Positions 1-64,000 of a stretch of DNA of 64,000 nucleotides are shown here, piece by piece. This stretch comes from a virus. The stretch covers positions 1 to 64,000 of IMG/VR virus record IMGVR_UViG_3300046355_000213. The stretch is one strand, 5' to 3'. The notes under the pieces are model-generated. The model saw only the letters and a program-made list of their open reading frames with translations. It had not been told where the DNA came from and did no database searches. Every line of letters starts with the position of its first letter. Within the stretch, counting starts at the first letter, position 1. Both the position numbers and the translations under genes were made by a program.

Positions 1-2
1 TT

Positions 3-134
3 CCAACGCTTCATCCTAGCCTTACTAAACAAGAAATCTACCATATTCAAGAAATAGTTCGGTCATACAGTTACATCGGATTCAGAAGAGGTTATCTCCA
101 AGGTTATAACGATGCTAAACAACAAGACGTATGA
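3..134 (+). CDS. Partial protein, 5' end outside window
   Basis: An open frame runs in from the left edge and stops at TGA 132-134, giving 43 residues with no start in the window. The visible part is rich in Tyr, Arg and Gln (for example RRGYLQGYNDAKQQDV at the end) and shows no motif I recognise. Its stop overlaps the ATG of the next gene (ATGA at 131-134), which is the translational-coupling arrangement seen through this whole cluster and supports it being a real gene end. Confidence 0.5.
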   Translation, partial: PTLHPSLTKQEIYHIQEIVRSYSYIGFRRGYLQGYNDAKQQDV

Positions 135-292
135 GTTTGTATATAAACGTCAATGGGGAAATAGGTACAGATAAGCCAATCATCACTATACACGCCGAGT
201 TTCAGCTTATAGCAGATGAAAAAAAGCTAGAAATACTAATTCTCCTACAAAATTGGACAGCAGATCAACTAAAACAAGTCACTAAACAATAA
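131..292 (+). CDS. Small hypothetical protein (53 aa)
   Basis: Begins at an ATGA overlap with the upstream partial gene and ends four bases before the next ATG. The product MSLYINVNGEIGTDKP... starts with a beta-like segment and ends with a short amphipathic helix. It has no cysteines, no membrane segment and no family motif that I recognise. The tight spacing on both sides is the main reason for calling it. Confidence 0.5.
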   Translation: MSLYINVNGEIGTDKPIITIHAEFQLIADEKKLEILILLQNWTADQLKQVTKQ

Positions 293-296
293 GACG

Positions 297-578
297 ATGA
301 CCAAACTAGTAGTTAAACTGACTATACTCTGGAAGATCATAACCAGCCAGTATAACCACTTTGTTGTACTTGATATTAGTCAAGAGCATATGATTAACCT
401 GTTTTCTGATGAAGACTTTGATGTTGAAGTGATGTACTATGGGCTTCAGCCCTATGTTGTACAAAGAATGATCAACCAATGCTCCACAGTAAAAGATGAC
501 ATTGACATGATGCTGGATAAAGCACAGTTTGAGGCAGAAGCCGAGTTACATAACCGTAAAAAACAAAATGAAAAATAA
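297..578 (+). CDS. Hypothetical protein (93 aa)
   Basis: Mixed alpha/beta small protein with an acidic middle (FSDEDFDVEV) and a charged helical C-terminus (EAEAELHNRKKQNEK). No recognised domain. Its last 11 bases overlap the start of the next gene, so the two are likely translationally coupled. Confidence 0.6.
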   Translation: MTKLVVKLTILWKIITSQYNHFVVLDISQEHMINLFSDEDFDVEVMYYGLQPYVVQRMINQCSTVKDDIDMMLDKAQFEAEAELHNRKKQNEK

Positions 579-768
579 TTTAGTGATAGCCGTCTTAGGA
601 GGGCTTGCAGCATGTTTGCTGATCTACATAGGTGTGACTTTCACCTTATGGGAACCTAATCCTGCCAACTGGCCGGAACAAGTCAGAGGACTCTCTGCTA
701 TTATAGGGTTAGGAGCTTTTGTTTTTGGCTTTGCGGCCACCGTATCTAACGTAAAACACGAATGGTAG
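568..768 (+). CDS. Small two-TM membrane protein (66 aa)
   Basis: Starts at ATG 568, inside the end of the previous gene. An in-frame ATG further upstream (529) would add a charged N-terminus overlapping the previous gene more deeply, so 568 is preferred. Two hydrophobic stretches, about residues 3-24 and 42-60, flank a short Trp/Pro-containing loop (WEPNPANWPEQ), suggesting a small inner-membrane hairpin. It ends in TAG. Possible roles include an accessory membrane protein or superinfection function, but the sequence does not decide. Confidence 0.55.
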   Translation: MKNNLVIAVLGGLAACLLIYIGVTFTLWEPNPANWPEQVRGLSAIIGLGAFVFGFAATVSNVKHEW

Positions 769-971
769 ACTTTGCAAAACAAGACGTGGTCAATGACCAG
801 TATTATATTTCTACTACCGCATCTGCTGATGCCGGTAAAAAGTTTGTCAGTACCGTATTTGGTTACTACAATAAACGAATCATGTGGTCCAAGGTATTCA
901 AACAGGTTTACTATGAATCTGTCAAGGAAGCTGAGGAAGGCCACAAAGCTTTGAAAAAAGAGTTCTCATGA
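762..971 (+). CDS. Small hypothetical protein (69 aa)
   Basis: Overlaps the preceding membrane protein by 7 bases and the following gene by 4 (ATGA). Soluble, Lys/Tyr-rich, with a C-terminal helix (VKEAEEGHKALKKEF). No recognised family. Confidence 0.55.
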   Translation: MVDFAKQDVVNDQYYISTTASADAGKKFVSTVFGYYNKRIMWSKVFKQVYYESVKEAEEGHKALKKEFS

Positions 972-1240
972 GGTCTTATCCTAAGAACCGTAAAGGTATC
1001 TCTGGCACTCCTTTTCCGCGTTTGACAAACCACAAACTTACCTGTGGTTGGTGCGGTTACTATCAGGATCCTGAACTAGTAGCTAAAAGTATGAAGAACC
1101 GGTTGAAGATGAGCTATCCCTGTGACAAATGTACCAGGAGGCTTATCATTCAGCGGACAGCTAACGGATTGTTTTCAGCTTACCAAGCTGATAAAGCCCG
1201 TTACTTACGTAATGTTTCACTTAACAAGAACAGGATATGA
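968..1240 (+). CDS. Small zinc-ribbon-like protein (90 aa)
   Basis: Contains two cysteine pairs arranged as a zinc ribbon: CGWC around residues 26-29 and CDKC around residues 52-55, in an otherwise basic protein (RKG..., CTRRLIIQR, KARYLRN). Such small basic zinc ribbons usually bind nucleic acid or act as adaptors; the specific partner cannot be told. Starts with an ATGA overlap and is itself followed by an ATGA overlap. Confidence 0.55.
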   Translation: MRSYPKNRKGISGTPFPRLTNHKLTCGWCGYYQDPELVAKSMKNRLKMSYPCDKCTRRLIIQRTANGLFSAYQADKARYLRNVSLNKNRI

Positions 1241-1497
1241 CTCTAACACCTAGAGAAAAATCTCTTATCATAGCTGTGCTATTTACACTCAGCATATTTG
1301 CTGTATCTGTCGGCATTGGTCAATTCTTAGCATATATGATGGCACCTACTCCAAAAAAGTACACCATTAAAACTGAACAAAAAACCTACCATACAGATTC
1401 TTTTAGAATGTACGGTAAGGGTGTTGTGTTCTCTACAGAAGATCAAGAAGTTATTCTAATGGGTGACTTACAAATCCTTAAACAAAAGCAACCATGA
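1237..1497 (+). CDS. Single-TM membrane protein (86 aa)
   Basis: A short charged N-terminus (MTLTPREKS) precedes a hydrophobic segment at about residues 9-35, followed by a polar beta-rich tail. The topology fits an N-in inner-membrane anchor with a periplasmic domain of about 50 residues. Coupled to both neighbours by 4-base overlaps. Function unknown. Confidence 0.55.
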   Translation: MTLTPREKSLIIAVLFTLSIFAVSVGIGQFLAYMMAPTPKKYTIKTEQKTYHTDSFRMYGKGVVFSTEDQEVILMGDLQILKQKQP

Positions 1498-1805
1498 GGT
1501 ATTTATTCAGGTTTATCTGTGCTTGCATCTATGCAGTGTGGAAACCATCTGCTCATTTTACGGGCAATGTCTTATTATTTATTTGGCACGGAACCTTACC
1601 TAAGCTCAGTGCTCGTAAACTGATAAAGTTAGAGTGGGAAACTTCCTATTTCTACTGCAATTACTTATTCATGAATGATGTCACTCCTGAATATGTATAC
1701 AAGTGTTTCAAAGATTATGTTATAAGCAAGAGAACCTATATTCCGAATGTCACTACTGTTTTTGAATATCAACATAAAGCCTTAGGCAACATTAGAGAAT
1801 GGTAA
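1494..1805 (+). CDS. Hypothetical protein with N-terminal hydrophobic segment (103 aa)
   Basis: The first 35 residues are hydrophobic and aromatic (FRFICACIYAVW, GNVLLFIWHG), suggesting one or two membrane-associated helices. The remainder is a soluble helical domain rich in Tyr and Cys (FYCNYLF, YVYKCFKDYV). No recognised family. Overlaps the metallophosphoesterase start by 7 bases. Confidence 0.5.
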   Translation: MRYLFRFICACIYAVWKPSAHFTGNVLLFIWHGTLPKLSARKLIKLEWETSYFYCNYLFMNDVTPEYVYKCFKDYVISKRTYIPNVTTVFEYQHKALGNIREW

Positions 1806-2491
1806 TATTACACATTTCCGACACTCACGGGTTTCATGAACAGTTTCCAGCAACACGCTTTGAAGGTGTAGATGTAGTCATCCATAGTGGTGACTGCTCT
1901 AACATAGCTAACACTACTTTTAATGCTTTAGAAGTACTGCAGTTTATAAGATGGTATGCGACAGTTCCTGTAAAACATAAGATCTATGTAGCAGGTAATC
2001 ATGACACTTCTATTGAACGCAAAATGGTTACTCAAATCCATTTTGAAGATGCAGGCATTATCTACCTGGAAAATGACAGTGTGTCCATTGACGGCGTAAA
2101 TTTCTACGGATCTCCTCATACTCCTACATTTGGCACTTGGGCTTTTATGAAAGCGCGTGATAAGCTAAACCGTGTGTGGGAAGCTATTCCTGAAGACACG
2201 GATGTACTAATTGTCCATGGGCCTCCTAAGGGCGTCAGAGACTTAAGTTATGACCGCCAGGGTAACTTGGAGATGTGCGGCTGCTCAGCACTAATGAAAC
2301 GGTGCTGGAAGCTTAAAGGTACTCTCAAGCTGGTAGCCTTCGGGCATATCCATAATATGGATGGCATAGACACCAACCAAGGCGTATCCCACTACTCAAA
2401 TACAAAGACTGTGTTCTCTAATGCAGCTTGTGTGTATGATGGTAGGTTCGACAAGGGGCTTACTTCTTTTGGTAATATCATAACTCTATAA
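1799..2491 (+). CDS. Calcineurin-like metallophosphoesterase
   Basis: The full metallophosphoesterase signature is present in order: D8-T-H10, G31-D32, G66-N-H-D69, H140 in IVHGPP, and G182-H-I-H185. These residues form the two-metal site of the family, which hydrolyses phosphomono- or diesters. At 230 residues with a compact fold and the VHGPP motif it resembles the MPPED/239AB-like branch more than the Mre11 or serine/threonine phosphatase branches. The substrate cannot be read from the sequence; candidates are nucleotide-type phosphodiesters or RNA ends. It is the last member of the overlapping small-gene cluster, starting 7 bases inside the previous gene. Confidence 0.85.
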   Translation: MVILHISDTHGFHEQFPATRFEGVDVVIHSGDCSNIANTTFNALEVLQFIRWYATVPVKHKIYVAGNHDTSIERKMVTQIHFEDAGIIYLENDSVSIDGVNFYGSPHTPTFGTWAFMKARDKLNRVWEAIPEDTDVLIVHGPPKGVRDLSYDRQGNLEMCGCSALMKRCWKLKGTLKLVAFGHIHNMDGIDTNQGVSHYSNTKTVFSNAACVYDGRFDKGLTSFGNIITL

Positions 2492-2493
2492 TC

Positions 2494-2709
2494 ATGGCAG
2501 ATATCACAATGTGCAGAGATGAGTCTTGTACTAAAAGACTCTCCTGTTACAGGCACACAGCTCCAACAGATTGGTTTTGTCAGACAGTGTTTATGAACTC
2601 ACCTCGTGAAGGTGATAAGTGCAAATACTACTGGCCAACTGAGGAGTCAAAAAACGAGAATAATGAAAGTAATACGGCAGAACACCAAAACCCTGGTCAC
2701 CAGGGATAA
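2494..2709 (+). CDS. Small cysteine-containing protein (71 aa)
   Basis: Five cysteines lie in the first 50 residues (CRDESC, SCYRH, FCQT, DKCKYYW), a spacing that could bind a metal. The C-terminus is a polar, disordered-looking tail (EESKNENNESNT). Follows the phosphoesterase by two bases and overlaps the next gene by 47 bases, an unusually deep overlap. Confidence 0.5.
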   Translation: MADITMCRDESCTKRLSCYRHTAPTDWFCQTVFMNSPREGDKCKYYWPTEESKNENNESNTAEHQNPGHQG

Positions 2710-3514
2710 TGGTAGAAGCGCAGATGCTATCAGCCCAAACCTGATTTATGGGTGCGCAGGAGGCTGTATGAAGACTTATTGCTACGTAGCAAGATTTAAT
2801 AATGACAAAATTTATATCAATGAGAACAGGCAACAAATCCTGGGCTCTGTTAACAAATGGGTAGAGAAACAACCCTGGCCTAAGATGCCTAATCAGACGG
2901 ATGACAAATATTACACGGTAGACATTGGCTGCAGTACAGATATGGGCTTACACAGTAAGCATTATAAAATGCAAGAGATCTTTGACTTTTTTAATGTGCA
3001 TCCCAAACTGAAAAGCACCTTTGCTACCAAGTACCCTACCCGGTTTGATCCAAACCTGTACATGCTTTTTCGGGATAAGAACCGTATCAGGGTGTCACTA
3101 ATGCCTGAAAAGTATAGCAATATCCTGGAACCTAATACAGACAGTATTGAAGACCGGATTGGTGCTATAAAATATTTGCAACAGTATATGGAAGTGCATA
3201 TCAACTTCTCCCCTGTTATCTTTGAAAGAGACTGGAGACAGCAGTATCTCCATTTGTTTGAGTTGTTGTGGGAACAAGATATTGATGTACCCTGTGAGGT
3301 TATCATGCTTACTTACAATGAGAAACAAGCACTAAAGCAAGATGACTCTGTTATCAAGCATTTACTGTATAAACCTCATCTGCAAGAAGAAAAAGACTCC
3401 CAGTATGCACCAGGTAATCTGCGGTATCACGGGCCACTCAAAACTCAAATGGTAGAGCAGTTTAAAGAGATGCACAACAAGTACTTTAAAAGCCCTATCC
3501 GTTACATTTTTTAA
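2663..3514 (+). CDS. Radical-SAM-like protein, spore photoproduct lyase-type
   Basis: The N-terminus holds NLIYGC31AGGC35MKTYC40YVARF, matching the NL-YGC...C..CY opening of spore-photoproduct-lyase-like radical SAM proteins, which bind a 4Fe-4S cluster and generate a 5'-deoxyadenosyl radical. The third cysteine is displaced: CX3CX4C instead of CX3CX2C. The rest (283 aa) has the alternating strand/helix content expected of a partial TIM barrel (VDIGCSTDMG, STFATKYPTRFD, VSLMPEKY, EVHINFSPVIF). Start chosen at ATG 2663; an upstream ATG at 2606 would lie entirely within the previous gene. A DNA repair or nucleic-acid-modifying role is inferred from the family only. Confidence 0.7.
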   Translation: MKVIRQNTKTLVTRDNGRSADAISPNLIYGCAGGCMKTYCYVARFNNDKIYINENRQQILGSVNKWVEKQPWPKMPNQTDDKYYTVDIGCSTDMGLHSKHYKMQEIFDFFNVHPKLKSTFATKYPTRFDPNLYMLFRDKNRIRVSLMPEKYSNILEPNTDSIEDRIGAIKYLQQYMEVHINFSPVIFERDWRQQYLHLFELLWEQDIDVPCEVIMLTYNEKQALKQDDSVIKHLLYKPHLQEEKDSQYAPGNLRYHGPLKTQMVEQFKEMHNKYFKSPIRYIF

Positions 3515-3524
3515 ACCAATTTTT

Positions 3525-4574
3525 ATGGAAAACCAATGGGTGCACACCAATAGTGTGTTCAGAATGAGAGAAGTCTCTCAACAATTAGATGCTCTTCCCA
3601 GGGCAGTGTACAAACTACAGGAAGACCGCTTTGGCTTTTTCCTTGCAGAAGTGGACAAAGAATTCAGTTTACCAGAAAAGATCTATGGTTTACAACGCCC
3701 ATTTATTAGCCGGGTAAAGAAATCATGGCAAGAAACAACGGGTAACATGGGTATCTTACTCAATGGTATCCGTGGTACGGGTAAAACAGTTACTGCAGAG
3801 GTTATTGCAAACGAAATGAACCTTCCGGTAATCATCATTGCTCAACAGTTTGAAGGCAACATGATTGACTTTATCAATGAGCTCAGTGATGACTGTGTAA
3901 TCTTCTTTGATGAGTATGACAAGATCTTTGAAAAGTACTCCAGCACATTACTTACGGTAATGGACGGTGTACTTAAAAGAGATACGCGTATCATGTTCCT
4001 GCTTACTACCAATGATGATCACCTCAATGATAACATGTATCAGAGACCCAGCCGTATCCGGTATATCAATACTTTTGGTAACCTAGACCCTGATGTTGTT
4101 ATAGAAGTGGTAGATGACTGTCTTACAGCAGTGCAGTACCGTGAAGAAACCATCCGGTTTATCTCTGAGCTAAGCATCATTACCATTGACCTGGTAAAAA
4201 GCATCATTCAGGAAGTGAATATCCACCAAGAGTCGCCTTATGTGTTCAGGGATGTCTTTAACATCACAGGTAACGAAAAGACCTATGAGGTTACTGAGAT
4301 TGATGAAAATGATAAGGAGACAGTGCTATTCCAAAGAGCTACCATAGATGACTTCATGAGTGTACCGTTCACATTTAGTGACATAGGCTCAAGTCTTTAT
4401 ATCAACGGGAGCTATATTGGAACCATCAAGGATATTATCAACCCTAGCACTGTTGACGTTGCTAAAAAAGACCATCTAAAAAATGATGAAGATGATGATA
4501 AAGTAGTACACCGTAAGCTGTCCTTTAAAGTACAATCAAGAAAACATTATTCATTTATTGAAAGAGGCTTATGA
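3525..4574 (+). CDS. AAA+ ATPase
   Basis: Walker A is GIRGTGKT (residues 81-88) and Walker B is VIFFDE (125-130), followed by a sensor-1-like LLTTND and an arginine-containing PSRIRY segment. This order is that of the classical ATPases (FtsH/katanin-like arrangement) built as a ring remodelling motor. A C-terminal region of about 110 residues has no match I recognise and may bind the substrate. crAss-like phages commonly encode an AAA+ protein of this kind. It overlaps the next gene by 4 bases. Confidence 0.8.
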   Translation: MENQWVHTNSVFRMREVSQQLDALPRAVYKLQEDRFGFFLAEVDKEFSLPEKIYGLQRPFISRVKKSWQETTGNMGILLNGIRGTGKTVTAEVIANEMNLPVIIIAQQFEGNMIDFINELSDDCVIFFDEYDKIFEKYSSTLLTVMDGVLKRDTRIMFLLTTNDDHLNDNMYQRPSRIRYINTFGNLDPDVVIEVVDDCLTAVQYREETIRFISELSIITIDLVKSIIQEVNIHQESPYVFRDVFNITGNEKTYEVTEIDENDKETVLFQRATIDDFMSVPFTFSDIGSSLYINGSYIGTIKDIINPSTVDVAKKDHLKNDEDDDKVVHRKLSFKVQSRKHYSFIERGL

Positions 4575-5146
4575 TAACAGAACAGCAAGTACAAGATGCT
4601 AAGGATGAATTTATATCCCTTGTTAGCAGTAATTACAAGAAGAACGGCGGATCAGCTCCTGTGTTTGCCCTGGTGGTAGAACACGCTGATCAGACCATAC
4701 CTGGTATTTTGGTATTCCCTTTACCAGGAGAACTGTTTAGCAGTAAGGAGCATAAGCAACTGCTGATAGACAAAGTATTGCCTGATGTAGCAAAACAGGT
4801 TGTACAAGAGCAGGGGTATAAACCTCTCGCTACTTGTTTTATGATGGAAGCTAACATGTGGATCAAGCAAAAGCAAAAGGATGAAGAAATTACAGAAGAA
4901 GAGATCTCTGACATCCGTAATCAAGGAGCTCCCACAGACATCCTCATGTTCAGCTTTGAAGACAAGTACAGTGAAAGCATGACCATCTTTGAGGTGGAGC
5001 AGAAAAGCTTTGTTACACCTGAAGGTGAGATCACCAAGGAGACAGAACTTATTGCCCGACCAGAGCTAGGTATGGATGACAACAATCATGTTGTTATGAA
5101 AGGGTTGTTTACAGGGTTGTTTAAGATATTTTGGAAAGCGGAATAA
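4571..5146 (+). CDS. Conserved-looking hypothetical protein (191 aa)
   Basis: Alpha/beta soluble protein with strands such as PVFALVVEH, IPGILVFPLPG and DILMFSFED. It is translationally coupled to the AAA+ ATPase (ATGA), so the two may act together, for example as adaptor and motor. No catalytic motif is visible. Its 3' end overlaps the convergent integrase gene by 26 bases, with no terminator between them. Confidence 0.6.
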   Translation: MITEQQVQDAKDEFISLVSSNYKKNGGSAPVFALVVEHADQTIPGILVFPLPGELFSSKEHKQLLIDKVLPDVAKQVVQEQGYKPLATCFMMEANMWIKQKQKDEEITEEEISDIRNQGAPTDILMFSFEDKYSESMTIFEVEQKSFVTPEGEITKETELIARPELGMDDNNHVVMKGLFTGLFKIFWKAE

Positions 5147-6011
5147 TCTGAGGTAACACAGAAGGCTTTGAACGTAGCTTGGTGTAATGATCCAAGACAG
5201 TTCTGGCTTTTCTATGTCCCATCAGGTAAGCCAGTGATAGAATATCTATATTTTGCTCTACCGCTATAGTACCAAAGGTATGTCTACAAGCGTACAAATC
5301 CCGTTCAGGAATATTGAGCTTAGCTAAGACAGGCTTAAGTATTCGCTTTTGAAACTTGTTGTCATCTATGGGGTTGTTGAAGATACTGGTAAATACAAAA
5401 TCAGTAGCTTTTTTCTTATCACAAATAGGCTTAAGGATCTCTTCCAGGCCAAGTGATAAGGGAATATACCGGTTACCTGAAGCAGTCTTAGGACTTTTAA
5501 GGTATCTTTTACCTTCATAGGTACGTGCATAGTTTTTACAAATGTAAATACGCCTGTTGGTAAAGTCTACCATGTTACATTTGAGTGCAACTGCTTCGCC
5601 ATTACGGCAGCCTGACTGTATAAGGAACATCAGAAAAGGATAGTAATACTTCCTCAATCTGGGCACTTGCTCAAAGTGAGCTATCAGTGACAGAAGTTCG
5701 TCATCAGTATAAGGTTGTCTCTTGGAGTTAACTTCACTGTTACGTCTTCTCTTGCACTCATCTAGTGGGTCAGACTTTATGTACTTCATTTTGAGACACC
5801 ACTTGATGAACCTCTTAAGAATAGCCAGCCTGTCATTATATGTGACTGGGCCAAGTTTCTTATCCCGGTTAAGAAAATAACCAAGTTCATCAAGGTCTTT
5901 AATTTTCCAGCGCGCTAGCATGCGCTCAGTTGAAGTAACGTTGTGAGGTACATGTAAACCGTAAACTAAGTCTCTCCATTTGATGTAAGCATTCATTGCA
6001 AGGACCTTCAT
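5121..6011 (-). CDS. int: Tyrosine recombinase (integrase)
   Basis: 296 residues, with an N-terminal SAM-like core-binding domain (about 1-95) and a C-terminal catalytic domain. Catalytic residues: R136 in SGCRNGE, K175 in KSPKTASG, R243 in ACRHTFGT, H266 in LMGHRKAR and nucleophile Y276 in LDHYTKL. The usual first histidine of HxxR is Y240 here (YACR), a variant found in some Bacteroidota integrases. The gene points away from a tRNA-like element 26 bases upstream of its start, the standard int-attP arrangement, so site-specific integration into a host tRNA gene is the likely role. Confidence 0.9.
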   Translation of the reverse strand: MKVLAMNAYIKWRDLVYGLHVPHNVTSTERMLARWKIKDLDELGYFLNRDKKLGPVTYNDRLAILKRFIKWCLKMKYIKSDPLDECKRRRNSEVNSKRQPYTDDELLSLIAHFEQVPRLRKYYYPFLMFLIQSGCRNGEAVALKCNMVDFTNRRIYICKNYARTYEGKRYLKSPKTASGNRYIPLSLGLEEILKPICDKKKATDFVFTSIFNNPIDDNKFQKRILKPVLAKLNIPERDLYACRHTFGTIAVEQNIDILSLAYLMGHRKARTVLDHYTKLRSKPSVLPQIIPLSKIS

Positions 6012-6036
6012 AACAAGTTGATTTATACTGAGTTAT

Positions 6037-6100
6037 GTAGGCTGATTTGTACTCTGTCAAAGTAATGCTCTAAACCAACTGAGCTAACAGTCCAGCCTAC
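6037..6100 (-). other. tRNA-like element, probable attP core
   Basis: On the minus strand the segment carries a recognisable tRNA 5' half: D-arm GCTC AGTTGGTTTA GAGC (6084-6067) and an anticodon arm with stem TACT/AGTA and loop TTGACAG, anticodon GAC (valine). There is no T-arm. Instead the element is closed by a perfect 8-bp inverted repeat, GTAGGCTG (6093-6100 complement) and CAGCCTAC (6037-6044 complement). It sits directly beside the integrase. The simplest reading is an attP site matching a host tRNA-Val gene up to the anticodon stem; a T-armless tRNA-like transcript is the alternative. Confidence 0.65.
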
Positions 6101-6167
6101 GTTTCAGCGAATTTATGCACTAAGTGTGCTTTTGCCAAAATTAAGCTAATTTACTGTAAATCAACGG

Positions 6168-6189
6168 TTGCAAAATTGCAATATTGCAA
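6168..6189. repeat. Three palindromic TTGCAA units, 8-bp period
   Basis: TTGCAA occurs at 6168-6173, 6176-6181 and 6184-6189, exactly 8 bases apart, in an AT-rich leader between the attachment site and the next promoter. They could be integrase arm-type sites, or operators for one of the two HTH proteins encoded just downstream. Confidence 0.5.
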
Positions 6190-6216
6190 TATCAAAAAGA
6201 GTAGGGGACAGTATTA

Positions 6217-6251
6217 TTTGTATACTTTATCTCAAAATTTGTATAGCTTTG
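6217..6251 (+). promoter_or_regulatory. Promoter of HTH-protein gene
   Basis: TAGCTTTG at 6244-6251 fits the Bacteroidota -7 box TAnnTTTG exactly, and TTTG at 6217-6220 could be the -33 box, though the spacing (23) is slightly long. TTTGTATA also occurs twice, at 6217 and 6238, 21 bases apart, a pattern related to the TTGTAGA pairs before other genes. The start codon at 6272 follows 20 bases after the -7 box. Confidence 0.5.
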
Positions 6252-6271
6252 TGTAAACTAATGGTTGAAGT

Positions 6272-6607
6272 ATGGCAAAATTAAGCAAGCAGCAATTAAA
6301 CGAAATGAAGCAGATGATCAGTAAAGGTATAGGCCCTGAAGACATCTCTAATCACTTTAATGTAGCTATCTCAAATGTGCACTACTACAAAGCCAAGTTC
6401 AAAAAAGACGGGCTGGAAGTGCCTAATTTGAAAGGCAGGAGACCTACCGGATCTGTACAACAACCTGCTATTCCCGCTATCACTGAAACCAATGTTCAGG
6501 TAACTGGACAGGACATGCGGGTCGTGGTCAATGGCGTACCGGTAACCATACATGGTAGTGCCAAAAATGTGACCATCAGTAACGGTTCACTGCAAGTGGA
6601 CTTTTAG
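6272..6607 (+). CDS. Small HTH DNA-binding protein, paralogue A
   Basis: Residues about 4-45 form a helix-turn-helix of the resolvase/homeodomain-like kind (LSKQQLNEMKQMISKG, EDISNHFNVAISNVHYYKAKF), followed by a basic segment (KGRRPTG), a Pro/Thr linker and a C-terminal beta segment VVVNGVPVTIHG...VTISNGSLQVDF. The same architecture and C-terminal pattern occur in the next gene. First gene after the integration locus and ends at a strong terminator, so it probably makes its own transcript; a regulator of lysogeny or early expression is a reasonable inference. Confidence 0.65.
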   Translation: MAKLSKQQLNEMKQMISKGIGPEDISNHFNVAISNVHYYKAKFKKDGLEVPNLKGRRPTGSVQQPAIPAITETNVQVTGQDMRVVVNGVPVTIHGSAKNVTISNGSLQVDF

Positions 6608-6630
6608 TAAGAACAATTAATTACACTGCA

Positions 6631-6656
6631 GGGGGTAGAAAGTCTATCCCCTTTTT
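6631..6656 (+). terminator. Rho-independent terminator
   Basis: Stem GGGGGTAGA / TCTATCCCC (9 bp with one G-T pair), loop AAG, followed by TTTTT at 6652-6656. Lies between the two paralogous HTH genes. Confidence 0.85.
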
Positions 6657-6678
6657 CATTTTATCCCCCCAATGTTCT

Positions 6679-7035
6679 ATGAACCAGAAAAGAACAAGAG
6701 TTGTGTTGCCTCAGGCTACAAAAGACATGATTGTAAACCTGTTAAACTCAGGCTTAGGCCCTAGTGCAGTAGTAAAAGCTATGCCAGGTATCAAAGTAGG
6801 TCAAGTATGGCCGTTCAGCAGTAAAATGTACCGTGATTCCAAGGTGCGGCAGGCCCCAACAGCAGGAAAAACTACTACGACTGATGCTGCAGTAAAAAAA
6901 GAGGCTACTGTAGTTAAGGCAGTAGTAAAAGCTACTGAAACAATCTGCTATTCTGTAGACGGTGTAGACATTATTTTGTCTAAGAAGCCTAACACAGTCA
7001 CTATTGCAGACAACGTTATCTCATTCAAATTTTAA
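6679..7035 (+). CDS. Small HTH-like protein, paralogue B
   Basis: 118 residues with the same plan as the preceding gene: an N-terminal HTH-like helical region (LPQATKDMIVNLLNSGLGPSAVVKAM), a Lys/Thr/Ala-rich linker, and a C-terminal beta segment YSVDGVDIILSKKPNTVTIA...ISFKF that lines up with the end of paralogue A (VNGV-V-I...VTI-N). Probably an ancient duplication. Basic overall, so DNA binding is likely. Starts after the terminator, 22 bases beyond its T-tract. Confidence 0.6.
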   Translation: MNQKRTRVVLPQATKDMIVNLLNSGLGPSAVVKAMPGIKVGQVWPFSSKMYRDSKVRQAPTAGKTTTTDAAVKKEATVVKAVVKATETICYSVDGVDIILSKKPNTVTIADNVISFKF

Positions 7036-7037
7036 GT

Positions 7038-7211
7038 ATGGCCAACATTATTCAGGAGTTAATTTGTAAAGGTCCTCTTGAAGAAGTCAGAGACCTAAAA
7101 GCCAAAGTGTTGAAGTTAGAAGACAAGTTGCAGAAAAAGCAACACGACATCAACAAGACAAATGCCTTTTATAAGAACAAAATCAGAGAGTTAAAGGCAG
7201 CTAAGCGTTAG
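7038..7211 (+). CDS. Small coiled-coil protein (57 aa)
   Basis: Starts two bases after the previous stop. After a short N-terminus the whole product is a charged heptad-like helix (EEVRDLKAKVLKLEDKLQKK ... KNKIRELKAAKR), predicted to be a coiled coil. Too small for function prediction; it may dimerise or bind a partner. Confidence 0.55.
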   Translation: MANIIQELICKGPLEEVRDLKAKVLKLEDKLQKKQHDINKTNAFYKNKIRELKAAKR

Positions 7212-7241
7212 TCTATAGCGCTATAATCCACAGTACCGGTG

Positions 7242-7279
7242 TTGTAGAGTTTGTTGGTAAGTTGTAGAGGTTATATTTG
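7242..7279 (+). promoter_or_regulatory. Promoter-like region with TTGTAGAG pair
   Basis: TTGTAGAG occurs at 7242-7249 and 7262-7269 (20 bases apart), followed by TATATTTG at 7272-7279, an exact TAnnTTTG -7 box with a TTTG at 7250-7253 upstream (18 bases of spacing). The gene starts at 7302. Confidence 0.55.
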
Positions 7280-7301
7280 TATAACCGTACTATGATTACC
7301 C

Positions 7302-7577
7302 ATGCTTTATCAACTCCCCAATGGCCGTGTAATAGAAATGTCAACAGAGCAATTCTGTGACATGACTGATGATGACTTCGAGTATCTCATTGCCAATAAT
7401 TTTGGTGAAGAAGTAGAAGATCCATTCTTTGGCTCCGTGTTAACCGGTAGTAAGTCTAAATCCATACTGGACACTTTTCCAGATGTACCTGCAGAGGTAA
7501 TGAAAGACTTGACCCAGATCACAGACCAGGAAAAGCTCCTGAATCCTGACATAGACTACAACAGTCAGGAAGACTAA
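7302..7577 (+). CDS. Acidic hypothetical protein (91 aa)
   Basis: Strongly acidic (DMTDDDFEYL, GEEVEDPFF, NPDIDYNSQED), with helix-forming C-terminal half. Own promoter-like leader upstream. Acidic early phage proteins often mimic DNA or bind host proteins, but nothing specific is visible here. Confidence 0.6.
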   Translation: MLYQLPNGRVIEMSTEQFCDMTDDDFEYLIANNFGEEVEDPFFGSVLTGSKSKSILDTFPDVPAEVMKDLTQITDQEKLLNPDIDYNSQED

Positions 7578-7670
7578 TTCACACACACACTTTGTATGAT
7601 AACCCCACACTGGTACGTAACTGTACTGGTGCGGGCTTGTATTGTTTAAAAACTAAAAATTAAGAAAACC

Positions 7671-8159
7671 ATGTCACAGAAAGTAAAAGTAGCCGGAGAT
7701 GAGTTCGGCAATGTTATCAATGTATCTGAGAACAATCCTGAGTACGGCTATGTACGTATCACTCAGCAGGTGAATGTAATCACTGAGGACGGATGGTTCC
7801 GCCCAACCCGCAGAAGTGCTTTGCTTAAAGGTAAGATTACTGACCTTCAGGCAGGTAACTTCAATGTTAACCAGGAATTGCCTGGTAAGATCATTGTAAA
7901 GGAGTCCTTGGTTCCTTTTAACCAGATCAACCCTGACCAACACTTAAAGATTGCCGGTGATACTGGTATTATCTGCCGTGTTGATGATCAGCCAATCTAC
8001 CGCGACACCTTCTACACCATGAACCCGGAAGCACAGGATATCCTGATTATGCACGACGAGTCATGCCGTGAGGAGATCCGCCAGGTAGGCGCTGCCACTC
8101 GTACACTCATGAAAAACAGTGTATTGAACAAGATGGTAGTTGAAGAAGCACAGTTGTAA
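7671..8159 (+). CDS. Hypothetical protein, probably highly expressed (162 aa)
   Basis: Beta-rich N-terminal two thirds (YVRITQQVNVI, GKITDLQAGNF, GKIIVKESLVPF) and a helical C-terminus (REEIRQVGAATRTLMKN). It stands alone: a 93-base leader with TTTGTATGAT (7591) lies upstream and a strong terminator lies downstream, the arrangement of a monocistronic, abundantly made protein. No family recognised; DNA-binding, SSB-like or decoy roles are all possible. Confidence 0.65.
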   Translation: MSQKVKVAGDEFGNVINVSENNPEYGYVRITQQVNVITEDGWFRPTRRSALLKGKITDLQAGNFNVNQELPGKIIVKESLVPFNQINPDQHLKIAGDTGIICRVDDQPIYRDTFYTMNPEAQDILIMHDESCREEIRQVGAATRTLMKNSVLNKMVVEEAQL

Positions 8160-8191
8160 GATTGATTTTTCATACATTTTTTGTAAAAAAG

Positions 8192-8219
8192 GGGGTGGCT
8201 TTGCTGCCCCTATTTTTTT
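8192..8219 (+). terminator. Rho-independent terminator
   Basis: Stem GGGGTGGC / GCTGCCCC with two wobble pairs, loop TTT, followed by TATTTTTTT. Ends the single-gene transcript of 7671-8159. Confidence 0.85.
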
Positions 8220-8229
8220 GTATAAATAG

Positions 8230-8291
8230 TTGAAGAACTCCTTGCATTATTTGTAGAACTTACTTATTTTTAACCCCTTTATCTGTAGAAG
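8230..8291 (+). promoter_or_regulatory. Promoter-like repeats
   Basis: TTGAAGAAC (8230-8238) and TTGTAGAAC (8251-8259) are 21 bases apart, with a third variant CTGTAGAAG at 8283-8291 just before the start codon at 8294. Same family as the repeats before 7302, 13090 (minus), 25745 and 26881. Confidence 0.5.
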
Positions 8292-8293
8292 TC

Positions 8294-8833
8294 ATGAGAC
8301 ACTTTAATCCTAACAAAGCTGTACAAGCCACCAAGAATGGAATCATCATTAGCTATGCTGATGAGAAAAAATCTACAATGGTACATTATGACCGTACCCT
8401 TATTCAACAACAGCAGTTGCACGGTAATAACCGTAGCACCCGGCAGTACCAACCCCAGGATATCCCTTTCAATGATCTGCAACAGTTCATCTACCGGAAA
8501 GCACTCTATGGACTGGCTGTCTACAAGCCTCAGGATGTAAAGAACCTGGAGCGCAAAGAAAAGTTTGAGATCATCAAGTTGCAGCGTAAAGCCCAGCATG
8601 TGATCAACGTGTTCAAGTTAGATACTATCAACCAAATGGTCAAAGGACTCTTTGGAAAGTACTTCTGGAACTCAGACCAAGGCAAAGAGTTTGTAGACGA
8701 AAAGTATACAGACTACAACGAAGTCTGCAGCATGAGCTTTAAAGATCTTGGGATCAATAAGCACATGGTTGCCCAAAAATTAATTGAAGCCAAGGTATTA
8801 CCTGTTGACTTCTTTCAACTGGTTGCTGCATGA
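8294..8833 (+). CDS. Hypothetical protein (179 aa)
   Basis: Helical, Gln-rich protein with a charged central helix (DVKNLERKEKFEIIKLQRKAQ) and a C-terminal globular helical region. No recognised motif. First gene of a long + strand operon that continues to the SF2 helicase; overlaps the HNH gene by 4 bases. Confidence 0.6.
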   Translation: MRHFNPNKAVQATKNGIIISYADEKKSTMVHYDRTLIQQQQLHGNNRSTRQYQPQDIPFNDLQQFIYRKALYGLAVYKPQDVKNLERKEKFEIIKLQRKAQHVINVFKLDTINQMVKGLFGKYFWNSDQGKEFVDEKYTDYNEVCSMSFKDLGINKHMVAQKLIEAKVLPVDFFQLVAA

Positions 8834-9252
8834 TACAACGCAAGTTAAAAAAATGTGCAGGATGCAGCCAGGAGAAAGTCATCTGGAAAGCCCATGGCAA
8901 AGAAAAGTATTGCAAGGAGTGCTGGCTTAGCCAGTCTCCTGCAAAACCTTTGGCTAAACCAACAAGTAAGCCAAATGCAGTCAGTCAGAAGATGAAGCAG
9001 ACAATGAGTGTGTATGAAAAGAAAAGAGTCGCATTTCTTGCCCTGCACCAGTATTGTCAAGCTTCTCTTCCCGACTGTAATGCAAGAGCAACAGATGTTC
9101 ACCACATGGCAGGCAGAGGGGAAAACCATAACAATATGGATACCTGGCTTGCAGTGTGCAGGACCTGTCACCAATGGATTGAGACCAACCCTGCAAAGGC
9201 AAGAGCCATGGGCTTTTCCCTATCAAGACTGGACAGTACAGAAAAAAACTAA
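8830..9252 (+). CDS. HNH endonuclease with N-terminal zinc ribbon
   Basis: Zinc ribbon C9-x2-C12 ... C28-x2-C31, a Lys/Pro-rich linker, then an HNH domain: C76, C83, H91-H92 (DVHHMAGR), N101-N102, and C110-x2-C113-H114 (CRTCHQW). The family nicks or cuts DNA with a single metal ion, with the first His as general base and the Asn positioning it. Standing in an operon of small early proteins rather than beside a terminase, it is more likely a DNA-processing or host-DNA nuclease than a packaging nuclease. Confidence 0.8.
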   Translation: MIQRKLKKCAGCSQEKVIWKAHGKEKYCKECWLSQSPAKPLAKPTSKPNAVSQKMKQTMSVYEKKRVAFLALHQYCQASLPDCNARATDVHHMAGRGENHNNMDTWLAVCRTCHQWIETNPAKARAMGFSLSRLDSTEKN

Positions 9253-9262
9253 AAACAGTAAA

Positions 9263-9646
9263 ATGTCGCATCCACTACACCATGCTATTTCTTCTGTGAA
9301 GACTCACGGAGGAGCAGTAGAAGATTACCTCCCACTCCATAACTGGTTTGATGAAACCAAGATGCACTATCCTGATATGAGACACAGAGCACTGCGTCAC
9401 CATGCAGAAGGTATATTCTGGGCAGAAGAAAAGTTCGGCGTGTTTATTATTAACTCCAAGGGTAAAATGGTTCCTACCAGGGTTCTTGGAGAACAACATG
9501 TAAAAGAAGACTTAGGGTTTATCCCTACCATCAAGGACTACCTTGATAACATGAACACCGTAGGCTGGATGTTTAAGCCAGGTGATGGCCGTAAGGTCCT
9601 TAAAGAAATCAATGAGCAAAAGCTAGATCACGTAAAACTTGACTAA
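9263..9646 (+). CDS. DUF6915-like protein (127 aa)
   Basis: Begins MSHPLHHAISSVKTHGG and contains YLPLHNWFDETK, RHRALRHHAEGIFWAEEKFG and LGEQHVKEDLGFIPTIKDYL. This set of histidine-rich blocks is that of a small, widespread phage and bacterial family that I recall as DUF6915; its function is unknown. The many conserved His residues suggest metal binding or nucleic-acid processing. Start chosen at ATG 9263, 8 bases after the HNH stop; the frame is open further upstream, but that stretch lies over the HNH gene in another frame. Confidence 0.7.
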   Translation: MSHPLHHAISSVKTHGGAVEDYLPLHNWFDETKMHYPDMRHRALRHHAEGIFWAEEKFGVFIINSKGKMVPTRVLGEQHVKEDLGFIPTIKDYLDNMNTVGWMFKPGDGRKVLKEINEQKLDHVKLD

Positions 9647-9647
9647 T

Positions 9648-10340
9648 ATGAGTGAAATAAAAGAAGTAACGCTGAGTGACGTAAGAGCCTGGGCAAAAAA
9701 ACTGCATGAAGATGGTAACACCTTAGTTCTTCACTGGGACGGTGGTGGAGACTCTGGTTGGGTTCACTTTGAAGTTGATGGAAGAGATTTATCAACACCT
9801 GAGATAGAGTTCCTTATAAACTGGTGTTATGACGAACTGGACTACGGCTCTTGGGCTGGTGAATTTAGTGCCAGCGGTGAAGCTGTTTACAACCCGGAAG
9901 AAGAAGCCTTTATTGGTATAGACTGTTACAGTACAGAAGAATATGTATCTATCAATGATGAAGATGCTATTGTATTTATAGTACCTGCTTCTATCAAAGT
10001 AGACAGTGTAGAAATTAATATCGAAGCTGACGGAGATGAAGCAAACATCAATGTGGAAATCAGGATTACACACGGTTTCAAAACTCCGGAGTACCGAGCT
10101 ATTGAGACTAAGCTTCAAGAAGAAATTGAGGCTAAGTACTACCAAATTGTAGACAAGTACTGCAAAAATGGAGAAAGCTTCACCCCTGCCAGCTGTAACC
10201 GGTTATTTACAAAGGAAGAGATGATCTTGGAAGACAACGGACAGCACTGGGTATTAAAATGGGATGATGCAGATGTCAACCATTGGGAAAAAGAGGACAA
10301 AGATATTGTGTTAAGCTTAAAAGATAATGAAGATGAGTAA
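9648..10340 (+). CDS. Acidic hypothetical protein (230 aa)
   Basis: Very acidic, beta-rich protein (VDSVEINIEADGDEANINVEIRI) ending in a charged tail. It contains two segments with a His-Trp-Asp pattern (LHWDGGGDSG, LKWDDADVNHW). No recognised family. Start is the ATG one base after the previous stop; a TTG nine bases earlier is also in frame. Confidence 0.6.
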   Translation: MSEIKEVTLSDVRAWAKKLHEDGNTLVLHWDGGGDSGWVHFEVDGRDLSTPEIEFLINWCYDELDYGSWAGEFSASGEAVYNPEEEAFIGIDCYSTEEYVSINDEDAIVFIVPASIKVDSVEINIEADGDEANINVEIRITHGFKTPEYRAIETKLQEEIEAKYYQIVDKYCKNGESFTPASCNRLFTKEEMILEDNGQHWVLKWDDADVNHWEKEDKDIVLSLKDNEDE

Positions 10341-11076
10341 ACTAGCAGAGTACGAATATATCGTAGCGGGCTATGGCGGGTTTACCCTGACAGAAGCTAT
10401 GCAGTTATGGAAGACAAAGTACCGTGATGATATCCGGGACTTTTATAAGGAGGTGTGTAACCACCCTTCTATGGATGAGCTCAAAGACTATGTCACAGAA
10501 ATGTGGGACAGCATTGAGCAGGTTGATGCTACCAAAGCTTTTCAACAGCAAAATGTAGAAAAGCGTAGGGCATTCTTTGATGCAATCGGTGTAGCACGCT
10601 TGATGGATGAAATCAAACCTGAGTTACTGGATAGACAAGTCATTGTTAAAAAGCGTATGGGCTGGGATGAAAATAACAAGCAGGTAGAGCGTGAGTTCGA
10701 AGATGTGTATGAGTTGTACCTGGTTCCCAGAGAGAAGCTCTATGCAGGTATTACTGAACGTTGGTTCATGGGTAATGAAGATGCTTATGTAGTCCGCTGC
10801 TGGTGTACAACTACGAACAGAGAGTACTGGATCTTCACTGACCGCACTCAGTTTAATATGCAACGTTATAACAATGAGACCAAGCAATGGGCCAAGACTA
10901 CACCAGATGCCATCCAAGGTATTGCCTGGACTATCCGTATTGATGTAAAAGACCCGGAGCGTATTTACCGCCAGGGTGATATCATTGTAGTGAAGCATGC
11001 TCCTGATGCTGAGAAGGTAGAACCCTACCACTTGAGCAAAGAGCAGTACTTAGAATTAATGTATTCAGAAAGTTAA
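10327..11076 (+). CDS. Hypothetical protein (249 aa)
   Basis: Alpha/beta protein with a Trp/Tyr-rich C-terminal half (ERWFMGNEDAYVVRCWCTTTNREYWIF). Two nearby ATGs (10327 and 10333) both overlap the end of the previous gene; either may be used. No recognised motif. Confidence 0.6.
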   Translation: MKMSKLAEYEYIVAGYGGFTLTEAMQLWKTKYRDDIRDFYKEVCNHPSMDELKDYVTEMWDSIEQVDATKAFQQQNVEKRRAFFDAIGVARLMDEIKPELLDRQVIVKKRMGWDENNKQVEREFEDVYELYLVPREKLYAGITERWFMGNEDAYVVRCWCTTTNREYWIFTDRTQFNMQRYNNETKQWAKTTPDAIQGIAWTIRIDVKDPERIYRQGDIIVVKHAPDAEKVEPYHLSKEQYLELMYSES

Positions 11077-11087
11077 ACAACCCCTAT

Positions 11088-11336
11088 ATGAAACAGAAAG
11101 CAAAAAGAGTGGTACTTGGTGAAGGAGAAATCTTTGGCCATAAGCACATCCTGGTGTCTGACAAAGACATTGAGTTTGAAAAGACAGCTGAAGCTTTACG
11201 CTTTGAGCTGCAAGGCACTGGTATACTAAGCCATGATGAACATGCTAAGATGGTGTTTCCGCAAGGAAGCTACACAAGCTATAATCAGGTAGAGTTAAAT
11301 CCTTTTGATGGCACCGTTCAAAGAGTATTTGACTAA
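11088..11336 (+). CDS. Small cupin-like phage protein (82 aa)
   Basis: Carries the pattern GEGEIFGHKHIL ... HDEHAKMVFPQGSYTSYNQVE ... VFD, which matches a small family found in many phages with a G-H-x-H and later H-x-E-H plus a Q-E/V-E-Y-like strand. The paired histidines suggest a metal-binding double-stranded beta helix (inference). The gene runs into the helicase gene with a one-base TAATG overlap, so the two are coupled. Confidence 0.65.
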   Translation: MKQKAKRVVLGEGEIFGHKHILVSDKDIEFEKTAEALRFELQGTGILSHDEHAKMVFPQGSYTSYNQVELNPFDGTVQRVFD

Positions 11337-12445
11337 TGGACAAAAGACAGCAAATTATTGAGGAAGCCCTCAACGCTGTTACACAAAGAAAAAGATCAAC
11401 AGCAGCCCTTAGTATGGGAGTCGGTAAGACTTTCCTGGGGCTGCGGTTCATCTCTTATCACCAAGCGTTGGTACTACACCAGCTGCGTGTATTGGTAGTA
11501 GCTCCTAAACTCACCATATTTAAAACGTGGGAGGAAGAAGCTGTAAAGTTTAACATGGCAGAGCTTCTGACTGATATGACTTTTACAACCTATCTGTCGC
11601 TGCATAAACTTGACCCCAGCCACTATGATATTGTCATTATGGACGAGTGCCACAGTTTAAAGTATAGTCACCAACCCTTCCTGGCAAACTTCAAAGGTAT
11701 TACCCTGGGACTGACCGGTACACCTCCAAGGTATGGCCGCTCAGAAAAAGGACAAATGGTCCAGCAGTTCTGTCCTGTAGCGTATACCTACATCACAGAT
11801 GACGCTGTTGAGGACAAAATCCTCAATGACTACCGCATTTATGTACACCTGGTACAACTCAGCAGTTCCATGAACCTGAAGGTAAACCTGAAAGCTCAGC
11901 AGTTTACTACCTCAGAGCAAAAGAACTATGACTACTGGACCAAAAGGTTACATGAAGCACCTTCTAAAAAGATGGAACAGATAGCCTCCGTAATGAGAAT
12001 GCGGGCCATGATGGACTACACCAGCAAGGAGCACTATGCTGCTCACCTGATGGGTACCATTGAGGAAAAATGCTTACTGTTCTGTAATACTCAGGACCAG
12101 GCTGATAAGCTTTGTGAACACAGCTACCACAGCAACAACGAGTTCAGTGATCTGCACCTGGATGCATTCAAGAAAGGACGGATACTACAGCTTAGCTGTG
12201 TGTCCCAGCTCAACGAAGGTGTAACTATTCCAGGACTAAGAGCTGGCGTCATCATGCACGCCTATGGTAATGAAAGAAAGAGTGCACAACGCATAGGACG
12301 ACTACTCAGGTTAAACCCTGATGATGTAGCCACTGTGCATATACTCTGCTATCAGGATACCGTAGACGAACGCTGGGTGAAGGAAGCCCTCAAAGACCTG
12401 GACCAGGAAAAGATCAAGTATCTACAAGTAACAAAAACAGCATGA
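11336..12445 (+). CDS. SF2 DNA/RNA helicase
   Basis: 369 residues with the superfamily 2 motifs: I SMGVGKT (residues 26-32), Ia VVAPKL, II DECH (103-106), III LTGTPP, a motif V-like LNEGVTIPG and VI QRIGRLLR near residue 320. Short relative to most SNF2/DEAD proteins; it has both RecA domains but little more. crAss-like phages regularly encode such an SF2/SNF2-type helicase near the UDG and replication genes. Expected to remodel or unwind nucleic acid during replication or transcription. Overlaps the next gene by 4 bases. Confidence 0.85.
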   Translation: MDKRQQIIEEALNAVTQRKRSTAALSMGVGKTFLGLRFISYHQALVLHQLRVLVVAPKLTIFKTWEEEAVKFNMAELLTDMTFTTYLSLHKLDPSHYDIVIMDECHSLKYSHQPFLANFKGITLGLTGTPPRYGRSEKGQMVQQFCPVAYTYITDDAVEDKILNDYRIYVHLVQLSSSMNLKVNLKAQQFTTSEQKNYDYWTKRLHEAPSKKMEQIASVMRMRAMMDYTSKEHYAAHLMGTIEEKCLLFCNTQDQADKLCEHSYHSNNEFSDLHLDAFKKGRILQLSCVSQLNEGVTIPGLRAGVIMHAYGNERKSAQRIGRLLRLNPDDVATVHILCYQDTVDERWVKEALKDLDQEKIKYLQVTKTA

Positions 12446-12822
12446 AATCATTTATTGGTAAAATGGTAAAGAAGGGTACAGCATTCCAGCCTGCTAACAA
12501 GCGGGACCTGGAGCTGTACACCCTTTTTCTTGCCTGCCTGGAAGAAGGCACGTACGTAGACGTATACATGGAGATCAATGATCCCAACGGTACCCTGGCC
12601 CAGCTTGCAAAGTTACATGCGATGATCAGGGAACTATCCCTGCACACCGGTGAGAACTTTAGCGACATGAAGGTACACATCAAGGACCGGGCAGGACTTA
12701 TCACCAAGGAAGGTGGTAACATCCATGTAAAGAGTTTCAAAGATTGCAGTAAGCTTGAACTAAGCCTGGCTATTCAAGCCTGCATCACCTTGGGTGAAGA
12801 TATTAATTGCCGAGTTCACTAG
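12442..12822 (+). CDS. Hypothetical protein, possibly recombination accessory (126 aa)
   Basis: Contains LHAMIRELSLHTGENFSDMK and a later KSFKDCSKLELSLAIQAC, a helical pattern that recalls small phage proteins grouped with NinB-like recombination accessories; the resemblance is weak. ATGA-coupled to the SF2 helicase. Its 3' end overlaps the convergent gene 12803-13090 by 20 bases. Confidence 0.5.
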   Translation: MKSFIGKMVKKGTAFQPANKRDLELYTLFLACLEEGTYVDVYMEINDPNGTLAQLAKLHAMIRELSLHTGENFSDMKVHIKDRAGLITKEGGNIHVKSFKDCSKLELSLAIQACITLGEDINCRVH

Positions 12823-13090
12823 GGTCCCTGTAATCCACTAAGTTCTTAGCGATTGCAGTTTCCTCTATGCCTTTAAGCAGGCTGATCACGGTAATGTAAT
12901 GTTTCATCCAGAGTTCACTTTCAGGAGCATCCTGCTGCATAGCAGTATTGAGTGCTTCCAGTTGTTCGGGAGTCTTGTCAGCTACTAAGAACATAGACAG
13001 TTCATAAAGCCTTTTGATGTAACCAGTACCTAGTTCTATAGGGACCATTGTGTCCTTTTTAAGGACCGGGATGCCATTTGGGTTGCTCAT
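12803..13090 (-). CDS. Isolated helical protein on opposite strand (95 aa)
   Basis: Starts at ATG 13090 (MSNPNGIPVLKKD...) and is mostly helical (IKRLYELSMFLVADKTPEQL, YITVISLLKGIEETAI). It is the only minus-strand gene between the integrase and the lysis block, lying head-to-tail against the preceding operon and back-to-back with the UDG gene. An upstream in-frame ATG at 13123 would start within the promoter repeats, so 13090 is preferred. No family recognised; its isolated position and own promoter suggest a regulator or moron gene. Confidence 0.55.
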   Translation of the reverse strand: MSNPNGIPVLKKDTMVPIELGTGYIKRLYELSMFLVADKTPEQLEALNTAMQQDAPESELWMKHYITVISLLKGIEETAIAKNLVDYRDPSELGN

Positions 13091-13104
13091 AAGATGTACA
13101 AAGA

Positions 13105-13132
13105 TTTCTACAAATATAAACAAGTTCTACAA
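13105..13132 (-). promoter_or_regulatory. Minus-strand promoter with TTGTAGA pair
   Basis: Reading the minus strand, TTGTAGAAC (13132-13124) and TTGTAGAAA (13113-13105) are 19 bases apart, and the second copy is preceded by TATA so that it forms TATATTTG, a perfect TAnnTTTG -7 box. The start codon of 12803-13090 lies 15 bases downstream. The start codon of the UDG gene on the other strand touches the outer repeat. Confidence 0.6.
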
Positions 13133-13854
13133 TGAATGCAATACAAGTTGATATTCAAGCTGTTCAAGAAAAACTGGTGGACAAACTGCGTCCATCAGGT
13201 TGGGCAGACAAACTAAAAGCTTTCATCATGACAGAAGACTTTGCAGATATCCTGCAAAAGCTAAAAGTCATGAGAGATGAAGACAAACGGTTTACCCCTC
13301 CCCTCAAAGATGTCTTTGCTGCCTTTGAACAGTGCCCGTACCAAAACCTAAAGGTGGTGGTGATTGGACAAGATCCCTACCCTCAATTAGGGGTAGCAGA
13401 CGGCATTGCATTTTCCTGTGGAAAAACCATGGCCATGCAACCTTCTTTAAAATATTTACTGGAAGCTGTAGAAGACACCGTCTATGCAGGCTTTCCTACA
13501 CAGGAAGACCCTAACCTGGCCCGCTGGGCTAACCAGGGTGTACTACTACTGAATACGGCACTGACCGTAGAAGTGAACAAAGTGGGTTCACACTATGACC
13601 TATGGCAACCCTTTATTGCCTATGTAATTGATATCCTGTCCTGGAACAACCCAGGGCTTATCTGGATATTCATGGGTAAGAAGGCCCAGGAGCTGGAGAG
13701 CTTGGTAAGTAGTAACCACTACAAGTTTGAGATCTCACACCCTGCCAGTGCAGCTTATCAAAAAGCCAGCAAGTGGGAATGCGAAGACGTTTTTAACAAG
13801 ACAAACAAAATACTGGAGGCCAACAACGGCAGTTCATTTAAAATTCAATGGTAA
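13132..13854 (+). CDS. ung: Uracil-DNA glycosylase, family 1
   Basis: Motif A is GQDPYP (residues 79-84, catalytic D81), followed by GIAFSC, LLLNTALTV (138-146) and the His motif HPAS (H203), which replaces the common HPSP. The enzyme flips out and removes uracil from DNA. 240 residues, normal for the family. UDG is a regular member of crAss-like phage genomes. Together with the dUTPase at 37472 it argues that this phage keeps uracil out of its DNA. The N-terminus is rich in Gln/Asp/Val helices. Confidence 0.93.
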   Translation: MNAIQVDIQAVQEKLVDKLRPSGWADKLKAFIMTEDFADILQKLKVMRDEDKRFTPPLKDVFAAFEQCPYQNLKVVVIGQDPYPQLGVADGIAFSCGKTMAMQPSLKYLLEAVEDTVYAGFPTQEDPNLARWANQGVLLLNTALTVEVNKVGSHYDLWQPFIAYVIDILSWNNPGLIWIFMGKKAQELESLVSSNHYKFEISHPASAAYQKASKWECEDVFNKTNKILEANNGSSFKIQW

Positions 13855-13857
13855 GTT

Positions 13858-14223
13858 ATGACACAAAACAAAACCAACCGCGTAGAGCTCTTTGTGAGCA
13901 CCTTATTAGAAGACCTTAAAGGTGGTCTGTCATGGTACAAAAAAGATGACCAGGGCTTTGGCTCCGTCCAGCAAAAGTATGACGCCTCAGACAGTGAGGT
14001 ATTGGCTATTAAGAATCACCCTGCCCTTAAAAATGCAGAGCCTGTGTTCCGCGTCTTTGTGGTCATTGATGACACCAAGGAAGCTAAGACAGAACGCAAG
14101 CGTGAAGAGGTTCCTGTTGCACAGCAGGAGCAGTTGTTTGCTGTTGAGCCTGAAGTATTCCAGGAACAACCAGACTACGAACATACTCCTGAAGCAGGGG
14201 TAGAAGAATTTTTGAGTTTATAA
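13858..14223 (+). CDS. Hypothetical protein (121 aa)
   Basis: Small protein with a C-terminal half rich in Glu, Gln and Pro (EEVPVAQQEQLFAVEPEVFQEQ), probably disordered. Lies three bases after UDG and ten bases before the MoxR-type ATPase. No recognised family. Confidence 0.55.
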   Translation: MTQNKTNRVELFVSTLLEDLKGGLSWYKKDDQGFGSVQQKYDASDSEVLAIKNHPALKNAEPVFRVFVVIDDTKEAKTERKREEVPVAQQEQLFAVEPEVFQEQPDYEHTPEAGVEEFLSL

Positions 14224-14232
14224 AAACACTTT

Positions 14233-15369
14233 ATGTACAAAAAAGAAATGGCTAAGAAAATTAAACAGACAACTGCAGAAGTAAGAAAGATCAACACCTC
14301 CTTGATAGGTAAGGAAGAAGTATTCAGAATGTTAAGTTTGGCAGAAGCTACCAGCTTGCCCTTATTATTGGAAGGCCCTCCGGGTGTAGCTAAGACCAAA
14401 GCGGTTATTGACTATGCTAAAGCATACTTGTTGAAAAGTGGTAAGGCTACCGAAGATGATTTCATGAGCAAAATCTTTATCCTGGAAACAGATGAAGGCA
14501 CTAAGCAATCAGAGATCAAAGGTATGCCTGATTTTGACAAGCTTTTCACGCAAAACAAGTATGAGCTCTTTGCTCCTATTGCCAATGCAGAGGTAGTGAT
14601 TATCAACGAGGTGGACAAAGCCAGTTCTGCTATCCGTAACGCGATGCTGGGTGTTATGGCAGAGAAGTTTCTTTTCTCTGGTAAACACAAGATCAAGTGT
14701 AACTGGAAACTCTTTGTAGGTACTTGTAATGAAATCCCTAAAGATGAGGTAGACTCTCCTTTCTGGGACCGTTTCATGCTGAAGATGGGCGTATCCCGTG
14801 TAGGTGCCGGTGAAATGGCTAAGTACTACAAGCAGGGAGACAAAGCCTATATCCAGGATATTAACATCAATGTGCCTTCTGTGGCTGAGATGGGCTCTGT
14901 GGCAGTGAGCACCAACAAGGTGGAGAAGTTTCTGGACGTAGGTTATACATCACTGTCTGACCGTACCCTGACTTTCGTACCTAAGTTGACTAAAGCAGTC
15001 AGCTATATCTGGGACTGCTCTGTTGACAAAGCATTGATCAAGGTAGCAGATATCATGATCGGCAATGGTGCAGGTACCAAGCTTGGTGAGAAGCTGACAT
15101 CTACTGAGATGAAGGTGATCTTTAACAAAATTGAGTTTCTTAAGAGCCACAATGAAAAACGTCAGCTTGACCTGGCAGTAGCCGAGATTGAGATGATGGT
15201 ACAAGGTTATGCTTCCAAAAACCTCCTTGACCAGGAGCAAATTGACGAGCTACAAACAACACTCCAGTACATGCTCAATGCACATCCGGCTAACAACCAG
15301 GGAGACATTGATGAAGAGATCCTGGAAGAGTTGATGGACGTAGACGTTGCAGATGCATCACCATTTTAA
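14233..15369 (+). CDS. MoxR-type AAA+ ATPase
   Basis: Walker A is GPPGVAKT (residues 48-55) and Walker B is VVIINEVD (121-128), with NE in place of DE. Sensor and lid segments follow: FVGTCNEIPKDE and the SFWDRF-type arginine segment (DSPFWDRFM). This is the MoxR clade of AAA+ proteins, which act with a VWA-domain partner encoded next door, as in RavA-ViaA; here the VWA gene begins 8 bases after the stop. Alternative start ATG 14248 (MAKKIK). Presumed role: ATP-driven assembly or remodelling of a protein or metal-enzyme complex during infection. Confidence 0.85.
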   Translation: MYKKEMAKKIKQTTAEVRKINTSLIGKEEVFRMLSLAEATSLPLLLEGPPGVAKTKAVIDYAKAYLLKSGKATEDDFMSKIFILETDEGTKQSEIKGMPDFDKLFTQNKYELFAPIANAEVVIINEVDKASSAIRNAMLGVMAEKFLFSGKHKIKCNWKLFVGTCNEIPKDEVDSPFWDRFMLKMGVSRVGAGEMAKYYKQGDKAYIQDININVPSVAEMGSVAVSTNKVEKFLDVGYTSLSDRTLTFVPKLTKAVSYIWDCSVDKALIKVADIMIGNGAGTKLGEKLTSTEMKVIFNKIEFLKSHNEKRQLDLAVAEIEMMVQGYASKNLLDQEQIDELQTTLQYMLNAHPANNQGDIDEEILEELMDVDVADASPF

Positions 15370-15377
15370 TAAACAAC

Positions 15378-17084
15378 ATGGCTAAGAGACAATATACCAA
15401 TGTGTATACCATCTTGGACAAAGCCAGAAAAGGGGAGCTGGAGCTGCAAGATCAGCCCAGCACCCTTTTTAAAGCTGTAGTCCCTTATAAGCGGCCTGAT
15501 ATTATCAAGCCTTCTGTGCATTACCTGGATGAAAAAGTTATTAACCGCTACGTGCACAATCACGTAATGAACACAAATAACCTGCAAAAAGTACAGACAC
15601 ATCTAAGTCATATTGGTGTACATAAATCTACCAATGAGATTATGAGTGATTTGAGTGACATCATACACAAGTTTCCCAAAGGACTTAAAAATGACATCTT
15701 TAACTTGTTTAACAAAGACGTAAGTGATTTAACCTTTACGGACCGTGGAGAAGACAACAAGATGCGCTACAAGTTCATTGAGAAAGCCAATCAACCGGTG
15801 CACAAAATCATGACCAAGGGCTCTAATGCCAAAAGCCTCATCTTTACCCAACACGTAATGGAGTACTTCACCCGGGTGATGCTCATGCAAAAGTATAAAG
15901 ATGAAGAGAAGTTTGAGCAAATGCAGCAGCAAATGCAGCAGGAAGTAGAGATGTGCATGAATCCTCAGCCAGGTTCCGGACAAGGAAAGCCCGGTCCTTC
16001 AGGACAGCAGCCTCCGCAACCACAGCCCCAGGAGCAGCAACAACCTCAGGACAGCAATGATCCAGGAGATGAGCAACCAGGTGAGTCAGAATCTCAGGAT
16101 CCTCAAGATCAGTCTGGTAACAATGACTCGGGTCCTTCTCAGTCTAATGAAGCAAACGGTGGTAATGGTGCCAGTAAAGGTGGTAATACCCAGGATAATA
16201 CAATGACAGAAAAGCAGCTGGATAAAATGCTCAATGACATGCTTAACAAGCGTTCTAAGGACTTAGATACTTTGATGAACCAAGCTCAGGCAGCCTGTGA
16301 AATGCTGGATGAAGCTCATAGTACTGAAGAACAAAACAGTCTTTGGGAAGACGCTCAAAGAGGAGATGCTGCTGGAAAATCACTGGACGTACAAAAGATC
16401 CAAGAACTGGCTGCACAACTTAAGACCATGAAGATGGCCATGGGTAGTGTGAAGCAGTTTATTAAGAAGATCATGGATAACAGTGTAAGCTATTTCTCTG
16501 CTAAGGAGCAAAGCACCTATGAACCATTGCTTGAGTCCGGTCACATAGACCAGGTACAGGATGTGTATATGCTTCACCCTAAGCTTAGAAAATTCATGAT
16601 GGATGATATCATGGTCAAAGAAACTAAGCGCATAGGTAAGATCAACCTATACATTGACAACTCAGGGTCTATGAGTAGTTCCTGTGGCGCTCAGGATGAA
16701 GAAGGTAACTATATTCAACGCCTGAACTTTGCCAAGGGCTTTGCCCTGAAGATGCTGGAAATGGATCTATTGGCTGAAGTCTTTATTTTTAATGACCATG
16801 TAGTAAAACGCAAGACAACTGTGTCTGACATTGCAAAGATTAACTGCAGTGGTGGAACAGATACTAGCAATATGGTAAGACACATTAAAAATTCAGGCAA
16901 GAACGCTATTGTTATTACAGACGCCACAGACAGGTGTGATATATACTCCGACAAAGCTTATTTCATAGGCACAGAAGGAGCAACATTTCATGGTTTTTCT
17001 AACCTGGATGAATACAAACACCAAATGTGTGTCTTTGATGGCAGAAAAGTGAGAAAAGTAGACTCTAATGGGTATGCTGTATAA
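15378..17084 (+). CDS. VWA-domain protein, MoxR partner
   Basis: 568 residues. The N-terminal 170 residues are helical; about 180-285 is a Gln/Pro/Gly/Asn-rich disordered linker; a coiled region follows; and a von Willebrand A domain occupies the last 150 residues. The MIDAS is complete: D427-N-S429-G-S431, T494 in SGGTDTS and D515 in VITDATD. The layout (helical N-part, low-complexity acidic linker, C-terminal VWA) is that of CoxE/CobT/ViaA-like partners of MoxR ATPases. A strong terminator closes the operon right behind it. Confidence 0.85.
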   Translation: MAKRQYTNVYTILDKARKGELELQDQPSTLFKAVVPYKRPDIIKPSVHYLDEKVINRYVHNHVMNTNNLQKVQTHLSHIGVHKSTNEIMSDLSDIIHKFPKGLKNDIFNLFNKDVSDLTFTDRGEDNKMRYKFIEKANQPVHKIMTKGSNAKSLIFTQHVMEYFTRVMLMQKYKDEEKFEQMQQQMQQEVEMCMNPQPGSGQGKPGPSGQQPPQPQPQEQQQPQDSNDPGDEQPGESESQDPQDQSGNNDSGPSQSNEANGGNGASKGGNTQDNTMTEKQLDKMLNDMLNKRSKDLDTLMNQAQAACEMLDEAHSTEEQNSLWEDAQRGDAAGKSLDVQKIQELAAQLKTMKMAMGSVKQFIKKIMDNSVSYFSAKEQSTYEPLLESGHIDQVQDVYMLHPKLRKFMMDDIMVKETKRIGKINLYIDNSGSMSSSCGAQDEEGNYIQRLNFAKGFALKMLEMDLLAEVFIFNDHVVKRKTTVSDIAKINCSGGTDTSNMVRHIKNSGKNAIVITDATDRCDIYSDKAYFIGTEGATFHGFSNLDEYKHQMCVFDGRKVRKVDSNGYAV

Positions 17085-17088
17085 TGAG

Positions 17089-17118
17089 AAAGGGGTTGAA
17101 ATACACCCCTTTTTATTA
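17089..17118 (+). terminator. Rho-independent terminator
   Basis: Perfect 8-bp stem AAAGGGGT (17089-17096) / ACCCCTTT (17105-17112), 8-base loop, followed by TTATTATT. Ends the UDG-MoxR-VWA operon. Confidence 0.85.
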
Positions 17119-17190
17119 TTACCATTTGGTAACCTGCTAACCTAAGTAAAATTTGAATATAAGCAACATTATAACTCTGCTCTATATTTG
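17119..17190 (+). promoter_or_regulatory. Inverted repeat and promoter of 17206 gene
   Basis: TTACCA (17119-17124) and TGGTAA (17127-17132) form a short inverted repeat, a possible operator. TATATTTG at 17183-17190 is an exact TAnnTTTG -7 box. TTTGAATA is repeated at 17152 and 17187. The start codon lies 15 bases beyond the -7 box. Confidence 0.45.
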
Positions 17191-17205
17191 AATAAACAAA
17201 CAAAC

Positions 17206-17544
17206 ATGGCCGTCACTAAAACAAAGAAAAAAAACACTGTTACTGCTAAAGTAACCCGTAAGCATGACATTAAACCAGACTCTACACCTACAAAAACATA
17301 CTTGTATAAAGTAGAGGAAGGTGTACTAATTCAAGGTGTAAGAAATTCAACAACTAATCTTCAATTTCCTTTTGAGTTGATGAAGCCAGGTGATAGTTTT
17401 TTATTACCACCTAATGACCCTGCTACCAAATCACCTAATACACTACATTATGCTGCTAAAGCTTACGCAAGAATGAAACCTGGGTTTATTATTACCTCCA
17501 GAATGCAGTTAGACAAAAGCCGTAGAGTTTGGAGACTGAAATAA
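17206..17544 (+). CDS. Small basic DNA-binding-like protein (112 aa)
   Basis: The N-terminal 20 residues are a Lys-rich tail (VTKTKKKNTVTAKVTRKHD); the middle and end (FPFELMKPGDSFLLPP, AYARMKPGFIITSRMQLDKS) resemble a small beta-alpha fold seen in phage and archaeal DNA-binding regulators. Start set at ATG 17206; a TTG at 17188 is in frame but inside the -7 box. Monocistronic, with its own promoter, and facing the lysis/envelope block head-on with no space between the stops. Confidence 0.6.
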   Translation: MAVTKTKKKNTVTAKVTRKHDIKPDSTPTKTYLYKVEEGVLIQGVRNSTTNLQFPFELMKPGDSFLLPPNDPATKSPNTLHYAAKAYARMKPGFIITSRMQLDKSRRVWRLK

Positions 17545-18840
17545 CTACAGCCCTAACTTGGTGCCTATCTGTAGCATGATGCCTAAAGACTCACCACTAA
17601 GTAAAAACTTTAATCCGGTGTTTATCTTAAAGCGTTTTGTCAGATACACATCTGCTCCTGAACCAACAATGTAACTCAAACTCCCTGACTCCATTAACTT
17701 TCCTTCCTGGGTAGAATACTGCAGTGTAGATCCTGCAATATAAATCTCAGGAGATAAGCTGAGTCGCTTATTAATGGGTGTAGGCCGGGTATAAAACACC
17801 AGCAGGTTATTAGATAATGAAAGATTGCCTTCCATAGGCATAACTGTGAATGTGTAGTTAGCCCCGGCCACTCCCCATTTATCCAGAGGCTGAATATGGG
17901 CAGCCGTTAAAAAGCCCAACTGATTACCAAACATACTAGCCACTGTAACACCATAATTGGTGATACCAGAAACATTCCCCTCATCAAAATGCAGCTTGGT
18001 GTATCTGCCCGATATGGCAAACTGTTGCAAATTACTCCAGATCATACTGGATAAACCCCAACTCATGTCTCCCATCATGGAAGACTGGGACATACTCATT
18101 GAAGTAATGATAGATATATTCTCTTCCACCCCGGATACAGTCAGGTCTGAGTTATAAACCATAGGGTTTAACTTAGCCTGAGCTTTAGAAGAACTTTTAC
18201 CCGGTTTAGAACTTTCCTTCTTACTCTCACTCTTACTCTCACTTTTCTCCTCTGATTTAGACGAACTTTCTTCACTTTTAGACGAACTGTTAGACGAACT
18301 TTCACCTGAACTACCTGACTCTGAGCTACTTGAGCTGCTAGAATTAGATGAACTTTGTGAAGAATTAGACGTACTTGTAGACGAACTTGCTGTCGTAGTG
18401 GACGCAGAGGCTGCACTTGATGCAGCCGAACTCGCAGCGCCTGATGCCGCAGAACTTGCGGCTGAAGTGGCAGCTGACGTAGCAGCGGAAGTTGCAGCAC
18501 TAGTTGCTGCTGCTGTAGCCGCTGCCGTGGCCTGTGCTGTGGCCTGAGAAACAGCTTGAGTGACCGCCTGGGTGACGACTTGAGTAACTACCTGCGCTTG
18601 AGGGCAAGGGTAGTTACTGGTCATCCTGTTTAGCCAGGAATCAAACTCCCCACTGATGATATTATCTCCCGTTACGGTACGGAAGACACCCCTATAAACA
18701 ATAGTGACTGTCCCATTTTTAAGTGGAACAGTCAATACGCTTACCTGCCCGGTGCAGGGATCAACATAAGTATGTGTGATAACCTGTGCCTTAACAGATA
18801 ATGATAATATTACCAAAAGCACACAGAGTACATACTTCAT
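17545..18840 (-). CDS. Serine/alanine-rich outer-membrane-type protein
   Basis: 431 residues. A Sec signal peptide ends ...SVKA-Q (residues 1-19), obeying the Bacteroidetes Q-rule. About 85-220 is extreme low complexity: VTQAVTQ repeats, then Ala/Thr/Ser, then pure Ser, then Ser/Glu/Lys. The last 200 residues are beta-rich, with alternating amphipathic strands and a final strand ending IGTKLGL, as in a small outer-membrane barrel. Last gene of the CsgG-containing operon. It could be a secreted or surface-tethered product of the CsgG-like channel or a barrel partner. No named family recognised. Confidence 0.65.
   Translation of the reverse strand: MKYVLCVLLVILSLSVKAQVITHTYVDPCTGQVSVLTVPLKNGTVTIVYRGVFRTVTGDNIISGEFDSWLNRMTSNYPCPQAQVVTQVVTQAVTQAVSQATAQATAAATAAATSAATSAATSAATSAASSAASGAASSAASSAASASTTTASSSTSTSNSSQSSSNSSSSSSSESGSSGESSSNSSSKSEESSSKSEEKSESKSESKKESSKPGKSSSKAQAKLNPMVYNSDLTVSGVEENISIITSMSMSQSSMMGDMSWGLSSMIWSNLQQFAISGRYTKLHFDEGNVSGITNYGVTVASMFGNQLGFLTAAHIQPLDKWGVAGANYTFTVMPMEGNLSLSNNLLVFYTRPTPINKRLSLSPEIYIAGSTLQYSTQEGKLMESGSLSYIVGSGADVYLTKRFKINTGLKFLLSGESLGIMLQIGTKLGL
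18170..18590 (-). repeat. Low-complexity Ser/Ala coding repeat
   Basis: Degenerate short repeats such as GACGAACT in the + reading (complement encodes Ser-Ser runs) fill this part of the preceding gene. The tract changes composition in steps from Gln/Ala through Ala/Ser and Ser to Ser/Glu/Lys, which suggests growth by slippage. Confidence 0.7.
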
Positions 18841-18842
18841 TG

Positions 18843-19559
18843 TTACTTTGCAAATATCTTCTTCTTGATCATACGCACCAGTATCCTGCTTGTAGCAGTT
18901 TCCAGGGCTTTCTTGGTTGTAATACCAATAGTTGACTGATTAAATTTAACTTCAGAGAGGTTAGCATCATTAAGCAGTGTTGCTTCCCGTATTGTCTTTG
19001 CTTCTCCTAGCCCGGAACCGGTGAAATACTCCCCTGTTTCGGCGTTGACAAACTTGACCTGCATCCCTAAACGGGTAACTACAGTTTGTTTGACACCGTC
19101 TTTGATGGAGATACTCTCATCCTCTGATACAGAAAAATCATATACCTCAATGTAAACAAAGTAGTGTGCCAGTCTGATCTTGCCCCGGCCATCTAATTTG
19201 TCCTGGGTGATCCCAGACTGAGAAGCCTGGAACTGCTTGACCATACGGTTCTTAATCTCTGCTTTGTCCTCTGTAAAGGTAAACCTGCCGGTCTCTTCCA
19301 AGAACTCAATTACAATGTTGGTAACGCCTAAGCCTACCCGCTTGTCTTTAAGCTCAGGATACGCCGCATATACCTCATCATTGATACCTAAAGACAGTAA
19401 CTGTACTGGAATGGTTGGACCATCATAGTCCATCAGGGAGTCAATGTTGATCTTCTTTTCAAAACCAGCAGTGTAGCTCTCTGTCTTAGTAGTAGCTACC
19501 TGGGCTGCAGACACAAAAGTGTGCATTACTAATGCACAGATTAGCAGATACCTTACCAT
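18843..19559 (-). CDS. CsgG-like outer-membrane secretion protein
   Basis: 238 residues with a signal peptide (…FVSAA-Q, Q-rule). The CsgG/HfaB family pattern follows: KRVGLGVTNIVIEFLEETGRF (about 73-93) with the family's TGRF, then IRLAHYFVYIEVYDF, GMQVKFVNAETGEYFTGSG (the strand pair that forms the pore in CsgG) and a C-terminal helix ITTKKALETATSRILVRM. In curli systems CsgG makes a nonameric outer-membrane channel that exports curli subunits. Unlike E. coli CsgG there is no lipobox cysteine. It sits between two other envelope genes in one operon, so it probably exports or anchors a neighbour. Confidence 0.8.
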   Translation of the reverse strand: MVRYLLICALVMHTFVSAAQVATTKTESYTAGFEKKINIDSLMDYDGPTIPVQLLSLGINDEVYAAYPELKDKRVGLGVTNIVIEFLEETGRFTFTEDKAEIKNRMVKQFQASQSGITQDKLDGRGKIRLAHYFVYIEVYDFSVSEDESISIKDGVKQTVVTRLGMQVKFVNAETGEYFTGSGLGEAKTIREATLLNDANLSEVKFNQSTIGITTKKALETATSRILVRMIKKKIFAK

Positions 19560-19861
19560 TTTGGAGCCTCTTCTAACTCTTCCTTAGCTGTTTTAGCTTT
19601 AGGCTTAGCCGGAGCTGCTGCCGGTGCAGGGCCTGCACTCTTGTTGATGATCACCGTTTGAGGTGCAACTGCAGGTGCCGCTGCTGCCTGGTTGATGTTA
19701 ATCACCGGAGCTGGCGCTGTTGTAGCTGCCGGAGCTGCTTCTTCAGTCTCTCCTGTTAATTGTTTTGTTACATAACCACCTACACCTAGTGCAATGGTAC
19801 TAGCCAGGCCAATTAAAATGCTCTTCAAAGAGCCACCTGTGTTTTCTGCTTCTTCAGACAT
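19553..19861 (-). CDS. Single-TM protein with Ala/Pro-rich tail (102 aa)
   Basis: An acidic N-terminus is followed by one hydrophobic helix (about residues 12-34, SILIGLASTIALGVGGYV) and then a 65-residue Ala/Pro tail ending in Lys/Glu. No signal peptide, so this is probably an inner-membrane protein with the tail in the periplasm, long enough to reach toward the envelope partners. Overlaps the start of the CsgG-like gene by 7 bases, indicating coupled synthesis. Confidence 0.55.
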   Translation of the reverse strand: MSEEAENTGGSLKSILIGLASTIALGVGGYVTKQLTGETEEAAPAATTAPAPVININQAAAAPAVAPQTVIINKSAGPAPAAAPAKPKAKTAKEELEEAPKW

Positions 19862-19868
19862 AATAGTA

Positions 19869-20228
19869 TTAGTTTATAATTAAGGGTTTCTTCACGGTGT
19901 TACCTGCAATATCCACCAGCACCAGGTCATACATGCCTTTGCTTAGTGTATCCAGGTTAATGGTCTTGATAGTAGCTGCCTCTGTAGCAGTGAAACCAAC
20001 AGTCTTTACAGATTCGGTATTTCCGAACTTGTAGATCTGGATGGAGTACTTAGCTCCTACCGTTGTGTTGGCTACAATAGTTGTTGACTTACCTACAGTC
20101 TGAATAGAGGTGATGGCTGTGTTTGCAGACTCAGTACCCAGCTCAATCTTGCGGTCCAGTACTTCTATTTCCTGGCAGGCAAAAACAAAGATTAAGCATA
20201 GTACAATCAATAATGTTATCTTTTTCAT
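19869..20228 (-). CDS. Lipoprotein with beta-sandwich, T9SS-tail-like (119 aa)
   Basis: The signal peptide ends in a lipobox, VFA-C18, followed by QEIE, so the mature protein is a lipoprotein. Residues after Cys with acidic character are compatible with surface export in Bacteroidota. The C-terminal 65 residues (YSIQIYKFGNTESVK ... INLDTLSKGMYDLVLVD ... KPLIIN) look very like the beta-sandwich of type IX secretion sorting tails (Por_Secre_tail pattern L-GMY...L--D...-K-LI-). I see this by pattern only. It lies between the cohesin-like gene and the TM protein in the envelope operon. Confidence 0.6.
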   Translation of the reverse strand: MKKITLLIVLCLIFVFACQEIEVLDRKIELGTESANTAITSIQTVGKSTTIVANTTVGAKYSIQIYKFGNTESVKTVGFTATEAATIKTINLDTLSKGMYDLVLVDIAGNTVKKPLIIN

Positions 20229-20229
20229 A

Positions 20230-21996
20230 TTAGAAGTTGTTATAGCCTGTAAGCTTGATAGCGTCTGTAGAAAGATTGATGCCTAACTGGTAGCCTGTCT
20301 TAGACGCGGCGTCCATATTCGGCGTGACTTTGATATAGGTATTAATGTCCAGTGGATTACCAATGGCACTAAACCTAAGTTTAAATGGAGTAAGCTCACC
20401 CGTAATCGGATTTTTGACTTCTTTGTCAATAGCACCAAATCTTATTCTCCCTGGCTTATTGTCCACAAAGGTGAACCAGGTGTTAGGAAACTCATTGAAC
20501 AGTTGCTCAAACTTGATCTTAGCCGGATCATAAGTAAACTCAAACTGCAGTGCCGCTACACTGCTGGCACCGGTGTTGATCTTAACAGGTATATCAATAG
20601 TGCTCGAAGTTACTGTAGTCCCTTTGAGACTTACATCTATAGAAGGTACAGGCATAGCTGTGTTGATCATGATGTTAGCCGTAGGTGACGCTGCTATGCT
20701 CTTCTTTAAAGAAGGGATGGCATTGGTAGCAATAGAACCGTTAATCATGACCTGGGAAGAGTGTGAGCGGTTGATATCTCCTGGTAAAAGGAACTTCATC
20801 TTGATGCGCAGGTTTTTGCCTATCTCCTGAGTTTTGAATGAAACATAATTGTTAGCAACATCTTTCCAGTTTGCTGCCTTCATATTGTTATACGTACTGT
20901 CAGTAAATGTAGGTACGCTCATGTACATATCTGTACCTGACCTGTATTGTGCTGGCAGCTTTAATAAACTGTCCACGCCTACTGTTTGTGCAAAAAGACG
21001 CACCAGGTCACCTCCGTCAAACTTACGGTTACGGTTAATATCCGCTGCGTAGTACCCGGCCCCTGTAATAATACTCTGGCCTTTAAATGTACCATCCAGG
21101 TTCTGTGTATTAAACTCAGCCTGAGCCGTAGTATAATCACTTACCGTAACAGCACTCTTGATCAGGTCTACCATAGAATCCATGTTCACTAATAACCGGG
21201 CATGGTAGACTGTATTAGGCTTGAGTAAAGTCTGGTCTACCGGAATAGAGCCGTCTGACAATGCGTCTACTAAGATCACCTGGTTTGTGGCACTATCGGT
21301 AAGGGCTACGCGGTGTAAAGTAAAGTTATCAATGTTGGCATTGGTCTCAATGGAAGCAGTGATATACTTGGATGCTGTTGGATCAAGCATGATGACGTTA
21401 GCCAGTGGTGCGGTCATCAGTGTACTGCCATCTGTACCGTTTTGGTTATAAGCCGCCACAAAGTTCAACTTAATAGGGTCAAAAGTATACCCCGGAGCGG
21501 TGGTTTTAAGTTTAAAGCGCAGCTTTAGTAATACATCTTTACCTACAGCGCCTTGTGCAATAGCCCAGTTTAAATATACACGTAAAATAGTTCTTGGACC
21601 GTTACTAGTGTATGAGTAGTTTGCATACTGGTACTTTACATTACCATTGGTAGAGTTATTCAGCTGCGTATTAACATAAGTGTAACCCGGATAGATATTA
21701 TGACTCATAGAGATCTGTGAACCATACGGAAGAATACCTCCATTGCCTCCTGTTCCGGTGTGATTAACACTTAGAAACTCAAATGCTGTGTTGGTGAACT
21801 CAAAGTCAAAGTACAAAGAGCGCGCGGAAGTATTATTATTACCGTCTGCATATACAGGTACTTCAAATGTATCTCCCTTGTTGATCACATCACCTGCAAT
21901 ATTGGTATTGGTAGGGGCATCCGGAAAATAAAACTTCATCACCTGTGCAGATGAAGTGTAACTGATCAACAATACAAACAGCAATAGTTTTTTCAT
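20230..21996 (-). CDS. Secreted cohesin/dockerin-like protein (588 aa)
   Basis: Signal peptide ...SYTSSA-Q (Q-rule). Residues about 37-200 have a cohesin-like opening (GDTFEVPVYADG...SLYFDFEFTNTAFEFLSV). A dockerin-like calcium loop follows at about 313-331 (AADINRNRKFDGGDLVRLF) and a second partial one near 404 (PGDINRSHSSQV). The C-terminal 135 residues are a clearer cohesin-type domain (TIDIPVKINTGASSVAALQF, DPAKIKFEQLF, GRIRFGAI, LRFSAIG). Cohesins and dockerins bind each other in cell-surface assemblies, so this could be a self-assembling or scaffold protein. Domain names are by pattern; structure prediction would be needed to be firm. Confidence 0.7.
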   Translation of the reverse strand: MKKLLLFVLLISYTSSAQVMKFYFPDAPTNTNIAGDVINKGDTFEVPVYADGNNNTSARSLYFDFEFTNTAFEFLSVNHTGTGGNGGILPYGSQISMSHNIYPGYTYVNTQLNNSTNGNVKYQYANYSYTSNGPRTILRVYLNWAIAQGAVGKDVLLKLRFKLKTTAPGYTFDPIKLNFVAAYNQNGTDGSTLMTAPLANVIMLDPTASKYITASIETNANIDNFTLHRVALTDSATNQVILVDALSDGSIPVDQTLLKPNTVYHARLLVNMDSMVDLIKSAVTVSDYTTAQAEFNTQNLDGTFKGQSIITGAGYYAADINRNRKFDGGDLVRLFAQTVGVDSLLKLPAQYRSGTDMYMSVPTFTDSTYNNMKAANWKDVANNYVSFKTQEIGKNLRIKMKFLLPGDINRSHSSQVMINGSIATNAIPSLKKSIAASPTANIMINTAMPVPSIDVSLKGTTVTSSTIDIPVKINTGASSVAALQFEFTYDPAKIKFEQLFNEFPNTWFTFVDNKPGRIRFGAIDKEVKNPITGELTPFKLRFSAIGNPLDINTYIKVTPNMDAASKTGYQLGINLSTDAIKLTGYNNF

Positions 21997-22541
21997 TTCA
22001 GAAGTTTAGTTACAAGTGAGTTACAAGACTTTTTGATAGCCGTAGATAAATTTGTATTGTTAAATTTTCCTCCCTGATCAATGAGTAGTGCAGCCATAGA
22101 GACTTCCTCTGCTGACTCTTCTACCATAACTGTCTTAACCACTTTACCCTCTTTAATTAATTTTCCCTTCATTCTCACCACCACAGCTTCTGTGTTCTTA
22201 TGAAAAACAGAAAGACTACTTTGTGTCTTGAGCACATCTAAATACAAGATCTCTACTTCAACTTTGGTTGTAGCATAAGGGTTAAGTATGTAATCCTCTG
22301 AGACAAGCTCTTCCAGGATATTCTTTACTCCAAATTCCAGGTTGCGGTTACCGGCCATCTGGCCCATCACTACCTTGTTACTGATACTGCCTATGGCAAT
22401 ACTCTCATCTGACCTTAAGACCATCTCCCTTGCTTTCAAAGGATTGGTTAAAACCATATACGTCCAGTAAGTCTGGACAGTCATGCCTGTTCCTACTATA
22501 AAGGAAACGCACCACAAGGTGATTGTAAATAATATCTTCAT
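21993..22541 (-). CDS. Second, shorter CsgG-like protein (182 aa)
   Basis: N-terminal hydrophobic segment (residues 3-20), uncleaved or a signal. Then NLEFGVKNILEELVSEDYIL aligns with GLGVTNIVIEFLEETGRF of the downstream CsgG-like protein; VEVEILYLDV with VYIEVYDFSV; and KFNNTNLSTAIKKSCNSLVTKLL with KFNQSTIGITTKKALETATSRIL. It therefore seems to be a reduced paralogue of the CsgG fold, possibly lacking the long pore hairpin. First gene of the envelope operon, starting 33 bases beyond the lysis-cassette stop and overlapping the cohesin-like gene by 4 bases. Confidence 0.55.
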   Translation of the reverse strand: MKILFTITLWCVSFIVGTGMTVQTYWTYMVLTNPLKAREMVLRSDESIAIGSISNKVVMGQMAGNRNLEFGVKNILEELVSEDYILNPYATTKVEVEILYLDVLKTQSSLSVFHKNTEAVVVRMKGKLIKEGKVVKTVMVEESAEEVSMAALLIDQGGKFNNTNLSTAIKKSCNSLVTKLLK

Positions 22542-22563
22542 GATCTAAAATGTTGGTTGCAAG

Positions 22564-22588
22564 AAAAAGCCAGGTTATCTACCCTGGC
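22564..22588 (-). terminator. Terminator overlapping stop codon, minus strand
   Basis: On the minus strand GCCAGG (22588-22583) pairs with CCTGGC (22574-22569) over an 8-base loop, followed by TTTTT (22568-22564). It includes the stop codon of the small basic gene, so lysis transcripts would end here, with read-through needed to reach the CsgG-like operon. Confidence 0.7.
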
Positions 22589-22706
22589 CTCTGTACTTCT
22601 TTTTTTGTGGTGCTTCTTTTGGAGAGGAAGCTTTCTTGTATTTTCCTTTTCTGCGGTTCCCGAATACAATCTTGCGGGACTCCCCTGTAGTTTTCTTAGC
22701 GGCCAT
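22575..22706 (-). CDS. Small highly basic protein (43 aa)
   Basis: MAAKKTTGESRKIVFGNRRK... with 16 Lys/Arg in 43 residues and no hydrophobic core. It sits 4 bases after the endolysin gene. Such peptides occur as late phage DNA-condensing or ribosome-associated proteins; no specific match. Too short for automatic calling, but spacing and terminator support it. Confidence 0.5.
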   Translation of the reverse strand: MAAKKTTGESRKIVFGNRRKGKYKKASSPKEAPQKKKYRGQGR

Positions 22707-22710
22707 GGTT

Positions 22711-23574
22711 TTATGCGGTTAGTAGATGGTAGTATTCTTTGAAGTGCTTGATTCTATCTGGCAAACCTATGGTCCCGCCGTTTACACGTTTTGTAACGGC
22801 AGTAACAGTAGCCACATCTGATCCTTTATCACAGATGACCCACAGCTTGTTTGAATTAAAAAAGAATGCAGCTGAAGCCAGTGCATACTTAGTAGCTACC
22901 AACTCAGGATCTGCTACAATGTTCTCAGGAACAGTAGCATCAAAACGTGTGTAGTTCTCCTTACCGGTAAGTTGGATAAATCCTCTTCCGCGAAACTTGT
23001 ACCCGTCACCCGATGTCTCCGGACCATTGCCCATTCTGCCCGCATATACCCGGTTAGCAATCTTCTCTGGCTTACGCTCATAGTTGACTGCAATCTGGCC
23101 ATTGGGAAAGTATTTCTTGAAAATACCCATAAGCCCCTTAGCAGAGTAGTTAAGATTTTCCCGTGTTGCTTTAAAGCCTCCTGACTCATGGCCGCATTGT
23201 GCCAGAAAGTGTGCCAGACGTAAAGGTGTAGTAATACCAAAGCGGGCAGCAGTATCCGGTATCTGTGCAATCACATGATCCGGTATATGGCCTTTAAGCT
23301 TTTCCAGTTTAAAACCACTGTTAGTAGGTATAGTCACTGACGGTGCAGGAGCTGTCTGAGCAGCAACAACTGCAGAAGGCACTGGAGTGCCTGCACTAAA
23401 CATTTTACCCCAGGTACCCTCTCCCACAATACCATCAGCTGTTAGACCATGGGCAGATTGCCAGGCTTTAACCGCTTCTTCAGTCTTAGGACCAAATTTA
23501 CCAATAACGTCAACACCTAAAAGTGCCTGGAGCTTCTTTACATCTTCTCCTTCTGAGCCTCTTCTTAGTAGCAT
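22711..23574 (-). CDS. Endolysin: PG-binding domain plus GH19 catalytic domain
   Basis: 287 residues. Residues 1-62 are a peptidoglycan-binding domain of the PG_binding_1 type (GSEGEDVKKLQALLG ... FGPKTEEAVKAWQ ... DGIVGEGTWGKM), followed by an Ala/Pro linker to about 95 and a GH19 chitinase-like lysozyme domain. Catalytic Glu is E130 in CGHESGGF; other family blocks are ENLNYSAKGLM, YAGRMGNG, and GYKFRGRGFIQLTG. GH19 endolysins cleave the glycan strands of peptidoglycan. There is no signal peptide, so release needs the holin-like protein encoded upstream. Confidence 0.9.
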   Translation of the reverse strand: MLLRRGSEGEDVKKLQALLGVDVIGKFGPKTEEAVKAWQSAHGLTADGIVGEGTWGKMFSAGTPVPSAVVAAQTAPAPSVTIPTNSGFKLEKLKGHIPDHVIAQIPDTAARFGITTPLRLAHFLAQCGHESGGFKATRENLNYSAKGLMGIFKKYFPNGQIAVNYERKPEKIANRVYAGRMGNGPETSGDGYKFRGRGFIQLTGKENYTRFDATVPENIVADPELVATKYALASAAFFFNSNKLWVICDKGSDVATVTAVTKRVNGGTIGLPDRIKHFKEYYHLLTA

Positions 23575-23588
23575 AGGGTTATAGAATA

Positions 23589-23798
23589 TTAAACTGTAAG
23601 TTTTTTCTTCTTCTTGTAGTACTTACGCTTTTTCTTAACAGGAACAGCTTCCTCTGCAATGGTTTCTGCGACAGCATCAGGGATTTCTACGGGAAGAATA
23701 CTTACTTTCTCTTCTTGTGTAAATAGATCTGCTTCACTCAGTGAAACAGGGATAGTGTTTTTTGAGCTGAACAACCAGCTTAGTAATTGCTTAAACAT
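23589..23798 (-). CDS. Small protein with Lys-rich C-terminus (69 aa)
   Basis: A short amphipathic hydrophobic N-terminus (FKQLLSWLFSS), an acidic middle and a C-terminal run of Lys/Arg/Tyr (KKKRKYYKKKKK). The charge split suggests membrane or nucleic-acid contact. Position between the spanin-like gene and the endolysin gene suggests a lysis accessory, but nothing proves it. Confidence 0.5.
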   Translation of the reverse strand: MFKQLLSWLFSSKNTIPVSLSEADLFTQEEKVSILPVEIPDAVAETIAEEAVPVKKKRKYYKKKKKLTV

Positions 23799-23804
23799 GT
23801 TGGT

Positions 23805-24434
23805 TTACTTTTTTTTGTTGAGGTTTATTTTCCAGTATGACTCCACACCATAGGAGACTTGTCCCAAGGTATTAACCTGTGTGGAGATACCGTACAACTG
23901 GTCTTTCTTGGTCTTGTATACAAAACCCGCCTTGGCTCCAGTAATTCCAAGAGTGTTGTTGATATTAATACCACCGCCTACATAAAGCTGACGCTTAGGC
24001 TTGGCATAATTGTTAATGGTTGTATTCTTAGTGACTACAGGAATCATGTAATCATGTCTGTACTTACGCTTAAGAAGCTTATTCTCCTGCACTGTATCTG
24101 TGATAGACAGGTAACCAAAGTCATCTATCTTTACACTGTCAGAGTATACCCTCTTCAGGATAAACAGCTTAACTAAAGCATCATACTGTGCTTTAAGTGC
24201 AGGATAGTTTGTATCTGCAATGTACTCTGGCTTAGAGGCTACTGGTACTTCAATCTCTTTTAGTACCGGCACTTCCCTAACTACCAGGTGATCCTTGGGC
24301 TTACGCCAGAAAGTATCAACAACTACAGTGGTGTCGGATTTTGGCGTGTCATCACTGTGTGAAGAACACTGTCTTTGAAAAAAAAGTGTACCTACCAGAG
24401 CAATGATGACCAGTCCGGATAGTTTATCCTTCAT
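23805..24434 (-). CDS. Spanin-like membrane/periplasmic protein (209 aa)
   Basis: One N-terminal TM helix (residues 4-18, LSGLVIIALVGTLFF) and a periplasmic region with a central helix, ending in beta strands (LYVGGGININNTLGITGAKAGFVY, GVESYWKINL) like a small barrel or outer-membrane contact domain. A TM anchor plus periplasmic span beside holin and endolysin genes is the hallmark of Bacteroidota phage spanin-position proteins. Start set at ATG 24434 (MKDKLSG), which overlaps the holin gene by 11 bases; an upstream ATG gives an odd extra N-terminus. Confidence 0.6.
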   Translation of the reverse strand: MKDKLSGLVIIALVGTLFFQRQCSSHSDDTPKSDTTVVVDTFWRKPKDHLVVREVPVLKEIEVPVASKPEYIADTNYPALKAQYDALVKLFILKRVYSDSVKIDDFGYLSITDTVQENKLLKRKYRHDYMIPVVTKNTTINNYAKPKRQLYVGGGININNTLGITGAKAGFVYKTKKDQLYGISTQVNTLGQVSYGVESYWKINLNKKK

Positions 24435-24732
24435 CGTCTTCTGGTTCTGGTGTATACTTAGAAGGATCATCTTCCTTCTTTGTCTTCTTGCCCATCACAT
24501 TCTCTACACCAGAGATGCCAAAGCAACCCAGTACGATAATAGTGAATGCATTAAACACATAGTCGTTGATGACAAGCTCCTTGCCCATTGCACCTGTTAC
24601 CAGGTCAACGCCTACTACAATACACATTACTACAAAAGCAATAAAGCCAATGATGGACTTTTCATTCCAGTCATTGTCATCTTTAAAGATGCTGAAAAAT
24701 GAACTCTTAGGTTCTTCAATGATATGTTTCAT
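24424..24732 (-). CDS. Holin-like membrane protein (102 aa)
   Basis: Two hydrophobic helices (about residues 25-46, IIGFIAFVVMCIVVGVDLVTG, and 55-77) separated by a short loop, with a charged acidic tail. This is the topology of phage_holin-like proteins. It is placed directly upstream of the spanin-like and endolysin genes, supporting a role in membrane permeabilisation at lysis. Confidence 0.7.
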   Translation of the reverse strand: MKHIIEEPKSSFFSIFKDDNDWNEKSIIGFIAFVVMCIVVGVDLVTGAMGKELVINDYVFNAFTIIVLGCFGISGVENVMGKKTKKEDDPSKYTPEPEDDEG

Positions 24733-25028
24733 TTGGTCTTAGGGGTTAGTCTGTTATCAGGGAGTATAGCCACCATTTCATACTTAAGCGGCTTGGAGTC
24801 TTTATCCGGAGGGTTAGGTAATTCTAAGGATACAATAGAGGCGTTTTTATATACCATGCGCTCCAGGTTGTCAATGCGCGTCTTGTCAATGCTGCTCTGA
24901 GTCATCAGGGCTTTGACATCCTGCTTTATTTCGCGGATGTCAGCATACACTAACATAATGAAGCCAGATAGTACTGTCGGAAATAGATACGACTTAATGG
25001 CTCTTAGAGGGTCATTAGCAGGAGACAT
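24729..25028 (-). CDS. Single-TM protein in lysis cassette (99 aa)
   Basis: One TM helix (about residues 13-31, LFPTVLSGFIMLVYADI), then a short coiled coil (REIKQDVKALMTQSSIDKTRIDNLERMV) and a polar tail. Similar to small accessory or antiholin-type proteins of Bacteroidota phages. Overlaps the holin gene by 4 bases. Confidence 0.55.
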   Translation of the reverse strand: MSPANDPLRAIKSYLFPTVLSGFIMLVYADIREIKQDVKALMTQSSIDKTRIDNLERMVYKNASIVSLELPNPPDKDSKPLKYEMVAILPDNRLTPKTK

Positions 25029-25059
25029 AGAATAACAGGATTACAGGTAAAGAAAACTA

Positions 25060-25620
25060 TTACTCTTCGCTTCCAGGAGTGATCACAACACTGATCTGAG
25101 CAGTTGTACTTCCACCTGCATTAGTTGCCGTGATAGTATGTGTAGTTGTTCCCACGTTTGCCGTAGGCGTACCAGAGATTACACCAGTTGTAGTGTCTAA
25201 GCTTAATCCTGCAGGCAATGCCGGAGCCACAGCGTATGAATCCACCGTTCCTGTTACCACAGGGCTTACAGGTGTGATAGCTGCATTCTGTGCTGATGAT
25301 GCAGGGAAGTTATAGCTCAATGCCGAAGGTGCAGCAAGAGCAGTTCCTATAATCACTTTGAACTCATAGACCTGACCTGCAGGCTTCTTTGTACCTGAGA
25401 TTAAACTGTTAGGGATAATAGACCCGTCTGCTCTCTTTCTTACAAAGAAACGTAAGCCTGAAGCTGAAGGAGATACCTTTTGGCCAGCTAAGGCCACATA
25501 GTTTTTAGGCTGGATCTCCACCAAATTAGCAGTAGGTGCTTGCTTAAATCCCATAAGCGTACCTAAAATAGGATAGCCATCCTGGGTCTTCTGAGCAAAA
25601 TATTTTAATACAGTTGCCAT
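25060..25620 (-). CDS. Ig-like domain protein, possible virion decoration (186 aa)
   Basis: Residues 1-95 are a beta-rich domain (YFAQKTQDGYPILGTLMG, NYVALAGQKVSPS). Residues about 100-183 form a He_PIG/cadherin-like Ig domain with its typical block PALPAGLSLDTTTGVISGTPT and a terminal TAQISVVITPG strand. No signal peptide, so this is more likely a virion protein (head or tail decoration that sticks to surfaces) than a secreted one. First gene of the minus-strand late block. Confidence 0.65.
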   Translation of the reverse strand: MATVLKYFAQKTQDGYPILGTLMGFKQAPTANLVEIQPKNYVALAGQKVSPSASGLRFFVRKRADGSIIPNSLISGTKKPAGQVYEFKVIIGTALAAPSALSYNFPASSAQNAAITPVSPVVTGTVDSYAVAPALPAGLSLDTTTGVISGTPTANVGTTTHTITATNAGGSTTAQISVVITPGSEE

Positions 25621-25744
25621 AATTGTAGAACTTGTGTATGTTTGTAGACTTTGTTGTAGACGAGTGGGGAACGTAGGAGGAAACCTCTACAGTATAATAT
25701 ACAGAAAAAAAAGCTAATTACCCTATTAAAATTGTGAAAAAAGC
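25621..25744 (+). promoter_or_regulatory. Divergent intergenic hub with three TTGTAGA sites
   Basis: Separates the leftward lysis/envelope block from the rightward replication block. TTGTAGAAC (25623-25631), TTGTAGACT (25642-25650) and TTGTAGACG (25654-25662) lie on the + strand; the second copy is embedded in TATGTTTG, a TAnnTTTG match. The last 60 bases are AT-rich (GTATAATATAC, runs of A). Divergent promoters and an origin of replication are both possible here. Confidence 0.5.
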
Positions 25745-26290
25745 ATGCAAGACACAGCGAACTATGCACTGACTCTGCAGCGAAAGCTGATTACAGAGTT
25801 TAAACAAAAATTTTATGAGAAGTTGGGCTATTACCCCGAAGTAATTACCCATACTACAGAAGTGGTACCAACTGGTACATCGAAGATTATGCGGATACCC
25901 CTGGATGAACTTAAAGAGATATTTGACACCCGTCTCTTAAGGCCCCTGGTAGCCACAATACATGGTGCTCAGTGGATAACAACCATCAGTAACCGTAGCC
26001 GTATCCGGGATATATGTGAACTCCGGTATATGTATTATAAAATAGCCTCACTTATGGGCTATTCATGGTGTGCCATTGGCCGTAGTTTGCGCATGGACCA
26101 CAGCTCTGTTATGCACGGAGTCCAGACTTTAAACGGACACCTGGAAACAGACCCAGGAGTAAGACAAGATTATTACAATACCCTGTTACAAATTAAACAA
26201 ATCATTGACAATGAATACAGACATCTGGAATGTGCTGGTCAAGTACAGGATGAGTCCCAACCAGTTATACCTGATTCACTGCATCTCTGA
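25745..26290 (+). CDS. DnaA domain IV-like DNA-binding protein
   Basis: 181 residues without an ATPase domain. Residues about 85-140 read RSRIRDICELRYMYYKIASL ... SWCAIGRSLRMDHSSVMHGV, matching DnaA domain IV, in which a helix-turn-helix and the DHSTV-type signature (here DHSSVMHG) bind DnaA boxes. Free-standing DnaA-C-like proteins occur in phages and are presumed to mark a replication origin or to interfere with host initiation. It is the first gene of the replication operon, downstream of the AT-rich hub. Confidence 0.75.
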   Translation: MQDTANYALTLQRKLITEFKQKFYEKLGYYPEVITHTTEVVPTGTSKIMRIPLDELKEIFDTRLLRPLVATIHGAQWITTISNRSRIRDICELRYMYYKIASLMGYSWCAIGRSLRMDHSSVMHGVQTLNGHLETDPGVRQDYYNTLLQIKQIIDNEYRHLECAGQVQDESQPVIPDSLHL

Positions 26291-26792
26291 GAACATGGTT
26301 CCTGCTGAAATCATCAACGTCAAAGCCGAAGGCAATATCTGCCGGATGCTGGGCCTGATAGACGAAGAAAACAAACTCACAGACGCAGCTAAAGGAGTGC
26401 TGGTAGAGGTCAACAATGTAGTTGGCAAAGCCAAACGGAAGACACAGAAGGTCCTGTTGGGAAAAGACCACGAACAGTATATTATCCTGTACCGTGACAT
26501 GTGGCCCAAGGGCAATCTTCCCAGTGGCAAACCCGCAAGACTCAGCATACCTGACTTGCGTAAGAAGTTCACCGACTTCTTTAAAGTACATGATTATAAC
26601 TGGGGCATTATTCTTAAAGCCACCCAGGAATACATCAGACAAAAAGAACACAGCCAGTTCATGATGACCTCCGGGTATTTTATCATGAAAAATGAACAAT
26701 CAGAGCTAGCCAGTTACTGTGAACTGGTAGAAGATCCTAGCTTTGTGCAGCAATCCACTGTCAATTTGTACAGCCACATGACGGCAGAATAA
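26211..26792 (+). CDS. Hypothetical protein (193 aa)
   Basis: Helical protein with a basic middle (KAKRKTQKVLLGKDHEQYI). Overlaps the DnaA-like gene by 80 bases if ATG 26211 is used; ATG 26250 reduces this to 41 bases. The N-terminal part (LYLIHCISENMVP...) looks like a winged-helix-type helical bundle and could be a replication initiator accessory; this is inference. Confidence 0.55.
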   Translation: MNTDIWNVLVKYRMSPNQLYLIHCISENMVPAEIINVKAEGNICRMLGLIDEENKLTDAAKGVLVEVNNVVGKAKRKTQKVLLGKDHEQYIILYRDMWPKGNLPSGKPARLSIPDLRKKFTDFFKVHDYNWGIILKATQEYIRQKEHSQFMMTSGYFIMKNEQSELASYCELVEDPSFVQQSTVNLYSHMTAE

Positions 26793-26796
26793 TTAT

Positions 26797-26857
26797 TTGT
26801 AGAGGTTATTGCATTTATTGTAGAGGTGTATTATATTTACAACCCCAAAGTCTACAA
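26797..26857 (+). promoter_or_regulatory. Promoter with TTGTAGAGG pair
   Basis: TTGTAGAGG at 26797-26805 and again at 26818-26826 (21 bases apart), followed by TATATTTA at 26832-26839, close to the TAnnTTTG -7 box. An inverted copy of the repeat lies at 26849-26857. The DnaB-like gene starts at 26881. Confidence 0.55.
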
Positions 26858-26880
26858 GGTCACACAATTTATAAACAAAC

Positions 26881-27858
26881 ATGAACAACGAGGTCAAACC
26901 CAGGGAATTATGGACCAGGCTTGATGTCCTGCATAAACAGGGGATTGAGTACATGGTGAAACGCAAGGCGGGTTTAGTTACTTCTTTGAGAACACCATGG
27001 CAAAAATTTGATGACATAGGGATGGGCGGCCTGGAATGGGGCACCATAACTACTATTGGCGGACGTTCAGGAGATGGTAAGACTGCCATTCTTTTACAGA
27101 TAACCCGCAACCTGCACCAGCTGAATCCACAGGAAGAGTTTGCTATCCTGGACTTTCAGTTCGAGATGACCGCAGAGAAGACTGCTCTAAGAGAGTTCTC
27201 CTCCTACACCAAAAAGAGTATCAAGCAACTGGGCAGTGCCATCGGCACCATTGACCAGTCTACTATTGACCTACTGCGCACTTATTCAGAAGCACACAAG
27301 GACCGGGATATCTACCAGATAGACCAGAAGATGACTGTGCCCATGATCAAGCGGCAGATCGTAGAGTTCTATAGAAAAGTACAGAAGCCCGTAGTTATTA
27401 CCATTGACCACTCTTACCTGGTTCAGGTGGGTGATGAGAAAAGTGAGTTGGCTATGCTTCACAATCTTGGCAGCATGATGACTGAGTTGAAAAAATCCAT
27501 GCCCTGTCTGTTCATTGTACTAAGCCAAATGAAAAGAGACATAGAGGACCAGTTACGCAGAACACCAGGAAGAGCAGGTAATTATCCTACCTCCTCTGAC
27601 TTCTACGGTGGCGATGCGCTATACAATCACTCAGACATCATGATTGCCATTGACCGCCCTTTCCAAAAAGGCGTGGTGCCTTACGGGCCACAGGAATTTA
27701 ACGTGCATCCAAGCCATGTCATACTCCATGTACTCAAAGCGCGTGACGGGGCTCCGGATAAATTATTATTCTTTGAAGGGGACTTTGCAAACATGACCCT
27801 CAAAGAGTGCAGCCCGCCACCGTGCAACAAACCAGTTTTTATACAATCAAAACCATAG
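26881..27858 (+). CDS. DnaB-like replicative helicase (C-terminal domain)
   Basis: 325 residues with the RecA-type core of DnaB: Walker A GRSGDGKT (61-68), FQFEMTAEK, Walker B VVITIDH (171-177), SQMKRDIE and an R-finger-like region, plus the DnaB pattern SDFYGGDALYNHSD. It lacks the N-terminal collar domain of bacterial DnaB and starts about 30 residues before the RecA core, as in phage helicases that work with a separate primase. The primase gene lies 2.2 kb downstream in the same operon. Confidence 0.85.
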   Translation: MNNEVKPRELWTRLDVLHKQGIEYMVKRKAGLVTSLRTPWQKFDDIGMGGLEWGTITTIGGRSGDGKTAILLQITRNLHQLNPQEEFAILDFQFEMTAEKTALREFSSYTKKSIKQLGSAIGTIDQSTIDLLRTYSEAHKDRDIYQIDQKMTVPMIKRQIVEFYRKVQKPVVITIDHSYLVQVGDEKSELAMLHNLGSMMTELKKSMPCLFIVLSQMKRDIEDQLRRTPGRAGNYPTSSDFYGGDALYNHSDIMIAIDRPFQKGVVPYGPQEFNVHPSHVILHVLKARDGAPDKLLFFEGDFANMTLKECSPPPCNKPVFIQSKP

Positions 27859-27862
27859 TAAC

Positions 27863-28456
27863 ATGTACAGTACAAAAGAAGTCAGAAATACTTCTGAGAT
27901 TAAAGCAGAGAACCGAAAAGCTCTGCGGGAGTATCACAGACAGACCCTGGCAGAGATGAACGCACCAGAAACGTCCCTGGATGGTAAGGTGGCCTTTATG
28001 TATAACAACCGCAAGGTCGTTACTGTATTTGGCAACCAGATGAACCGGGAACCTTCCGGTTACTTCTTTGAGATCACAGACAATGTGAACAATCCTGTTG
28101 ACCCCAAGCGTACCCTGTATTGGATAAGACCCAATGCTAACTACAGCGAAGAGTATGAAGAACAGGTAGAGAAGAACAACACCCTGGGGTATGTAACCCC
28201 TGAGACAAAAATGTATTATCTACCTCTTGAAGAGGCTGTTCCGGTAACCAAGGGAGCCAAAGCAGCAGCAGCTATCATGAGTTCAAAAGAGGTCTTTGCC
28301 CTGGATAAGATTGACACAACCGTGCCTGATGAAGACATGGACCTGTCGCGCATGACTATCCTGGACCAACTGGCCATTACACAGCTGGAACCTGTGAGTA
28401 ACAAGAAGTTCCTCAATGACAAAATTAAGGCCATAAAACAAGCAAGAAAGAACTAA
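27863..28456 (+). CDS. Hypothetical protein (197 aa)
   Basis: Lies between the DnaB-like and Sak4-like genes with 2-4 base gaps. N-terminal charged helix, a beta-rich middle (KVAFMYNNRKVVTVFGNQ, YFFEITDN) and a C-terminal helical tail of Lys/Asn. No family recognised; position suggests a replication accessory such as a helicase loader, but no ATP motif is present. Confidence 0.6.
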   Translation: MYSTKEVRNTSEIKAENRKALREYHRQTLAEMNAPETSLDGKVAFMYNNRKVVTVFGNQMNREPSGYFFEITDNVNNPVDPKRTLYWIRPNANYSEEYEEQVEKNNTLGYVTPETKMYYLPLEEAVPVTKGAKAAAAIMSSKEVFALDKIDTTVPDEDMDLSRMTILDQLAITQLEPVSNKKFLNDKIKAIKQARKN

Positions 28457-28458
28457 AC

Positions 28459-29208
28459 ATGGAACCTGGAACAATTGTGCTGCCGACTGCACCTATTGCG
28501 GCAACAACCCAAAACCCGAAGAACCTCATCCTGTTCTCTAAGCCTAAAGTAGGCAAGACAGAACTATTGGCAGGTTTACAGGACTGCCTGATCATTGACC
28601 TTGAGAATGGTACTGACTACGTAAATGCTATGAAGCTAAAAGCGGCGTCAGTAAAGGACATCAAGAGCATTGGCCAGGCTATTATTCAGGCTGGAAAGCC
28701 CTACAAGTACATCGCTGTGGACACTATCACGGCACTAGAAGAAATGTGTATCCCCTATGCAGAACAGCTGTATAGCAATACACCTATGGGTAAGAACTGG
28801 TTTACCAAGGGCAAGGCCGAGTACGGCACTATCCTGAACATGCCACAGGGTGCTGGTTATCCTTACCTAAGAGAAGCTTTCTCCAAGGTAATTGACTACA
28901 TCAAAACCCTGGCACCGCACGTGATCTTAGTGGGACACGTAAAAGACACCGTCATTGACAAAAATGGCACGGATGTAAATGCTCTTGAGCTTGACCTAAC
29001 AGGCAAGATTAAACGCATCACCTGTGCCAACTCGGATGCTATTGGATATCTCTACCGCAAAGGCAAGGAGAACATCCTGAGCTTCCAGACAACAGATGAC
29101 ATTGCCTGTGGTGCAAGACCCACCCACCTCCAGAACAAGGAGATTGTAGTATCAGAGATGACAGACAAAGGTGTTGTCACTCACTGGGACAAAGTATTCA
29201 TTTCATAA
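28459..29208 (+). CDS. Sak4-like RecA-fold ATPase (AAA_24 type)
   Basis: 249 residues; Walker A SKPKVGKT (27-34), LIIDLENGTD and Walker B YIAVDTITAL (84-93). This layout is that of the small phage nucleotide-binding proteins called AAA_24, which include the Sak4 single-strand annealing recombinases. Directly followed by an SSB-like gene, as is typical for Sak4, and with a PD-(D/E)XK exonuclease further along, it would form a recombination module. Confidence 0.8.
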   Translation: MEPGTIVLPTAPIAATTQNPKNLILFSKPKVGKTELLAGLQDCLIIDLENGTDYVNAMKLKAASVKDIKSIGQAIIQAGKPYKYIAVDTITALEEMCIPYAEQLYSNTPMGKNWFTKGKAEYGTILNMPQGAGYPYLREAFSKVIDYIKTLAPHVILVGHVKDTVIDKNGTDVNALELDLTGKIKRITCANSDAIGYLYRKGKENILSFQTTDDIACGARPTHLQNKEIVVSEMTDKGVVTHWDKVFIS

Positions 29209-29234
29209 GTAAATTTTTTAAACAACTATATAAT

Positions 29235-29954
29235 ATGCTTAGTACAAGAAACGTAAAAGACACAGCGGGATCAGGTAAGACAAACGCAAAGATTCAACCA
29301 GGTAATCATACTGTGAAGATCCACAGTGTGGAATTAAAAGAGGGTTACAACTTCCAGCAGACCCGTGGCTATGAGGTCATCTTAAATGTAGAGACTTCTC
29401 CTATCGGGGAAGACTTTGAAGGCTTCTTGGTAAACAAAGATAATCCTTCTGGTCCCCGTTATTTGGGTCAGGTAGGCCGTGTGAAATTCCAGTACCACAG
29501 CTTTGCAGATGGTGTTACTAAAAACGGTACACCAACCAACCGTGACAACAGTATCTTAAGTGCCATGGTACGTATTGCTAACGTTTTGGGTGTACGCCAG
29601 GAATTGGATGACACCATTGACGCCGCAGCTATTTCCCGCATTGAAGAATTGATGCCGGTAGCTACCCAGGTGTTCCGTGGCAAGTGGTTGGATACTTGTA
29701 TCTGTGGCCGTGCCTACAAGGACAAGGGAGGCTATACAGCGTACGAACTGTTCATGCCTTATACAAGACAAGGTAAACTTGGTTTTGAGGGCAAGGGAGC
29801 CAACACAGGCAACCTGCAGGTGTTTGATGCGGCAACGCACATCATCCCGGTAAAAGAAGACAAACCGGTACAAGGCTTTGAGCCAGTGAACAACGGTATG
29901 GACTTCTCTGCAGCCCCTGCAACAGCAAGCAACGGTGACTTTGACTTGATGTAA
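29235..29954 (+). CDS. SSB-like single-stranded DNA-binding protein
   Basis: 239 residues, beta-rich (HTVKIHSVELKEGYNF, YEVILNVETSP, GRVKFQYHSF) with an unstructured tail ending in the acidic/hydrophobic GDFDLM, the SSB hallmark for recruiting partners. Directly follows the Sak4-like gene. Sequence similarity to textbook SSB is weak, so the call rests on fold pattern, C-terminal tip and context. Confidence 0.65.
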   Translation: MLSTRNVKDTAGSGKTNAKIQPGNHTVKIHSVELKEGYNFQQTRGYEVILNVETSPIGEDFEGFLVNKDNPSGPRYLGQVGRVKFQYHSFADGVTKNGTPTNRDNSILSAMVRIANVLGVRQELDDTIDAAAISRIEELMPVATQVFRGKWLDTCICGRAYKDKGGYTAYELFMPYTRQGKLGFEGKGANTGNLQVFDAATHIIPVKEDKPVQGFEPVNNGMDFSAAPATASNGDFDLM

Positions 29955-29984
29955 CAGTAACAATTTGTTTTTGTGTGATTGTGC

Positions 29985-30011
29985 AAGGGTAGGGAGTTTC
30001 TCTCTACCCTT
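29985..30011 (+). promoter_or_regulatory. Perfect 12-bp hairpin without T-tract
   Basis: AAGGGTAGGGAG (29985-29996), loop TTT, CTCTCTACCCTT (30000-30011); one pair is a G-T. It is followed by CATTG rather than a T-run, so it is not a standard terminator. It lies 26 bases before the primase start and may stabilise the 3' end of the SSB-like mRNA or slow the transition to the primase. Confidence 0.65.
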
Positions 30012-30036
30012 CATTGTCCACTTTAATTTCAGCTGT

Positions 30037-31032
30037 ATGCTTAAGACAAAAAACCTAGTCTCTGGTGTCAAGGAAGTCCCTTACACCTGGATATTTGAAC
30101 ACTACTGCAACTTACCCGAGAAGCTTGGCGGACAAGACCTGAAGATAACAAGTCTCTGGAAAAATGAGCGTACTCCCAGTATGTGTATTTACTTTGACAG
30201 AACCGCTAATAAGTATAAGTTCAAAGACTTCAGTACAGACAGACAAGGTGATGCCTACACGCTGGTAAAAGAACTGAAGAACTGTGACTTCTATCAGGCT
30301 GCTCATGATATTGTAGACAACTATAATGAGTTTGTACTGCACAACAACGGCGGCTATGATATACAGGAATTCAAGAAGCAAAGCAAATATAGGGTAGTTG
30401 ACACCGTTGTCCGTGGCTGGACCACTGCTGACCAGTATTTCTGGACCAAGTTTAATATTGGCTCCAGGCTGTTGGAACAGCACTGCGTAAAGCCTCTGGA
30501 GAGCTATACCATGAGCAAGGAAGAAGATGGTGATGTTAAGACGCTGGAGATCTCCGGCAGGAACATCTACGGATACTTCAAAGCCAATGGAGAGCTCTAT
30601 AAAATTTATCAGCCCAAGGTACAGGACAAGAAATTCATTAAAGTTAAAGACTATGTGCAGGGTTCCGAGCAGCTAAAAGGACATGACTACCTGGTCATTG
30701 CCTCTTCCCTCAAGGACCTGATGTCACTGAAGAGTCTAAACCTTAAAGTAGATGTTATTGCTCCTGACTCTGAGAACTCCATGATCAAAAAAGAGATGAT
30801 GGAAGAGCTCAAGAGCAGGTACAAAACTGTCATCACCCTCTTTGACAATGATGAAGCTGGTATCAAGGCAATGAATAAGTATGAAGAGCAGTATCAGATT
30901 CCATTTATCCACCTCAGGATGAGTAAAGACCTGGCGGACAGTGTTCGGGACTTCGGTTCCAGGGAGACTACCGTTAAGCTGGTGCCTTTACTTAACCGCA
31001 GAATAGTAACTGAAGACCATGCTCAAGACTAG
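30037..31032 (+). CDS. DnaG-like primase with TOPRIM domain
   Basis: 331 residues. N-terminal region has KITSLWKNERTPSM, the post-zinc-finger pattern of CHC2 primases without the zinc cysteines, followed by KFKDFST. A TOPRIM domain occupies about 216-300: LVIASSLKDLMSL and LFDNDEAG (D270, D272, G275). The catalytic Glu of the first TOPRIM motif is not obvious (ASSLKD). Expected to make RNA primers with the DnaB-like helicase. Start set at ATG 30037; the frame opens earlier, but the hairpin lies there. Confidence 0.8.
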   Translation: MLKTKNLVSGVKEVPYTWIFEHYCNLPEKLGGQDLKITSLWKNERTPSMCIYFDRTANKYKFKDFSTDRQGDAYTLVKELKNCDFYQAAHDIVDNYNEFVLHNNGGYDIQEFKKQSKYRVVDTVVRGWTTADQYFWTKFNIGSRLLEQHCVKPLESYTMSKEEDGDVKTLEISGRNIYGYFKANGELYKIYQPKVQDKKFIKVKDYVQGSEQLKGHDYLVIASSLKDLMSLKSLNLKVDVIAPDSENSMIKKEMMEELKSRYKTVITLFDNDEAGIKAMNKYEEQYQIPFIHLRMSKDLADSVRDFGSRETTVKLVPLLNRRIVTEDHAQD

Positions 31033-31501
31033 CAAGCAAGACCACTGGTATTACTCACCAGTAGGATATGTCACAGACATTTCCCAACTATTAAACTACG
31101 AGAACCTGGAAGGGTTTGTCTACTGTATCACCAATTTAAAAACAGGTGCTTTCTACATAGGGAAAAAGTCCCTGTATAGTAACATCAAAAAAAGGATTGG
31201 CGTACGGGAGAAAGCCCTGACTAAAACCCGTAAGACATTCCAGAGACTCAGAAAAGAGTCTGACTGGAAAAAGTACTATGGCTCCAACAAAGACCTGCAG
31301 GCTCATGTAAAAGAGCTGGGCCCTGGAGAGTTTCATAGAGAAATCCTGGAGCTGTGCTGCACCAAAAAGTATTTATCCTATTGTGAGTTTGCCTGGCAAA
31401 TTAAAAAGGATGTACTGAAGATGCCACACTCTTACAACGGCAATATCCTGGGCCGCTATTATTCACGCGACATGGAAAATTGCATAACCAACACAAAGTA
31501 A
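31019..31501 (+). CDS. GIY-YIG-like endonuclease (Seg-type)
   Basis: 160 residues with GFVYCITNLKTGAFYIGKK, the GIY-YIG signature variant (FVY ... FYIG), then SDWKKYYGSNKDLQ, ... GPGEFHREILELC and a CEFAWQI Glu segment. The order is that of the Seg-type phage putative endonucleases. Overlaps the primase by 14 bases. It may be a homing-type or a repair/host-DNA nuclease; being an in-frame member of the operon it is unlikely to be a mobile intruder. Confidence 0.75.
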   Translation: MLKTSKQDHWYYSPVGYVTDISQLLNYENLEGFVYCITNLKTGAFYIGKKSLYSNIKKRIGVREKALTKTRKTFQRLRKESDWKKYYGSNKDLQAHVKELGPGEFHREILELCCTKKYLSYCEFAWQIKKDVLKMPHSYNGNILGRYYSRDMENCITNTK

Positions 31502-31503
31502 CT

Positions 31504-31875
31504 ATGGGAGATTTACACCAAAGTGTTATGGGACAGAAGCTGATACAGCACACTATCCCGGAGATCCACTTCCAGCTCAAGCGAATAGCTGATACCCTGG
31601 ACATCCTTGTTAAGAGGGAATATGAGAAGAAAGCCAAAGTCATCAATGTACTACATGGTATCCGGATGGTTAAAGTCAAGCCGGGAGAATACCTGATGGA
31701 CTACATGGGGGACCAGTGGCGCGTATACCGCGAGCAGATCTCGTATATGTACTGGTGGTACGGGGAAAAAGTTGGGGACAACAGTGCCAAAGCTTTTAAG
31801 TCAGACACTAAGAATGAAGTACTGCAGAAGATCAAGATCAGCTACAACTTACCCAGTAAAAATGTAGAGTTATGA
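31504..31875 (+). CDS. Hypothetical protein (123 aa)
   Basis: Start at ATG 31504, two bases after the previous stop. Helical N-terminus followed by an aromatic region (YLMDYMGDQWRVYREQISYMYWWYG). No recognised family. ATGA-coupled to the next gene. Confidence 0.55.
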   Translation: MGDLHQSVMGQKLIQHTIPEIHFQLKRIADTLDILVKREYEKKAKVINVLHGIRMVKVKPGEYLMDYMGDQWRVYREQISYMYWWYGEKVGDNSAKAFKSDTKNEVLQKIKISYNLPSKNVEL

Positions 31876-32096
31876 GCAAAATGAGTCAGGCTGCTGCTGC
31901 CCTTGACGAAGAAGTGGGCATAGCAGATTTACAAAAAGCACAAGCATCCACCAAGGATGCCTATGAATTTTTAGAAAGACTGGAAGCACACACCTGGTGC
32001 CGTAAGACACAAGGTGAAATCCAGGCTTACCTGCGGGCAGTAAACTACTGGCCTGCATTAAATGAAGACAAGACAGTTAAGGACGCGGAGCTATAA
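31872..32096 (+). CDS. Small helical protein (74 aa)
   Basis: Ala- and Glu-rich helical protein (SKMSQAAAALDEEVGIADL, STKDAYEFLERLEAH). No motif recognised. Coupled by ATGA to the upstream gene and 21 bases from the exonuclease. Confidence 0.5.
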   Translation: MSKMSQAAAALDEEVGIADLQKAQASTKDAYEFLERLEAHTWCRKTQGEIQAYLRAVNYWPALNEDKTVKDAEL

Positions 32097-32117
32097 GCTC
32101 CCACTAAAAGCAAAATA

Positions 32118-33170
32118 ATGATGGACTTATTATCAACCAGAACTCATGAGGATGCCTTAGATGCATTCTACTCCAAGCCGTTCCAGTTTAGCTACAGCAG
32201 TTTAAACAAACTATTGTGGAACCCTGCGGCATTTTACCAAATGTATGTACTCGGCTTAAGAGAAGAGATGACAGAATCCTATATTGTTCAGGGTAAGGTC
32301 ATCCATACTTTACTTTTAGAGCCGGAGAAGTTTGATGACCAGTACATAGTGTCCCCTTCTAAGTTGCCTTCAGACAATGTAAAAGTTATCATTGACCGGG
32401 TGTTCTCTCATCACACAGAGCTGGCTGCTCAAGGTGATAAGCGTGATATGCTGGGACAGTTTGCCCCTGCTATCATAGACATCATGGCCGACATGAACTT
32501 CTACCAGAATTTGACAGATGATAAGAAGACCGGTGTTACTGGTGATCAGAAGCGGTTGGAGAAAGTGATCACTGAGGAGTCTATCCTGTACTGGTCCTTT
32601 TTAAGAAGCCGCACTGGCAAGACCCTGGTAGCTTATGACCAGGTAGAGTACTGCAGAAATGCCGTAGAGATTATCAAAACCAACCAGGAGGTGTGTGACC
32701 TGCTTGGCTACGGCACGACAAGCTTTGACTTAAAAGATATCCACAACGAACAGTATATGGAAATCAAGCGATTACCTAACAGACCTTTTGGTCTAAAGGG
32801 TATCCTTGACAATCTGGTAGTTGACCATGAGGCAAAAATCATTTATATTAATGATGTAAAGACTACCTCCAAAGACCTGGTCAACTTCCCGGATAGCATA
32901 GACACGTTCAACTACTGGTTACAGGCTGCCATTTATTATACCATGGTGTGCACAGAGTACAAAGGACTGTTGACTGACGGCTACACGGTAGAGTTCAGGT
33001 TTATTGCCATTGACCGGATGTTCCAAACCTATGCCTTCCCTGTCAGTATTGACACTATGACCAAGTGGGTAGAAAAATTATTCCAAGAATTAGACAAGGC
33101 TCACTGGCATTATGAAAACAGAGCTTATGGCTTGCCGTATGCCCTGGACAATAAGCTGGTAGTCTTATAG
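32118..33170 (+). CDS. PD-(D/E)XK exonuclease, RecE/Cas4-like
   Basis: 350 residues. Nuclease core: GKVIHTLL (G59-x2-H63-type opening), G229-I-L-D231, IINDVKTT with D246 and K248 (the D-x-K of PD-(D/E)XK), and YWLQAAIYY with Q269. This set defines the RecB/RecE/lambda-exo-like superfamily of dsDNA exonucleases, which leave 3' overhangs for annealing proteins. Together with Sak4 and SSB it forms a recombination set. Ends in TAG. Confidence 0.8.
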   Translation: MMDLLSTRTHEDALDAFYSKPFQFSYSSLNKLLWNPAAFYQMYVLGLREEMTESYIVQGKVIHTLLLEPEKFDDQYIVSPSKLPSDNVKVIIDRVFSHHTELAAQGDKRDMLGQFAPAIIDIMADMNFYQNLTDDKKTGVTGDQKRLEKVITEESILYWSFLRSRTGKTLVAYDQVEYCRNAVEIIKTNQEVCDLLGYGTTSFDLKDIHNEQYMEIKRLPNRPFGLKGILDNLVVDHEAKIIYINDVKTTSKDLVNFPDSIDTFNYWLQAAIYYTMVCTEYKGLLTDGYTVEFRFIAIDRMFQTYAFPVSIDTMTKWVEKLFQELDKAHWHYENRAYGLPYALDNKLVVL

Positions 33171-33181
33171 ACACACAGCAG

Positions 33182-33745
33182 ATGATAACAGCAATATATG
33201 CTAAATACTTTCAGAAGTCCAAGACTTTTCTATACCCTTTCCTAAGTATCCCTAAGAATGCTCCATACGCTCCTGCCGGGGTGTATGTGAGCTGGGAAGG
33301 TGTGTTCACTGCCCAGGACAAAAAGCTCATAGTCGTATTCAAGCACCCGGATGACCTGGAGTTCCAGGACTTCCTCATCACTTACCTGTACAACAATCCC
33401 CTGTTTTTAGAGGAAAGGTCTACAAGTAATGAAGAGCGTGTGTTTGTATTTAACCTGGCGGCTTATGGCCCGGACCATGAACATTTCCTACAGGGAAGGT
33501 ACTCACAATTCAGTAACAAGAGTAAGAAGATCATACGCAACTACTTTGGTGAAACCTCCCAAGAATACAGGTTTATAGACACTTATCTGTACCCTGACCG
33601 GTACTTTGAGCTGTATGCAAAGCTGTTGAATGTGGATATGGTTTTACTGGAAGTGGTGGGCGAGCTATGTGATAAGTACAATCCTGTAGAAGAAGAGTTA
33701 AAAATTATTGTAGAAGATTTGGAGGTCTCCAAAAAAGCTCTTTAA
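33182..33745 (+). CDS. Hypothetical protein (187 aa)
   Basis: Aromatic-rich alpha/beta protein (IYAKYFQKSKTFLYPF, YVSWEG, YLYPDRYFELYAKLL). No recognised family. Follows the exonuclease by 11 bases. Confidence 0.6.
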   Translation: MITAIYAKYFQKSKTFLYPFLSIPKNAPYAPAGVYVSWEGVFTAQDKKLIVVFKHPDDLEFQDFLITYLYNNPLFLEERSTSNEERVFVFNLAAYGPDHEHFLQGRYSQFSNKSKKIIRNYFGETSQEYRFIDTYLYPDRYFELYAKLLNVDMVLLEVVGELCDKYNPVEEELKIIVEDLEVSKKAL

Positions 33746-33746
33746 T

Positions 33747-33755
33747 TTGTAGAAG
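33747..33755 (+). promoter_or_regulatory. Single TTGTAGAAG site
   Basis: One copy of the recurring repeat in the 34-base gap before 33780. Two further copies (33684 variant and 33708) fall within the end of the previous gene. Confidence 0.35.
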
Positions 33756-33779
33756 TTTCACTAAACCAAAACCGTCCCT

Positions 33780-34178
33780 ATGACAAAGTCCATGTTGTTG
33801 ATTACCTCCAAGTGGGGAGACAATCAAACATTCAAAATGATACCGGTTACACCAGAAGCACCTTTCAATGAGGTGATCTTTGACCCGGAGCAGAAAGTAT
33901 TAGCCATTGTAGGCAAAGAGAAGAAGCAGACTTTCCACATGCTGCCAAAGTTAGATGACACTGGCCGCTTGATGCCTTTAAAAAACAAGCGTGTTGACGG
34001 TAAGGACTATGCAGAAGAGAGAAGATTGGTTGAGACCTATTATGAGTACTTCATTGAAGACCAGCAAGAGATCACAGACTTCATCAAACACTTCGCACTA
34101 AACGCCGGTTCATTTGACTTTGGTCAGTATGTAACTGAAGCATTTACTGCCCCTATCGAAAGCCCAGTAACAATGTAA
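33780..34178 (+). CDS. Hypothetical protein (132 aa)
   Basis: Beta-rich N-terminus (MLLITSKWGDNQTFKMIPV, KVLAIVGKEKKQTFHML) and a helical C-terminal half (RRLVETYYEYFIEDQQEIT). Flanked by a TTGTAGA site upstream and a terminator downstream, so it could be made from its own strong transcript. Confidence 0.6.
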   Translation: MTKSMLLITSKWGDNQTFKMIPVTPEAPFNEVIFDPEQKVLAIVGKEKKQTFHMLPKLDDTGRLMPLKNKRVDGKDYAEERRLVETYYEYFIEDQQEITDFIKHFALNAGSFDFGQYVTEAFTAPIESPVTM

Positions 34179-34195
34179 TTAAGCATTGTACAATT

Positions 34196-34225
34196 AAAGG
34201 GGAGTTTAATAGCTCCCTTTTTTTT
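34196..34225 (+). terminator. Rho-independent terminator
   Basis: Stem AAAGGGGAG (34196-34204) / CTCCCTTTT (34213-34221), one G-T pair, 8-base loop, continuing into an 8-base T-run. It stands 44 bases before the polymerase start. Confidence 0.85.
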
Positions 34226-34268
34226 GTACTCATACTACGACAATCAAGACAATTTTAAACCAAAGGAC

Positions 34269-36242
34269 ATGTTCAAGGTATACACAACCAACACTGATCT
34301 TGCTCCCAGCAAGTTGTATACTTCCTGCTCAAAAGATGAACTCCTAAACTTCCTGCAGACTGCAGACACCTTGTGCATTGACACAGAGACTACCGGCTTT
34401 GATCCCCACCAGGAAAAAATGCTGTGTATCCAGCTGGGCAATAAGAACGAGCAGTATGTTATAGACACCAGAGGTCTGAACGTACTCTTTCTAAAGCCTT
34501 ACCTGGAAAATGCGCTGTTGATAGGCCAGAACCTAAAGTTTGACCTGAAGTTTTTGTATAAGCAAGGCATACACCCACGTAAGATCTATGACACTTTCGT
34601 AGCAGAAAAGGTCCTTAACTGTGGAGATAACCTTGTACGGGCAGGTTTAGATGCACTAGCGGAAAGATACTGTGGTGTTACCCTGGATAAGACAATAAGA
34701 ACCAACATTAAAAAGGAGGGACTGTCTGAGCGGGTGCTTCAGTATGCCGCAGATGACATCAAATACTTAGAAGACATCCGGGAAAAACAATTATTATCTC
34801 TCAGAGACAAGGACTTAATTGGTGCCCTCAATATTGAGAACAAGTTTACCCCTGCTCTGGCTTACATAGAGTACTGTGGGTTTAAACTGGACCGCAACAA
34901 ATGGCGGCTCAAAATGGAAAAGGACCAACAAAGACTGGAAGACTGCCTGGCTAAGCTCAATGATTGGGTCATGAGTAATGAACTTACTGATTTCATAGAC
35001 GCTCAGCTAGATATGTTTCAGGCGGTGGGATGCAGTGTCAACTGGTCCAGCTCCATGCAAGTGATTAACCTCTTTGAGTCATTGGGTATTGACTGCACAG
35101 TGGTAGAAAAAGGGGTGACTAAGAAGTCTGTGGAGGCATCTGTGATAGGTAAACACAGCCATGAACTGGTAAAGCTTTACCTGGCCTATAAGAAGGCTGA
35201 GAAAGTAACCAGCACCTATGGCAAGAACTTCCTGGCACAGATCAACCCTGCAACTCAAAGGCTGCACACCAACTTCAGACAGATCCTGGACACAGGTAGA
35301 ATATCCTCCGGAGGTAAAGACAAAAATACCGGGGAGGCTTATATCAATTTCCAGAACATTCCCTCTGATGCAGAGACCCGCAGCTGCTTTGTAGCAGAAC
35401 CAGGCAACACCCTTATTATCTCTGACTACTCTGGTCAGGAACAAATTGTACTGGCTAACAGAGCCCAAGATGATAATCTATTAGCTTTTTATGACAATGG
35501 CCTGGCAGATATGCACAGCTTTGTAGCTTCCAAGATGTACCCTGAACTAGAGGGACTCACTTTGGATGAAGTCAAAGACAAGCATAAGTCTAAAAGACAG
35601 GCAGCTAAGTCTGCGGGTTTTGCCATTAACTACGGCGGTCAAGGTATCACCATTGCAGACAACCTGGGTATTACCCTGGAAGAAGGCAACAAGATCTATG
35701 ACGCGTACTTCCAGGCATTTCCTGGACTGAGAAGATACTTTGACACAGTTAAGCAAAGTGGCCTTGAGTCAGGTTATATCCTTATCAATGATGTGACCCG
35801 CAGAAAGAGCTTTCTTCCATTTTTTCCTGAGTACAAAAGACTCGAGCAGGAGATGGACAGGAACTTCTGGACACGCTACAGGGAAGCTAAGACTAAACAG
35901 AGTTATGATTATCCTGAACTAAAGGATAAGGTATCCAAGTACTTCATGTACAAAGGAGACATAGAGCGCAAATCCCTGAACTTCCCCATCCAAGGCACCT
36001 CAGCTGAGATCACCAAGATCAGCTGCGTGTACATCTTTAACTACATCATTGAGCATAACCTCTTTGGCGCAGTGAAGTTTGTCAACACCGTGCATGATGA
36101 GAACGTACTGGAGTGTCCGCTCGAAATGAAAGACGAGATAGCAAAGATGGTTGAAGACGCCATGTGCAAAGCAGGTGAGATCTTCTGTAAAAGGGTCCCA
36201 CTAAAAGCGGAGCCTGAGCTATCAACTTATTGGAAAAAGTAA
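34269..36242 (+). CDS. DNA polymerase, family A, with 3'-5' exonuclease
   Basis: 657 residues. The exonuclease domain starts with D38-T-E40-T-T-G, followed by QNLKFDLKFL and YAADDIKYL (Exo II/III-type). The polymerase domain has motif A SDYSGQEQIVLA (D386), motif B KRQAAKSAGFAINYGGQG (K442) and motif C VHDENVLE (H609-D-E). There is no 5'-3' exonuclease. Motif A departs from the usual DYSQIELR. Start set at ATG 34269; the upstream in-frame TTG at 34224 lies in the terminator. Replicative polymerase of the phage. Confidence 0.93.
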   Translation: MFKVYTTNTDLAPSKLYTSCSKDELLNFLQTADTLCIDTETTGFDPHQEKMLCIQLGNKNEQYVIDTRGLNVLFLKPYLENALLIGQNLKFDLKFLYKQGIHPRKIYDTFVAEKVLNCGDNLVRAGLDALAERYCGVTLDKTIRTNIKKEGLSERVLQYAADDIKYLEDIREKQLLSLRDKDLIGALNIENKFTPALAYIEYCGFKLDRNKWRLKMEKDQQRLEDCLAKLNDWVMSNELTDFIDAQLDMFQAVGCSVNWSSSMQVINLFESLGIDCTVVEKGVTKKSVEASVIGKHSHELVKLYLAYKKAEKVTSTYGKNFLAQINPATQRLHTNFRQILDTGRISSGGKDKNTGEAYINFQNIPSDAETRSCFVAEPGNTLIISDYSGQEQIVLANRAQDDNLLAFYDNGLADMHSFVASKMYPELEGLTLDEVKDKHKSKRQAAKSAGFAINYGGQGITIADNLGITLEEGNKIYDAYFQAFPGLRRYFDTVKQSGLESGYILINDVTRRKSFLPFFPEYKRLEQEMDRNFWTRYREAKTKQSYDYPELKDKVSKYFMYKGDIERKSLNFPIQGTSAEITKISCVYIFNYIIEHNLFGAVKFVNTVHDENVLECPLEMKDEIAKMVEDAMCKAGEIFCKRVPLKAEPELSTYWKK

Positions 36243-36255
36243 AAACCAAATACAC

Positions 36256-37059
36256 ATGCCAGCAAAAACAAGATATGCGAGCAAAGGAGAGGTAGCCAGT
36301 GCAAGGCTACCACAATATGACAAGACTTATACGGTAATCCCTCACAGCTCTGTAATAGACCAAACCTATGCAGAGTTACAAAAGAGTGGGTTCCGTATCA
36401 AGAATGAAAAGTACAAGGAAGCAAGAGGCTGTAATATCGTACAAGGCATCTATCACCTGGAACATGGTGATGATCCGGATATGGGCCTCATGTTTGCCTG
36501 GACAAACTCTTATGATAAGTCCATGCGTTTTAAGTGTGCCGTAGGTGCACACGTATACGTATGTGACAATGGTGTGATGTCGGGTGACATGTCCACTTGG
36601 GCACGTAAACACACCGGTACAGCGGATCAGGAAATGAATGAGACGGTGTCTCACCAGATCCGCAATGCTACCTCATACTACAGTAAACTCATTCAACAGA
36701 AGAATGAGATTAAGAACATTGGACTGACAAAGTCTGAGCAGGGAGAAATCATTGGCAAGCTCTTTATTGAGCATGAGGTGCTTACCCTGACGCAGCTTGG
36801 CATCGTACAAAGAGAGTTGGGTAAACCTTCTCATAACTACGGTGTAGGTCAGGACAGTGCATGGGCCCTGTATAACCACGTGACCATTGCACTGAAAGAG
36901 TCTCACCCGTTGAGCTTTATATCAGACCACGAGACTGTACACAAAGTATTTGTTGATACACTGTTGCATACCCTGGTAAAACCGGCTGTATTGCAACAGG
37001 TCTATGAGCATATAGAAGAACCTGTGTACAGTGCGGATCCATCTGTTGTTTATTTATAA
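36256..37059 (+). CDS. DUF932-like protein
   Basis: 267 residues with the pattern TYTVIPHSSVIDQTYAEL, MGLMFAWTNSYDKSMRF, GAHVYVCDNGVMSGD and a helical second half. This is the shape of the phage/plasmid DUF932 family, whose N-terminal part carries the conserved W-N-S-D and C-x-N-G segments. Function unknown; often found near replication genes. Confidence 0.7.
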   Translation: MPAKTRYASKGEVASARLPQYDKTYTVIPHSSVIDQTYAELQKSGFRIKNEKYKEARGCNIVQGIYHLEHGDDPDMGLMFAWTNSYDKSMRFKCAVGAHVYVCDNGVMSGDMSTWARKHTGTADQEMNETVSHQIRNATSYYSKLIQQKNEIKNIGLTKSEQGEIIGKLFIEHEVLTLTQLGIVQRELGKPSHNYGVGQDSAWALYNHVTIALKESHPLSFISDHETVHKVFVDTLLHTLVKPAVLQQVYEHIEEPVYSADPSVVYL

Positions 37060-37062
37060 ACT

Positions 37063-37488
37063 ATGACACAATACGTATCCTTTGATTTTGATGGTACGCT
37101 AGCTTTGCCCCATGTCCAGGAGTTTGCAAAAGAGCTCCTGGACCAAGGCATTCAAGTGCGCGTGACCACCACCCGCTATGATGAAATGCACTGCCACAAG
37201 TATGGCTACCGCTGGCCCCCAGTGTTAGATGACTTGTGGGAAGTTGTAGACCGGTTGGGTATCCCCAAACACCATGTACACTTTACCAATATGCAATGGA
37301 AGAGTAAGTACTTGCTAGGGACCAACTTCATATTCCACCTTGATGATAATGAGGAGGAGTTTCACCATGCCCGTTATGACTCTGTCAAGGTACCCATGAT
37401 ACAGGTCAATGGTGGAGGCTGGAAAGCCAAATGTTTAAAGCTAATCTATAATCACGTTAACAATATCCCCAATGAAAGTACTATTTAA
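37063..37488 (+). CDS. HAD-superfamily phosphatase-like protein
   Basis: 141 residues: motif I FDFDGTL (D8, D10), motif II TTTR near residue 55, an invariant-type Lys (WKSKYL) and motif IV HLDDNEEE. Short and capless, like HAD hydrolases of phages that act on nucleotides or polynucleotide ends. Overlaps the dUTPase start by 17 bases. Confidence 0.75.
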   Translation: MTQYVSFDFDGTLALPHVQEFAKELLDQGIQVRVTTTRYDEMHCHKYGYRWPPVLDDLWEVVDRLGIPKHHVHFTNMQWKSKYLLGTNFIFHLDDNEEEFHHARYDSVKVPMIQVNGGGWKAKCLKLIYNHVNNIPNESTI

Positions 37489-37903
37489 AAAACTAGTAAG
37501 TGAGGCTGTGATGCCTAAGTTTAGCAAACCAGGTGATGCCGGAGCAGATCTTGTAGCTACATCAGTTGACGCATCTAGTAGAGAAGGCCAAATAGTATAT
37601 GGTACAGGATTAGCTGTAGAGATACCAGAGGGGATGGTAGGTCTTGTGTTTCCTCGTTCTTCTATTCGTAACTATGATTTAGTCATGAGCAACTCTGTTG
37701 GTGTAATTGACAGTGGATATCGTGGAGAAATTATGGCTACATTTAACTTAAAGAATCCATGGTCGCCTGATGATGTTTACAAAGTGGGTGATCGTATTGC
37801 TCAGTTGATTATCATGCCTGTACCATTGATACAGTATAAGGAAGTGGATGAGTTATCAGAAACTCAAAGAGGTACAGGCGGGCACGGATCCTCAGGAGTT
37901 TAA
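37472..37903 (+). CDS. dut: dUTP pyrophosphatase
   Basis: 143 residues with all five trimeric dUTPase motifs: AGADL (23-27), PRSSIRN (61-67), GVIDSGYRGEI (77-87, catalytic D80), RIAQLII (108-114) and the C-terminal RGTGGHGSSG (133-142). Hydrolyses dUTP to dUMP and pyrophosphate, limiting uracil incorporation and feeding dTMP synthesis. Pairs functionally with UDG at 13132. Confidence 0.95.
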   Translation: MKVLFKKLVSEAVMPKFSKPGDAGADLVATSVDASSREGQIVYGTGLAVEIPEGMVGLVFPRSSIRNYDLVMSNSVGVIDSGYRGEIMATFNLKNPWSPDDVYKVGDRIAQLIIMPVPLIQYKEVDELSETQRGTGGHGSSGV

Positions 37904-37949
37904 AGACCCTAAATGTGGTTGTGAACAATTAGAACCTACCTGGCTTTAA
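37848..37949 (+). CDS. Possible small overlapping ORF (33 aa)
   Basis: In the +1 frame over the last 56 bases of the dUTPase gene an ATG opens MSYQKLKEVQAG...KCGCEQLEPTWL, which continues 46 bases past the dUTPase stop. The part beyond the stop has a protein-like composition including CGC. It could be a small accessory protein or a remnant of a deleted gene; there is no leader to support it. Confidence 0.3.
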   Translation: MSYQKLKEVQAGTDPQEFKDPKCGCEQLEPTWL

Positions 37950-38164
37950 ACACATCAGGAGAGACGTTTTACCAGGCGCTTAAGATTCATTTGCCAAACA
38001 GCCTACACTGATGGGTGATCTTGAATGTATAATGTCTTAAGTATGCTTAAACGAGGGTTCACAGGAAAGTCATTTCCTCTTATGGTAAATCAAGTGTTTT
38101 GCAGAGGGGAGAAGTTACGGTATCTCACTACCGTAACTTTTTTCTCTCATTAATTTAATAATCC
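37950..38164 (+). other. Intergenic leader or small-RNA candidate
   Basis: 215 bases without a convincing gene, in an operon otherwise packed. The 3' end carries a perfect terminator hairpin. No riboswitch class was recognised. It may be a small RNA made from a promoter within the dut end, or an attenuated leader for 38165. Confidence 0.35.
38113..38143 (+). terminator. Strong rho-independent terminator
   Basis: Perfect 10-bp stem AGTTACGGTA / TACCGTAACT around loop TCTCAC, followed by TTTTTT. It lies 22 bases before the next start codon. Confidence 0.9.
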
Positions 38165-38587
38165 ATGAATCCAGTAATAAACAATATTGATAACCCAGAG
38201 CCTCAGTTTATGCTTCATAATGAACTGATATACTGGTTGGAAAAAAACATGCAAGTCAACTTTAACCTCACCAGAGAAACACCTCCATATATTGTCTTAA
38301 AAGATGGAAGTGGTATAGACTCAGGTGCTGAGATGCTCACCGTATCTGCCTCTATCACAATCAATCAACAAGACGTAAACAATGGAGCTTGGCCTAAAAC
38401 CATCTGTTCATCTTCCCATAAGTTCCTGGCAGTTAAAAATGATAGGGTAATGTATGGAGGATCAACTGATAGAGAGGTGAAAATCTACAGTGACCTAAAT
38501 AGAATGGCTCAGTTGATAAACAAACAACAAGAAGAAATCCAACAATTAAGAGGCTTGATTCAAAGCAAGCAATATCCTATAACATGA
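38165..38587 (+). CDS. Hypothetical protein (140 aa)
   Basis: Beta-rich middle with a C-terminal coiled helix (MAQLINKQQEEIQQLRGLIQS). No recognised family. ATGA-coupled to the cyclic-phosphate receiver gene. Confidence 0.6.
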   Translation: MNPVINNIDNPEPQFMLHNELIYWLEKNMQVNFNLTRETPPYIVLKDGSGIDSGAEMLTVSASITINQQDVNNGAWPKTICSSSHKFLAVKNDRVMYGGSTDREVKIYSDLNRMAQLINKQQEEIQQLRGLIQSKQYPIT

Positions 38588-39057
38588 ATAACTCAGAAGA
38601 AACCCAATTACGTAAAGCACTCTACCTTGATGACGTGCGGACTCCTACTGATACCCTACCTGGTTATGAACCGTGGGTAGTAGTGCGTACGCATGAGCAG
38701 TTCACCGCATACATCAAAGAGCATGGCGTACCTGATTTTATCAGCTTTGACCATGACCTTGCACATGAACACATGCAAGACTACTATGACCAGGTGAAAA
38801 GCTACGGCTTCCAGACACCTTCTTACCACAACTTTAAAGAGCAGACAGGTCTTAGCTCTGCCATGTGGTTAATTGAACACTGTATAGAAAATGAAGTAGC
38901 CCCCAAACAGTGTGCTGTACACAGCCACAACCCGGTAGGTGCAAAGAACATACAGGAATGTATTAATAATTACAAAAAACACTTGGGCCTCCCACAGGAT
39001 TGTTACCTGGGTAGAGTGCCCTTTAAAATTGAGGAAATTAAACTTGAGAAAAAATGA
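38584..39057 (+). CDS. Cyclic-phosphate processing receiver-like protein
   Basis: 157 residues with the pattern ALYLDDVRTP (D16-D17), WVVVRTHEQFTAYI and PDFISFDHDLAHE (D56, H57, D58) followed by a helical tail with HSHNPVGAKNI. This is the cREC family, a receiver-like fold predicted (Iyer, Burroughs, Aravind and co-workers) to process cyclic phosphates on RNA or nucleotides. In a phage it may act in RNA end repair or against cyclic-nucleotide defence signals. ATGA-coupled to the dNMP kinase. Confidence 0.75.
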   Translation: MNNSEETQLRKALYLDDVRTPTDTLPGYEPWVVVRTHEQFTAYIKEHGVPDFISFDHDLAHEHMQDYYDQVKSYGFQTPSYHNFKEQTGLSSAMWLIEHCIENEVAPKQCAVHSHNPVGAKNIQECINNYKKHLGLPQDCYLGRVPFKIEEIKLEKK

Positions 39058-39863
39058 TAATTGCTATTTCAGGTTACGCAGGATCCGGAAAAGACTTAGT
39101 AGGTCAAATGATCCAGTATCATACCAGTGAGTGCAGCAAGCCTAAGATGAGTAACTCCCGCTACAGGACCTTTGATGAGTTTGTTAAAGCAGGCGGAGGC
39201 TCAGACCTTAGAGACTTTGACCACCACTACTATACAGAATGGGAGATTAAGAAGTTTGCCGGTAAGCTCAAAGAGATTGCCAGTATACTCTTAGGTGTCC
39301 CTAAACACAAATTTGAAGACCAGGAGTTTAAGAAGCAGTTCTTAGGCTCACAGTGGGAAACTTATGGCATCGTCCGCGATGGTGGTACCAGACAGATTGC
39401 TGTCAAGACTACGCCTCACGATCCTAACGGCATGTGGTTACAGCAAAGCGGTAACACAGAGATGCATAACCGCATGACGGGTAGAGAGTTTCTGCAGAAG
39501 CTGGGTACAGACGCACTTAGAGATAAGCTGCATCCTAACGTATGGATCAACGCGCTCTTTGCTGACTACACTACAGATATGAGTGGTTACAGTGATCGTA
39601 TGAGTGGAGCAGATATTGAAGACCTCTACCCTAACTGGATCATCACTGACTGCCGGTTCTCCAATGAAGCTCTGGCAGTGAAAGACCATGGTGGAATTAT
39701 TGTGCGTATCAACCGTCCTGGCATTGATGCGGTCAACGCGCATCCATCAGAAACCGGTTTAGACACCTGGGCTTTTGATCATGTGATCACCAATGAAGGC
39801 AGCAAAGAAGAATTACTGGCTAAAGTAGCCACTATGCTGGATTCTGTGTTGGTTACCCATTAG
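39054..39863 (+). CDS. Deoxynucleoside monophosphate kinase
   Basis: 269 residues; P-loop GYAGSGKD (7-14), a long insert (residues 30-60), an LGTDALRDKLHPNVWINAL block and WIITDCRFSNEA, which is the DxR-type Asp/Arg motif of phage dNMP kinases. It converts dNMPs to dNDPs for replication. The family is a regular member of crAss-like phage genomes. Confidence 0.85.
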   Translation: MIIAISGYAGSGKDLVGQMIQYHTSECSKPKMSNSRYRTFDEFVKAGGGSDLRDFDHHYYTEWEIKKFAGKLKEIASILLGVPKHKFEDQEFKKQFLGSQWETYGIVRDGGTRQIAVKTTPHDPNGMWLQQSGNTEMHNRMTGREFLQKLGTDALRDKLHPNVWINALFADYTTDMSGYSDRMSGADIEDLYPNWIITDCRFSNEALAVKDHGGIIVRINRPGIDAVNAHPSETGLDTWAFDHVITNEGSKEELLAKVATMLDSVLVTH

Positions 39864-39890
39864 TAACCTGGTCACATCAGAAAACAATAC

Positions 39891-39931
39891 TTGTAGACCT
39901 TACTTGTAGAACTCCAAACAGCTCTCTAATT
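39891..39931 (+). promoter_or_regulatory. Promoter with TTGTAGA pair
   Basis: TTGTAGACC (39891-39899) and TTGTAGAAC (39904-39912), 13 bases apart here, followed by TAATTTAG (about 39928-39935), a weak -7 match. The small TM gene starts at 39939. Confidence 0.45.
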
Positions 39932-39938
39932 TAGCCGT

Positions 39939-40079
39939 ATGAAAATAATACATACCCTAAAGAAGCTTAACTGGAGTTCTATAGTAGGTTGGATAGTCAT
40001 CCTCACCACTACTTTCTTTTTGTGGTGGGGCTTATTTAAAATGTTCAACGGGTTTTTTGTATGGCTGGCCAGACAATAA
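39939..40079 (+). CDS. Small single-TM protein (46 aa)
   Basis: MKIIHTLKKLNWSS, then one TM helix (IVGWIVILTTTFFLWWGLF) and a short aromatic tail. Promoter-like repeats lie immediately upstream. Too short for automatic calling, but its composition and start position are convincing. Possibly a membrane toxin-like or superinfection protein. Confidence 0.55.
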   Translation: MKIIHTLKKLNWSSIVGWIVILTTTFFLWWGLFKMFNGFFVWLARQ

Positions 40080-40097
40080 TCCACTACTTAAAACTAC

Positions 40098-40286
40098 ATG
40101 GAATTTGCCTTTATGATTGAGTTATTGCCTGAACACAGAAGTATGTTAGGCATCGAGTTTAAACACCAGCAGGTAAGAATAGAGCTGGAAGAACTACATG
40201 GAGAGCAGGAGCGTACAGCCTACACATTTACACTGGGGCTGGGCCTGGCTCATATACAGTTCACTGTATTCAGGAAGAACAGTTAG
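40098..40286 (+). CDS. Small hypothetical protein (62 aa)
   Basis: Short alpha/beta protein (IEFKHQQVRIELEELH, AYTFTLGLGLAHIQFTVF). Last rightward gene before the convergent junction with the giant leftward genes. Confidence 0.5.
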   Translation: MEFAFMIELLPEHRSMLGIEFKHQQVRIELEELHGEQERTAYTFTLGLGLAHIQFTVFRKNS

Positions 40287-40303
40287 TTTAAGGGGGTTAA
40301 AAG

Positions 40304-40332
40304 AAAAGGGAGGCTATTGGTGCCTCCCTTTT
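40304..40332. terminator. Bidirectional terminator
   Basis: Perfect 11-bp stem AAAAGGGAGGC (40304-40314) / GCCTCCCTTTT (40322-40332), with T-rich runs on both strands (TTTTTCTT on +, TTTTCTTTT on -). It separates the convergent early and virion blocks and lies within 3 bases of the stop of the 1928-residue gene. Confidence 0.92.
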
Positions 40333-40334
40333 TC

Positions 40335-43300
40335 TTATTGTATCCGTATTCCCCACTCTTTACGGAAGTCATCATCAAAGATGGCTGTCATCTGTACAAC
40401 CTCTTTGGTTATAGGCATAAGCCTAAATAAATATTTCAAAGGTCTGGCTTCATCTGTTGTCTCAGAGTCGCCTGTAGCTACTCCCCAACCTTGCTTTAAC
40501 GTAGCTCCCAAGAATCTCTGGGTGTCCTCTGCCAAACTAATAATAGGCAAAGGAGACTTGATCAGGTTGGTAAACTCAATAGGGTTGTAGTAGAAGGCAA
40601 ACTCGTTGTAGTACTTAGACAAAGCCCTGGCTGTGTACTTGCGGATACCCGTGTACTCATCCATCTCATCATCATCTCCTGGTTTAACAGCCATGAGCAT
40701 CATGTAAAAAGCAATAAGAATCATGACCTCTCTGATGGCACTCTTTAAGTTACCAATGTGCATGTCAATGAATTCCGCTTCTGTGATGTTAAACTCCTCC
40801 CCATTTGCATAAGCATCTGCTTTCATGATGTGGTATCTGGCTTTAGCAGCCGCAATAGCACCATCCGAACCAAAACCTAATACAATACCTTTAAGCAACT
40901 GCCCGGCTCTTACGCTGAATAGCTCACCCATTAAACTGTTGAGCTTACCATATTGGTAAACATCCAGGTCACCGTCCTTGTAGAGGTTACCAAATCTTTC
41001 CTTAGCCATAGCCGGGATCCAGCTACGGAACTGCATCAGGGCCATGCCCCAGCTGTTGGTACGGATCAAATTGATGTCATCACTGGTAGAGTTACCAATG
41101 ATAGTCTTAGCTGCTTTTTTAACAGCGGCCCGGAACTTCTCTGAGTTCTCACTGCCCATGTCTACGCCAGGAATGGTCAGCTCATCATTTTCAATCTTGG
41201 CAGTGGCAAATAAACTCTTCTCTTGCTTGAGCTTGGCAATTTGTTCCTCCAACTTAGCTTTGAACTCTTTACGCTCAGCAGCCGGTAAGTTATAAAACGT
41301 ACTGTAGTTCATCTGGTCTTTCACATAGTTAGTGATGTTGACCAAATTACCACTTTCATCTACCATAAAGTTCTGCATCATGGCAATGGCCAGCGGGTTC
41401 TGTACGGCTTTGTCTGCAATACGCTGGAACACATACATGTTATCCAAACTAAAACTAGCTACTGCTTTAGATACAGAGAGCTTATTACCCTTGTTACGCT
41501 TACCGTCTTCCAGTAGCATATCAAAGTAGTCCAGCATAGCAATAGCTTTACTGTCTCTTTTGGTATACAGGTACATGGACTTAACCCAGTCGTCATTATT
41601 CATAACTACTTTCTTGGTACCCAATAAGAACGCGTTACCCGTACCACCTACAAACTGGGCAGAACCTGATAAAGGGTTTAGGGCTAAAGTCTTTAAGCTA
41701 AAGAAGCCCAGGATAAACTGTAGAGACTTCTGTGCAGAGAACGTCTTGCCAAACATCTTGACCTTTACGTCAAACTGTTCACCTGTACGTCTGTTGTACA
41801 AATAGAAATTAGTAAAGTCCTGCAGGATCTTGGCATTACGCTCATTACCCGGCTTGGTGTCAAGCTCTCCGTTAGGAAGTCGCTTACCTTCATTAAACAA
41901 GTTGGTGACAATACTCTCTTTGTTACGCTCCGCTGTGTTTAAGACAAACACGTCATCCTCCAAAGAGCTCATGCCCTCGTAGTTGTACATGTGACCACCC
42001 CAGATAGAGAATACTTTAAACAAGTCCTTGCTCTTTCTGTCGTAGTTTGGAGTAAGACCTCCATCATCTACACCGATGTCACGGGTAAAGTATACCGGCA
42101 CGCGGTTAAGTACCTCTCCTGTAACAGGGTCCTGGTCTGGAAAATACTGTGAGCCAGAGTCAATAGCCAGCTGCTCAAAGAAGTCACCACCGGCAAACAT
42201 TCCTTTGTTCATACCTCCAAAGACTAACTGATCCAATTTACCCTTGAACATAGATGGTATGAACTCCGGAGAGTACTCATCTATCATACCCAGGCGTTCT
42301 GCATGTCTGATCGTAGACTGGAAATACTTGTATGCCTCCATAGCAGGCTCGTTGCCTTTAGCACTAAGCTCTTTCCAACCGGCACTATGCCACTTGGCAC
42401 TAGGCTTTAAGAAATTATTCTTAGGGTTCAGGTATCCGTCCTGGTTAGGCTTACCCTCTTCATCTAAAATATTATGAGTATCTACCCATTTGTAGAAAGC
42501 TTTAGACACTGCTTCGGCATTAGCCTTCTCATCTGTCATAAACTTAGCCTCCTTGTAATACTCTAGTTTACGGGCTCTCTCCTTCTCATAGCGCTCACCG
42601 TCAAACTCCGTGTTCTCTGCAATCCACTTCCAGTCTCCTGTACGGATGGCCTGGTCACGCTGCCTGTAGAATTCACTGTCGTATTTTTTCAGGAAGTTAC
42701 CTGTCCACTTGCCGAGTTTAAAGTCCAGCATGATGTCAAATAACTTATCTCCCGTAATGCCTTTCTTTTTACCCCACTGCTCCAAAGCGTCTTTGTGCTT
42801 GTGAAGTTCTGTCATCATTTTGTTGAAGTCAGCATCGCGCTTGTTCTGCACGTTTCTAAGCATCTTGTAGAAAGTCTGTATGGCTTTAGTATCCAGCTGA
42901 GACAAAGAGTTAAATGTACCGGCTAAAAAGCTTACACCCTTCTCTGACTTCTCAAAGTTCTCTATACCCATACGCTGTGCAATAGAGCTGGCAATCTCTG
43001 TCAGGTTCTCTTCTACCTCCTCAAGGGTAGCTGCAGCATCGGCAGTCATTTGCTTATATACATCTGAGAGTTCTTTGAGGGCTTCAATGTCCTGCGTATT
43101 ACCAGAAGCAATGATATCGCGGTTGTAATCTGCAATGATCTTATTGATGATACCACTGGTAGAACTGAACACAGATAAAGTATCCAGGGCTGTGCGGATA
43201 TCCCTAGGAGTTAGGGCGTCATTGAGCATTAGCTCCCTGATACGGGCAACCTCAGTGTTACCCAGCTCAATAAACTTGTCAATAGATCCTCTTAGCTCAA

Positions 43301-46121
43301 GGTCACGGATAGCATCACGGTAGCGCTTAAGTTCTTCTTTTTGCTTGAACTTCTCTGCTGCCTTGAACTTCTTTTGCTCAATACGCTTATAGATACCGTC
43401 CAGCTTCTTGATCAACTTGTCCAGGTTCTTGTCTCCTGTAGTTTCATCTACAGATACTGGTAACAGGTAGTTTTGGTCATCCGGTATCATAGCCGGGTTG
43501 AAGTCACCAATCTCAATATTTTTCAGCTCCAGGTTGTCTATCTCATTCTTGGCATTCTTTAGGTACACATACTGGGTACGGATAGGAATAGCTCTTACTT
43601 TACCAAACTTGTTGAAGCCGTAGTGCTCCCTTAAGATACGCTTGTATTCTCCCAGCTGTATGCGGTAAGCCTGAGGCTTAAAGTCCTTGATCTCTGTCTG
43701 GAACTTGGCAATCTCCTGGCTCTTCCAGTCATAGATCTCTACTACTCCGCTTGTGGGAATCACGAGCAAGTCAATAGAACCTGCCATGTCAGCCTTAGGA
43801 TCGTAGATCTTTACCTCCTTCATGAACATGGTACCTACAGGATATGAACCAATCAGCTGCTCAAAGTAGCCATCTAACTTTTTCATGATCTCTGTACCTG
43901 CTGCTGCATGAACAACGGGTTGCTTGGCGTCACGCACAAGACCGGTAGCCGGATCAATATACGCCTCATAGATACTCTCCATCATTAAGTGGATAGCATC
44001 ACCGAACTCTGCCTTTAGAAGGTCAAGTTCCTTCTGGCGCTCATCTCTGCGGTCATTAGGGAATATCTTCTTGTAATACGCGTCTACCTTAGCCGTAGTC
44101 ACAGAGGTCTTCACCGGCCTGCCATCATGTTTATAGATGTGGCGCTTTTGCTTAGTCACCGGATCAATAGAGTTATCCAGGATAAGTCTGTTCTGCTCTT
44201 GCTTAAGTAAGTCTATACTACTTGCCAAAGAGAAGTAAATACCTTCCTCGGCATTGATTGATCCAAGATTACTTGTATCTGCAGAGCCGATCTGCTGTGC
44301 TGCTGCAGCAAAAGGATTGTCCTCAGCTTTTCTAAAAGTGTCTGTGATAATCTTCCATACTTTCTCCCACCAGGAAGCAAGCTTGGTGATTTTCTCCTGA
44401 GTCTCATTAGCAGTGTTGCCCTTGATGATATGCTCACTGATCACCTGGCCAATAGCTTCTTTCTTTAACTTAGTAAAGTTTACAGACCCATCCGGGTTTC
44501 TGTACTCTGGCAGGTTCTTGTATAGCTCTACTATTTCACGGTACAGTTGATAAGACGTGATGTCATTCATCATCTGCTTCATCAGCGGGTGATTATCTCC
44601 CAGCATGTTCACAAAGAAGTGAGCTGCCTCCTCTCCTAGTGTCCTGGCGTCCATAGAGCCCTCTGTGACCTGGATAATGCGGTTAAGCATGTCAGCCTTC
44701 GCATTGGCACTGATCGGCTGTCCTGAGGCATCTGTGATGCTGTCAACCGTTTCCACGCTTACCCCTATCTGGGATAAAAAATTTAGTACTTGTTGCTGGA
44801 GTTCCTGCTCTGAAGCCTGAGGGCTTGCAAAGAATTCATCCGGCAGGTTATCTTGCTGAGAGTCTTGTTGAGCCTGGAAGAGTTGGTACTGCTCTTCATC
44901 CTGCATAAGCTGCTCGGTAGTCTTACGGAAGTCTTCTAATATATTAGTAGCCACCGCATACGCCTGACCATAAAGGGCATTAGACTCAGTAATACCAAAA
45001 AGTCCCAGGATATAATCAAACAACTGGTCAAAGATATTGGCGTATTCTTTCTCTCCGGGTTTAGCTGGGATCTCCAGCAGCTGCTTTACAAACTTACCGT
45101 CTGTGAATATACCTACTATGAATTCATCCAGGTCTCTTAGGGCATAGTTGCCTTCACCGGTCTCATCATTATAACCTCCCAGCTTTTCTTTGGCGTAGTC
45201 AAACAAGTTCGTCAAAGCAGTAACTGCCTCGCCATTACTCTTAAGCTCATGGTAAGTCAGACTGTGCAGGATCTCATGGATAATAGTAGGCTCAGAGCCT
45301 GCTCCACGGAATTTAGAGTCCTGGTTAATAAAGATCTCATTAGTGCCTGGGTAGAATATACCTGCAGCGGTCATACCCCTGGCTTGTAAAGCAGGATGAC
45401 TGCCTGGTACCAGGGTAATCTTTACGTCATTAAGCTTAGCATAAGACATTAACTGTCCTGCCAGTTTATTTAAGGGATGGCCGCTGTCTGCAATCTTTTG
45501 CAAGACCTCAGTAGAACGTGTCTCTGTGCTTTCTGTAAAATACTTACGTCCCACGTTAGCATCCTGGGTATTCTTAGCCAGGGCTTTATTAAACACAAAG
45601 ATCTTGTATCCTGAAGGCGTCTGTCTTACCATAAACTTATAGTAAGGACTGCGGTTCAGGCTTGCTATCCGGTCATTGGTCTGCTTGATCTGCTCAGGCG
45701 TGCTGTACTTGACAAAACTGATCTGGCCATACTGGTTGATAAGGTTGAACTTCTTGTACAGGGCCTCATTGCCTTTTAAAGGCATTGGCATCTCAGCTGC
45801 ATTTTGATCCATGAAAGACTTCATAGCAGCATAACTAGGCTCACCATTGGTGTCCATGCCTTCTGTTAATTGTCCTTGGATAGAAGCTAAAGTCACTTCA
45901 TCAATGCCAGAGTCATTAAGCTGTGCTTTGATGGGACGTTCCCAGTCACCAAACCAGGACTTAAAATCATCTGTATAGGCAACTGCCCAGGCGTCTAAAG
46001 CTTCATCCTTATCAGGCATTACCTGGTTAAGGTCAGCAAAGAGCTGGGACTCGTTACCATTTGGTGCCGTCACTTTACTGACAGCACCGGTATTATCTCT
46101 AAATATGTGACATGAAGCCAT
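40335..46121 (-). CDS. Giant polyvalent virion-type protein with zincin and PD-(D/E)XK domains (1928 aa)
   Basis: N-terminal residues include FKSWFGDWERP, a pattern common in phage polyvalent proteins. A complete zincin follows: H282-EIL-H286 in THEILHSLTYHEL, with a supporting Glu region (FIVGIFTDGKF). A second, degenerate site is EEAAH at 497-501. Residues about 705-830 are a PD-(D/E)XK nuclease: GDAIH (707-711), D784 in AGSIDLL, EIYDWK (795-800) and QLGEYKRIL. Long coiled coils follow, and the C-terminal 500 residues include hydrophobic stretches (ILGFFSLKTLALNPLSG). Such proteins are packaged and injected, and act on host DNA or proteins early. Lies 18 bases after the 4560-residue gene. 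Confidence 0.8.
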   Translation of the reverse strand: MASCHIFRDNTGAVSKVTAPNGNESQLFADLNQVMPDKDEALDAWAVAYTDDFKSWFGDWERPIKAQLNDSGIDEVTLASIQGQLTEGMDTNGEPSYAAMKSFMDQNAAEMPMPLKGNEALYKKFNLINQYGQISFVKYSTPEQIKQTNDRIASLNRSPYYKFMVRQTPSGYKIFVFNKALAKNTQDANVGRKYFTESTETRSTEVLQKIADSGHPLNKLAGQLMSYAKLNDVKITLVPGSHPALQARGMTAAGIFYPGTNEIFINQDSKFRGAGSEPTIIHEILHSLTYHELKSNGEAVTALTNLFDYAKEKLGGYNDETGEGNYALRDLDEFIVGIFTDGKFVKQLLEIPAKPGEKEYANIFDQLFDYILGLFGITESNALYGQAYAVATNILEDFRKTTEQLMQDEEQYQLFQAQQDSQQDNLPDEFFASPQASEQELQQQVLNFLSQIGVSVETVDSITDASGQPISANAKADMLNRIIQVTEGSMDARTLGEEAAHFFVNMLGDNHPLMKQMMNDITSYQLYREIVELYKNLPEYRNPDGSVNFTKLKKEAIGQVISEHIIKGNTANETQEKITKLASWWEKVWKIITDTFRKAEDNPFAAAAQQIGSADTSNLGSINAEEGIYFSLASSIDLLKQEQNRLILDNSIDPVTKQKRHIYKHDGRPVKTSVTTAKVDAYYKKIFPNDRRDERQKELDLLKAEFGDAIHLMMESIYEAYIDPATGLVRDAKQPVVHAAAGTEIMKKLDGYFEQLIGSYPVGTMFMKEVKIYDPKADMAGSIDLLVIPTSGVVEIYDWKSQEIAKFQTEIKDFKPQAYRIQLGEYKRILREHYGFNKFGKVRAIPIRTQYVYLKNAKNEIDNLELKNIEIGDFNPAMIPDDQNYLLPVSVDETTGDKNLDKLIKKLDGIYKRIEQKKFKAAEKFKQKEELKRYRDAIRDLELRGSIDKFIELGNTEVARIRELMLNDALTPRDIRTALDTLSVFSSTSGIINKIIADYNRDIIASGNTQDIEALKELSDVYKQMTADAAATLEEVEENLTEIASSIAQRMGIENFEKSEKGVSFLAGTFNSLSQLDTKAIQTFYKMLRNVQNKRDADFNKMMTELHKHKDALEQWGKKKGITGDKLFDIMLDFKLGKWTGNFLKKYDSEFYRQRDQAIRTGDWKWIAENTEFDGERYEKERARKLEYYKEAKFMTDEKANAEAVSKAFYKWVDTHNILDEEGKPNQDGYLNPKNNFLKPSAKWHSAGWKELSAKGNEPAMEAYKYFQSTIRHAERLGMIDEYSPEFIPSMFKGKLDQLVFGGMNKGMFAGGDFFEQLAIDSGSQYFPDQDPVTGEVLNRVPVYFTRDIGVDDGGLTPNYDRKSKDLFKVFSIWGGHMYNYEGMSSLEDDVFVLNTAERNKESIVTNLFNEGKRLPNGELDTKPGNERNAKILQDFTNFYLYNRRTGEQFDVKVKMFGKTFSAQKSLQFILGFFSLKTLALNPLSGSAQFVGGTGNAFLLGTKKVVMNNDDWVKSMYLYTKRDSKAIAMLDYFDMLLEDGKRNKGNKLSVSKAVASFSLDNMYVFQRIADKAVQNPLAIAMMQNFMVDESGNLVNITNYVKDQMNYSTFYNLPAAERKEFKAKLEEQIAKLKQEKSLFATAKIENDELTIPGVDMGSENSEKFRAAVKKAAKTIIGNSTSDDINLIRTNSWGMALMQFRSWIPAMAKERFGNLYKDGDLDVYQYGKLNSLMGELFSVRAGQLLKGIVLGFGSDGAIAAAKARYHIMKADAYANGEEFNITEAEFIDMHIGNLKSAIREVMILIAFYMMLMAVKPGDDDEMDEYTGIRKYTARALSKYYNEFAFYYNPIEFTNLIKSPLPIISLAEDTQRFLGATLKQGWGVATGDSETTDEARPLKYLFRLMPITKEVVQMTAIFDDDFRKEWGIRIQ

Positions 46122-46139
46122 AGGGGTATTGTGGGGGGA

Positions 46140-49100
46140 TTAATTGCAACCTTTGTCTTTATCTTCTTTTACTTGGTCAATCTGAGCGCTTCTCACAAAC
46201 TTGCGTACACCTTCTGCATTGCGCAGTACCTCGGTAGCGCCTGTGCTTGCTACAGCAGCATTGAATATCACCAGCTTCTTGCGCGGACGTGACACGGCTG
46301 TGTACATCATGCGGTTCTGCTGTTCTGTTCCACCAGGGAATGACATGATATCATTCTCCAGTACATACGTTGAGTCATACGTACTACCCTGGACTTTATG
46401 AGAAGTGATGGCATATCCGTAGCCAATATCTACGATAGAACCTTTCAGGTCATAAAACTTTCTCCAGGCTGCCTTAGACTCAGACGTACCTCTTGTGTAT
46501 TTTTTAGCTGCAGCAGCTTCCTGTGCCAGGATAGTTTTCCACTTAGCCTTCTCCGTTGGGTTGATGGTCAGCATGGTTGACTTTCTTACGTTAGCCTCAC
46601 CGTTGATATCTACCACAGGAGTGTTAACCGTGATCTCATAGATAGGGAAGCCATACTTTGCAGAAACATCATTGCTGGTTTCTCTTACAGCAGATACTTT
46701 TCCTTTGAAGCCATTCTCAAAAGCAAGCTCTTTACCTACATAGTGAGGCGTGTTTACCCGTACAAAATCTCCTGGTAAATACGGCTGCTCCATAGCATCT
46801 TCAAACAAGGCTGTTCTTACCTGGCGGTTAAAGTTGTCTACTACTTCGTTACGTGCTCCTACAATTACTGATCCTTTTGTAAAGGCCGGATTATTATAAT
46901 CTGCTACGTACTCTGTAACCACAGCTTTAACGTCATTCATGAACTGTACACCCTCGCCGTTCTCCATCTTGTCAGCACGCTCCACTAAAGGATTCTTAAC
47001 CACACCTGGCTGGTCTTTTTGGATACGCTCAATGTTTACAGCAAATACATCTGTAACAGGGATGATAGGACTCTCTGAAGCCTGTCGCATACGCTCTGTA
47101 AGCTCCGCATAGTTAGTGCCCTGCATCAGGTTCCATACAGGTGAGTCTGTGTTATCAGCCACATCAATTGGCGGGATCTGAGCATTGTCTCCCATGAAGA
47201 TGATCTTTGCACCAGGAAGCTTTCTTTCCAGAAGTCTGCCATAGATAAAGTCTCCAATCATGGAAGCCTCATCCACAATGATCAGCCTAGCTGTCTCAAT
47301 AGGATCTGCCTTACCTGCAGCACGGAAGTCTGCTTCTTCATCAGCATTACGCTCTCTGAAATACATAGCGCCAAACTTATCATAGTCCGGTATAAGTCCC
47401 AGCATAGAAGCAATAGTGGCTGTCTTGTAGCCTTTCATAGACTCTTGCAGTACGTTCTTTGCCTCATAAGAAACTGTTGTACCTACAATAGAGTTCTTGC
47501 TTACTCCTGAAGTGGCAATAGCCTTCTGGATAATAGTGGTCTTACCTGTACCTCCACGGCCTTTTAGTAAGAACTGTTGAGCATCTCCTTTTAAGAATCC
47601 TTCTATCTTGTCAATAGCATCACGCTGTCCTTCATTGGCATAGACTCCTTCAAAGAGTTCATACTTCTTATCCAGCTTATCACCTTTAGGTTGCTCAACC
47701 GAAGCTTCAGTAGGAACAACAGACAAGCTATTACTCTCTGCAAAAGGATCTCCATCCCAAGGCACTAAGTTTTCCTCATTAAATAAGTTACCTGCCTGCT
47801 CATCTTGCTGTACTAAAGCGTCTGCTTTGTTGGCAATGTCAATAGCTTCTTGAAGTGTAGGAACATAGTCAGCTATGACACCATCCGGACCCTGGATATC
47901 GTAAGTACCGTCACTTCCTTTTAAGATAGTGAATGCACCAATTTCCAAGGTGTTTGGTGCCTCTGTATTCTCAGCTGCCGGTTGCTCATTAGCCACTTCA
48001 TTAGTCTCACTTTCAGGCATGATCACCTCTGGCTTAGCTACCAGTGCAGCATTGTCAGGATACATCTCCTCACGGGTTGTATTGTTATCAGCCAGCATAG
48101 ATGTAAAGCCTACGTTATTCACTTCAGTGTACATTTTATTGCTTCCTTTTTTGTTGACAGGTCTGAAGATCATATTACCTTTGCCGTCCTCTTTGTATCT
48201 CTCATAAAGTGTATGTACATACATCTTATCATACTGACGGTTTCTTCTCAGCTCTTCTATCTGGTCCTTAGAGTATGCTTTATTAAGTTTTACCACTTTG
48301 ACATAGGGACGCTTGGCAGTATCCATGTCTACGCTTACAGATAAGAAACCACCCATGTTCTTATAGAACTTGGCATTAGGAACAATACTGTCATCCATGA
48401 CGTTATTCTGGTGGAACTGCTTCCAGATACTGGCTGTGTTCAGCTCCATCTCCGGGCTGTTCTTAAACGCATCCAGGATTAACTTAGAAGTGTTTGAAAA
48501 GATCTCCACCGGCAACACGCGTACAAAGTTGAACGCTGTCTCCTGGTTGCCGCCCTGGATCATAGTTAAATAAGCCAGGTCTTTTAAGAACCCTTCAAGC
48601 TCAGTGTTACCTGAGTTGATAGCATACTGATACAGGTCTTTAGCAGAGTCTAGTGTCAGGTTAGTGCGGTAGCTGTCTGTTACACGTCTTAGCATCTTGA
48701 TGACATCAGGCTTGCCTTCTTCACTAGCAATCACCTGCATCAATTCTTTTAAGAACATGTTGTTCTGGATATTCTTATCTGTGCTTTCCTTGATTACTTT
48801 CAGTCTGCGGGCCATGCTGTTGTTACCCATCAACAATCTTTCTGCATGTGCTGCAATGTTGGTCTGGTTACCAGACTCATCCATGAAAGGTGTAGTCTGC
48901 ATGATGTAGTTAATCAGGAAGTCGTTGTACTTCATGATCAGCTCCTCTTGCATATCACGGGTTAAGAAAGCACCTGAGTCTAGTAAGTCTAGTGCAGGCT
49001 GGAACGCTTTTCTGGTACGCTGGTCAAGGGACACAAAGAATGGTGTGAAGAGTTCAAAGATGTCTTCTTTTTGCTTCTTCAACTCACCCATAAATGTGTT

Positions 49101-52100
49101 GTCCATGATACCCTCAGGGTTGGCAATAAAGCCCTTGCTGGATACTTTTCTCCAACGGCCTATCTGCATCACGTTTTCAGTGATACTCTTAGTCTTCACG
49201 TTGTCATAGCCAATACCGGAGATAAACTCAGTCATGTTAGAAGATTGTTCCTGGTACTCAAGGAAGTCAGCCAGTACGGCTATCTGCATCTGAGCATCGG
49301 CAGCAGTCATTACGTAATCCTTAGCATTCATACGCTGAATAGAATCCCGTAGTCCGGCCTCTGTCATTGTACCTACCTGCTTGCGGTTTACGTCTACCAC
49401 TTCTTTAAACATCTTCTTAACCAACTTGAGCTCCTTAAAGTTCCCGTCCTCAGTAGCTTGTACATATCTCTTGTATAAGCTTGTCTGCTCATTAGGGTAT
49501 AGAGCTTTGTAGTACGGTGTGATCATCTTCAAAGCAATTAAGAAGTCATTGATCTTATCACCAGACAACTTCTTGAACAAACTCTTGTTCTTAGCACGCT
49601 CCTTGAATAATCTGTCCAGTACCGGTTGGTTGAACATGTATGCTAACTCTGTAATAGGAACACCTAACTTCTGTAAGTAAAACCAGGTACCAGCTGTATC
49701 AATAGTGATATTCAGAGAGAACACAAACGGGTCTTTAGCAGCATCCACAAAGCCTGATAGGGCTTCATTGATTAAGTCAGAGATCATCATACCGTCTTGG
49801 GTAGTCAAGCTATCCAGGAACAACTGATTCTCCTCGTCTAAATTGTGGCTCAAGTTGATCTTCACATCACGCATACGCGGATTGTCCCCTAAGTTTTTCA
49901 CTACGTTGTTTACCAGGTAGTACAGTTTACCTGCATCATACTTACCCGTTAGTTTAGTTTCACCCAGCTGGGTCATCACTTGAGAAGTGATCTGCAGGGC
50001 AGCAATACCTACTAGTTTTTTACCACTTAAGAAACGGTGACGGATATCCGCTGAGTCAATTAAGCTTCTGTATATTGCATACTTAGAAGATGCTGTAAGA
50101 TCTTCCACACCTTTGAGTCTGTTGATCTCATCCGCCATGTTCTTCAGAGTATCTGTAGAGTTAGGCGTAATCAACTGACGCATGTTCTCAGGAAGTGTTA
50201 CCAGGTCCTGCATGATCTCACGATAGCGGTTCTGGATAGACTTCTTCACAGCTGCATCTAAAAATGCTTTCTTGCGTGACTGTACATCTTTCATCTCTTC
50301 TAAGAAGTCCTTAGTCAAAGACTCTGAGTCAAAGAATTTACTGAACACCTCACGGATCTTCTTGCCTTCTAAAATACTGATGCTCTCTGTTGCATTATAG
50401 TACAACTGCTCAGCAAGGAATGTATCCAGTAAAGCTTGCTCCTCAGGGGTGATAAACTCCCCTTTGTTGTAAAGCTTCTCGTAGTGCTCACGCGTAGCCT
50501 CCTGGGTACCTTTCCATTCGTAGTAAGAAGCTTTACCGTTCTTAGCTACATAGAAGTTAGCCAGGTACATCTGTAACTTGTCAATGTCAAAGTCAGATCC
50601 TGCTTTACCAGTGATCTCTGAAGGCACAACTACCATGTCACCCATCTCTCTTGGCAAGAAGCCTTTGATAGTGATACTCTCAATAGAGTTCATACCTTGT
50701 GTAGGGATACGGAAACCAAGGGCTTTTAAGATACGTGGGTCAATGTCTTTTACATTGATCACTCCGTTTACAGCGCCCGGCAGATTAACACCTTCTAAGA
50801 AGTTAGGAAGATAGACCTCCATGTTGGCAATCTTGCCGTTCTCCATACGGTAGAACTTCAAGTCATTGCTTACCATGCGTACAGAAGCTTGCTCCTCTAC
50901 ACTTAAGTCTTCCAGCTTCATACCTTTGGTAGAAGTCCAGACACCGTCTTTTAAGTATACAAAGCTTCTGCTCTTACTCTCAAATAATGTGCTGGCCACC
51001 TGTACTGCAGGCTTACCGTTCATCTTCTCTGAGATCACACGGCTGTCTACAATAGAGTTCAGGATATTGTCAATCTTCTTGCGGTTAGGCAGCGCATCTA
51101 ATGGGTAGCGGAAGTCAGTCTTGCCGTACTCATTTTCAATAGTGTCAATAGCATCAATGATGTTATCAGGCAGGTCACGGCTCTTAGCTTCTTTTCTTAA
51201 AAGAGAGACCATCTTGGACACGTCCTTCACAGAATACTTACCTGCGGCGTTACGGGTAACACCCAGTTCTTTGAGTAACTTTTCTTTACCCAGCATCACC
51301 ATTTGAGCCAGGATATTATTGTACTCTGTTACTAACTTCTCAGCCTCAGGGGAAGTATACTTACCTCTGAACTTGAAGTTAGACATGATGAGTTTAGTCG
51401 GCTGTGTACCACGAACTACCGCACTCTTAAATGCGTTAGGCATCTCTTGCTGAATACCCAAGTAACGGCTTAGTAAATTTTGTACAGGAATATCAGGCAG
51501 GTTAACTGCACCTTCTTCTTCTACGATGTTTACTTTACCTTCGCTATTGTAGATAGCAGCAAACTCACCTTTCTGGTTGAGCATGTTACCAACCTTCTGA
51601 CCAGACTCAAAACCAATAATGTCTATCTGTCTGTCTAAAGCACTTAAGTATAAGTTTTCAAAAGCAGTATTTTCTACCTGGCGGTAGAACTTAGGCTGCG
51701 TAGAGTTCTTTAAGAACACGGTGTGCATCAAAGGACTCTGTGGATTGTATCCAAAGTACTGAGGCTTCAATACCTGTAGAACAGTGCCTGGATTTCCCTT
51801 AGCTAATGTTGCTCTTGCAGCATCTAGTTGAGCCTCTGAGTATGATCGGTAAGCTACATGGTCTTCAGGCTTAGAGCTGCGGGCAATCATTTCATAAGCA
51901 ATTTCATAATCCCACTGAGCTTGTTGCTCGTGCGTCATGCGAGAGCTTAAGTACAACAGGTCACGGAACATGTCTGGCATGATCCAAGCCTGGGCATCAG
52001 CTTCGTTGATGTCTAAATACTTAGCTGCATCTCCGTAGTTCTTGCCCTTGCTATCTACTTTTAGTTTTACAAACTTTCCGTCTGCTGTAAACTCTGCACC

Positions 52101-55100
52101 AATACGCTCCTCAACTGCAGCTTTATCTTTCTGTAATTCTACCATGGATTTGTACATAGTCTCTACGTACTCAATCATCATGGCTGCTACAACAGTGTTG
52201 TCCTTGAAAGATATGTTGTTAAACGTAGCCAGTTGCTCACCAGAGCGTCTCTTACCATCATGGCGGGACATATTGTCATCCATCCATTGTCTGATCTCCA
52301 GGTTGTCAATAAAGGCAATCTTGGTAGAGTTGGCACCGTTAGAACGCTTAGCCAGGTCTTTGTATAAAGCAGGGTGGCCATAGATCAACTTGTGTTGTTC
52401 TGCTACTGCTACTTCTTTGTTGATTACAAGGAAAGCAATCAGGTTGTTCAACTCATTTTCTGTGATAGCATTCTTATCCTGGATACCGTAACCGGCCAGT
52501 AACTCTGCGTTGATAGAGTTAGTGGCGTAGATCACTTCACCTGCTTCATTGTCACCTACATCAAAGAACATATCCATGTCTTCCAGTGCAGCCTTAGTAC
52601 GCTCAATCTCATTGTTGATGTACTCCATGATACGGCTAGATACTTCAGTAGACGAAATCAAACTGCTCTTGGTAGTTTTTCCTTCTACCACAGACTTGAT
52701 CCGTGCACTGAACTCAGGTCCCAGGATATCCCGGAAGTGAGCCAGCTTCTTCACCTCAGCACCGTAGTACTGGATGTTGCTTGGGTTCTTGTGCTCAGCA
52801 ATGGCCGCATCAAGCTCATCACTTAGTTGGTCTAAGTATATCGTGAGAACTTTACCACCGGATACGAATATGTTAGCATCATCAAAACTTACCAGGGACT
52901 CATTAAAGCCAAGACCAAACTCTGTACTCTTGTCTGAGTTAATGATGGTATAGTGTACGTTTCCTAACAAGTGGTTGATCTCCTGCATTACGCGGTCCGG
53001 GTAAGTCAACACATCAGTGTTCTTTCCTGTACCGGTTGCTTCTGTCACACCACTAATCAGGTGATAGTTCAAGTCAGCACCTTTACGCTTCTTGCCATTT
53101 CTGTCAAAGAAGAGCCCTCCTTTTTTCAGCAACATAGAGTTGGTCTGATACGGGTGTAATACGACTGTACCCTGGCTGTCTACGGTTCCAAACTGTGGAT
53201 TGCTCGTTACAAAGTCAGCTAAAGTCTTAGCCACCTTGAATGAGTTCAACAGGTAAGAAATAGTAGAAGGCTGTGTAATCGTATACTGGTTCTCTCCTTC
53301 TGCATTCTTATGTACCAGAACATTCTCCTCTGGCGTAGTAGCTACTTCAATGTTAAGTAATGTTTGGATTGGACCATTGACAATGCTTCTTCCAAAGAGC
53401 TGGTCAATCGTGTTGATAGACTCGTCTGTGATCTTACTGCGGATAGCACTGTAGGCATCCATGATCTCTGCCTCAAACGATTGTAAGGCTTTATTGCTGG
53501 CAGTAAACTTGATACCCATGATATCCAAAGCGTCCAGTACAGAAGCAAAGTCCGTAGCGCCCATAGCCTGAGCATACTCGCCAGAAGTTCTGTCTAGTAT
53601 AATGCTGCCATTGTCATTGATAGTAAGTAACGTCTCGCCGTTACGCTGGTTATAAGGAACCGCAGTATCTTTGATAGCATTGCTCCACTCAGCACGCTTG
53701 TTATTCTGAGACGCTGTGTCCAGGGAGGCATCATTATAGATAAGTCCGTCACCACCAAACACCATCTTGATAGGGTCATTCTGCATGTTGGTCAAGCTCT
53801 GCTCAAACGCAATACGTAGTCTGACATCATCCGGGGTCAGGTTAGCAACTTCAATCTTAGCACCTGTCTGTGGGTTCAGGTACTTCAAGCGTACCTTCAT
53901 ACGATAGATCCACTCAAAGCCTTCTTTGTACACGCCGTTCTTCTTCTGGAAGCGCTTGTCTAAGGTGTCAAACATCGCGTCAATACCAGGAACAAACTCA
54001 CCACCCTCAATGCGCGACATAGAGCCGTTCAGTTCATTAAGCAGGATAGCATAGATACGGTCATAGTTGCTTAGCTTAGGAAGACCCAAAGCGTTTTTCT
54101 TAAACTCATAACGCTTAGTCTTGTCATTGTACACGTCATCTGTCAAGCTGCCCATAAGTAACTTGAAGTTGGTTGCACCAAATCTGCGTGGGTCAATCTT
54201 TACAGCGTCTGTAATACCCAGGCCATCTGAGTTTAACTCATCCGGAATAGCCTCCAGGTCTTCAGAGATATCAGAAAATGATACACCAAAGCGGCCTATG
54301 CTTCCCTTGAACAACTCATAAAGCTCCATAGGTTGTTGCTTTATAGTTTCCATCTGTGTGTACAGACGGTTGCCAGGGATGAAGTAGTTATCTTTTAGCT
54401 CACGCTTCTCAGCTTCTGTAGCTTTACGGCTTACTTGTTTCTCATACTGCTTGACATAGTTTTGAAACACCGCGTCAAAGTGTGCTGTAATAGCCGTATC
54501 CATGTCTTGCAAAGCTGCATTGAACAGACGCACCAACTCTTTGTTGTTGTTGGCATCCGTCTTGATCAGGGCATCCATGTTCTTACCTTCTTTATAAAGG
54601 TTCATGAAGAAGTAAGACGTTAGTCCTTCTACTGCATAAGTAGTTACCTCTTGTGTGGTTCCAGGTATAGAACGGTAAACAGCTTGCAGGTTGTTCAGGT
54701 CACGCACCGGTACCGCATTGGCAAAACCACCCTGGTTGATTTTCACAAACAGGTTATTGACCACGTTGTCCATTTCAGCACGGTCTTCTTTGCTAAGGCC
54801 CAGGATCTTCTTGATGAAGTCCATCACTTTGGTAAAGAAGCTCTTTGCCTTTGGAGCACCTACCGGGAAATTACCTGTTAAGATATAAGTACGGAACTCC
54901 TCAGCCAGCATCTCACGTACATCGTACATGTTGGCATCCTTGTATTCTTTGGTCTCACCGGTGAACGGGTTGGTAAATGTACCTTTTCTGCTGCTAAATT
55001 CCTTAGCAAGGATAGCCTGCTCAGGAGCGGTCAGGTATGCGTTCCACACAGCCTCAAAAGCTTCGTGGAATGCGGTGCCTTCTTCTGCATTCTCATACAA

Positions 55101-58100
55101 GAAGATAGCTCCTCTCATAAACGCACCATAGGCCTTATTGTGAATTAACGTGCTTACTACATGTAAGGGTACGCCTGGTAAGACGCGGGTCAAAAATGCC
55201 TGCACCTTTGCCAGGTCTTCACGTTTCACATCCGGGTTACCTAAGGATAGTCTATAGAACTCATCCTGGAATGGTACTTCACCATCTTCCAGGTTGGCTA
55301 TGTCATTGCCCAGTAACACACTCATAGCCGTAGGGTCCAGTCCTTTTGTAGCAGGGCCAGCCGCTGGTGCCGGAGGTGTTGCAGCCGTTGAGCTGCCTGC
55401 AGTGGTTACCTGGTCTGCAGGTACTACTACCGCCGCTGGTTTTGCACCACCCATTCTAAGGGAACTCTTGCCTGTTGCAGGTGTATCTTCTTTCTTAGTA
55501 GGGCTCTTTGTACCTGCTACCGTAGTTGGCGCAGGAGTAGCCGTTGTAGCAGCAGGTTGAACTGCTGTGGTAGGCATAGTCTTGTTCCACTTTAGTCCGC
55601 CTGTTGCTGCAGGAGGTGTTGACACTAATGTATCTTTTTCACCAGGTGCCGGGATCTTAGAACTTACCGGCTCATCAGAGGTGTTGAATACTAAGTATCT
55701 ACCTTCTATCTGATAATCAGCACTGTTTACATTAGGGTTGTAAGGTTGGGAGTTGGTATACAGAATAGGTCTTCTGCCACCAGTGTTGTCCATCAGAAAA
55801 GCGTTGTAGCTTGGGAAGGTCTCCCGCTCTGCTACACCACCGTTCATCTTCACTGCCTGGAATGCTCCTTTCTTGTTCAGTAAACTATTGTTCACCGAGT
55901 AGTACAGGTTTTCCAGGATTGCCTCAAAGTTTCCATCTATAGAAACTTCTGTAAATGCCCAGGACTGTGTGCCACGGAATAACTTACCCTTGTTGACATA
56001 GAACTGGTTAGGTCCTGCTGCCTTACCTTTATCAGGAGAAGACCAGAATACAGTACCGCTTAGGTAGTTTAAAATATCTTTCTTTTGACGGGCCTGATCA
56101 GCAGTTAAGTTTTTCTTACCCATCAGTTTTGTCAGTGCCTTTAGTGCATCCTTTAAGTTCACAAGCTCTTCTTCTGAGAACTTGCGGCTCTTAATTCTAA
56201 ACACGTTACCTGTCTTTTTACCACGGGCAACCATACGGCCTTTGTCTACACCACCCATGTTAAGGGCTTTGTCTACTGTGCCAATAGCCAGTTCAATAAC
56301 TTCACCATTAGGATGCTCTAGGTTAAGGAAATCATCTGAGTCAGATTTGATCACACTGCCTTGTAAAGCAATCTCCTGAGGCATACCTGTATTGATATCC
56401 TTTGGGGCCAGTCTTACTGTACCTTTGCTTCTTCCTACTACAGGGAAAGCAACTACTTCACCTGCAATATTACTAGCCTTGATGGCGTCGCGCTCTGTCT
56501 TGAAGTTTTCAATGGCACCAAGTATCTGGTCATCTGTTAAATCTTTAGTGGCAAAGTTTTTCTTAACCAGTTCAACGGCTTTAGCCTTGTCTTCACCAAA
56601 GAGTACCTCACTGCCATTCATGGAAGTGTAGACAATAGTGTCCTTGGTAGGATTCTGTAACTCGTTACCCTCCTGGTCCACATACACAAAGCTGTCTCCT
56701 ACTTTCTTTACGACTACCAGCTTGATATCATCCTGGTACTTGTCTTCGCGTCTGATGCCAAAAGTATCATTGGCCGCTGTAACAGGAATTAAAAAGTAAG
56801 TGTCTGGCTCAAACATCATGCGCTCCGTAAAGCGGAAGAAGCGGTTAGAACCGTTCTCTGTATTTAATGTGCCATCCCAGTTAAAGTGCTGGCCGGTTGT
56901 CTTAAAGAAAAATGTAGAGCCAAACACAGGCTTTGAACTTCTCACCTGTCCTTCTTCATCTACCTCGTCCTCTTCAATGCCGTCATTGTCCGTATCTACT
57001 ACCGGTGTATTATCCGGCTTATTAGTAGGGTCTAAATCTTCCGGTCTGGGCAAGTCATCTGTTACTTCAACACTAGTGTCTTCTGCAGTAGTAGCAGTTT
57101 GCTCTGCACGCTTCTTAGCAAAGGCCCGGAATGCTTTGTAGTTTCTGTCTAAGTAGTTGGCAAAGAAGTCAGGGTCTGCTAATAAGTTGATGTGCTCCAG
57201 TACTGATCCCTGGTCTTCCTGTAATTGGAAGTAGTCTGTCAGGTTACCAAAAGCATCATTGGCTACAGCAGTCTGTACCGGACGTTGTCCGTTTTTCTCC
57301 AGCTCCGCGTTTACATATTCTGTAAAGAATTGACTGCCCTGCTTTTTGAATTGCTCCAAAGCTGCAGCTGTTTGCTCCGCACTCTGATCTGCTGACAAGC
57401 CCTTGTTGCCTTTAATAGCATCTACCTTGTCTAAGTATTTGGTCAGGGCTTTTTGATAGCGCTCCAATTTCTTGAGCTTGGCTTTCTTCTCAGCACCTAA
57501 CTTAGGATCTGTGTTGACTTCAATTTCCTGCTGCAACATGTTCACCTCTTTTTCCAGTTCTAACTGAGAGGTTAAAGTAAACACGGTGGAGAAAGGCAGG
57601 TTCTCAAAACCTTGCTTAGTCTTGATGCCATCCAGTACCTGTTGTTGTCTGGTAATTGTAGCTTGGTAAGTATCCTGCATAAAAGTCATCTGGTTCACAG
57701 CTTCTTTAAATGCCATGTACCGGTATGCCTCATCAATAAACTCAGGGGTACCAATTTTGTGTTGTCCCGGATTGAACGGGTTGACAAACTCTGTCTGCAG
57801 TTTGTTGTGGATCTTAGCCACTTGTTCTGCACGAGTCTGGAACTTAGTCACCTGCTGCACCATGCTCTCATGGTTCTCTTTAGAGAACTCCACACCAAAA
57901 GCCTGGGTAAATTCCTCAGGGCTCAGGTTCTTCACATAGTCTTGCATTCTACCTGTAAGTACATCCAGTGTACCGGTAGTGATACCTGTCATGATAAAGT
58001 GACGCATAGCATCATCCTGGATATCATGAAAAGTCTTCTTGTCTTTATCAACTGCCGCGTCCTTCATTAGGGAAGCAAAGTTGGCCTGCATGGTTACTCC

Positions 58101-59822
58101 TTCCTTTGGATTGAAAGAGTAAGCCAGTGGGTTCTCATAAATGGCATTAAGGTTATTCTTTAACGCGCCCAGACGAGTCACCTCATCAGCTCTGCGCTTG
58201 TCGTAACCTTCTCTGTCTTTTACGTACTCTACAATGTTACCTGCATTTTCAAATAACTTAGAGCCAGCTCCCAGGATAGAACCTGTTAAGAAACCGGAGA
58301 TAAATGTCTTGGCACCTTGTACAGAAAACTGTTCAGCTGCTGCCATACGCATAGAATCAAAAGCAGCATCTACTTCATGGGATTTCTCCTTAGTAAGATA
58401 CCAGTTCTGCACCGCCGCGTTAGACATGTCCTGTGCATTCTCCTGTAAAGCTTCTGCCAGGTTAGCCTGTACATATTTTACAGGGTTCTTTAATAGTGTA
58501 CGCTTGAACGCCAACCAGCGGTTGTCAGCTGCTTCAATAAAGCGCTTGCCCATCTTGGCAGCATCTTTATTACCCAGCATGATAAGGCCTTTAGCCACAT
58601 CATCATCAAGCATGTAGCGTAGTGACCCAAAGCCTTTCAAGATATTACCAAAGGCAATCTTGTTACTAAGCAGGATCATGTAGGTATTGATAGCACCATT
58701 GGCCTGTGCCGCTTGTAAAGCTTCATCAGACATAGCCTGCTTCTCCAGTTCATCCGGCTCACGGCCCTTCTCTGTTAGAAACTGTGCTGCTCTCTTCTCT
58801 TGTAGTTCAGTGAATGTACCTGCTGCTTCTGCCTTAGCTTCTGCAATGGCCATGTTCAGTTCACGTATATCACGGTAGAAAGAACCAAAGCCACGGGCTG
58901 TAGTTCTTGCCAGGGCTTTAGAGCCTCCAAAAGCAATGTCATCTACGCGGCTTAGTTTTTTAAAGTCATCAACAAAGTCAATAGTATTGCCTAAAGGCAT
59001 TAAGTTTTTCCCTACAAATTCTGCAGAGCGTGATACGCCACTCCAGATCTTTCTTAACGTACTGGCTTTTTGTGTAGCATTGACTAAGTCTTCTGTACGT
59101 CTGGCAACCTTACCAATATTAGCAGCAAGCTTTGCAGTACGCACTGCCTGGATCTCACTGGCACCACCAAATGTAAGTGCGGTTAAAGCAGACAAAGCTG
59201 CCTCTTCAGCAGCAATCTCAGCAATGGCACCAATGGCATAGCCAGACTGCTGTACAGTGGTAGCAATGGTGTTGAAGTTAAATACGGAATTACGGTCAGC
59301 CTCTGTCTCAAAGATGGGATTGTTGTTGAACATGGCTTGTTGCTTCATGTTGATCTCCTCCATCTCAGCCTGCTCAAAGGCAGCCTTTAATGAGAAGTTA
59401 CCACCAGCCATGTCACCCATTACTTCAAATGTGTCACCCCAACTGCCTGCCTGTTCTTTTACTTGTTCCCAAGCCAGAGAGCCCATGCCTGAAAAAGCAT
59501 TGGACAACTTGTTCATATTGGTCTGACGCTGTCCATACAATTCTTCATTGTTACGGAACGGGTCAAAGCCCAGTTCAGCAAAGTAATCTGAGTTTTGGTA
59601 CCTGTCTCTGCTGGATGCAACCGGATCATAAGCAATTGGCTGCAACATCTTATCCATAGACGGCTGGCTCATCTGTGCATCAAACGCACTGAATGCCTTG
59701 TCTACATAACTACCACCAGGGTTATAGTTAGCAAAAGGGTTGTTTACGGGAGTTAGTACTGGATCTGGCTGAATGACTTGTCTTTCAACGGAGTCATTTA
59801 ACAGCAACTCATTTTCTTCCAT
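46140..59822 (-). CDS. Giant virion protein: zincin-like, RNA polymerase-like and SF1 helicase (4560 aa)
   Basis: Domain order by eye. Residues 1-1400: helical, coiled virion-type region. 1400-1500: Pro/Thr/Ala linker. 1586-1590: HEAFE, a zincin-like site with Glu in place of the second His. About 2000-3500: RNA polymerase-like region with the metal-binding DFDID motif at 3077-3081 (GKAGSDFDIDKLQ), preceded by RIPTQGMNSIESI and GFLPREMGD segments found before this motif in crAss/YonO-type enzymes. 3960-4060: acidic linker. 4060-4560: SF1 helicase of the RecD2/Dda kind with Walker A GRGGTGKTT (4088-4096), IIVDEASM, MGDNAQIPP, SHKVQGSTYD and TAVSRPRKKL. crAss-like phages carry a virion RNA polymerase for early genes; here it is fused to a helicase. 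Confidence 0.82.
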   Translation of the reverse strand: MEENELLLNDSVERQVIQPDPVLTPVNNPFANYNPGGSYVDKAFSAFDAQMSQPSMDKMLQPIAYDPVASSRDRYQNSDYFAELGFDPFRNNEELYGQRQTNMNKLSNAFSGMGSLAWEQVKEQAGSWGDTFEVMGDMAGGNFSLKAAFEQAEMEEINMKQQAMFNNNPIFETEADRNSVFNFNTIATTVQQSGYAIGAIAEIAAEEAALSALTALTFGGASEIQAVRTAKLAANIGKVARRTEDLVNATQKASTLRKIWSGVSRSAEFVGKNLMPLGNTIDFVDDFKKLSRVDDIAFGGSKALARTTARGFGSFYRDIRELNMAIAEAKAEAAGTFTELQEKRAAQFLTEKGREPDELEKQAMSDEALQAAQANGAINTYMILLSNKIAFGNILKGFGSLRYMLDDDVAKGLIMLGNKDAAKMGKRFIEAADNRWLAFKRTLLKNPVKYVQANLAEALQENAQDMSNAAVQNWYLTKEKSHEVDAAFDSMRMAAAEQFSVQGAKTFISGFLTGSILGAGSKLFENAGNIVEYVKDREGYDKRRADEVTRLGALKNNLNAIYENPLAYSFNPKEGVTMQANFASLMKDAAVDKDKKTFHDIQDDAMRHFIMTGITTGTLDVLTGRMQDYVKNLSPEEFTQAFGVEFSKENHESMVQQVTKFQTRAEQVAKIHNKLQTEFVNPFNPGQHKIGTPEFIDEAYRYMAFKEAVNQMTFMQDTYQATITRQQQVLDGIKTKQGFENLPFSTVFTLTSQLELEKEVNMLQQEIEVNTDPKLGAEKKAKLKKLERYQKALTKYLDKVDAIKGNKGLSADQSAEQTAAALEQFKKQGSQFFTEYVNAELEKNGQRPVQTAVANDAFGNLTDYFQLQEDQGSVLEHINLLADPDFFANYLDRNYKAFRAFAKKRAEQTATTAEDTSVEVTDDLPRPEDLDPTNKPDNTPVVDTDNDGIEEDEVDEEGQVRSSKPVFGSTFFFKTTGQHFNWDGTLNTENGSNRFFRFTERMMFEPDTYFLIPVTAANDTFGIRREDKYQDDIKLVVVKKVGDSFVYVDQEGNELQNPTKDTIVYTSMNGSEVLFGEDKAKAVELVKKNFATKDLTDDQILGAIENFKTERDAIKASNIAGEVVAFPVVGRSKGTVRLAPKDINTGMPQEIALQGSVIKSDSDDFLNLEHPNGEVIELAIGTVDKALNMGGVDKGRMVARGKKTGNVFRIKSRKFSEEELVNLKDALKALTKLMGKKNLTADQARQKKDILNYLSGTVFWSSPDKGKAAGPNQFYVNKGKLFRGTQSWAFTEVSIDGNFEAILENLYYSVNNSLLNKKGAFQAVKMNGGVAERETFPSYNAFLMDNTGGRRPILYTNSQPYNPNVNSADYQIEGRYLVFNTSDEPVSSKIPAPGEKDTLVSTPPAATGGLKWNKTMPTTAVQPAATTATPAPTTVAGTKSPTKKEDTPATGKSSLRMGGAKPAAVVVPADQVTTAGSSTAATPPAPAAGPATKGLDPTAMSVLLGNDIANLEDGEVPFQDEFYRLSLGNPDVKREDLAKVQAFLTRVLPGVPLHVVSTLIHNKAYGAFMRGAIFLYENAEEGTAFHEAFEAVWNAYLTAPEQAILAKEFSSRKGTFTNPFTGETKEYKDANMYDVREMLAEEFRTYILTGNFPVGAPKAKSFFTKVMDFIKKILGLSKEDRAEMDNVVNNLFVKINQGGFANAVPVRDLNNLQAVYRSIPGTTQEVTTYAVEGLTSYFFMNLYKEGKNMDALIKTDANNNKELVRLFNAALQDMDTAITAHFDAVFQNYVKQYEKQVSRKATEAEKRELKDNYFIPGNRLYTQMETIKQQPMELYELFKGSIGRFGVSFSDISEDLEAIPDELNSDGLGITDAVKIDPRRFGATNFKLLMGSLTDDVYNDKTKRYEFKKNALGLPKLSNYDRIYAILLNELNGSMSRIEGGEFVPGIDAMFDTLDKRFQKKNGVYKEGFEWIYRMKVRLKYLNPQTGAKIEVANLTPDDVRLRIAFEQSLTNMQNDPIKMVFGGDGLIYNDASLDTASQNNKRAEWSNAIKDTAVPYNQRNGETLLTINDNGSIILDRTSGEYAQAMGATDFASVLDALDIMGIKFTASNKALQSFEAEIMDAYSAIRSKITDESINTIDQLFGRSIVNGPIQTLLNIEVATTPEENVLVHKNAEGENQYTITQPSTISYLLNSFKVAKTLADFVTSNPQFGTVDSQGTVVLHPYQTNSMLLKKGGLFFDRNGKKRKGADLNYHLISGVTEATGTGKNTDVLTYPDRVMQEINHLLGNVHYTIINSDKSTEFGLGFNESLVSFDDANIFVSGGKVLTIYLDQLSDELDAAIAEHKNPSNIQYYGAEVKKLAHFRDILGPEFSARIKSVVEGKTTKSSLISSTEVSSRIMEYINNEIERTKAALEDMDMFFDVGDNEAGEVIYATNSINAELLAGYGIQDKNAITENELNNLIAFLVINKEVAVAEQHKLIYGHPALYKDLAKRSNGANSTKIAFIDNLEIRQWMDDNMSRHDGKRRSGEQLATFNNISFKDNTVVAAMMIEYVETMYKSMVELQKDKAAVEERIGAEFTADGKFVKLKVDSKGKNYGDAAKYLDINEADAQAWIMPDMFRDLLYLSSRMTHEQQAQWDYEIAYEMIARSSKPEDHVAYRSYSEAQLDAARATLAKGNPGTVLQVLKPQYFGYNPQSPLMHTVFLKNSTQPKFYRQVENTAFENLYLSALDRQIDIIGFESGQKVGNMLNQKGEFAAIYNSEGKVNIVEEEGAVNLPDIPVQNLLSRYLGIQQEMPNAFKSAVVRGTQPTKLIMSNFKFRGKYTSPEAEKLVTEYNNILAQMVMLGKEKLLKELGVTRNAAGKYSVKDVSKMVSLLRKEAKSRDLPDNIIDAIDTIENEYGKTDFRYPLDALPNRKKIDNILNSIVDSRVISEKMNGKPAVQVASTLFESKSRSFVYLKDGVWTSTKGMKLEDLSVEEQASVRMVSNDLKFYRMENGKIANMEVYLPNFLEGVNLPGAVNGVINVKDIDPRILKALGFRIPTQGMNSIESITIKGFLPREMGDMVVVPSEITGKAGSDFDIDKLQMYLANFYVAKNGKASYYEWKGTQEATREHYEKLYNKGEFITPEEQALLDTFLAEQLYYNATESISILEGKKIREVFSKFFDSESLTKDFLEEMKDVQSRKKAFLDAAVKKSIQNRYREIMQDLVTLPENMRQLITPNSTDTLKNMADEINRLKGVEDLTASSKYAIYRSLIDSADIRHRFLSGKKLVGIAALQITSQVMTQLGETKLTGKYDAGKLYYLVNNVVKNLGDNPRMRDVKINLSHNLDEENQLFLDSLTTQDGMMISDLINEALSGFVDAAKDPFVFSLNITIDTAGTWFYLQKLGVPITELAYMFNQPVLDRLFKERAKNKSLFKKLSGDKINDFLIALKMITPYYKALYPNEQTSLYKRYVQATEDGNFKELKLVKKMFKEVVDVNRKQVGTMTEAGLRDSIQRMNAKDYVMTAADAQMQIAVLADFLEYQEQSSNMTEFISGIGYDNVKTKSITENVMQIGRWRKVSSKGFIANPEGIMDNTFMGELKKQKEDIFELFTPFFVSLDQRTRKAFQPALDLLDSGAFLTRDMQEELIMKYNDFLINYIMQTTPFMDESGNQTNIAAHAERLLMGNNSMARRLKVIKESTDKNIQNNMFLKELMQVIASEEGKPDVIKMLRRVTDSYRTNLTLDSAKDLYQYAINSGNTELEGFLKDLAYLTMIQGGNQETAFNFVRVLPVEIFSNTSKLILDAFKNSPEMELNTASIWKQFHQNNVMDDSIVPNAKFYKNMGGFLSVSVDMDTAKRPYVKVVKLNKAYSKDQIEELRRNRQYDKMYVHTLYERYKEDGKGNMIFRPVNKKGSNKMYTEVNNVGFTSMLADNNTTREEMYPDNAALVAKPEVIMPESETNEVANEQPAAENTEAPNTLEIGAFTILKGSDGTYDIQGPDGVIADYVPTLQEAIDIANKADALVQQDEQAGNLFNEENLVPWDGDPFAESNSLSVVPTEASVEQPKGDKLDKKYELFEGVYANEGQRDAIDKIEGFLKGDAQQFLLKGRGGTGKTTIIQKAIATSGVSKNSIVGTTVSYEAKNVLQESMKGYKTATIASMLGLIPDYDKFGAMYFRERNADEEADFRAAGKADPIETARLIIVDEASMIGDFIYGRLLERKLPGAKIIFMGDNAQIPPIDVADNTDSPVWNLMQGTNYAELTERMRQASESPIIPVTDVFAVNIERIQKDQPGVVKNPLVERADKMENGEGVQFMNDVKAVVTEYVADYNNPAFTKGSVIVGARNEVVDNFNRQVRTALFEDAMEQPYLPGDFVRVNTPHYVGKELAFENGFKGKVSAVRETSNDVSAKYGFPIYEITVNTPVVDINGEANVRKSTMLTINPTEKAKWKTILAQEAAAAKKYTRGTSESKAAWRKFYDLKGSIVDIGYGYAITSHKVQGSTYDSTYVLENDIMSFPGGTEQQNRMMYTAVSRPRKKLVIFNAAVASTGATEVLRNAEGVRKFVRSAQIDQVKEDKDKGCN

Positions 59823-59873
59823 AAAGAAACGGACTTATAAAGTGTGGGGAGGGAATATCGTACTTGGGAACTA

Positions 59874-62732
59874 CTACTGAATTAAACTTTCATAACTCGC
59901 AGTAGGACTAATAAAATTACCAGAAGCACCTGGCTTTTGCAATGACTGTTGATTACCTGTGTAAATCTGGTACATCATCTGCTCCAGTTGTCTTTGTACA
60001 GAAGTGATGGAGTTATTAAGGGCAGGGTATAAAGTCTTTTGCTTTGGAATGCCTTTCTCCATGTAATTGAAAGTGACAATGTATTGCTGGGCTGCGGGAT
60101 CTTTAAGTACCGTGTAGTCAAAGCCAAACTTCTTCACAGCTGCAGGAGCTTTGAGCATCTGGTTTTTATCAAAGCCTAGATCACTCATGCCTGGCAAGTC
60201 AAAGTCCTGGTTGAAGCCTTCTATCTGTGCCTGGTCAACCGCCATCTCAAGACCGTTGTTAAGGGTACGTATGGTTTTTGACCAATCATCACTGGCAAAT
60301 CTCTTCTCACCCAATAGCTTTTTCACTTCGTCCATGTTGTAGATAAGCTTTACAGACGGCTTGCCATTGACACCTACTTTAGTAAGTCTTACTTTATCAA
60401 TGAAGTTGTCAATGTTGCCACGGGTAAGGTCCATTAATTCTTTGATCTTCTCACGGTCAGCTCCCAACTCTTCCAGTTGCTTGATGTTGATAGGGTAACC
60501 TACCCCATCTTTATCTACAATCTGGTTAGGCATGTTAGACGAACTCATAGCTTGTACGGCAATGTTCTGCGCCTGCTCACGGTCTTCCTTACGGTCAGTG
60601 ATCAACTCTATCTCCTGTCCCATGATAGCTCCTTCTACATTCATGTAGCGTTGCATCAAAGTAGCAGTCTTGCCTTTAGCCAGGTCATACGCTTTGTTGT
60701 ATGTCTCTTGCAGGGCATCCCAGCGGTCTTCTGCACGACTGACTGCTTCTCTGGAAGCCATACCAAAAGAAGATGCTCCAGGTATACCTTGTGCAGGCAC
60801 ATTTACCATGTTCTTGATAAAGTTCTTTACAAAAGATTCTTTGCTGGTAAATCCTAAATTAGCCTTCATGTAGTCATTGAGTGTCATCATCTGACCACCT
60901 TTCATCAAAGGTTTGAAAGCCGGGTCTTGCCCTACTTTCTTTTCTACCTCAGCATGAATCTGGGAGAGGTTCGTAAACTGTCCGGCAAGGGCAGCATGAC
61001 GCTGGATACGGTTGAACACATTGGCGTTCACTGATCCTGCTTTGGCACCGGCAGCAAGTATTTCTGTTGCCCGGTCATACATCATGTTATATAACTGGTT
61101 AGGACTGTCTCCTAACTTATAGCTCTTAGGAATAACACCTACATCCTGCAAGCGTTTGTGTTCTTTCTCCAGCTCAGGGTTTGTTAAAAACTTACCCGTT
61201 TTAATCACGCCAGATAGGTACTGCATGTAAGCAGGGGATACCATCTTATCAGGACTTTGCATACCTGCTTCTGAAATGATACTGGCCCCTGTGCTTAAAT
61301 ATTCATCAGCCGTGCGGTTGAACTGCTCAGTCATTCGCTGGTGAGCGGCAACAGGATCTGTGCCCATGATACTTTTACCTACATAGATAGGTGTATCATT
61401 AGGATTACCTGCGTCCTTCTTATTGCCGGATGAACTGGAGCCTGAACCAGAGCCCGAAGCTCCACTGCCGTAGCGTGTCTGAAACTGTGAGTCATCCTGC
61501 AACATCTTGGCCATAGTCTTTTCCATCTCAAGGTTAGCCTTGAATACCGGATCTATGTCAATCTTGTACTTGTTATTGATAGCCTGGTTGCGGGCAAAGT
61601 TTTGGATCAGTGCATTCTTGTTGGCCCTGCGGAAGAAATCTTCACCACCATTAAGCATGCTGTTATATTCATCCTGATATTCTTTAGCATCAGGCTTAGA
61701 GTACTTGTCAATATTCTCCTGTAAGGAAGAAGAAGAATTCTTGTAGCTTTCTAATTGAAGGGCTATGTTTTTACGCTCTGTCAATTCCTCAACAGTAAGT
61801 TCACCTTTAGCTTGTTTAGCCTTGAACTCTACGTCCATGGCATCAAGCTTCTTGGTCATCTCTGTAACCTGCTCATCTAGGTCTGACTTTCTTTCTGTGT
61901 AGTATCCTCTTTGCTTAGTCATGTAGCCATCAGCTACCATCTTCTTAGCAGTAGGTTCGTCATACCCTAAACCCTGGTATTGCTGTACCTGGCTGCGGTA
62001 ATCTACCACACCCTGTACACGGAACATATCATCAGCCTGGGGCATACTGGCCAGTTCATTAGCCGCCCATTCTTTAAACAAAGGCACAGCACCGTCACCA
62101 TTTGTGCGGGTGATCTTATACGCATTGTTGGGTCCTCCCTGGCTTTCTGTTTCAATCATCAGGCCCTGGTCTTTGGCACGCTTTTTCAACTCAGCCATTG
62201 TATCAAAGTAAGGAACATACTTGTTCACCTTGACTTTAGATATAGAGCCGTCACCACGCTTTGCCATAGAAAGCTCATTGGCTGACAGGGCCACATAGTT
62301 AGCACCGGTCTGCCAGTATTGTTCTCTGACCTTGGGATCATTGGATTGTGCCATAGAATCAGCACGGGTACGCTCTGCGTTGATAGCAGAGGTCTTGGAG
62401 TAGTCCATCAAAAGGTCCTGGTCTTGCCAGAATGGAGCATACACTTGTTGGGCAGCATCCACATTTTGCATCTGTGAAAAGTCAACCCCTTGTAATTTCT
62501 TTAGTTGGTCCTCGGCCTGTTTGATATAGTTGTCTCTGACCACTTGATTGTCTGACACTGACAGTGCAGCATTACGGATCAAGCTGTCTGAGGATTTAAC
62601 CTGGCTCAGTCCTTGCTCAAACATGGAAGATCTACGCTGAAGCATAGAGTTCATCATACCAAAGTCCGGTGTGTATAACGGAAGCGGTGCTATAATGTCT
62701 GAGCCTGAAGGATACGGATTAATAGATGCCAT
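59874..62732 (-). CDS. Large virion-type protein, possible cargo (952 aa)
   Basis: Gln/Met-rich helical protein with long coiled coils (residues 30-90 and 280-360) and a flexible Ser/Gly stretch (GSGASGSGSGSSSSGNK, about 432-450). No enzyme motif. Position and style match the large internal (cargo) virion proteins that precede the RNA polymerase polyprotein in crAss-like phages. Presumed to be packaged or to act in ejection; not proven. Confidence 0.6.
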   Translation of the reverse strand: MASINPYPSGSDIIAPLPLYTPDFGMMNSMLQRRSSMFEQGLSQVKSSDSLIRNAALSVSDNQVVRDNYIKQAEDQLKKLQGVDFSQMQNVDAAQQVYAPFWQDQDLLMDYSKTSAINAERTRADSMAQSNDPKVREQYWQTGANYVALSANELSMAKRGDGSISKVKVNKYVPYFDTMAELKKRAKDQGLMIETESQGGPNNAYKITRTNGDGAVPLFKEWAANELASMPQADDMFRVQGVVDYRSQVQQYQGLGYDEPTAKKMVADGYMTKQRGYYTERKSDLDEQVTEMTKKLDAMDVEFKAKQAKGELTVEELTERKNIALQLESYKNSSSSLQENIDKYSKPDAKEYQDEYNSMLNGGEDFFRRANKNALIQNFARNQAINNKYKIDIDPVFKANLEMEKTMAKMLQDDSQFQTRYGSGASGSGSGSSSSGNKKDAGNPNDTPIYVGKSIMGTDPVAAHQRMTEQFNRTADEYLSTGASIISEAGMQSPDKMVSPAYMQYLSGVIKTGKFLTNPELEKEHKRLQDVGVIPKSYKLGDSPNQLYNMMYDRATEILAAGAKAGSVNANVFNRIQRHAALAGQFTNLSQIHAEVEKKVGQDPAFKPLMKGGQMMTLNDYMKANLGFTSKESFVKNFIKNMVNVPAQGIPGASSFGMASREAVSRAEDRWDALQETYNKAYDLAKGKTATLMQRYMNVEGAIMGQEIELITDRKEDREQAQNIAVQAMSSSNMPNQIVDKDGVGYPINIKQLEELGADREKIKELMDLTRGNIDNFIDKVRLTKVGVNGKPSVKLIYNMDEVKKLLGEKRFASDDWSKTIRTLNNGLEMAVDQAQIEGFNQDFDLPGMSDLGFDKNQMLKAPAAVKKFGFDYTVLKDPAAQQYIVTFNYMEKGIPKQKTLYPALNNSITSVQRQLEQMMYQIYTGNQQSLQKPGASGNFISPTASYESLIQ

Positions 62733-62786
62733 AGTACATTAATAATATACAAAAAAAATCTGATAAGTTTAGTAAACCTGGGAAGT

Positions 62787-64000
62787 TTACTGTGTCATTC
62801 TCATGGCTGGAAACTGTCTGTTTTGCATACCGGCCATCATCTGCATGAATGGGTTCATCACAGAAGTAAAATCAGGGTAGCCATCATTGTCCTTATCAGT
62901 GGTAGTAGTACGGCCTTTTTGTTTCATCTGCTCGTCAGCCCATGCAGTTGCTTTGTCCATGGGCATTTTTAAGGTCTCCGTAGCATACTTGATCATCTCA
63001 GGATAAGTAGTTGCTGCTGCACCTGTACCTCTTGCACCACGGATCATGCTGTTGATGTCACGATTAGGATCTTTCTGTTTGGCAAATCCTGTACGGGAGT
63101 CAATCATGAAGTAAGGGTTGGTAGCATTGATGCCATCCACCATTGCACGGTTGTTCCAGGCATTGTTGTATGCTGCCAGCAATTGACTGTCAGCAGCACT
63201 TTGGTTACGGAAGTTTTCTTTCAGTGCATTGTTTGCCATCTCGTTGTACATCGTACTTGCCTGGGCACGGTTAGCCAGATACTGGTTATCCATCTGTGCA
63301 CCTTGTGTCTCATACTGATTGGCAATCATTACGTTTTGCTTATTTACCGCTCCTGCGTTGGCTTCATTGGCTGCCAGGTTTCTTCCTGCCACCTGTGATG
63401 CGCCTGCTAAGAATTGCTGTGGTCTTCCAAAGGTTCTCATACCCTGCATCTGCATGTTAGCCATCTCAGCATTCGCTGCATAGTCGCGGGTAGGGTCCAT
63501 GAATACGGCCTTTGGTTTTACATAACCAGGTGTAGCTACAAAGGGCTTGATCGTAGGAATGGTTGCTCTGGTAGCCAGGGCCTGCATACCTGCCAGCTTA
63601 TCTGGTAATAAGTAATCAGCATTAGGCATTTTATATGGAGCACCTGCTGTCCCTGGTTGTGGACCTGAAAGCATTTCCTCTTCAGACGTAGAACTAGTGT
63701 AAGGAGGGTAGCTGTTAGGTACAGGAGCCAAAGTAGGCAACTTCATCTGTACTGGGATAGGCATAGGAGCTCTTTGGATAGGGTCTACTTTTTCCATCAA
63801 ACGCGGTGCACGGAAATCATAATAACCGTCATTGAACTGTTGCTTTAACTGCTCATCGGTTAACTGATTCACTGCTTTACCAGGATACATCTTCTTGCCC
63901 TTGTTAGTTAAAGGGACATTCTTTAGATAATTCACAAACTGGTTGTTGAACTCAGGATCTTTTTGAGCACTCTGGATCATCCACTTCTGCCACTGGTCCA
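62787..64000 (-). CDS. Large virion-type protein, 5' end outside window
   Basis: The frame stays open to the right edge (…DQWQKW before the first Met at 63980), so the gene is cut. The visible ~404 residues are Met/Gln/Asn/Ala-rich with a Pro-rich segment (APMPIPVQMKLPTLAPVP) and a helical Ala/Asn region. Style resembles the next downstream virion protein. The N-terminal half (beyond the edge) might hold an enzymatic domain. Confidence 0.6.
   Translation of the reverse strand, partial: DQWQKWMIQSAQKDPEFNNQFVNYLKNVPLTNKGKKMYPGKAVNQLTDEQLKQQFNDGYYDFRAPRLMEKVDPIQRAPMPIPVQMKLPTLAPVPNSYPPYTSSTSEEEMLSGPQPGTAGAPYKMPNADYLLPDKLAGMQALATRATIPTIKPFVATPGYVKPKAVFMDPTRDYAANAEMANMQMQGMRTFGRPQQFLAGASQVAGRNLAANEANAGAVNKQNVMIANQYETQGAQMDNQYLANRAQASTMYNEMANNALKENFRNQSAADSQLLAAYNNAWNNRAMVDGINATNPYFMIDSRTGFAKQKDPNRDINSMIRGARGTGAAATTYPEMIKYATETLKMPMDKATAWADEQMKQKGRTTTTDKDNDGYPDFTSVMNPFMQMMAGMQNRQFPAMRMTQ

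What the first reader, a model, noticed from the sequence alone, without database searches (positions are those of the whole stretch)
6037..6100. Half tRNA-Val closed by an 8-bp inverted repeat next to the integrase
The element has D-arm and GAC anticodon arm but no T-arm, and GTAGGCTG/CAGCCTAC closes it. As attP it would match the 5' half of a host tRNA-Val, whereas most phage attP sites carry the 3' half. As an RNA it would fold as a T-armless tRNA-like structure.
Basis: partly seen in the sequence, partly recalled or inferred. Interest (0 to 1): 0.75.

Follow-up and report, generated by a model that had tools for sequence, protein, structure and literature searches.

The report
crAss-like phage attP with half tRNA
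A phage related to the gut virus crAssphage carries, right in front of its integrase gene, the front half of a bacterial valine tRNA gene that looks like its docking site in the host chromosome, and the flanks of this half pair into a stem that has been kept while its letters changed, which suggests a folded control element.

Summary
On the minus strand, 6100..6037, lies the 5' half of a tRNA-Val(GAC), from acceptor strand to anticodon arm, closed by GTAGGCTG/CAGCCTAC. The record is a crAss-like phage (Crass_capsid). The half sits between a divergent gene and a co-directional tyrosine integrase.

The same arrangement occurs in all 5 records (4 distinct sequences) with a close integrase. The 37-nt core is identical in all. 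The closing stems differ in sequence but always pair: 32 of 32 cells, 6 of 8 positions changed on both sides. The repeat is conserved as a structure.

Best reading: attP, with crossover in the anticodon loop. It belongs to the rare class that carries the 5' tDNA half, so integration would put the tRNA behind the phage's integrase promoter and the integrase behind the host tRNA promoter. The stem is then part of the integrase leader. In 3 of 4 phages its 3' strand can instead pair over the integrase start codon, which would suit a switch that senses integration (inferred).

No integrated copy and no host tRNA were found; host genomes could not be searched properly. New variant of a known kind.

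The parts
5121..6011 (-). Tyrosine integrase gene (296 aa), same strand as the half tRNA and just downstream of it
   Evidence: PF00589 E 3.4e-19; phrog_1 integrase; AlphaFold model begins with four helices (read as the core-binding domain) at residue 5, with no arm-binding domain in front; catalytic part low confidence
6093..6100 (-). 5' strand of the closing stem, GTAGGCTG; its last G is tRNA position 1
6051..6093 (-). 5' half of tRNA-Val(GAC): acceptor strand 6093..6087, D-arm 6084..6067, anticodon arm to about 6051; proposed attP core, crossover in the anticodon loop 6060..6054
   Evidence: 6087..6051 identical in 4 distinct phages; 35 of 38 to a complete tRNA-Val(GAC); Rfam tRNA 21.2 bits. 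Crossover position inferred
6037..6044 (-). 3' strand of the closing stem, CAGCCTAC
6004..6042 (-). Alternative hairpin: the 3' strand of the closing stem pairs with the start region of int, covering the ATG at 6011..6009
   Evidence: z -2.89 in the window, -4.82 in L001, -3.73 in L010; not supported in L014 (z -0.05)
6108..6139 (-). Candidate Bacteroidota-type promoter TTTG (6139..6136), 20 nt, TAAATTCG (6115..6108); predicted transcript start near 6101
   Evidence: share of shuffles as good 0.003 (window), 0.011 (L001), 0.274 (L010), 0.011 (L014); consensus recalled, start inferred
6272..6607 (+). Divergent small gene (111 aa); similar gene in the same place in L001 and L014; no family match

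Best explanation
The element is the attP of a crAss-like phage. The integrase recombines it with a host tRNA-Val(GAC) gene, crossing over in the anticodon loop, whose stem gives the usual inverted core with a 7-bp overlap. Because the phage carries the 5' half, integration should rebuild the tRNA as phage promoter + phage leader + 5' half + host 3' half. At the other end it should leave host promoter + 5' half + integrase. The two genes would thus exchange promoters. In the free phage the same stretch is the 5' leader of the integrase mRNA, and the flanks of the half pair into a helix that closes the half tRNA. Shown here: the arrangement, the identical core in four distinct phages, and the covarying stem. 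Inferred: integration, promoter exchange, and the role of the stem in integrase expression.
For: Tyrosine integrase directly downstream. Same half tRNA in front of the same integrase in 5 of 5 records with a close relative (window, L001, L009, L010, L014; L009 and L010 identical there). Core 37 of 37 nt identical although the integrases share only 53-78% and the flanking DNA has diverged. Half is tRNA-Val(GAC). Of 81 sources around a conserved helicase (window plus 80 loci), only those five records have the half, and they are the ones with this integrase. A relative with another integrase (L085) carries an ordinary 3' half of a tRNA-Thr there, so the slot is an integration module. Stem: cognate flanks pair best in 4 of 4 rows and columns, -15.0 to -16.7 against -4.0 to -12.2 kcal/mol for non-cognate (22-nt flanks); 32 of 32 cells paired against 9-15 when slid. 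In 3 of 3 controls with a 3' half (L085, L023, L020) flank pairing is ordinary: 14-59% of random windows do as well. The phage has tRNA genes but ARAGORN finds none for Val, so it would have to rebuild the host tRNA.
Against: No integrated copy and no attL/attR were seen. The host and its tRNA-Val gene are unknown, so the core was not compared with a real attB. The pairings were chosen from the same sequences on which they were counted, and only four distinct sequences exist. The promoter is weak in L010. If the host leader happens to equal the phage 5' strand, integration would not split the stem.
Confidence: 0.75

Rival explanations
1. The inverted repeat is a pair of protein-binding sites on DNA (arm-type sites of the integrase or a regulator's operator), not an RNA stem.
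For: Repeats flank the core on both sides; other repeats in the region look like binding sites (17-nt direct repeat at 94% in L001; 19-nt inverted arms in the window). In L001 and L010 the pairing extends upstream of the predicted transcript start, which a transcript could not use.
Against: The integrase shows no arm-binding domain in Pfam or in the model. Stem sequences do not follow integrase kinship: window and L001 stems are alike, yet the closest integrases are window with L014 and L001 with L010. Stems contain G-U pairs and bulges.
Confidence: 0.25
2. The element is a free T-armless tRNA-like RNA, for instance a decoy for enzymes that cut or charge tRNA-Val.
For: Rfam tRNA model spans the element with a closed acceptor; the cloverleaf-like fold is the best or near-best.
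Against: Score below cut-off, no T-arm. It is always next to the same integrase in 5 of 5 records and was not found in the other helicase relatives. Loop letters do not vary at all, as expected of an att core and not of a structure alone.
Confidence: 0.05
3. A decayed tRNA-Val gene left by an old acquisition, with no present function.
For: No complete tRNA; a host match was not shown.
Against: Core identical in four distinct phages with a diverged neighbourhood and a co-varying stem.
Confidence: 0.03

Closest known systems
Islands and phages with a 5' tDNA fragment at attP (159 of 3919 Islander islands, PMC4383910; archaeal pTN3-like integrases, PMC8371274)
   Same: tRNA 5' half at attP; tRNA rebuilt and expressed from the element's side (the integrase promoter in pTN3-like elements, per the review)
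   Different: Here a covarying helix closes the half; the pTN3 integrase gene is split on integration (as told in the review), here the site lies upstream of an intact gene; crAss-like phage
State-dependent promoter switching of int in ICEKp1, ICEclc, ICEEc1 (PMC13023037)
   Same: int next to the tDNA; the host tRNA promoter drives int when integrated, an element promoter when excised; stem-loops in the int leader
   Different: There the tRNA keeps its own promoter; here the tRNA would also change promoter, and the stem strands lie on both sides of the crossover
Lambda sib retroregulation of int (recalled)
   Same: An RNA structure near attP whose link to int changes on integration
   Different: sib lies downstream of int; here the structure is in the leader; no RNase III evidence
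tRNA-dependent lysogeny of mycobacteriophages (PMC10865867)
   Same: Integration into a tRNA gene through a tyrosine integrase
   Different: There the core is about 10 bp and the phage brings a whole cognate tRNA; here the core is at least 37 nt and no tRNA-Val is carried
T7-like cyanophages with int and a tRNA-Leu attP (PMC8776855)
   Same: Phages without known stable prophages carry int and a tRNA-matching attP
   Different: Cyanophages; attP downstream of int

Membership tests
tRNA-targeting tyrosine integrase module with tDNA-fragment attP | Tyrosine integrase gene beside the fragment | tested here: met
   in 5 of 5 records
tRNA-targeting tyrosine integrase module with tDNA-fragment attP | Fragment ends at a tDNA crossover site (anticodon loop) | tested here: met
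   Identity among the phages ends three bases past the anticodon loop
tRNA-targeting tyrosine integrase module with tDNA-fragment attP | Fragment identical to the host's tRNA gene | tested here: inconclusive
   35 of 38 to a phage tRNA-Val(GAC) gene; host genome not reached
tRNA-targeting tyrosine integrase module with tDNA-fragment attP | Integrated copies with attL and attR | tested here: inconclusive
   None in viral contigs pattern scans; one distant integrase without a 5'-half tRNA in front in 84,980 species genomes
5' tDNA-fragment class | 5' end of the tRNA, not the 3' end, is in attP | tested here: met
tRNA gene (Rfam RF00005) | Score over gathering cut-off, T-arm present | tested here: not met
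   21.2 of 29 bits; ARAGORN none
Crassvirales (crAss-like phages) | Crass major capsid protein | tested here: met
   PF23898 E 2.1e-32, L005:17319-18932, i.e. 101319-102932 of the record
Crassvirales (crAss-like phages) | Place in a TerL or capsid tree | not tested
   -
tRNA-dependent lysogeny | Phage carries the cognate whole tRNA and a short (~10 bp) core | tested here: not met
   No tRNA-Val in the 125,034-base record; core at least 37 nt
State-dependent promoter switching of int | Host tRNA promoter drives int in the lysogen | not testable with these tools
   No lysogen known; follows from the arrangement only

The most novel reading that the evidence does not exclude
attP doubles as an RNA switch that reports integration. 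In the free phage the 5' flank pairs with the 3' flank across the half tRNA as soon as it is transcribed and leaves the integrase start open. Integration replaces the 5' strand by the host leader, so the freed 3' strand folds over the integrase start codon and silences int although the host tRNA promoter now reads into it. Support: two mutually exclusive pairings of the same strand; the closing stem has P about 1 until transcription passes the ATG by roughly 8 to 25 nt, after which the occluding hairpin wins at equilibrium. Against: the hairpin is not significant in L014, cognate pairing for it is best in only 2 of 4 rows, and the switch needs kinetic trapping and a host leader unlike the phage one.
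Probability: 0.25. Interest if true: 0.82.

Novelty: new variant of a known kind. Interest (0 to 1): 0.6.

Why it matters
Whether crAss-like phages integrate is unsettled; a 2024 study of epsilon crAss-like phages (passages, PMC11054128) reports only two incomplete related prophages. A defined attP with a predicted target, the anticodon loop of tRNA-Val(GAC), makes the question testable by junction PCR or read mining. If the promoter exchange is real, a tRNA of the lysogen depends on a phage promoter. If the stem acts as a switch, it would be an RNA that reads integration state through a recombination site.

Tried and rejected
Complete tRNA: rejected. Missing 3' half elsewhere in the window (split gene): GTTCGAATC with up to one mismatch has 0 matches; the second tRNA-like hit of the record lies in a normal tRNA-Ile of a cluster. 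Described phages and plasmids: no DNA match for the int region, only integrases under 60% identity. Half-tRNA BLAST gives only matches covering under 80% of the query, many in annotated ordinary tRNA genes. Bacteroidota plasmid records were read for tRNA-Val(GAC); the tRNA-Val genes found were TAC. Pattern one search had a wrong spacing and found nothing; corrected. L120, an unrelated phage with an arm-domain integrase, also has a 5' half of tRNA-Val with the acceptor strand re-paired (GGGTGA/TCACCC), but 5% of random windows do as well and a T run follows, so it may be a terminator; kept as a weak parallel. Literature listed no report of a closed half-tRNA attP or of an attP in a crAss-like phage; this is a statement about those ten searches only.

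Full report
What is there. The element lies on the minus strand between a tyrosine integrase gene (6011..5121, minus) and a small divergent gene (6272..6607, plus). Read 5' to 3' it is GTAGGCTG overlapping the acceptor strand GGACTGT, the D-arm, an anticodon arm with loop TTGACAG (GAC), a few unmatched bases, and CAGCCTAC. ARAGORN sees no tRNA in the window. The Rfam tRNA model matches the whole element without the T-arm at 21.2 bits, below its cut-off of 29.

What genome it is. The record is a virus record of 125,034 bases. Its major capsid protein matches Pfam Crass_capsid at 2.1e-32, so the phage is crAss-like. It carries a tRNA cluster without any tRNA-Val.

Relatives. Scans of viral contigs with the integrase and with the half tRNA gave four further contigs with an integrase 53-65% identical to the window's. 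All four have the half tRNA at the same place and orientation; two of them (L009, L010) are identical there, so with the window there are five records and four distinct sequences. The other six of the ten integrase loci match only in part, at 23-47% identity, and were not counted. The core TTAGCTC...GACAGAGT, 37 nt, is identical in all. A scan with a conserved helicase gave 131 relatives, of which the best 80 were kept. With the window, that is 81 sources. The close integrase occurs in five of them, the same five records; two more (L085, L114) have weaker integrase hits (flanks reached are limited). The half tRNA occurs in the same five; a further hit of the loose pattern, in L072, is a complete tRNA-Met. 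One relative, L085, has a different integrase near a homologue of the divergent gene (read by eye from the printed sequence) and an ordinary 3' half of a tRNA-Thr (isotype read by eye).

It is tRNA-Val(GAC). Complete tRNA-Val(GAC) genes in other phage records match the half at 35 of 38 (L122, L125) and 31 of 38 (L123 type) positions. Acceptor strands differ between the phages (GGACTGT in window and L001, GGATCGT in L010 and L014), as expected if each matches its own host.

The closing stem. The 22-nt flanks of the core pair at -15.4, -16.7, -16.4 and -15.0 kcal/mol, and every non-cognate combination is weaker (-4.0 to -12.2). Letter shuffles reach these values in 1, 5, 36 and 2 of 2000. Random windows of the same phages reach them in 0.84, 0.44, 0.51 and 1.0% (20,000 windows). 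In an eight-position register all 32 cells pair, six positions have changes on both sides, and sliding the partner leaves 9-15. The register was set by hand from the pairing with bulges left out, so it leans towards the structure. Swapping 3' strands between window and L001 keeps 31 of 32, since these two stems are alike; all other permutations keep 17-26. Folding gives the closing stem P near 1, and the D-arm plus anticodon-arm form is the best fold in L001 and L014 and within 2.1 and 0.5 kcal/mol of it in the window and L010. Against dinucleotide shuffles the folds of the short elements have z -2.04 (window), -0.29 (L001), -2.04 (L010) and -2.47 (L014). Ordinary 3'-half sites (L085, L023, L020) show no such closure.

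RNA or DNA. The integrase lacks an arm-binding domain by Pfam and in the model, whose N-terminal part is confident while its catalytic part is not. Stem similarity follows the acceptor type and not integrase kinship. This favours structure over protein sites. Against it, in L001 and L010 the pairing extends upstream of the predicted transcript start, and there are other repeats around the core.

Promoter. A Bacteroidota-type promoter (consensus recalled) lies in front of the half, with its predicted start at the first bases of the stem. Share of letter shuffles as good: 0.003 (window), 0.011 (L001), 0.274 (L010) and 0.011 (L014). So in the phage the half tRNA would be in the leader of int.

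How it would work. Crossover in the anticodon loop with a 5'-half attP exchanges promoters: the tRNA would be read from the phage promoter, int from the host tRNA promoter. Each half of this has precedent. The review of archaeal recombinases says pTN3-like elements integrate by the 5' half and that the tRNA is then expressed from the integrase promoter, a situation seldom met in bacteria (passages, PMC8371274). ICEKp1 int is driven by the host tRNA promoter when integrated and by its own end promoter when excised, with stem-loops in the leader damping the former (abstract and passages, PMC13023037).

A possible switch. The 3' strand of the stem can instead pair with the start of int. This hairpin is stronger than shuffles in the window, L001 and L010 (z -2.89, -4.82, -3.73) and not in L014 (-0.05). 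In growing transcripts the closing stem is near P 1 until past the ATG and then loses to other pairing. Full-length equilibrium folds favour the hairpin even with the 5' strand present, so a switch would need co-transcriptional trapping. I give this 0.25.

What is missing. No integrated copy was found. Host tRNA genes could not be searched. Literature searches listed nothing on a closed half-tRNA attP or a crAss-like attP. Of the papers cited I saw: abstract and passages of PMC13023037 and PMC10865867, and passages of PMC8371274, PMC4383910, PMC11054128 and PMC8776855.

Noticed in passing
L085:1-1146 and just upstream: A crAss-like relative has a different tyrosine integrase near a homologue of the divergent gene, with a 3' half of what reads as tRNA-Thr(GGT) in the same orientation, so the slot seems to be an exchangeable integration module.
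   Followed up: partly
L120:3230-3274 (minus): An unrelated phage with an arm-domain integrase carries a 5' half of tRNA-Val(GAC) whose acceptor strand is re-paired directly after the anticodon loop and followed by a T run; its record holds no complete tRNA.
   Followed up: partly
L001:7303-7319 and 7439-7455: A 17-nt direct repeat at 94% flanks the core, perhaps a regulator site; the window has 19-nt inverted arms at 6017-6035 and 6147-6165.
   Followed up: no
window 46143-59822 (minus): A single open frame of 4560 aa beside one of 1928 aa at 40338-46121; the smaller has no PHROG match, the larger was not searched.
   Followed up: no
L006:16098-16195: ARAGORN calls a 98-nt tRNA-Pro with anticodon AGG far from the tRNA cluster of the phage, unusually long.
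   Followed up: no

What the first reader, a model, noticed from the sequence alone, without database searches (positions are those of the whole stretch)
17545..22541. Phage-borne CsgG-like envelope operon attached to the lysis cassette
Six consecutive minus-strand genes encode a CsgG-like channel protein, a shorter CsgG-like paralogue, a secreted cohesin/dockerin-like protein, a lipoprotein, a TM protein with an Ala/Pro tail and a Ser/Ala-rich outer-membrane-type protein. Seen: Q-rule signal peptides on three, a lipobox on one, overlapping starts. Known: CsgG exports curli fibres. Inferred: a phage-encoded export or surface-assembly system, made late or in the lysogen, that could change the host surface (superinfection exclusion, biofilm, spread of progeny). 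I know of no described phage system with this set.
Basis: partly seen in the sequence, partly recalled or inferred. Interest (0 to 1): 0.9.

Follow-up and report, generated by a model that had tools for sequence, protein, structure and literature searches.

The report
Phage envelope module beside lysis genes
Many viruses of Bacteroidota bacteria carry a shared set of genes that probably builds a complex across the host cell wall and displays a sticky protein on the cell surface around the time the cell bursts; the set is real and widespread, but its exact purpose is untested.

Summary
They form a module that recurs in 163 sampled phage-type loci (58 dereplicated lineages, contigs up to 308 kb), in constant order E-C-B-A, with F before E or after A. 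An endolysin or a two-TM, holin-like gene lies nearby in 90 of 103 long loci. Protein B has a CsgG fold: its best 20 PDB fold hits are all CsgG. It is not a CsgG family member by sequence: no Pfam hit, no lipobox, none of the CsgG hairpin motifs. F is a short B paralogue. A is a 12-strand outer-membrane barrel whose top fold hit is FapF. C is a one-TM protein with an Ala/Pro-rich tail that always ends in Trp. E is a secreted cohesin (lectin in paralogues). Where lipoprotein D is missing, E carries a type IX secretion (T9SS) sorting domain (35/35); where D is present, E does not (0/27). D matches that domain, and the swap needs 3-4 changes on the B tree. Best reading: a late trans-envelope platform presenting a cohesin/lectin adhesin on the dying host. 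Phage curli (T8SS) genes and phage T9SS cargo are published; I found no report of this set.

The parts
17545..18840 (-). A: signal peptide, small N-terminal domain with two conserved Cys, helix, Ser/Ala-rich linker, C-terminal 12-strand outer-membrane beta-barrel
   Evidence: AF2 mean pLDDT 74, about 85-94 over the barrel; linker 137-211 mostly under 50. Top PDB fold hits FapF, E=3.2e-7. Family in 153 of 163 loci.
17551..18162 (-). A, barrel region (residues 227-430)
   Evidence: 12 main strands in the AF2 model
18843..19559 (-). B: secreted CsgG-fold protein, most conserved of the module
   Evidence: AF2 mean pLDDT 73; Foldseek best 20 PDB hits all CsgG, best E=1.9e-7. Mean column identity 61% over 58 sequences.
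19553..19861 (-). C: one-TM protein with Ala/Pro-rich tail ending in -PKW
   Evidence: C-terminal Trp in 157 of 157 homologues
19869..20228 (-). D: lipoprotein with a domain like the T9SS C-terminal sorting domain
   Evidence: Invariant lipobox Cys; only PF18962 match in the 125-kb genome, E=6.1e-4, below the curated cut-off; profile match to the CTD end of E proteins, E=1.5e-6
20230..21996 (-). E: secreted cohesin-domain protein (two dockerin-like Asp/Asn motifs, no CTD of its own)
   Evidence: PF00963 E=1.2e-9; relatives with CTD in D-less loci
20419..20604 (-). E, best cohesin stretch (residues 465-526)
   Evidence: Pfam match
21993..22541 (-). F: short paralogue of B behind an N-terminal hydrophobic segment
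   Evidence: hhalign with B 95%, E=2.4e-8
22711..23574 (-). G: endolysin (PG_binding_1 + GH19), lysis neighbour
   Evidence: PHROG endolysin E=5.1e-68
23805..24470 (-). I: protein with N-terminal hydrophobic segment and amphipathic C-terminal strands; spanin candidate by layout only
   Evidence: Sequence reading; no family hit
24424..24732 (-). J: two-TM, holin-like by topology only
   Evidence: Sequence reading; homologues lie inside the module, between C and B, in one lineage
24729..25028 (-). K: small one-TM protein upstream of J
   Evidence: ORF and homologues in 22 loci; no Pfam hit

Best explanation
The module builds a trans-envelope platform late in infection and presents an adhesin on the surface of the infected cell. 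C sits in the inner membrane and reaches across the periplasm with its Ala/Pro-rich tail. B, helped by its short paralogue F, forms a periplasmic CsgG-fold assembly under the outer membrane. A supplies the outer-membrane barrel (as PelB supplies the barrel for the CsgG-fold ring PelC, or LptD for LptE). E is the surface-facing cohesin/dockerin/lectin cargo. In most relatives E is sent out by the host's type IX secretion system through its sorting domain; in the window's lineage that domain sits on the separate lipoprotein D. The likely use is to mask receptors or make cells stick (superinfection exclusion, protection of progeny from debris, or capture of neighbours) around lysis. Shown by computation: gene set and order, folds of A and B, F-B paralogy, D-CTD exchange, lysis linkage. 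Inferred: localisation, complex formation, timing, purpose.
For: Constant gene order in 163 loci. CsgG fold of B and 12-strand barrel A. CsgG-fold partners of separate barrels also appear among the fold hits: PelC and LptE. T9SS CTD in 35/35 E of D-less loci and 0/27 E of D-containing loci, D related to the CTD, at least 3-4 exchanges on the B tree. Lectin_C and Laminin_G_3 domains in E-type paralogues. TIGR04183 above cut-off in the cultured phage immuto. Endolysin or J within reach in 90 of 103 long loci. Practically absent from bacterial genomes, so it serves the phage: 2 hits in 84,980 species, both on contigs with phage-like gene content, and 1 of 301 genomes of the same family, the same MAG.
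Against: No complex was modelled. Nothing shows that C, B, F and A touch. The window's own E has no CTD and D's match is below the Pfam cut-off. Extreme conservation of B compared with E does not tell which function it serves. No expression data.
Confidence: 0.45

Rival explanations
1. An outer-membrane lysis or lysis-timing device. C (inner membrane, periplasm-spanning tail) and A/B (outer membrane side) act together with holin and endolysin to open or destabilise the outer membrane, as proposed for CsgGF in phage Melnitz.
For: The module is interleaved with lysis genes in several different arrangements: after G, with J between C and B, before I-J-G. A second two-TM family lies mostly between C and B in 73 loci. 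Published precedent as a hypothesis: PMC9004378.
Against: A lectin/cohesin with a T9SS sorting domain has no role in membrane rupture. 50 loci also carry I, a better spanin candidate by layout. E is diverse, with paralogues, in a way not expected for a rupture machine.
Confidence: 0.25
2. A true export channel of T8SS/Fap type. B and A form a pore that secretes E or another product through the outer membrane.
For: CsgG fold of B; FapF, an amyloid exporter barrel with N-terminal helix and linker, is the top fold hit of A.
Against: B lacks the lipobox and both CsgG hairpin motifs. No CsgE/F/A/B-type partner among the six proteins. E has its own route (T9SS CTD) in D-less loci. Other 12-strand barrels (KdgM, NanC, PcoB) align with A at equal or higher target-normalised TM-scores, so the FapF match may be generic.
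Confidence: 0.18
3. A virion component (tail fibre or decoration module) that the reader and I take for an envelope system.
For: Lectin and Ig-like domains are common on virions; a tail-fibre-type gene with Peptidase_S74 lies about 1.6 kb upstream in one relative (L070).
Against: Sec signal peptides on A, B, E, a lipobox on D, an outer-membrane barrel and T9SS tags point to the host envelope. No convincing PHROG structural hit; A's weak tail-fibre hits fall on its low-complexity linker.
Confidence: 0.07

Closest known systems
Pelagiphage and methylophage curli (T8SS) modules (PMC7029224, PMC9599517, PMC9004378)
   Same: Phage-borne CsgG fold, operon in a late or variable region, proposed roles in aggregation, superinfection exclusion or lysis
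   Different: Those CsgG proteins are true PF03783 members (HTVC008M 1.8e-54) with CsgF and curli repeats; here no PF03783 hit, no CsgF/A/B, and instead a separate barrel, a tailed inner-membrane protein and a cohesin/T9SS cargo
T9SS type A cargo encoded by phages (Cryophage, PMC7468147; crAss-BACON contigs, PMC6949934)
   Same: Phage proteins with T9SS sorting domains that would use the host's secretion system
   Different: Those are described as variable single cargo genes; here the cargo is tied to a conserved machine of A, B, C and F, and its sorting domain alternates with a separate lipoprotein
Host chromosomal curli operon of Flavobacteriaceae (csgE-like gene, csgF-like gene, csgG)
   Same: CsgG-fold protein in the same host phylum
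   Different: Host CsgG is a lipoprotein of about 460-520 aa with the full hairpin motifs, preceded by genes of about 250 and 135 aa; profile-profile comparison with B is not significant
Fap system, FapF barrel
   Same: 12-strand barrel behind an N-terminal helix and a linker
   Different: No sequence similarity shown (6-8% identity in fold alignments); no other Fap protein found by Pfam
PelC-PelB and LptE-LptD
   Same: CsgG-fold protein working with a separate outer-membrane barrel; PelC and LptE are fold hits of B
   Different: Cargo there is polysaccharide or LPS; no sequence relation tested

Membership tests
CsgG / T8SS | CsgG fold | tested here: met
   Foldseek best 20 PDB hits all CsgG, best E=1.9e-7, probability 1.00; TM-score only about 0.45
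CsgG / T8SS | Sequence match to PF03783 | tested here: not met
   No hit in the genome at E<=10 nor in immuto; hhalign with CsgG 3%, E=0.014
CsgG / T8SS | Lipobox Cys at the mature N-terminus | tested here: not met
   B ends its signal peptide in AQ|, Q invariant; host CsgG keeps Cys
CsgG / T8SS | Membrane-hairpin motifs (GGxGARYFG; FRYVNFQRLLE.E.G.T.NEP) | tested here: not met
   Present in host CsgG, absent from all rows of B
CsgG / T8SS | CsgE, CsgF, CsgA/B partners | tested here: not met
   No Pfam or NCBIfam hit among the six proteins
CsgG / T8SS | Nonameric pore in the outer membrane | not testable with these tools
   Only monomer prediction available
T9SS type A cargo | Signal peptide plus C-terminal sorting domain PF18962/TIGR04183 | tested here: inconclusive
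   Met in D-less relatives, 35/35, TIGR04183 over cut-off in two of them; window E lacks it and D is below cut-off
T9SS type A cargo | Secretion by the host T9SS | not testable with these tools
   Needs a reporter experiment
Fap exporter (FapF) | 12-strand barrel with N-terminal helix and linker | tested here: met
Fap exporter (FapF) | Fap partner proteins | tested here: not met
   No Pfam or NCBIfam hit to a Fap protein among the six
Phage lysis module | Linkage to endolysin/holin genes | tested here: met
   90 of 103 long loci; J and the second two-TM family are holin-like by topology only
Phage lysis module | Causes or times lysis | not testable with these tools
   Needs deletion
Phage tail/receptor-binding module | Structural-protein family or virion localisation | tested here: inconclusive
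   No convincing PHROG structural hit; weak hits of A are on low complexity; no proteomics
Cohesin domain proteins | PF00963 above cut-off | tested here: met
   39 bits against 24.1

The most novel reading that the evidence does not exclude
A phage-specific trans-envelope machine, not derived from curli or Fap in any recent sense, that spread across unrelated Bacteroidota phages (from about 125-kb crAss-like to over 300-kb genomes). It couples a CsgG-fold assembly, a 12-strand barrel and a tailed inner-membrane protein to a T9SS-delivered cohesin/lectin, making it a new class of late surface-display or release system.
Probability: 0.35. Interest if true: 0.88.

Novelty: new variant of a known kind. 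Interest (0 to 1): 0.7.

Why it matters
Phage-borne curli parts have been a puzzle since pelagiphages: nobody knows why a virus should build host surface structures. This is a second, independent-looking case in another phylum, with a cultured representative (Flavobacterium phage immuto) in which it can be deleted. The exchange of a T9SS sorting domain for a lipoprotein, on at least three branches, suggests that surface placement of E is what selection keeps. If right, it links three things usually studied apart: surface modification by lytic phages, hijacking of the host's T9SS, and lysis.

Tried and rejected
Direct family membership of B in CsgG: rejected on sequence, kept on fold. F-B paralogy: my first iterative profile of F had absorbed B sequences, so its 1e-30 to 1e-55 values were set aside; it was retested with clean profiles (weak alone) and then with a wider F alignment (95%). 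F against true CsgG: nothing. Recent capture from bacteria: rejected, only two MAG contigs with phage-like gene content in 84,980 species and no other hit in 301 genomes of the family. Promoters: sigma-70-like sites no more than in shuffles; the Bacteroidota -7 element was found in no upstream region of the block that was long enough to scan, so transcription units are unproven; terminator-like sites exceed shuffles, but I drew nothing from that. Rfam: no match. A virion role: no convincing PHROG support. Papers: no report of this gene set, and no paper on immuto proteomics in the library.
Full report
OBSERVATION. The window holds six consecutive minus-strand genes at 17545-22541. From upstream to downstream on the minus strand I call them F (182 aa), E (588), D (119), C (102), B (238) and A (431). 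F/E and C/B overlap. A minus-strand block of lysis-type genes (L, K, J, I, H, endolysin G) lies directly upstream. The genome is a 125,034-base virus record.

DISTRIBUTION. B finds 247 relatives among IMG/VR contigs, and a second scan with the version of the cultured Flavobacterium phage immuto finds 113; 80 loci were kept from each. Immuto carries the module at gp014-gp019, with a C-type lectin at gp013. Across 163 loci the order E-C-B-A is constant and F lies before E or after A, a single change of place on the B tree. B is by far the most conserved: mean pairwise identity 65%, against 34-47% for F, A, D and E (the sequence sets differ somewhat). In 84,980 bacterial and archaeal species there are two hits, both MAG contigs that carry other genes of the viral loci; of 301 genomes of the same bacterial family only that same MAG hits. 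The genome scan used two peptide patterns, so distant bacterial relatives could have been missed there; the family scan used the full profile. The module is therefore essentially a phage property. Contigs reach 308 kb, so it crosses phage lineages.

B AND F. The AlphaFold2 model of B (58 sequences, mean pLDDT 73) has the CsgG order of elements, and its first 20 PDB matches are all CsgG, best E=1.9e-7, though TM-scores are only about 0.45. The best match is the soluble pre-pore form. Sequence tests fail: PF03783 does not hit this genome or immuto, but hits pelagiphage HTVC008M at 1.8e-54; profile-profile comparison with host and pelagiphage CsgG gives 3%. B has no lipobox and lacks both CsgG hairpin motifs. 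So it works like a CsgG-fold protein but is not a member of the family, and a pore of its own is doubtful. F is its short paralogue (95%, E=2.4e-8). Fold hits also include PelC and LptE, which serve separate outer-membrane barrels.

A AND C. A is predicted as an N-terminal domain, a helix, a disordered Ser/Ala-rich linker and a 12-strand barrel with pLDDT about 85-94. FapF, the Pseudomonas amyloid exporter with the same layout, is the best fold hit (3.2e-7), but other 12-strand barrels score similarly. C is a one-TM protein with a tail of about 60 residues, long enough if extended to span a periplasm (inference). All 157 homologues end in Trp, which suggests a docking tail (inference).

E AND D. 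E has a cohesin domain and dockerin-like motifs. Other E-type genes near the module carry Lectin_C or Laminin_G_3. The clearest new result is an exchange. In 35 of 35 dereplicated relatives without D, the E gene upstream of C ends in the T9SS sorting domain PF18962. In 27 E proteins from loci with D there is none. D itself shows weak PF18962 matches, 9 of 34 at E<=0.01 with the best 7.2e-6, is the only PF18962 match in the window's whole genome, and aligns by profile to the CTD end of the E proteins (90%, E=1.5e-6). On the B tree the two states need 4 changes, at least 3 forced by well-supported branches. D is therefore best read as the sorting-type domain carried on a lipoprotein, and the two arrangements as equivalents. 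One caution: on the tree the 'CTD' label was assigned by absence of D, with the Pfam scan as a separate confirmation on dereplicated sets.

LYSIS LINK. Of 103 loci with long flanks, 76 hold the endolysin, 66 hold J, and 90 hold at least one. Arrangements differ: lysis genes before F, J between C and B, or I-J-G after A. A further two-TM family lies mostly between C and B in 73 loci. Loci are not independent and the background rate was not measured; a chance figure of roughly one in seven is my estimate from locus and genome length.

MECHANISM. Best explanation (0.45): a late trans-envelope platform that shows a cohesin/lectin adhesin on the infected cell. Rivals: lysis device (0.25), export channel (0.18), virion part (0.07). 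Sequence data alone cannot separate the first two.

KNOWN WORK. Phage CsgG/CsgF modules are published for pelagiphages and a methylophage, with hypotheses from 'sibling capture' to lysis control (PMC7029224, PMC9599517, PMC9004378). T9SS cargo in phages is published (PMC7468147; also PMC6949934). I found no report of this combination, but the library holds only open-licence papers.

VERDICT. Observation confirmed; interpretation partly supported; new variant of a known kind, with a fair chance of more.

Noticed in passing
window 46140-59822 (-): A 4560-aa protein whose C-terminal end is a Dda-like helicase (PHROG 325, E=1.1e-71); the rest has no PHROG hit. A 1928-aa protein without any PHROG hit follows at 40335-46121.
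   Followed up: no
window 14233-17084 (+): An AAA ATPase (PHROG ATPase, 2.5e-13) followed by a 568-aa protein with an apparent metal-binding DxSxS motif, which looks like a MoxR/von Willebrand-type pair in a phage.
   Followed up: no
L047:10265-10888 and 21 other loci: A secreted Endonuclease_NS nuclease (3.8e-40) lies near the module in 22 loci; the window's genome has none. It could act on incoming or released DNA.
   Followed up: partly
window 23805-24470 (-): Protein I: N-terminal hydrophobic segment, then four amphipathic strands at the C-terminus; a possible unusual spanin. Homologues in 50 loci, no family hit.
   Followed up: no
L128:5157-5621 and 43 other loci: A secreted 153-aa protein with an IIHESKH motif (possible metalloprotease) near the module, no Pfam hit.
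   Followed up: no
L049:7076-7648 and 72 other loci: A conserved two-TM family (GFKDLLN..M..RRW.ITA), mostly between C and B; also in the closest relative L002 but not at that place in the window, where C and B overlap.
   Followed up: partly
window 25060-25620 (-): First gene of the block: an Ig-like He_PIG protein (2.9e-12) with a weak tail-protein hit.
   Followed up: no
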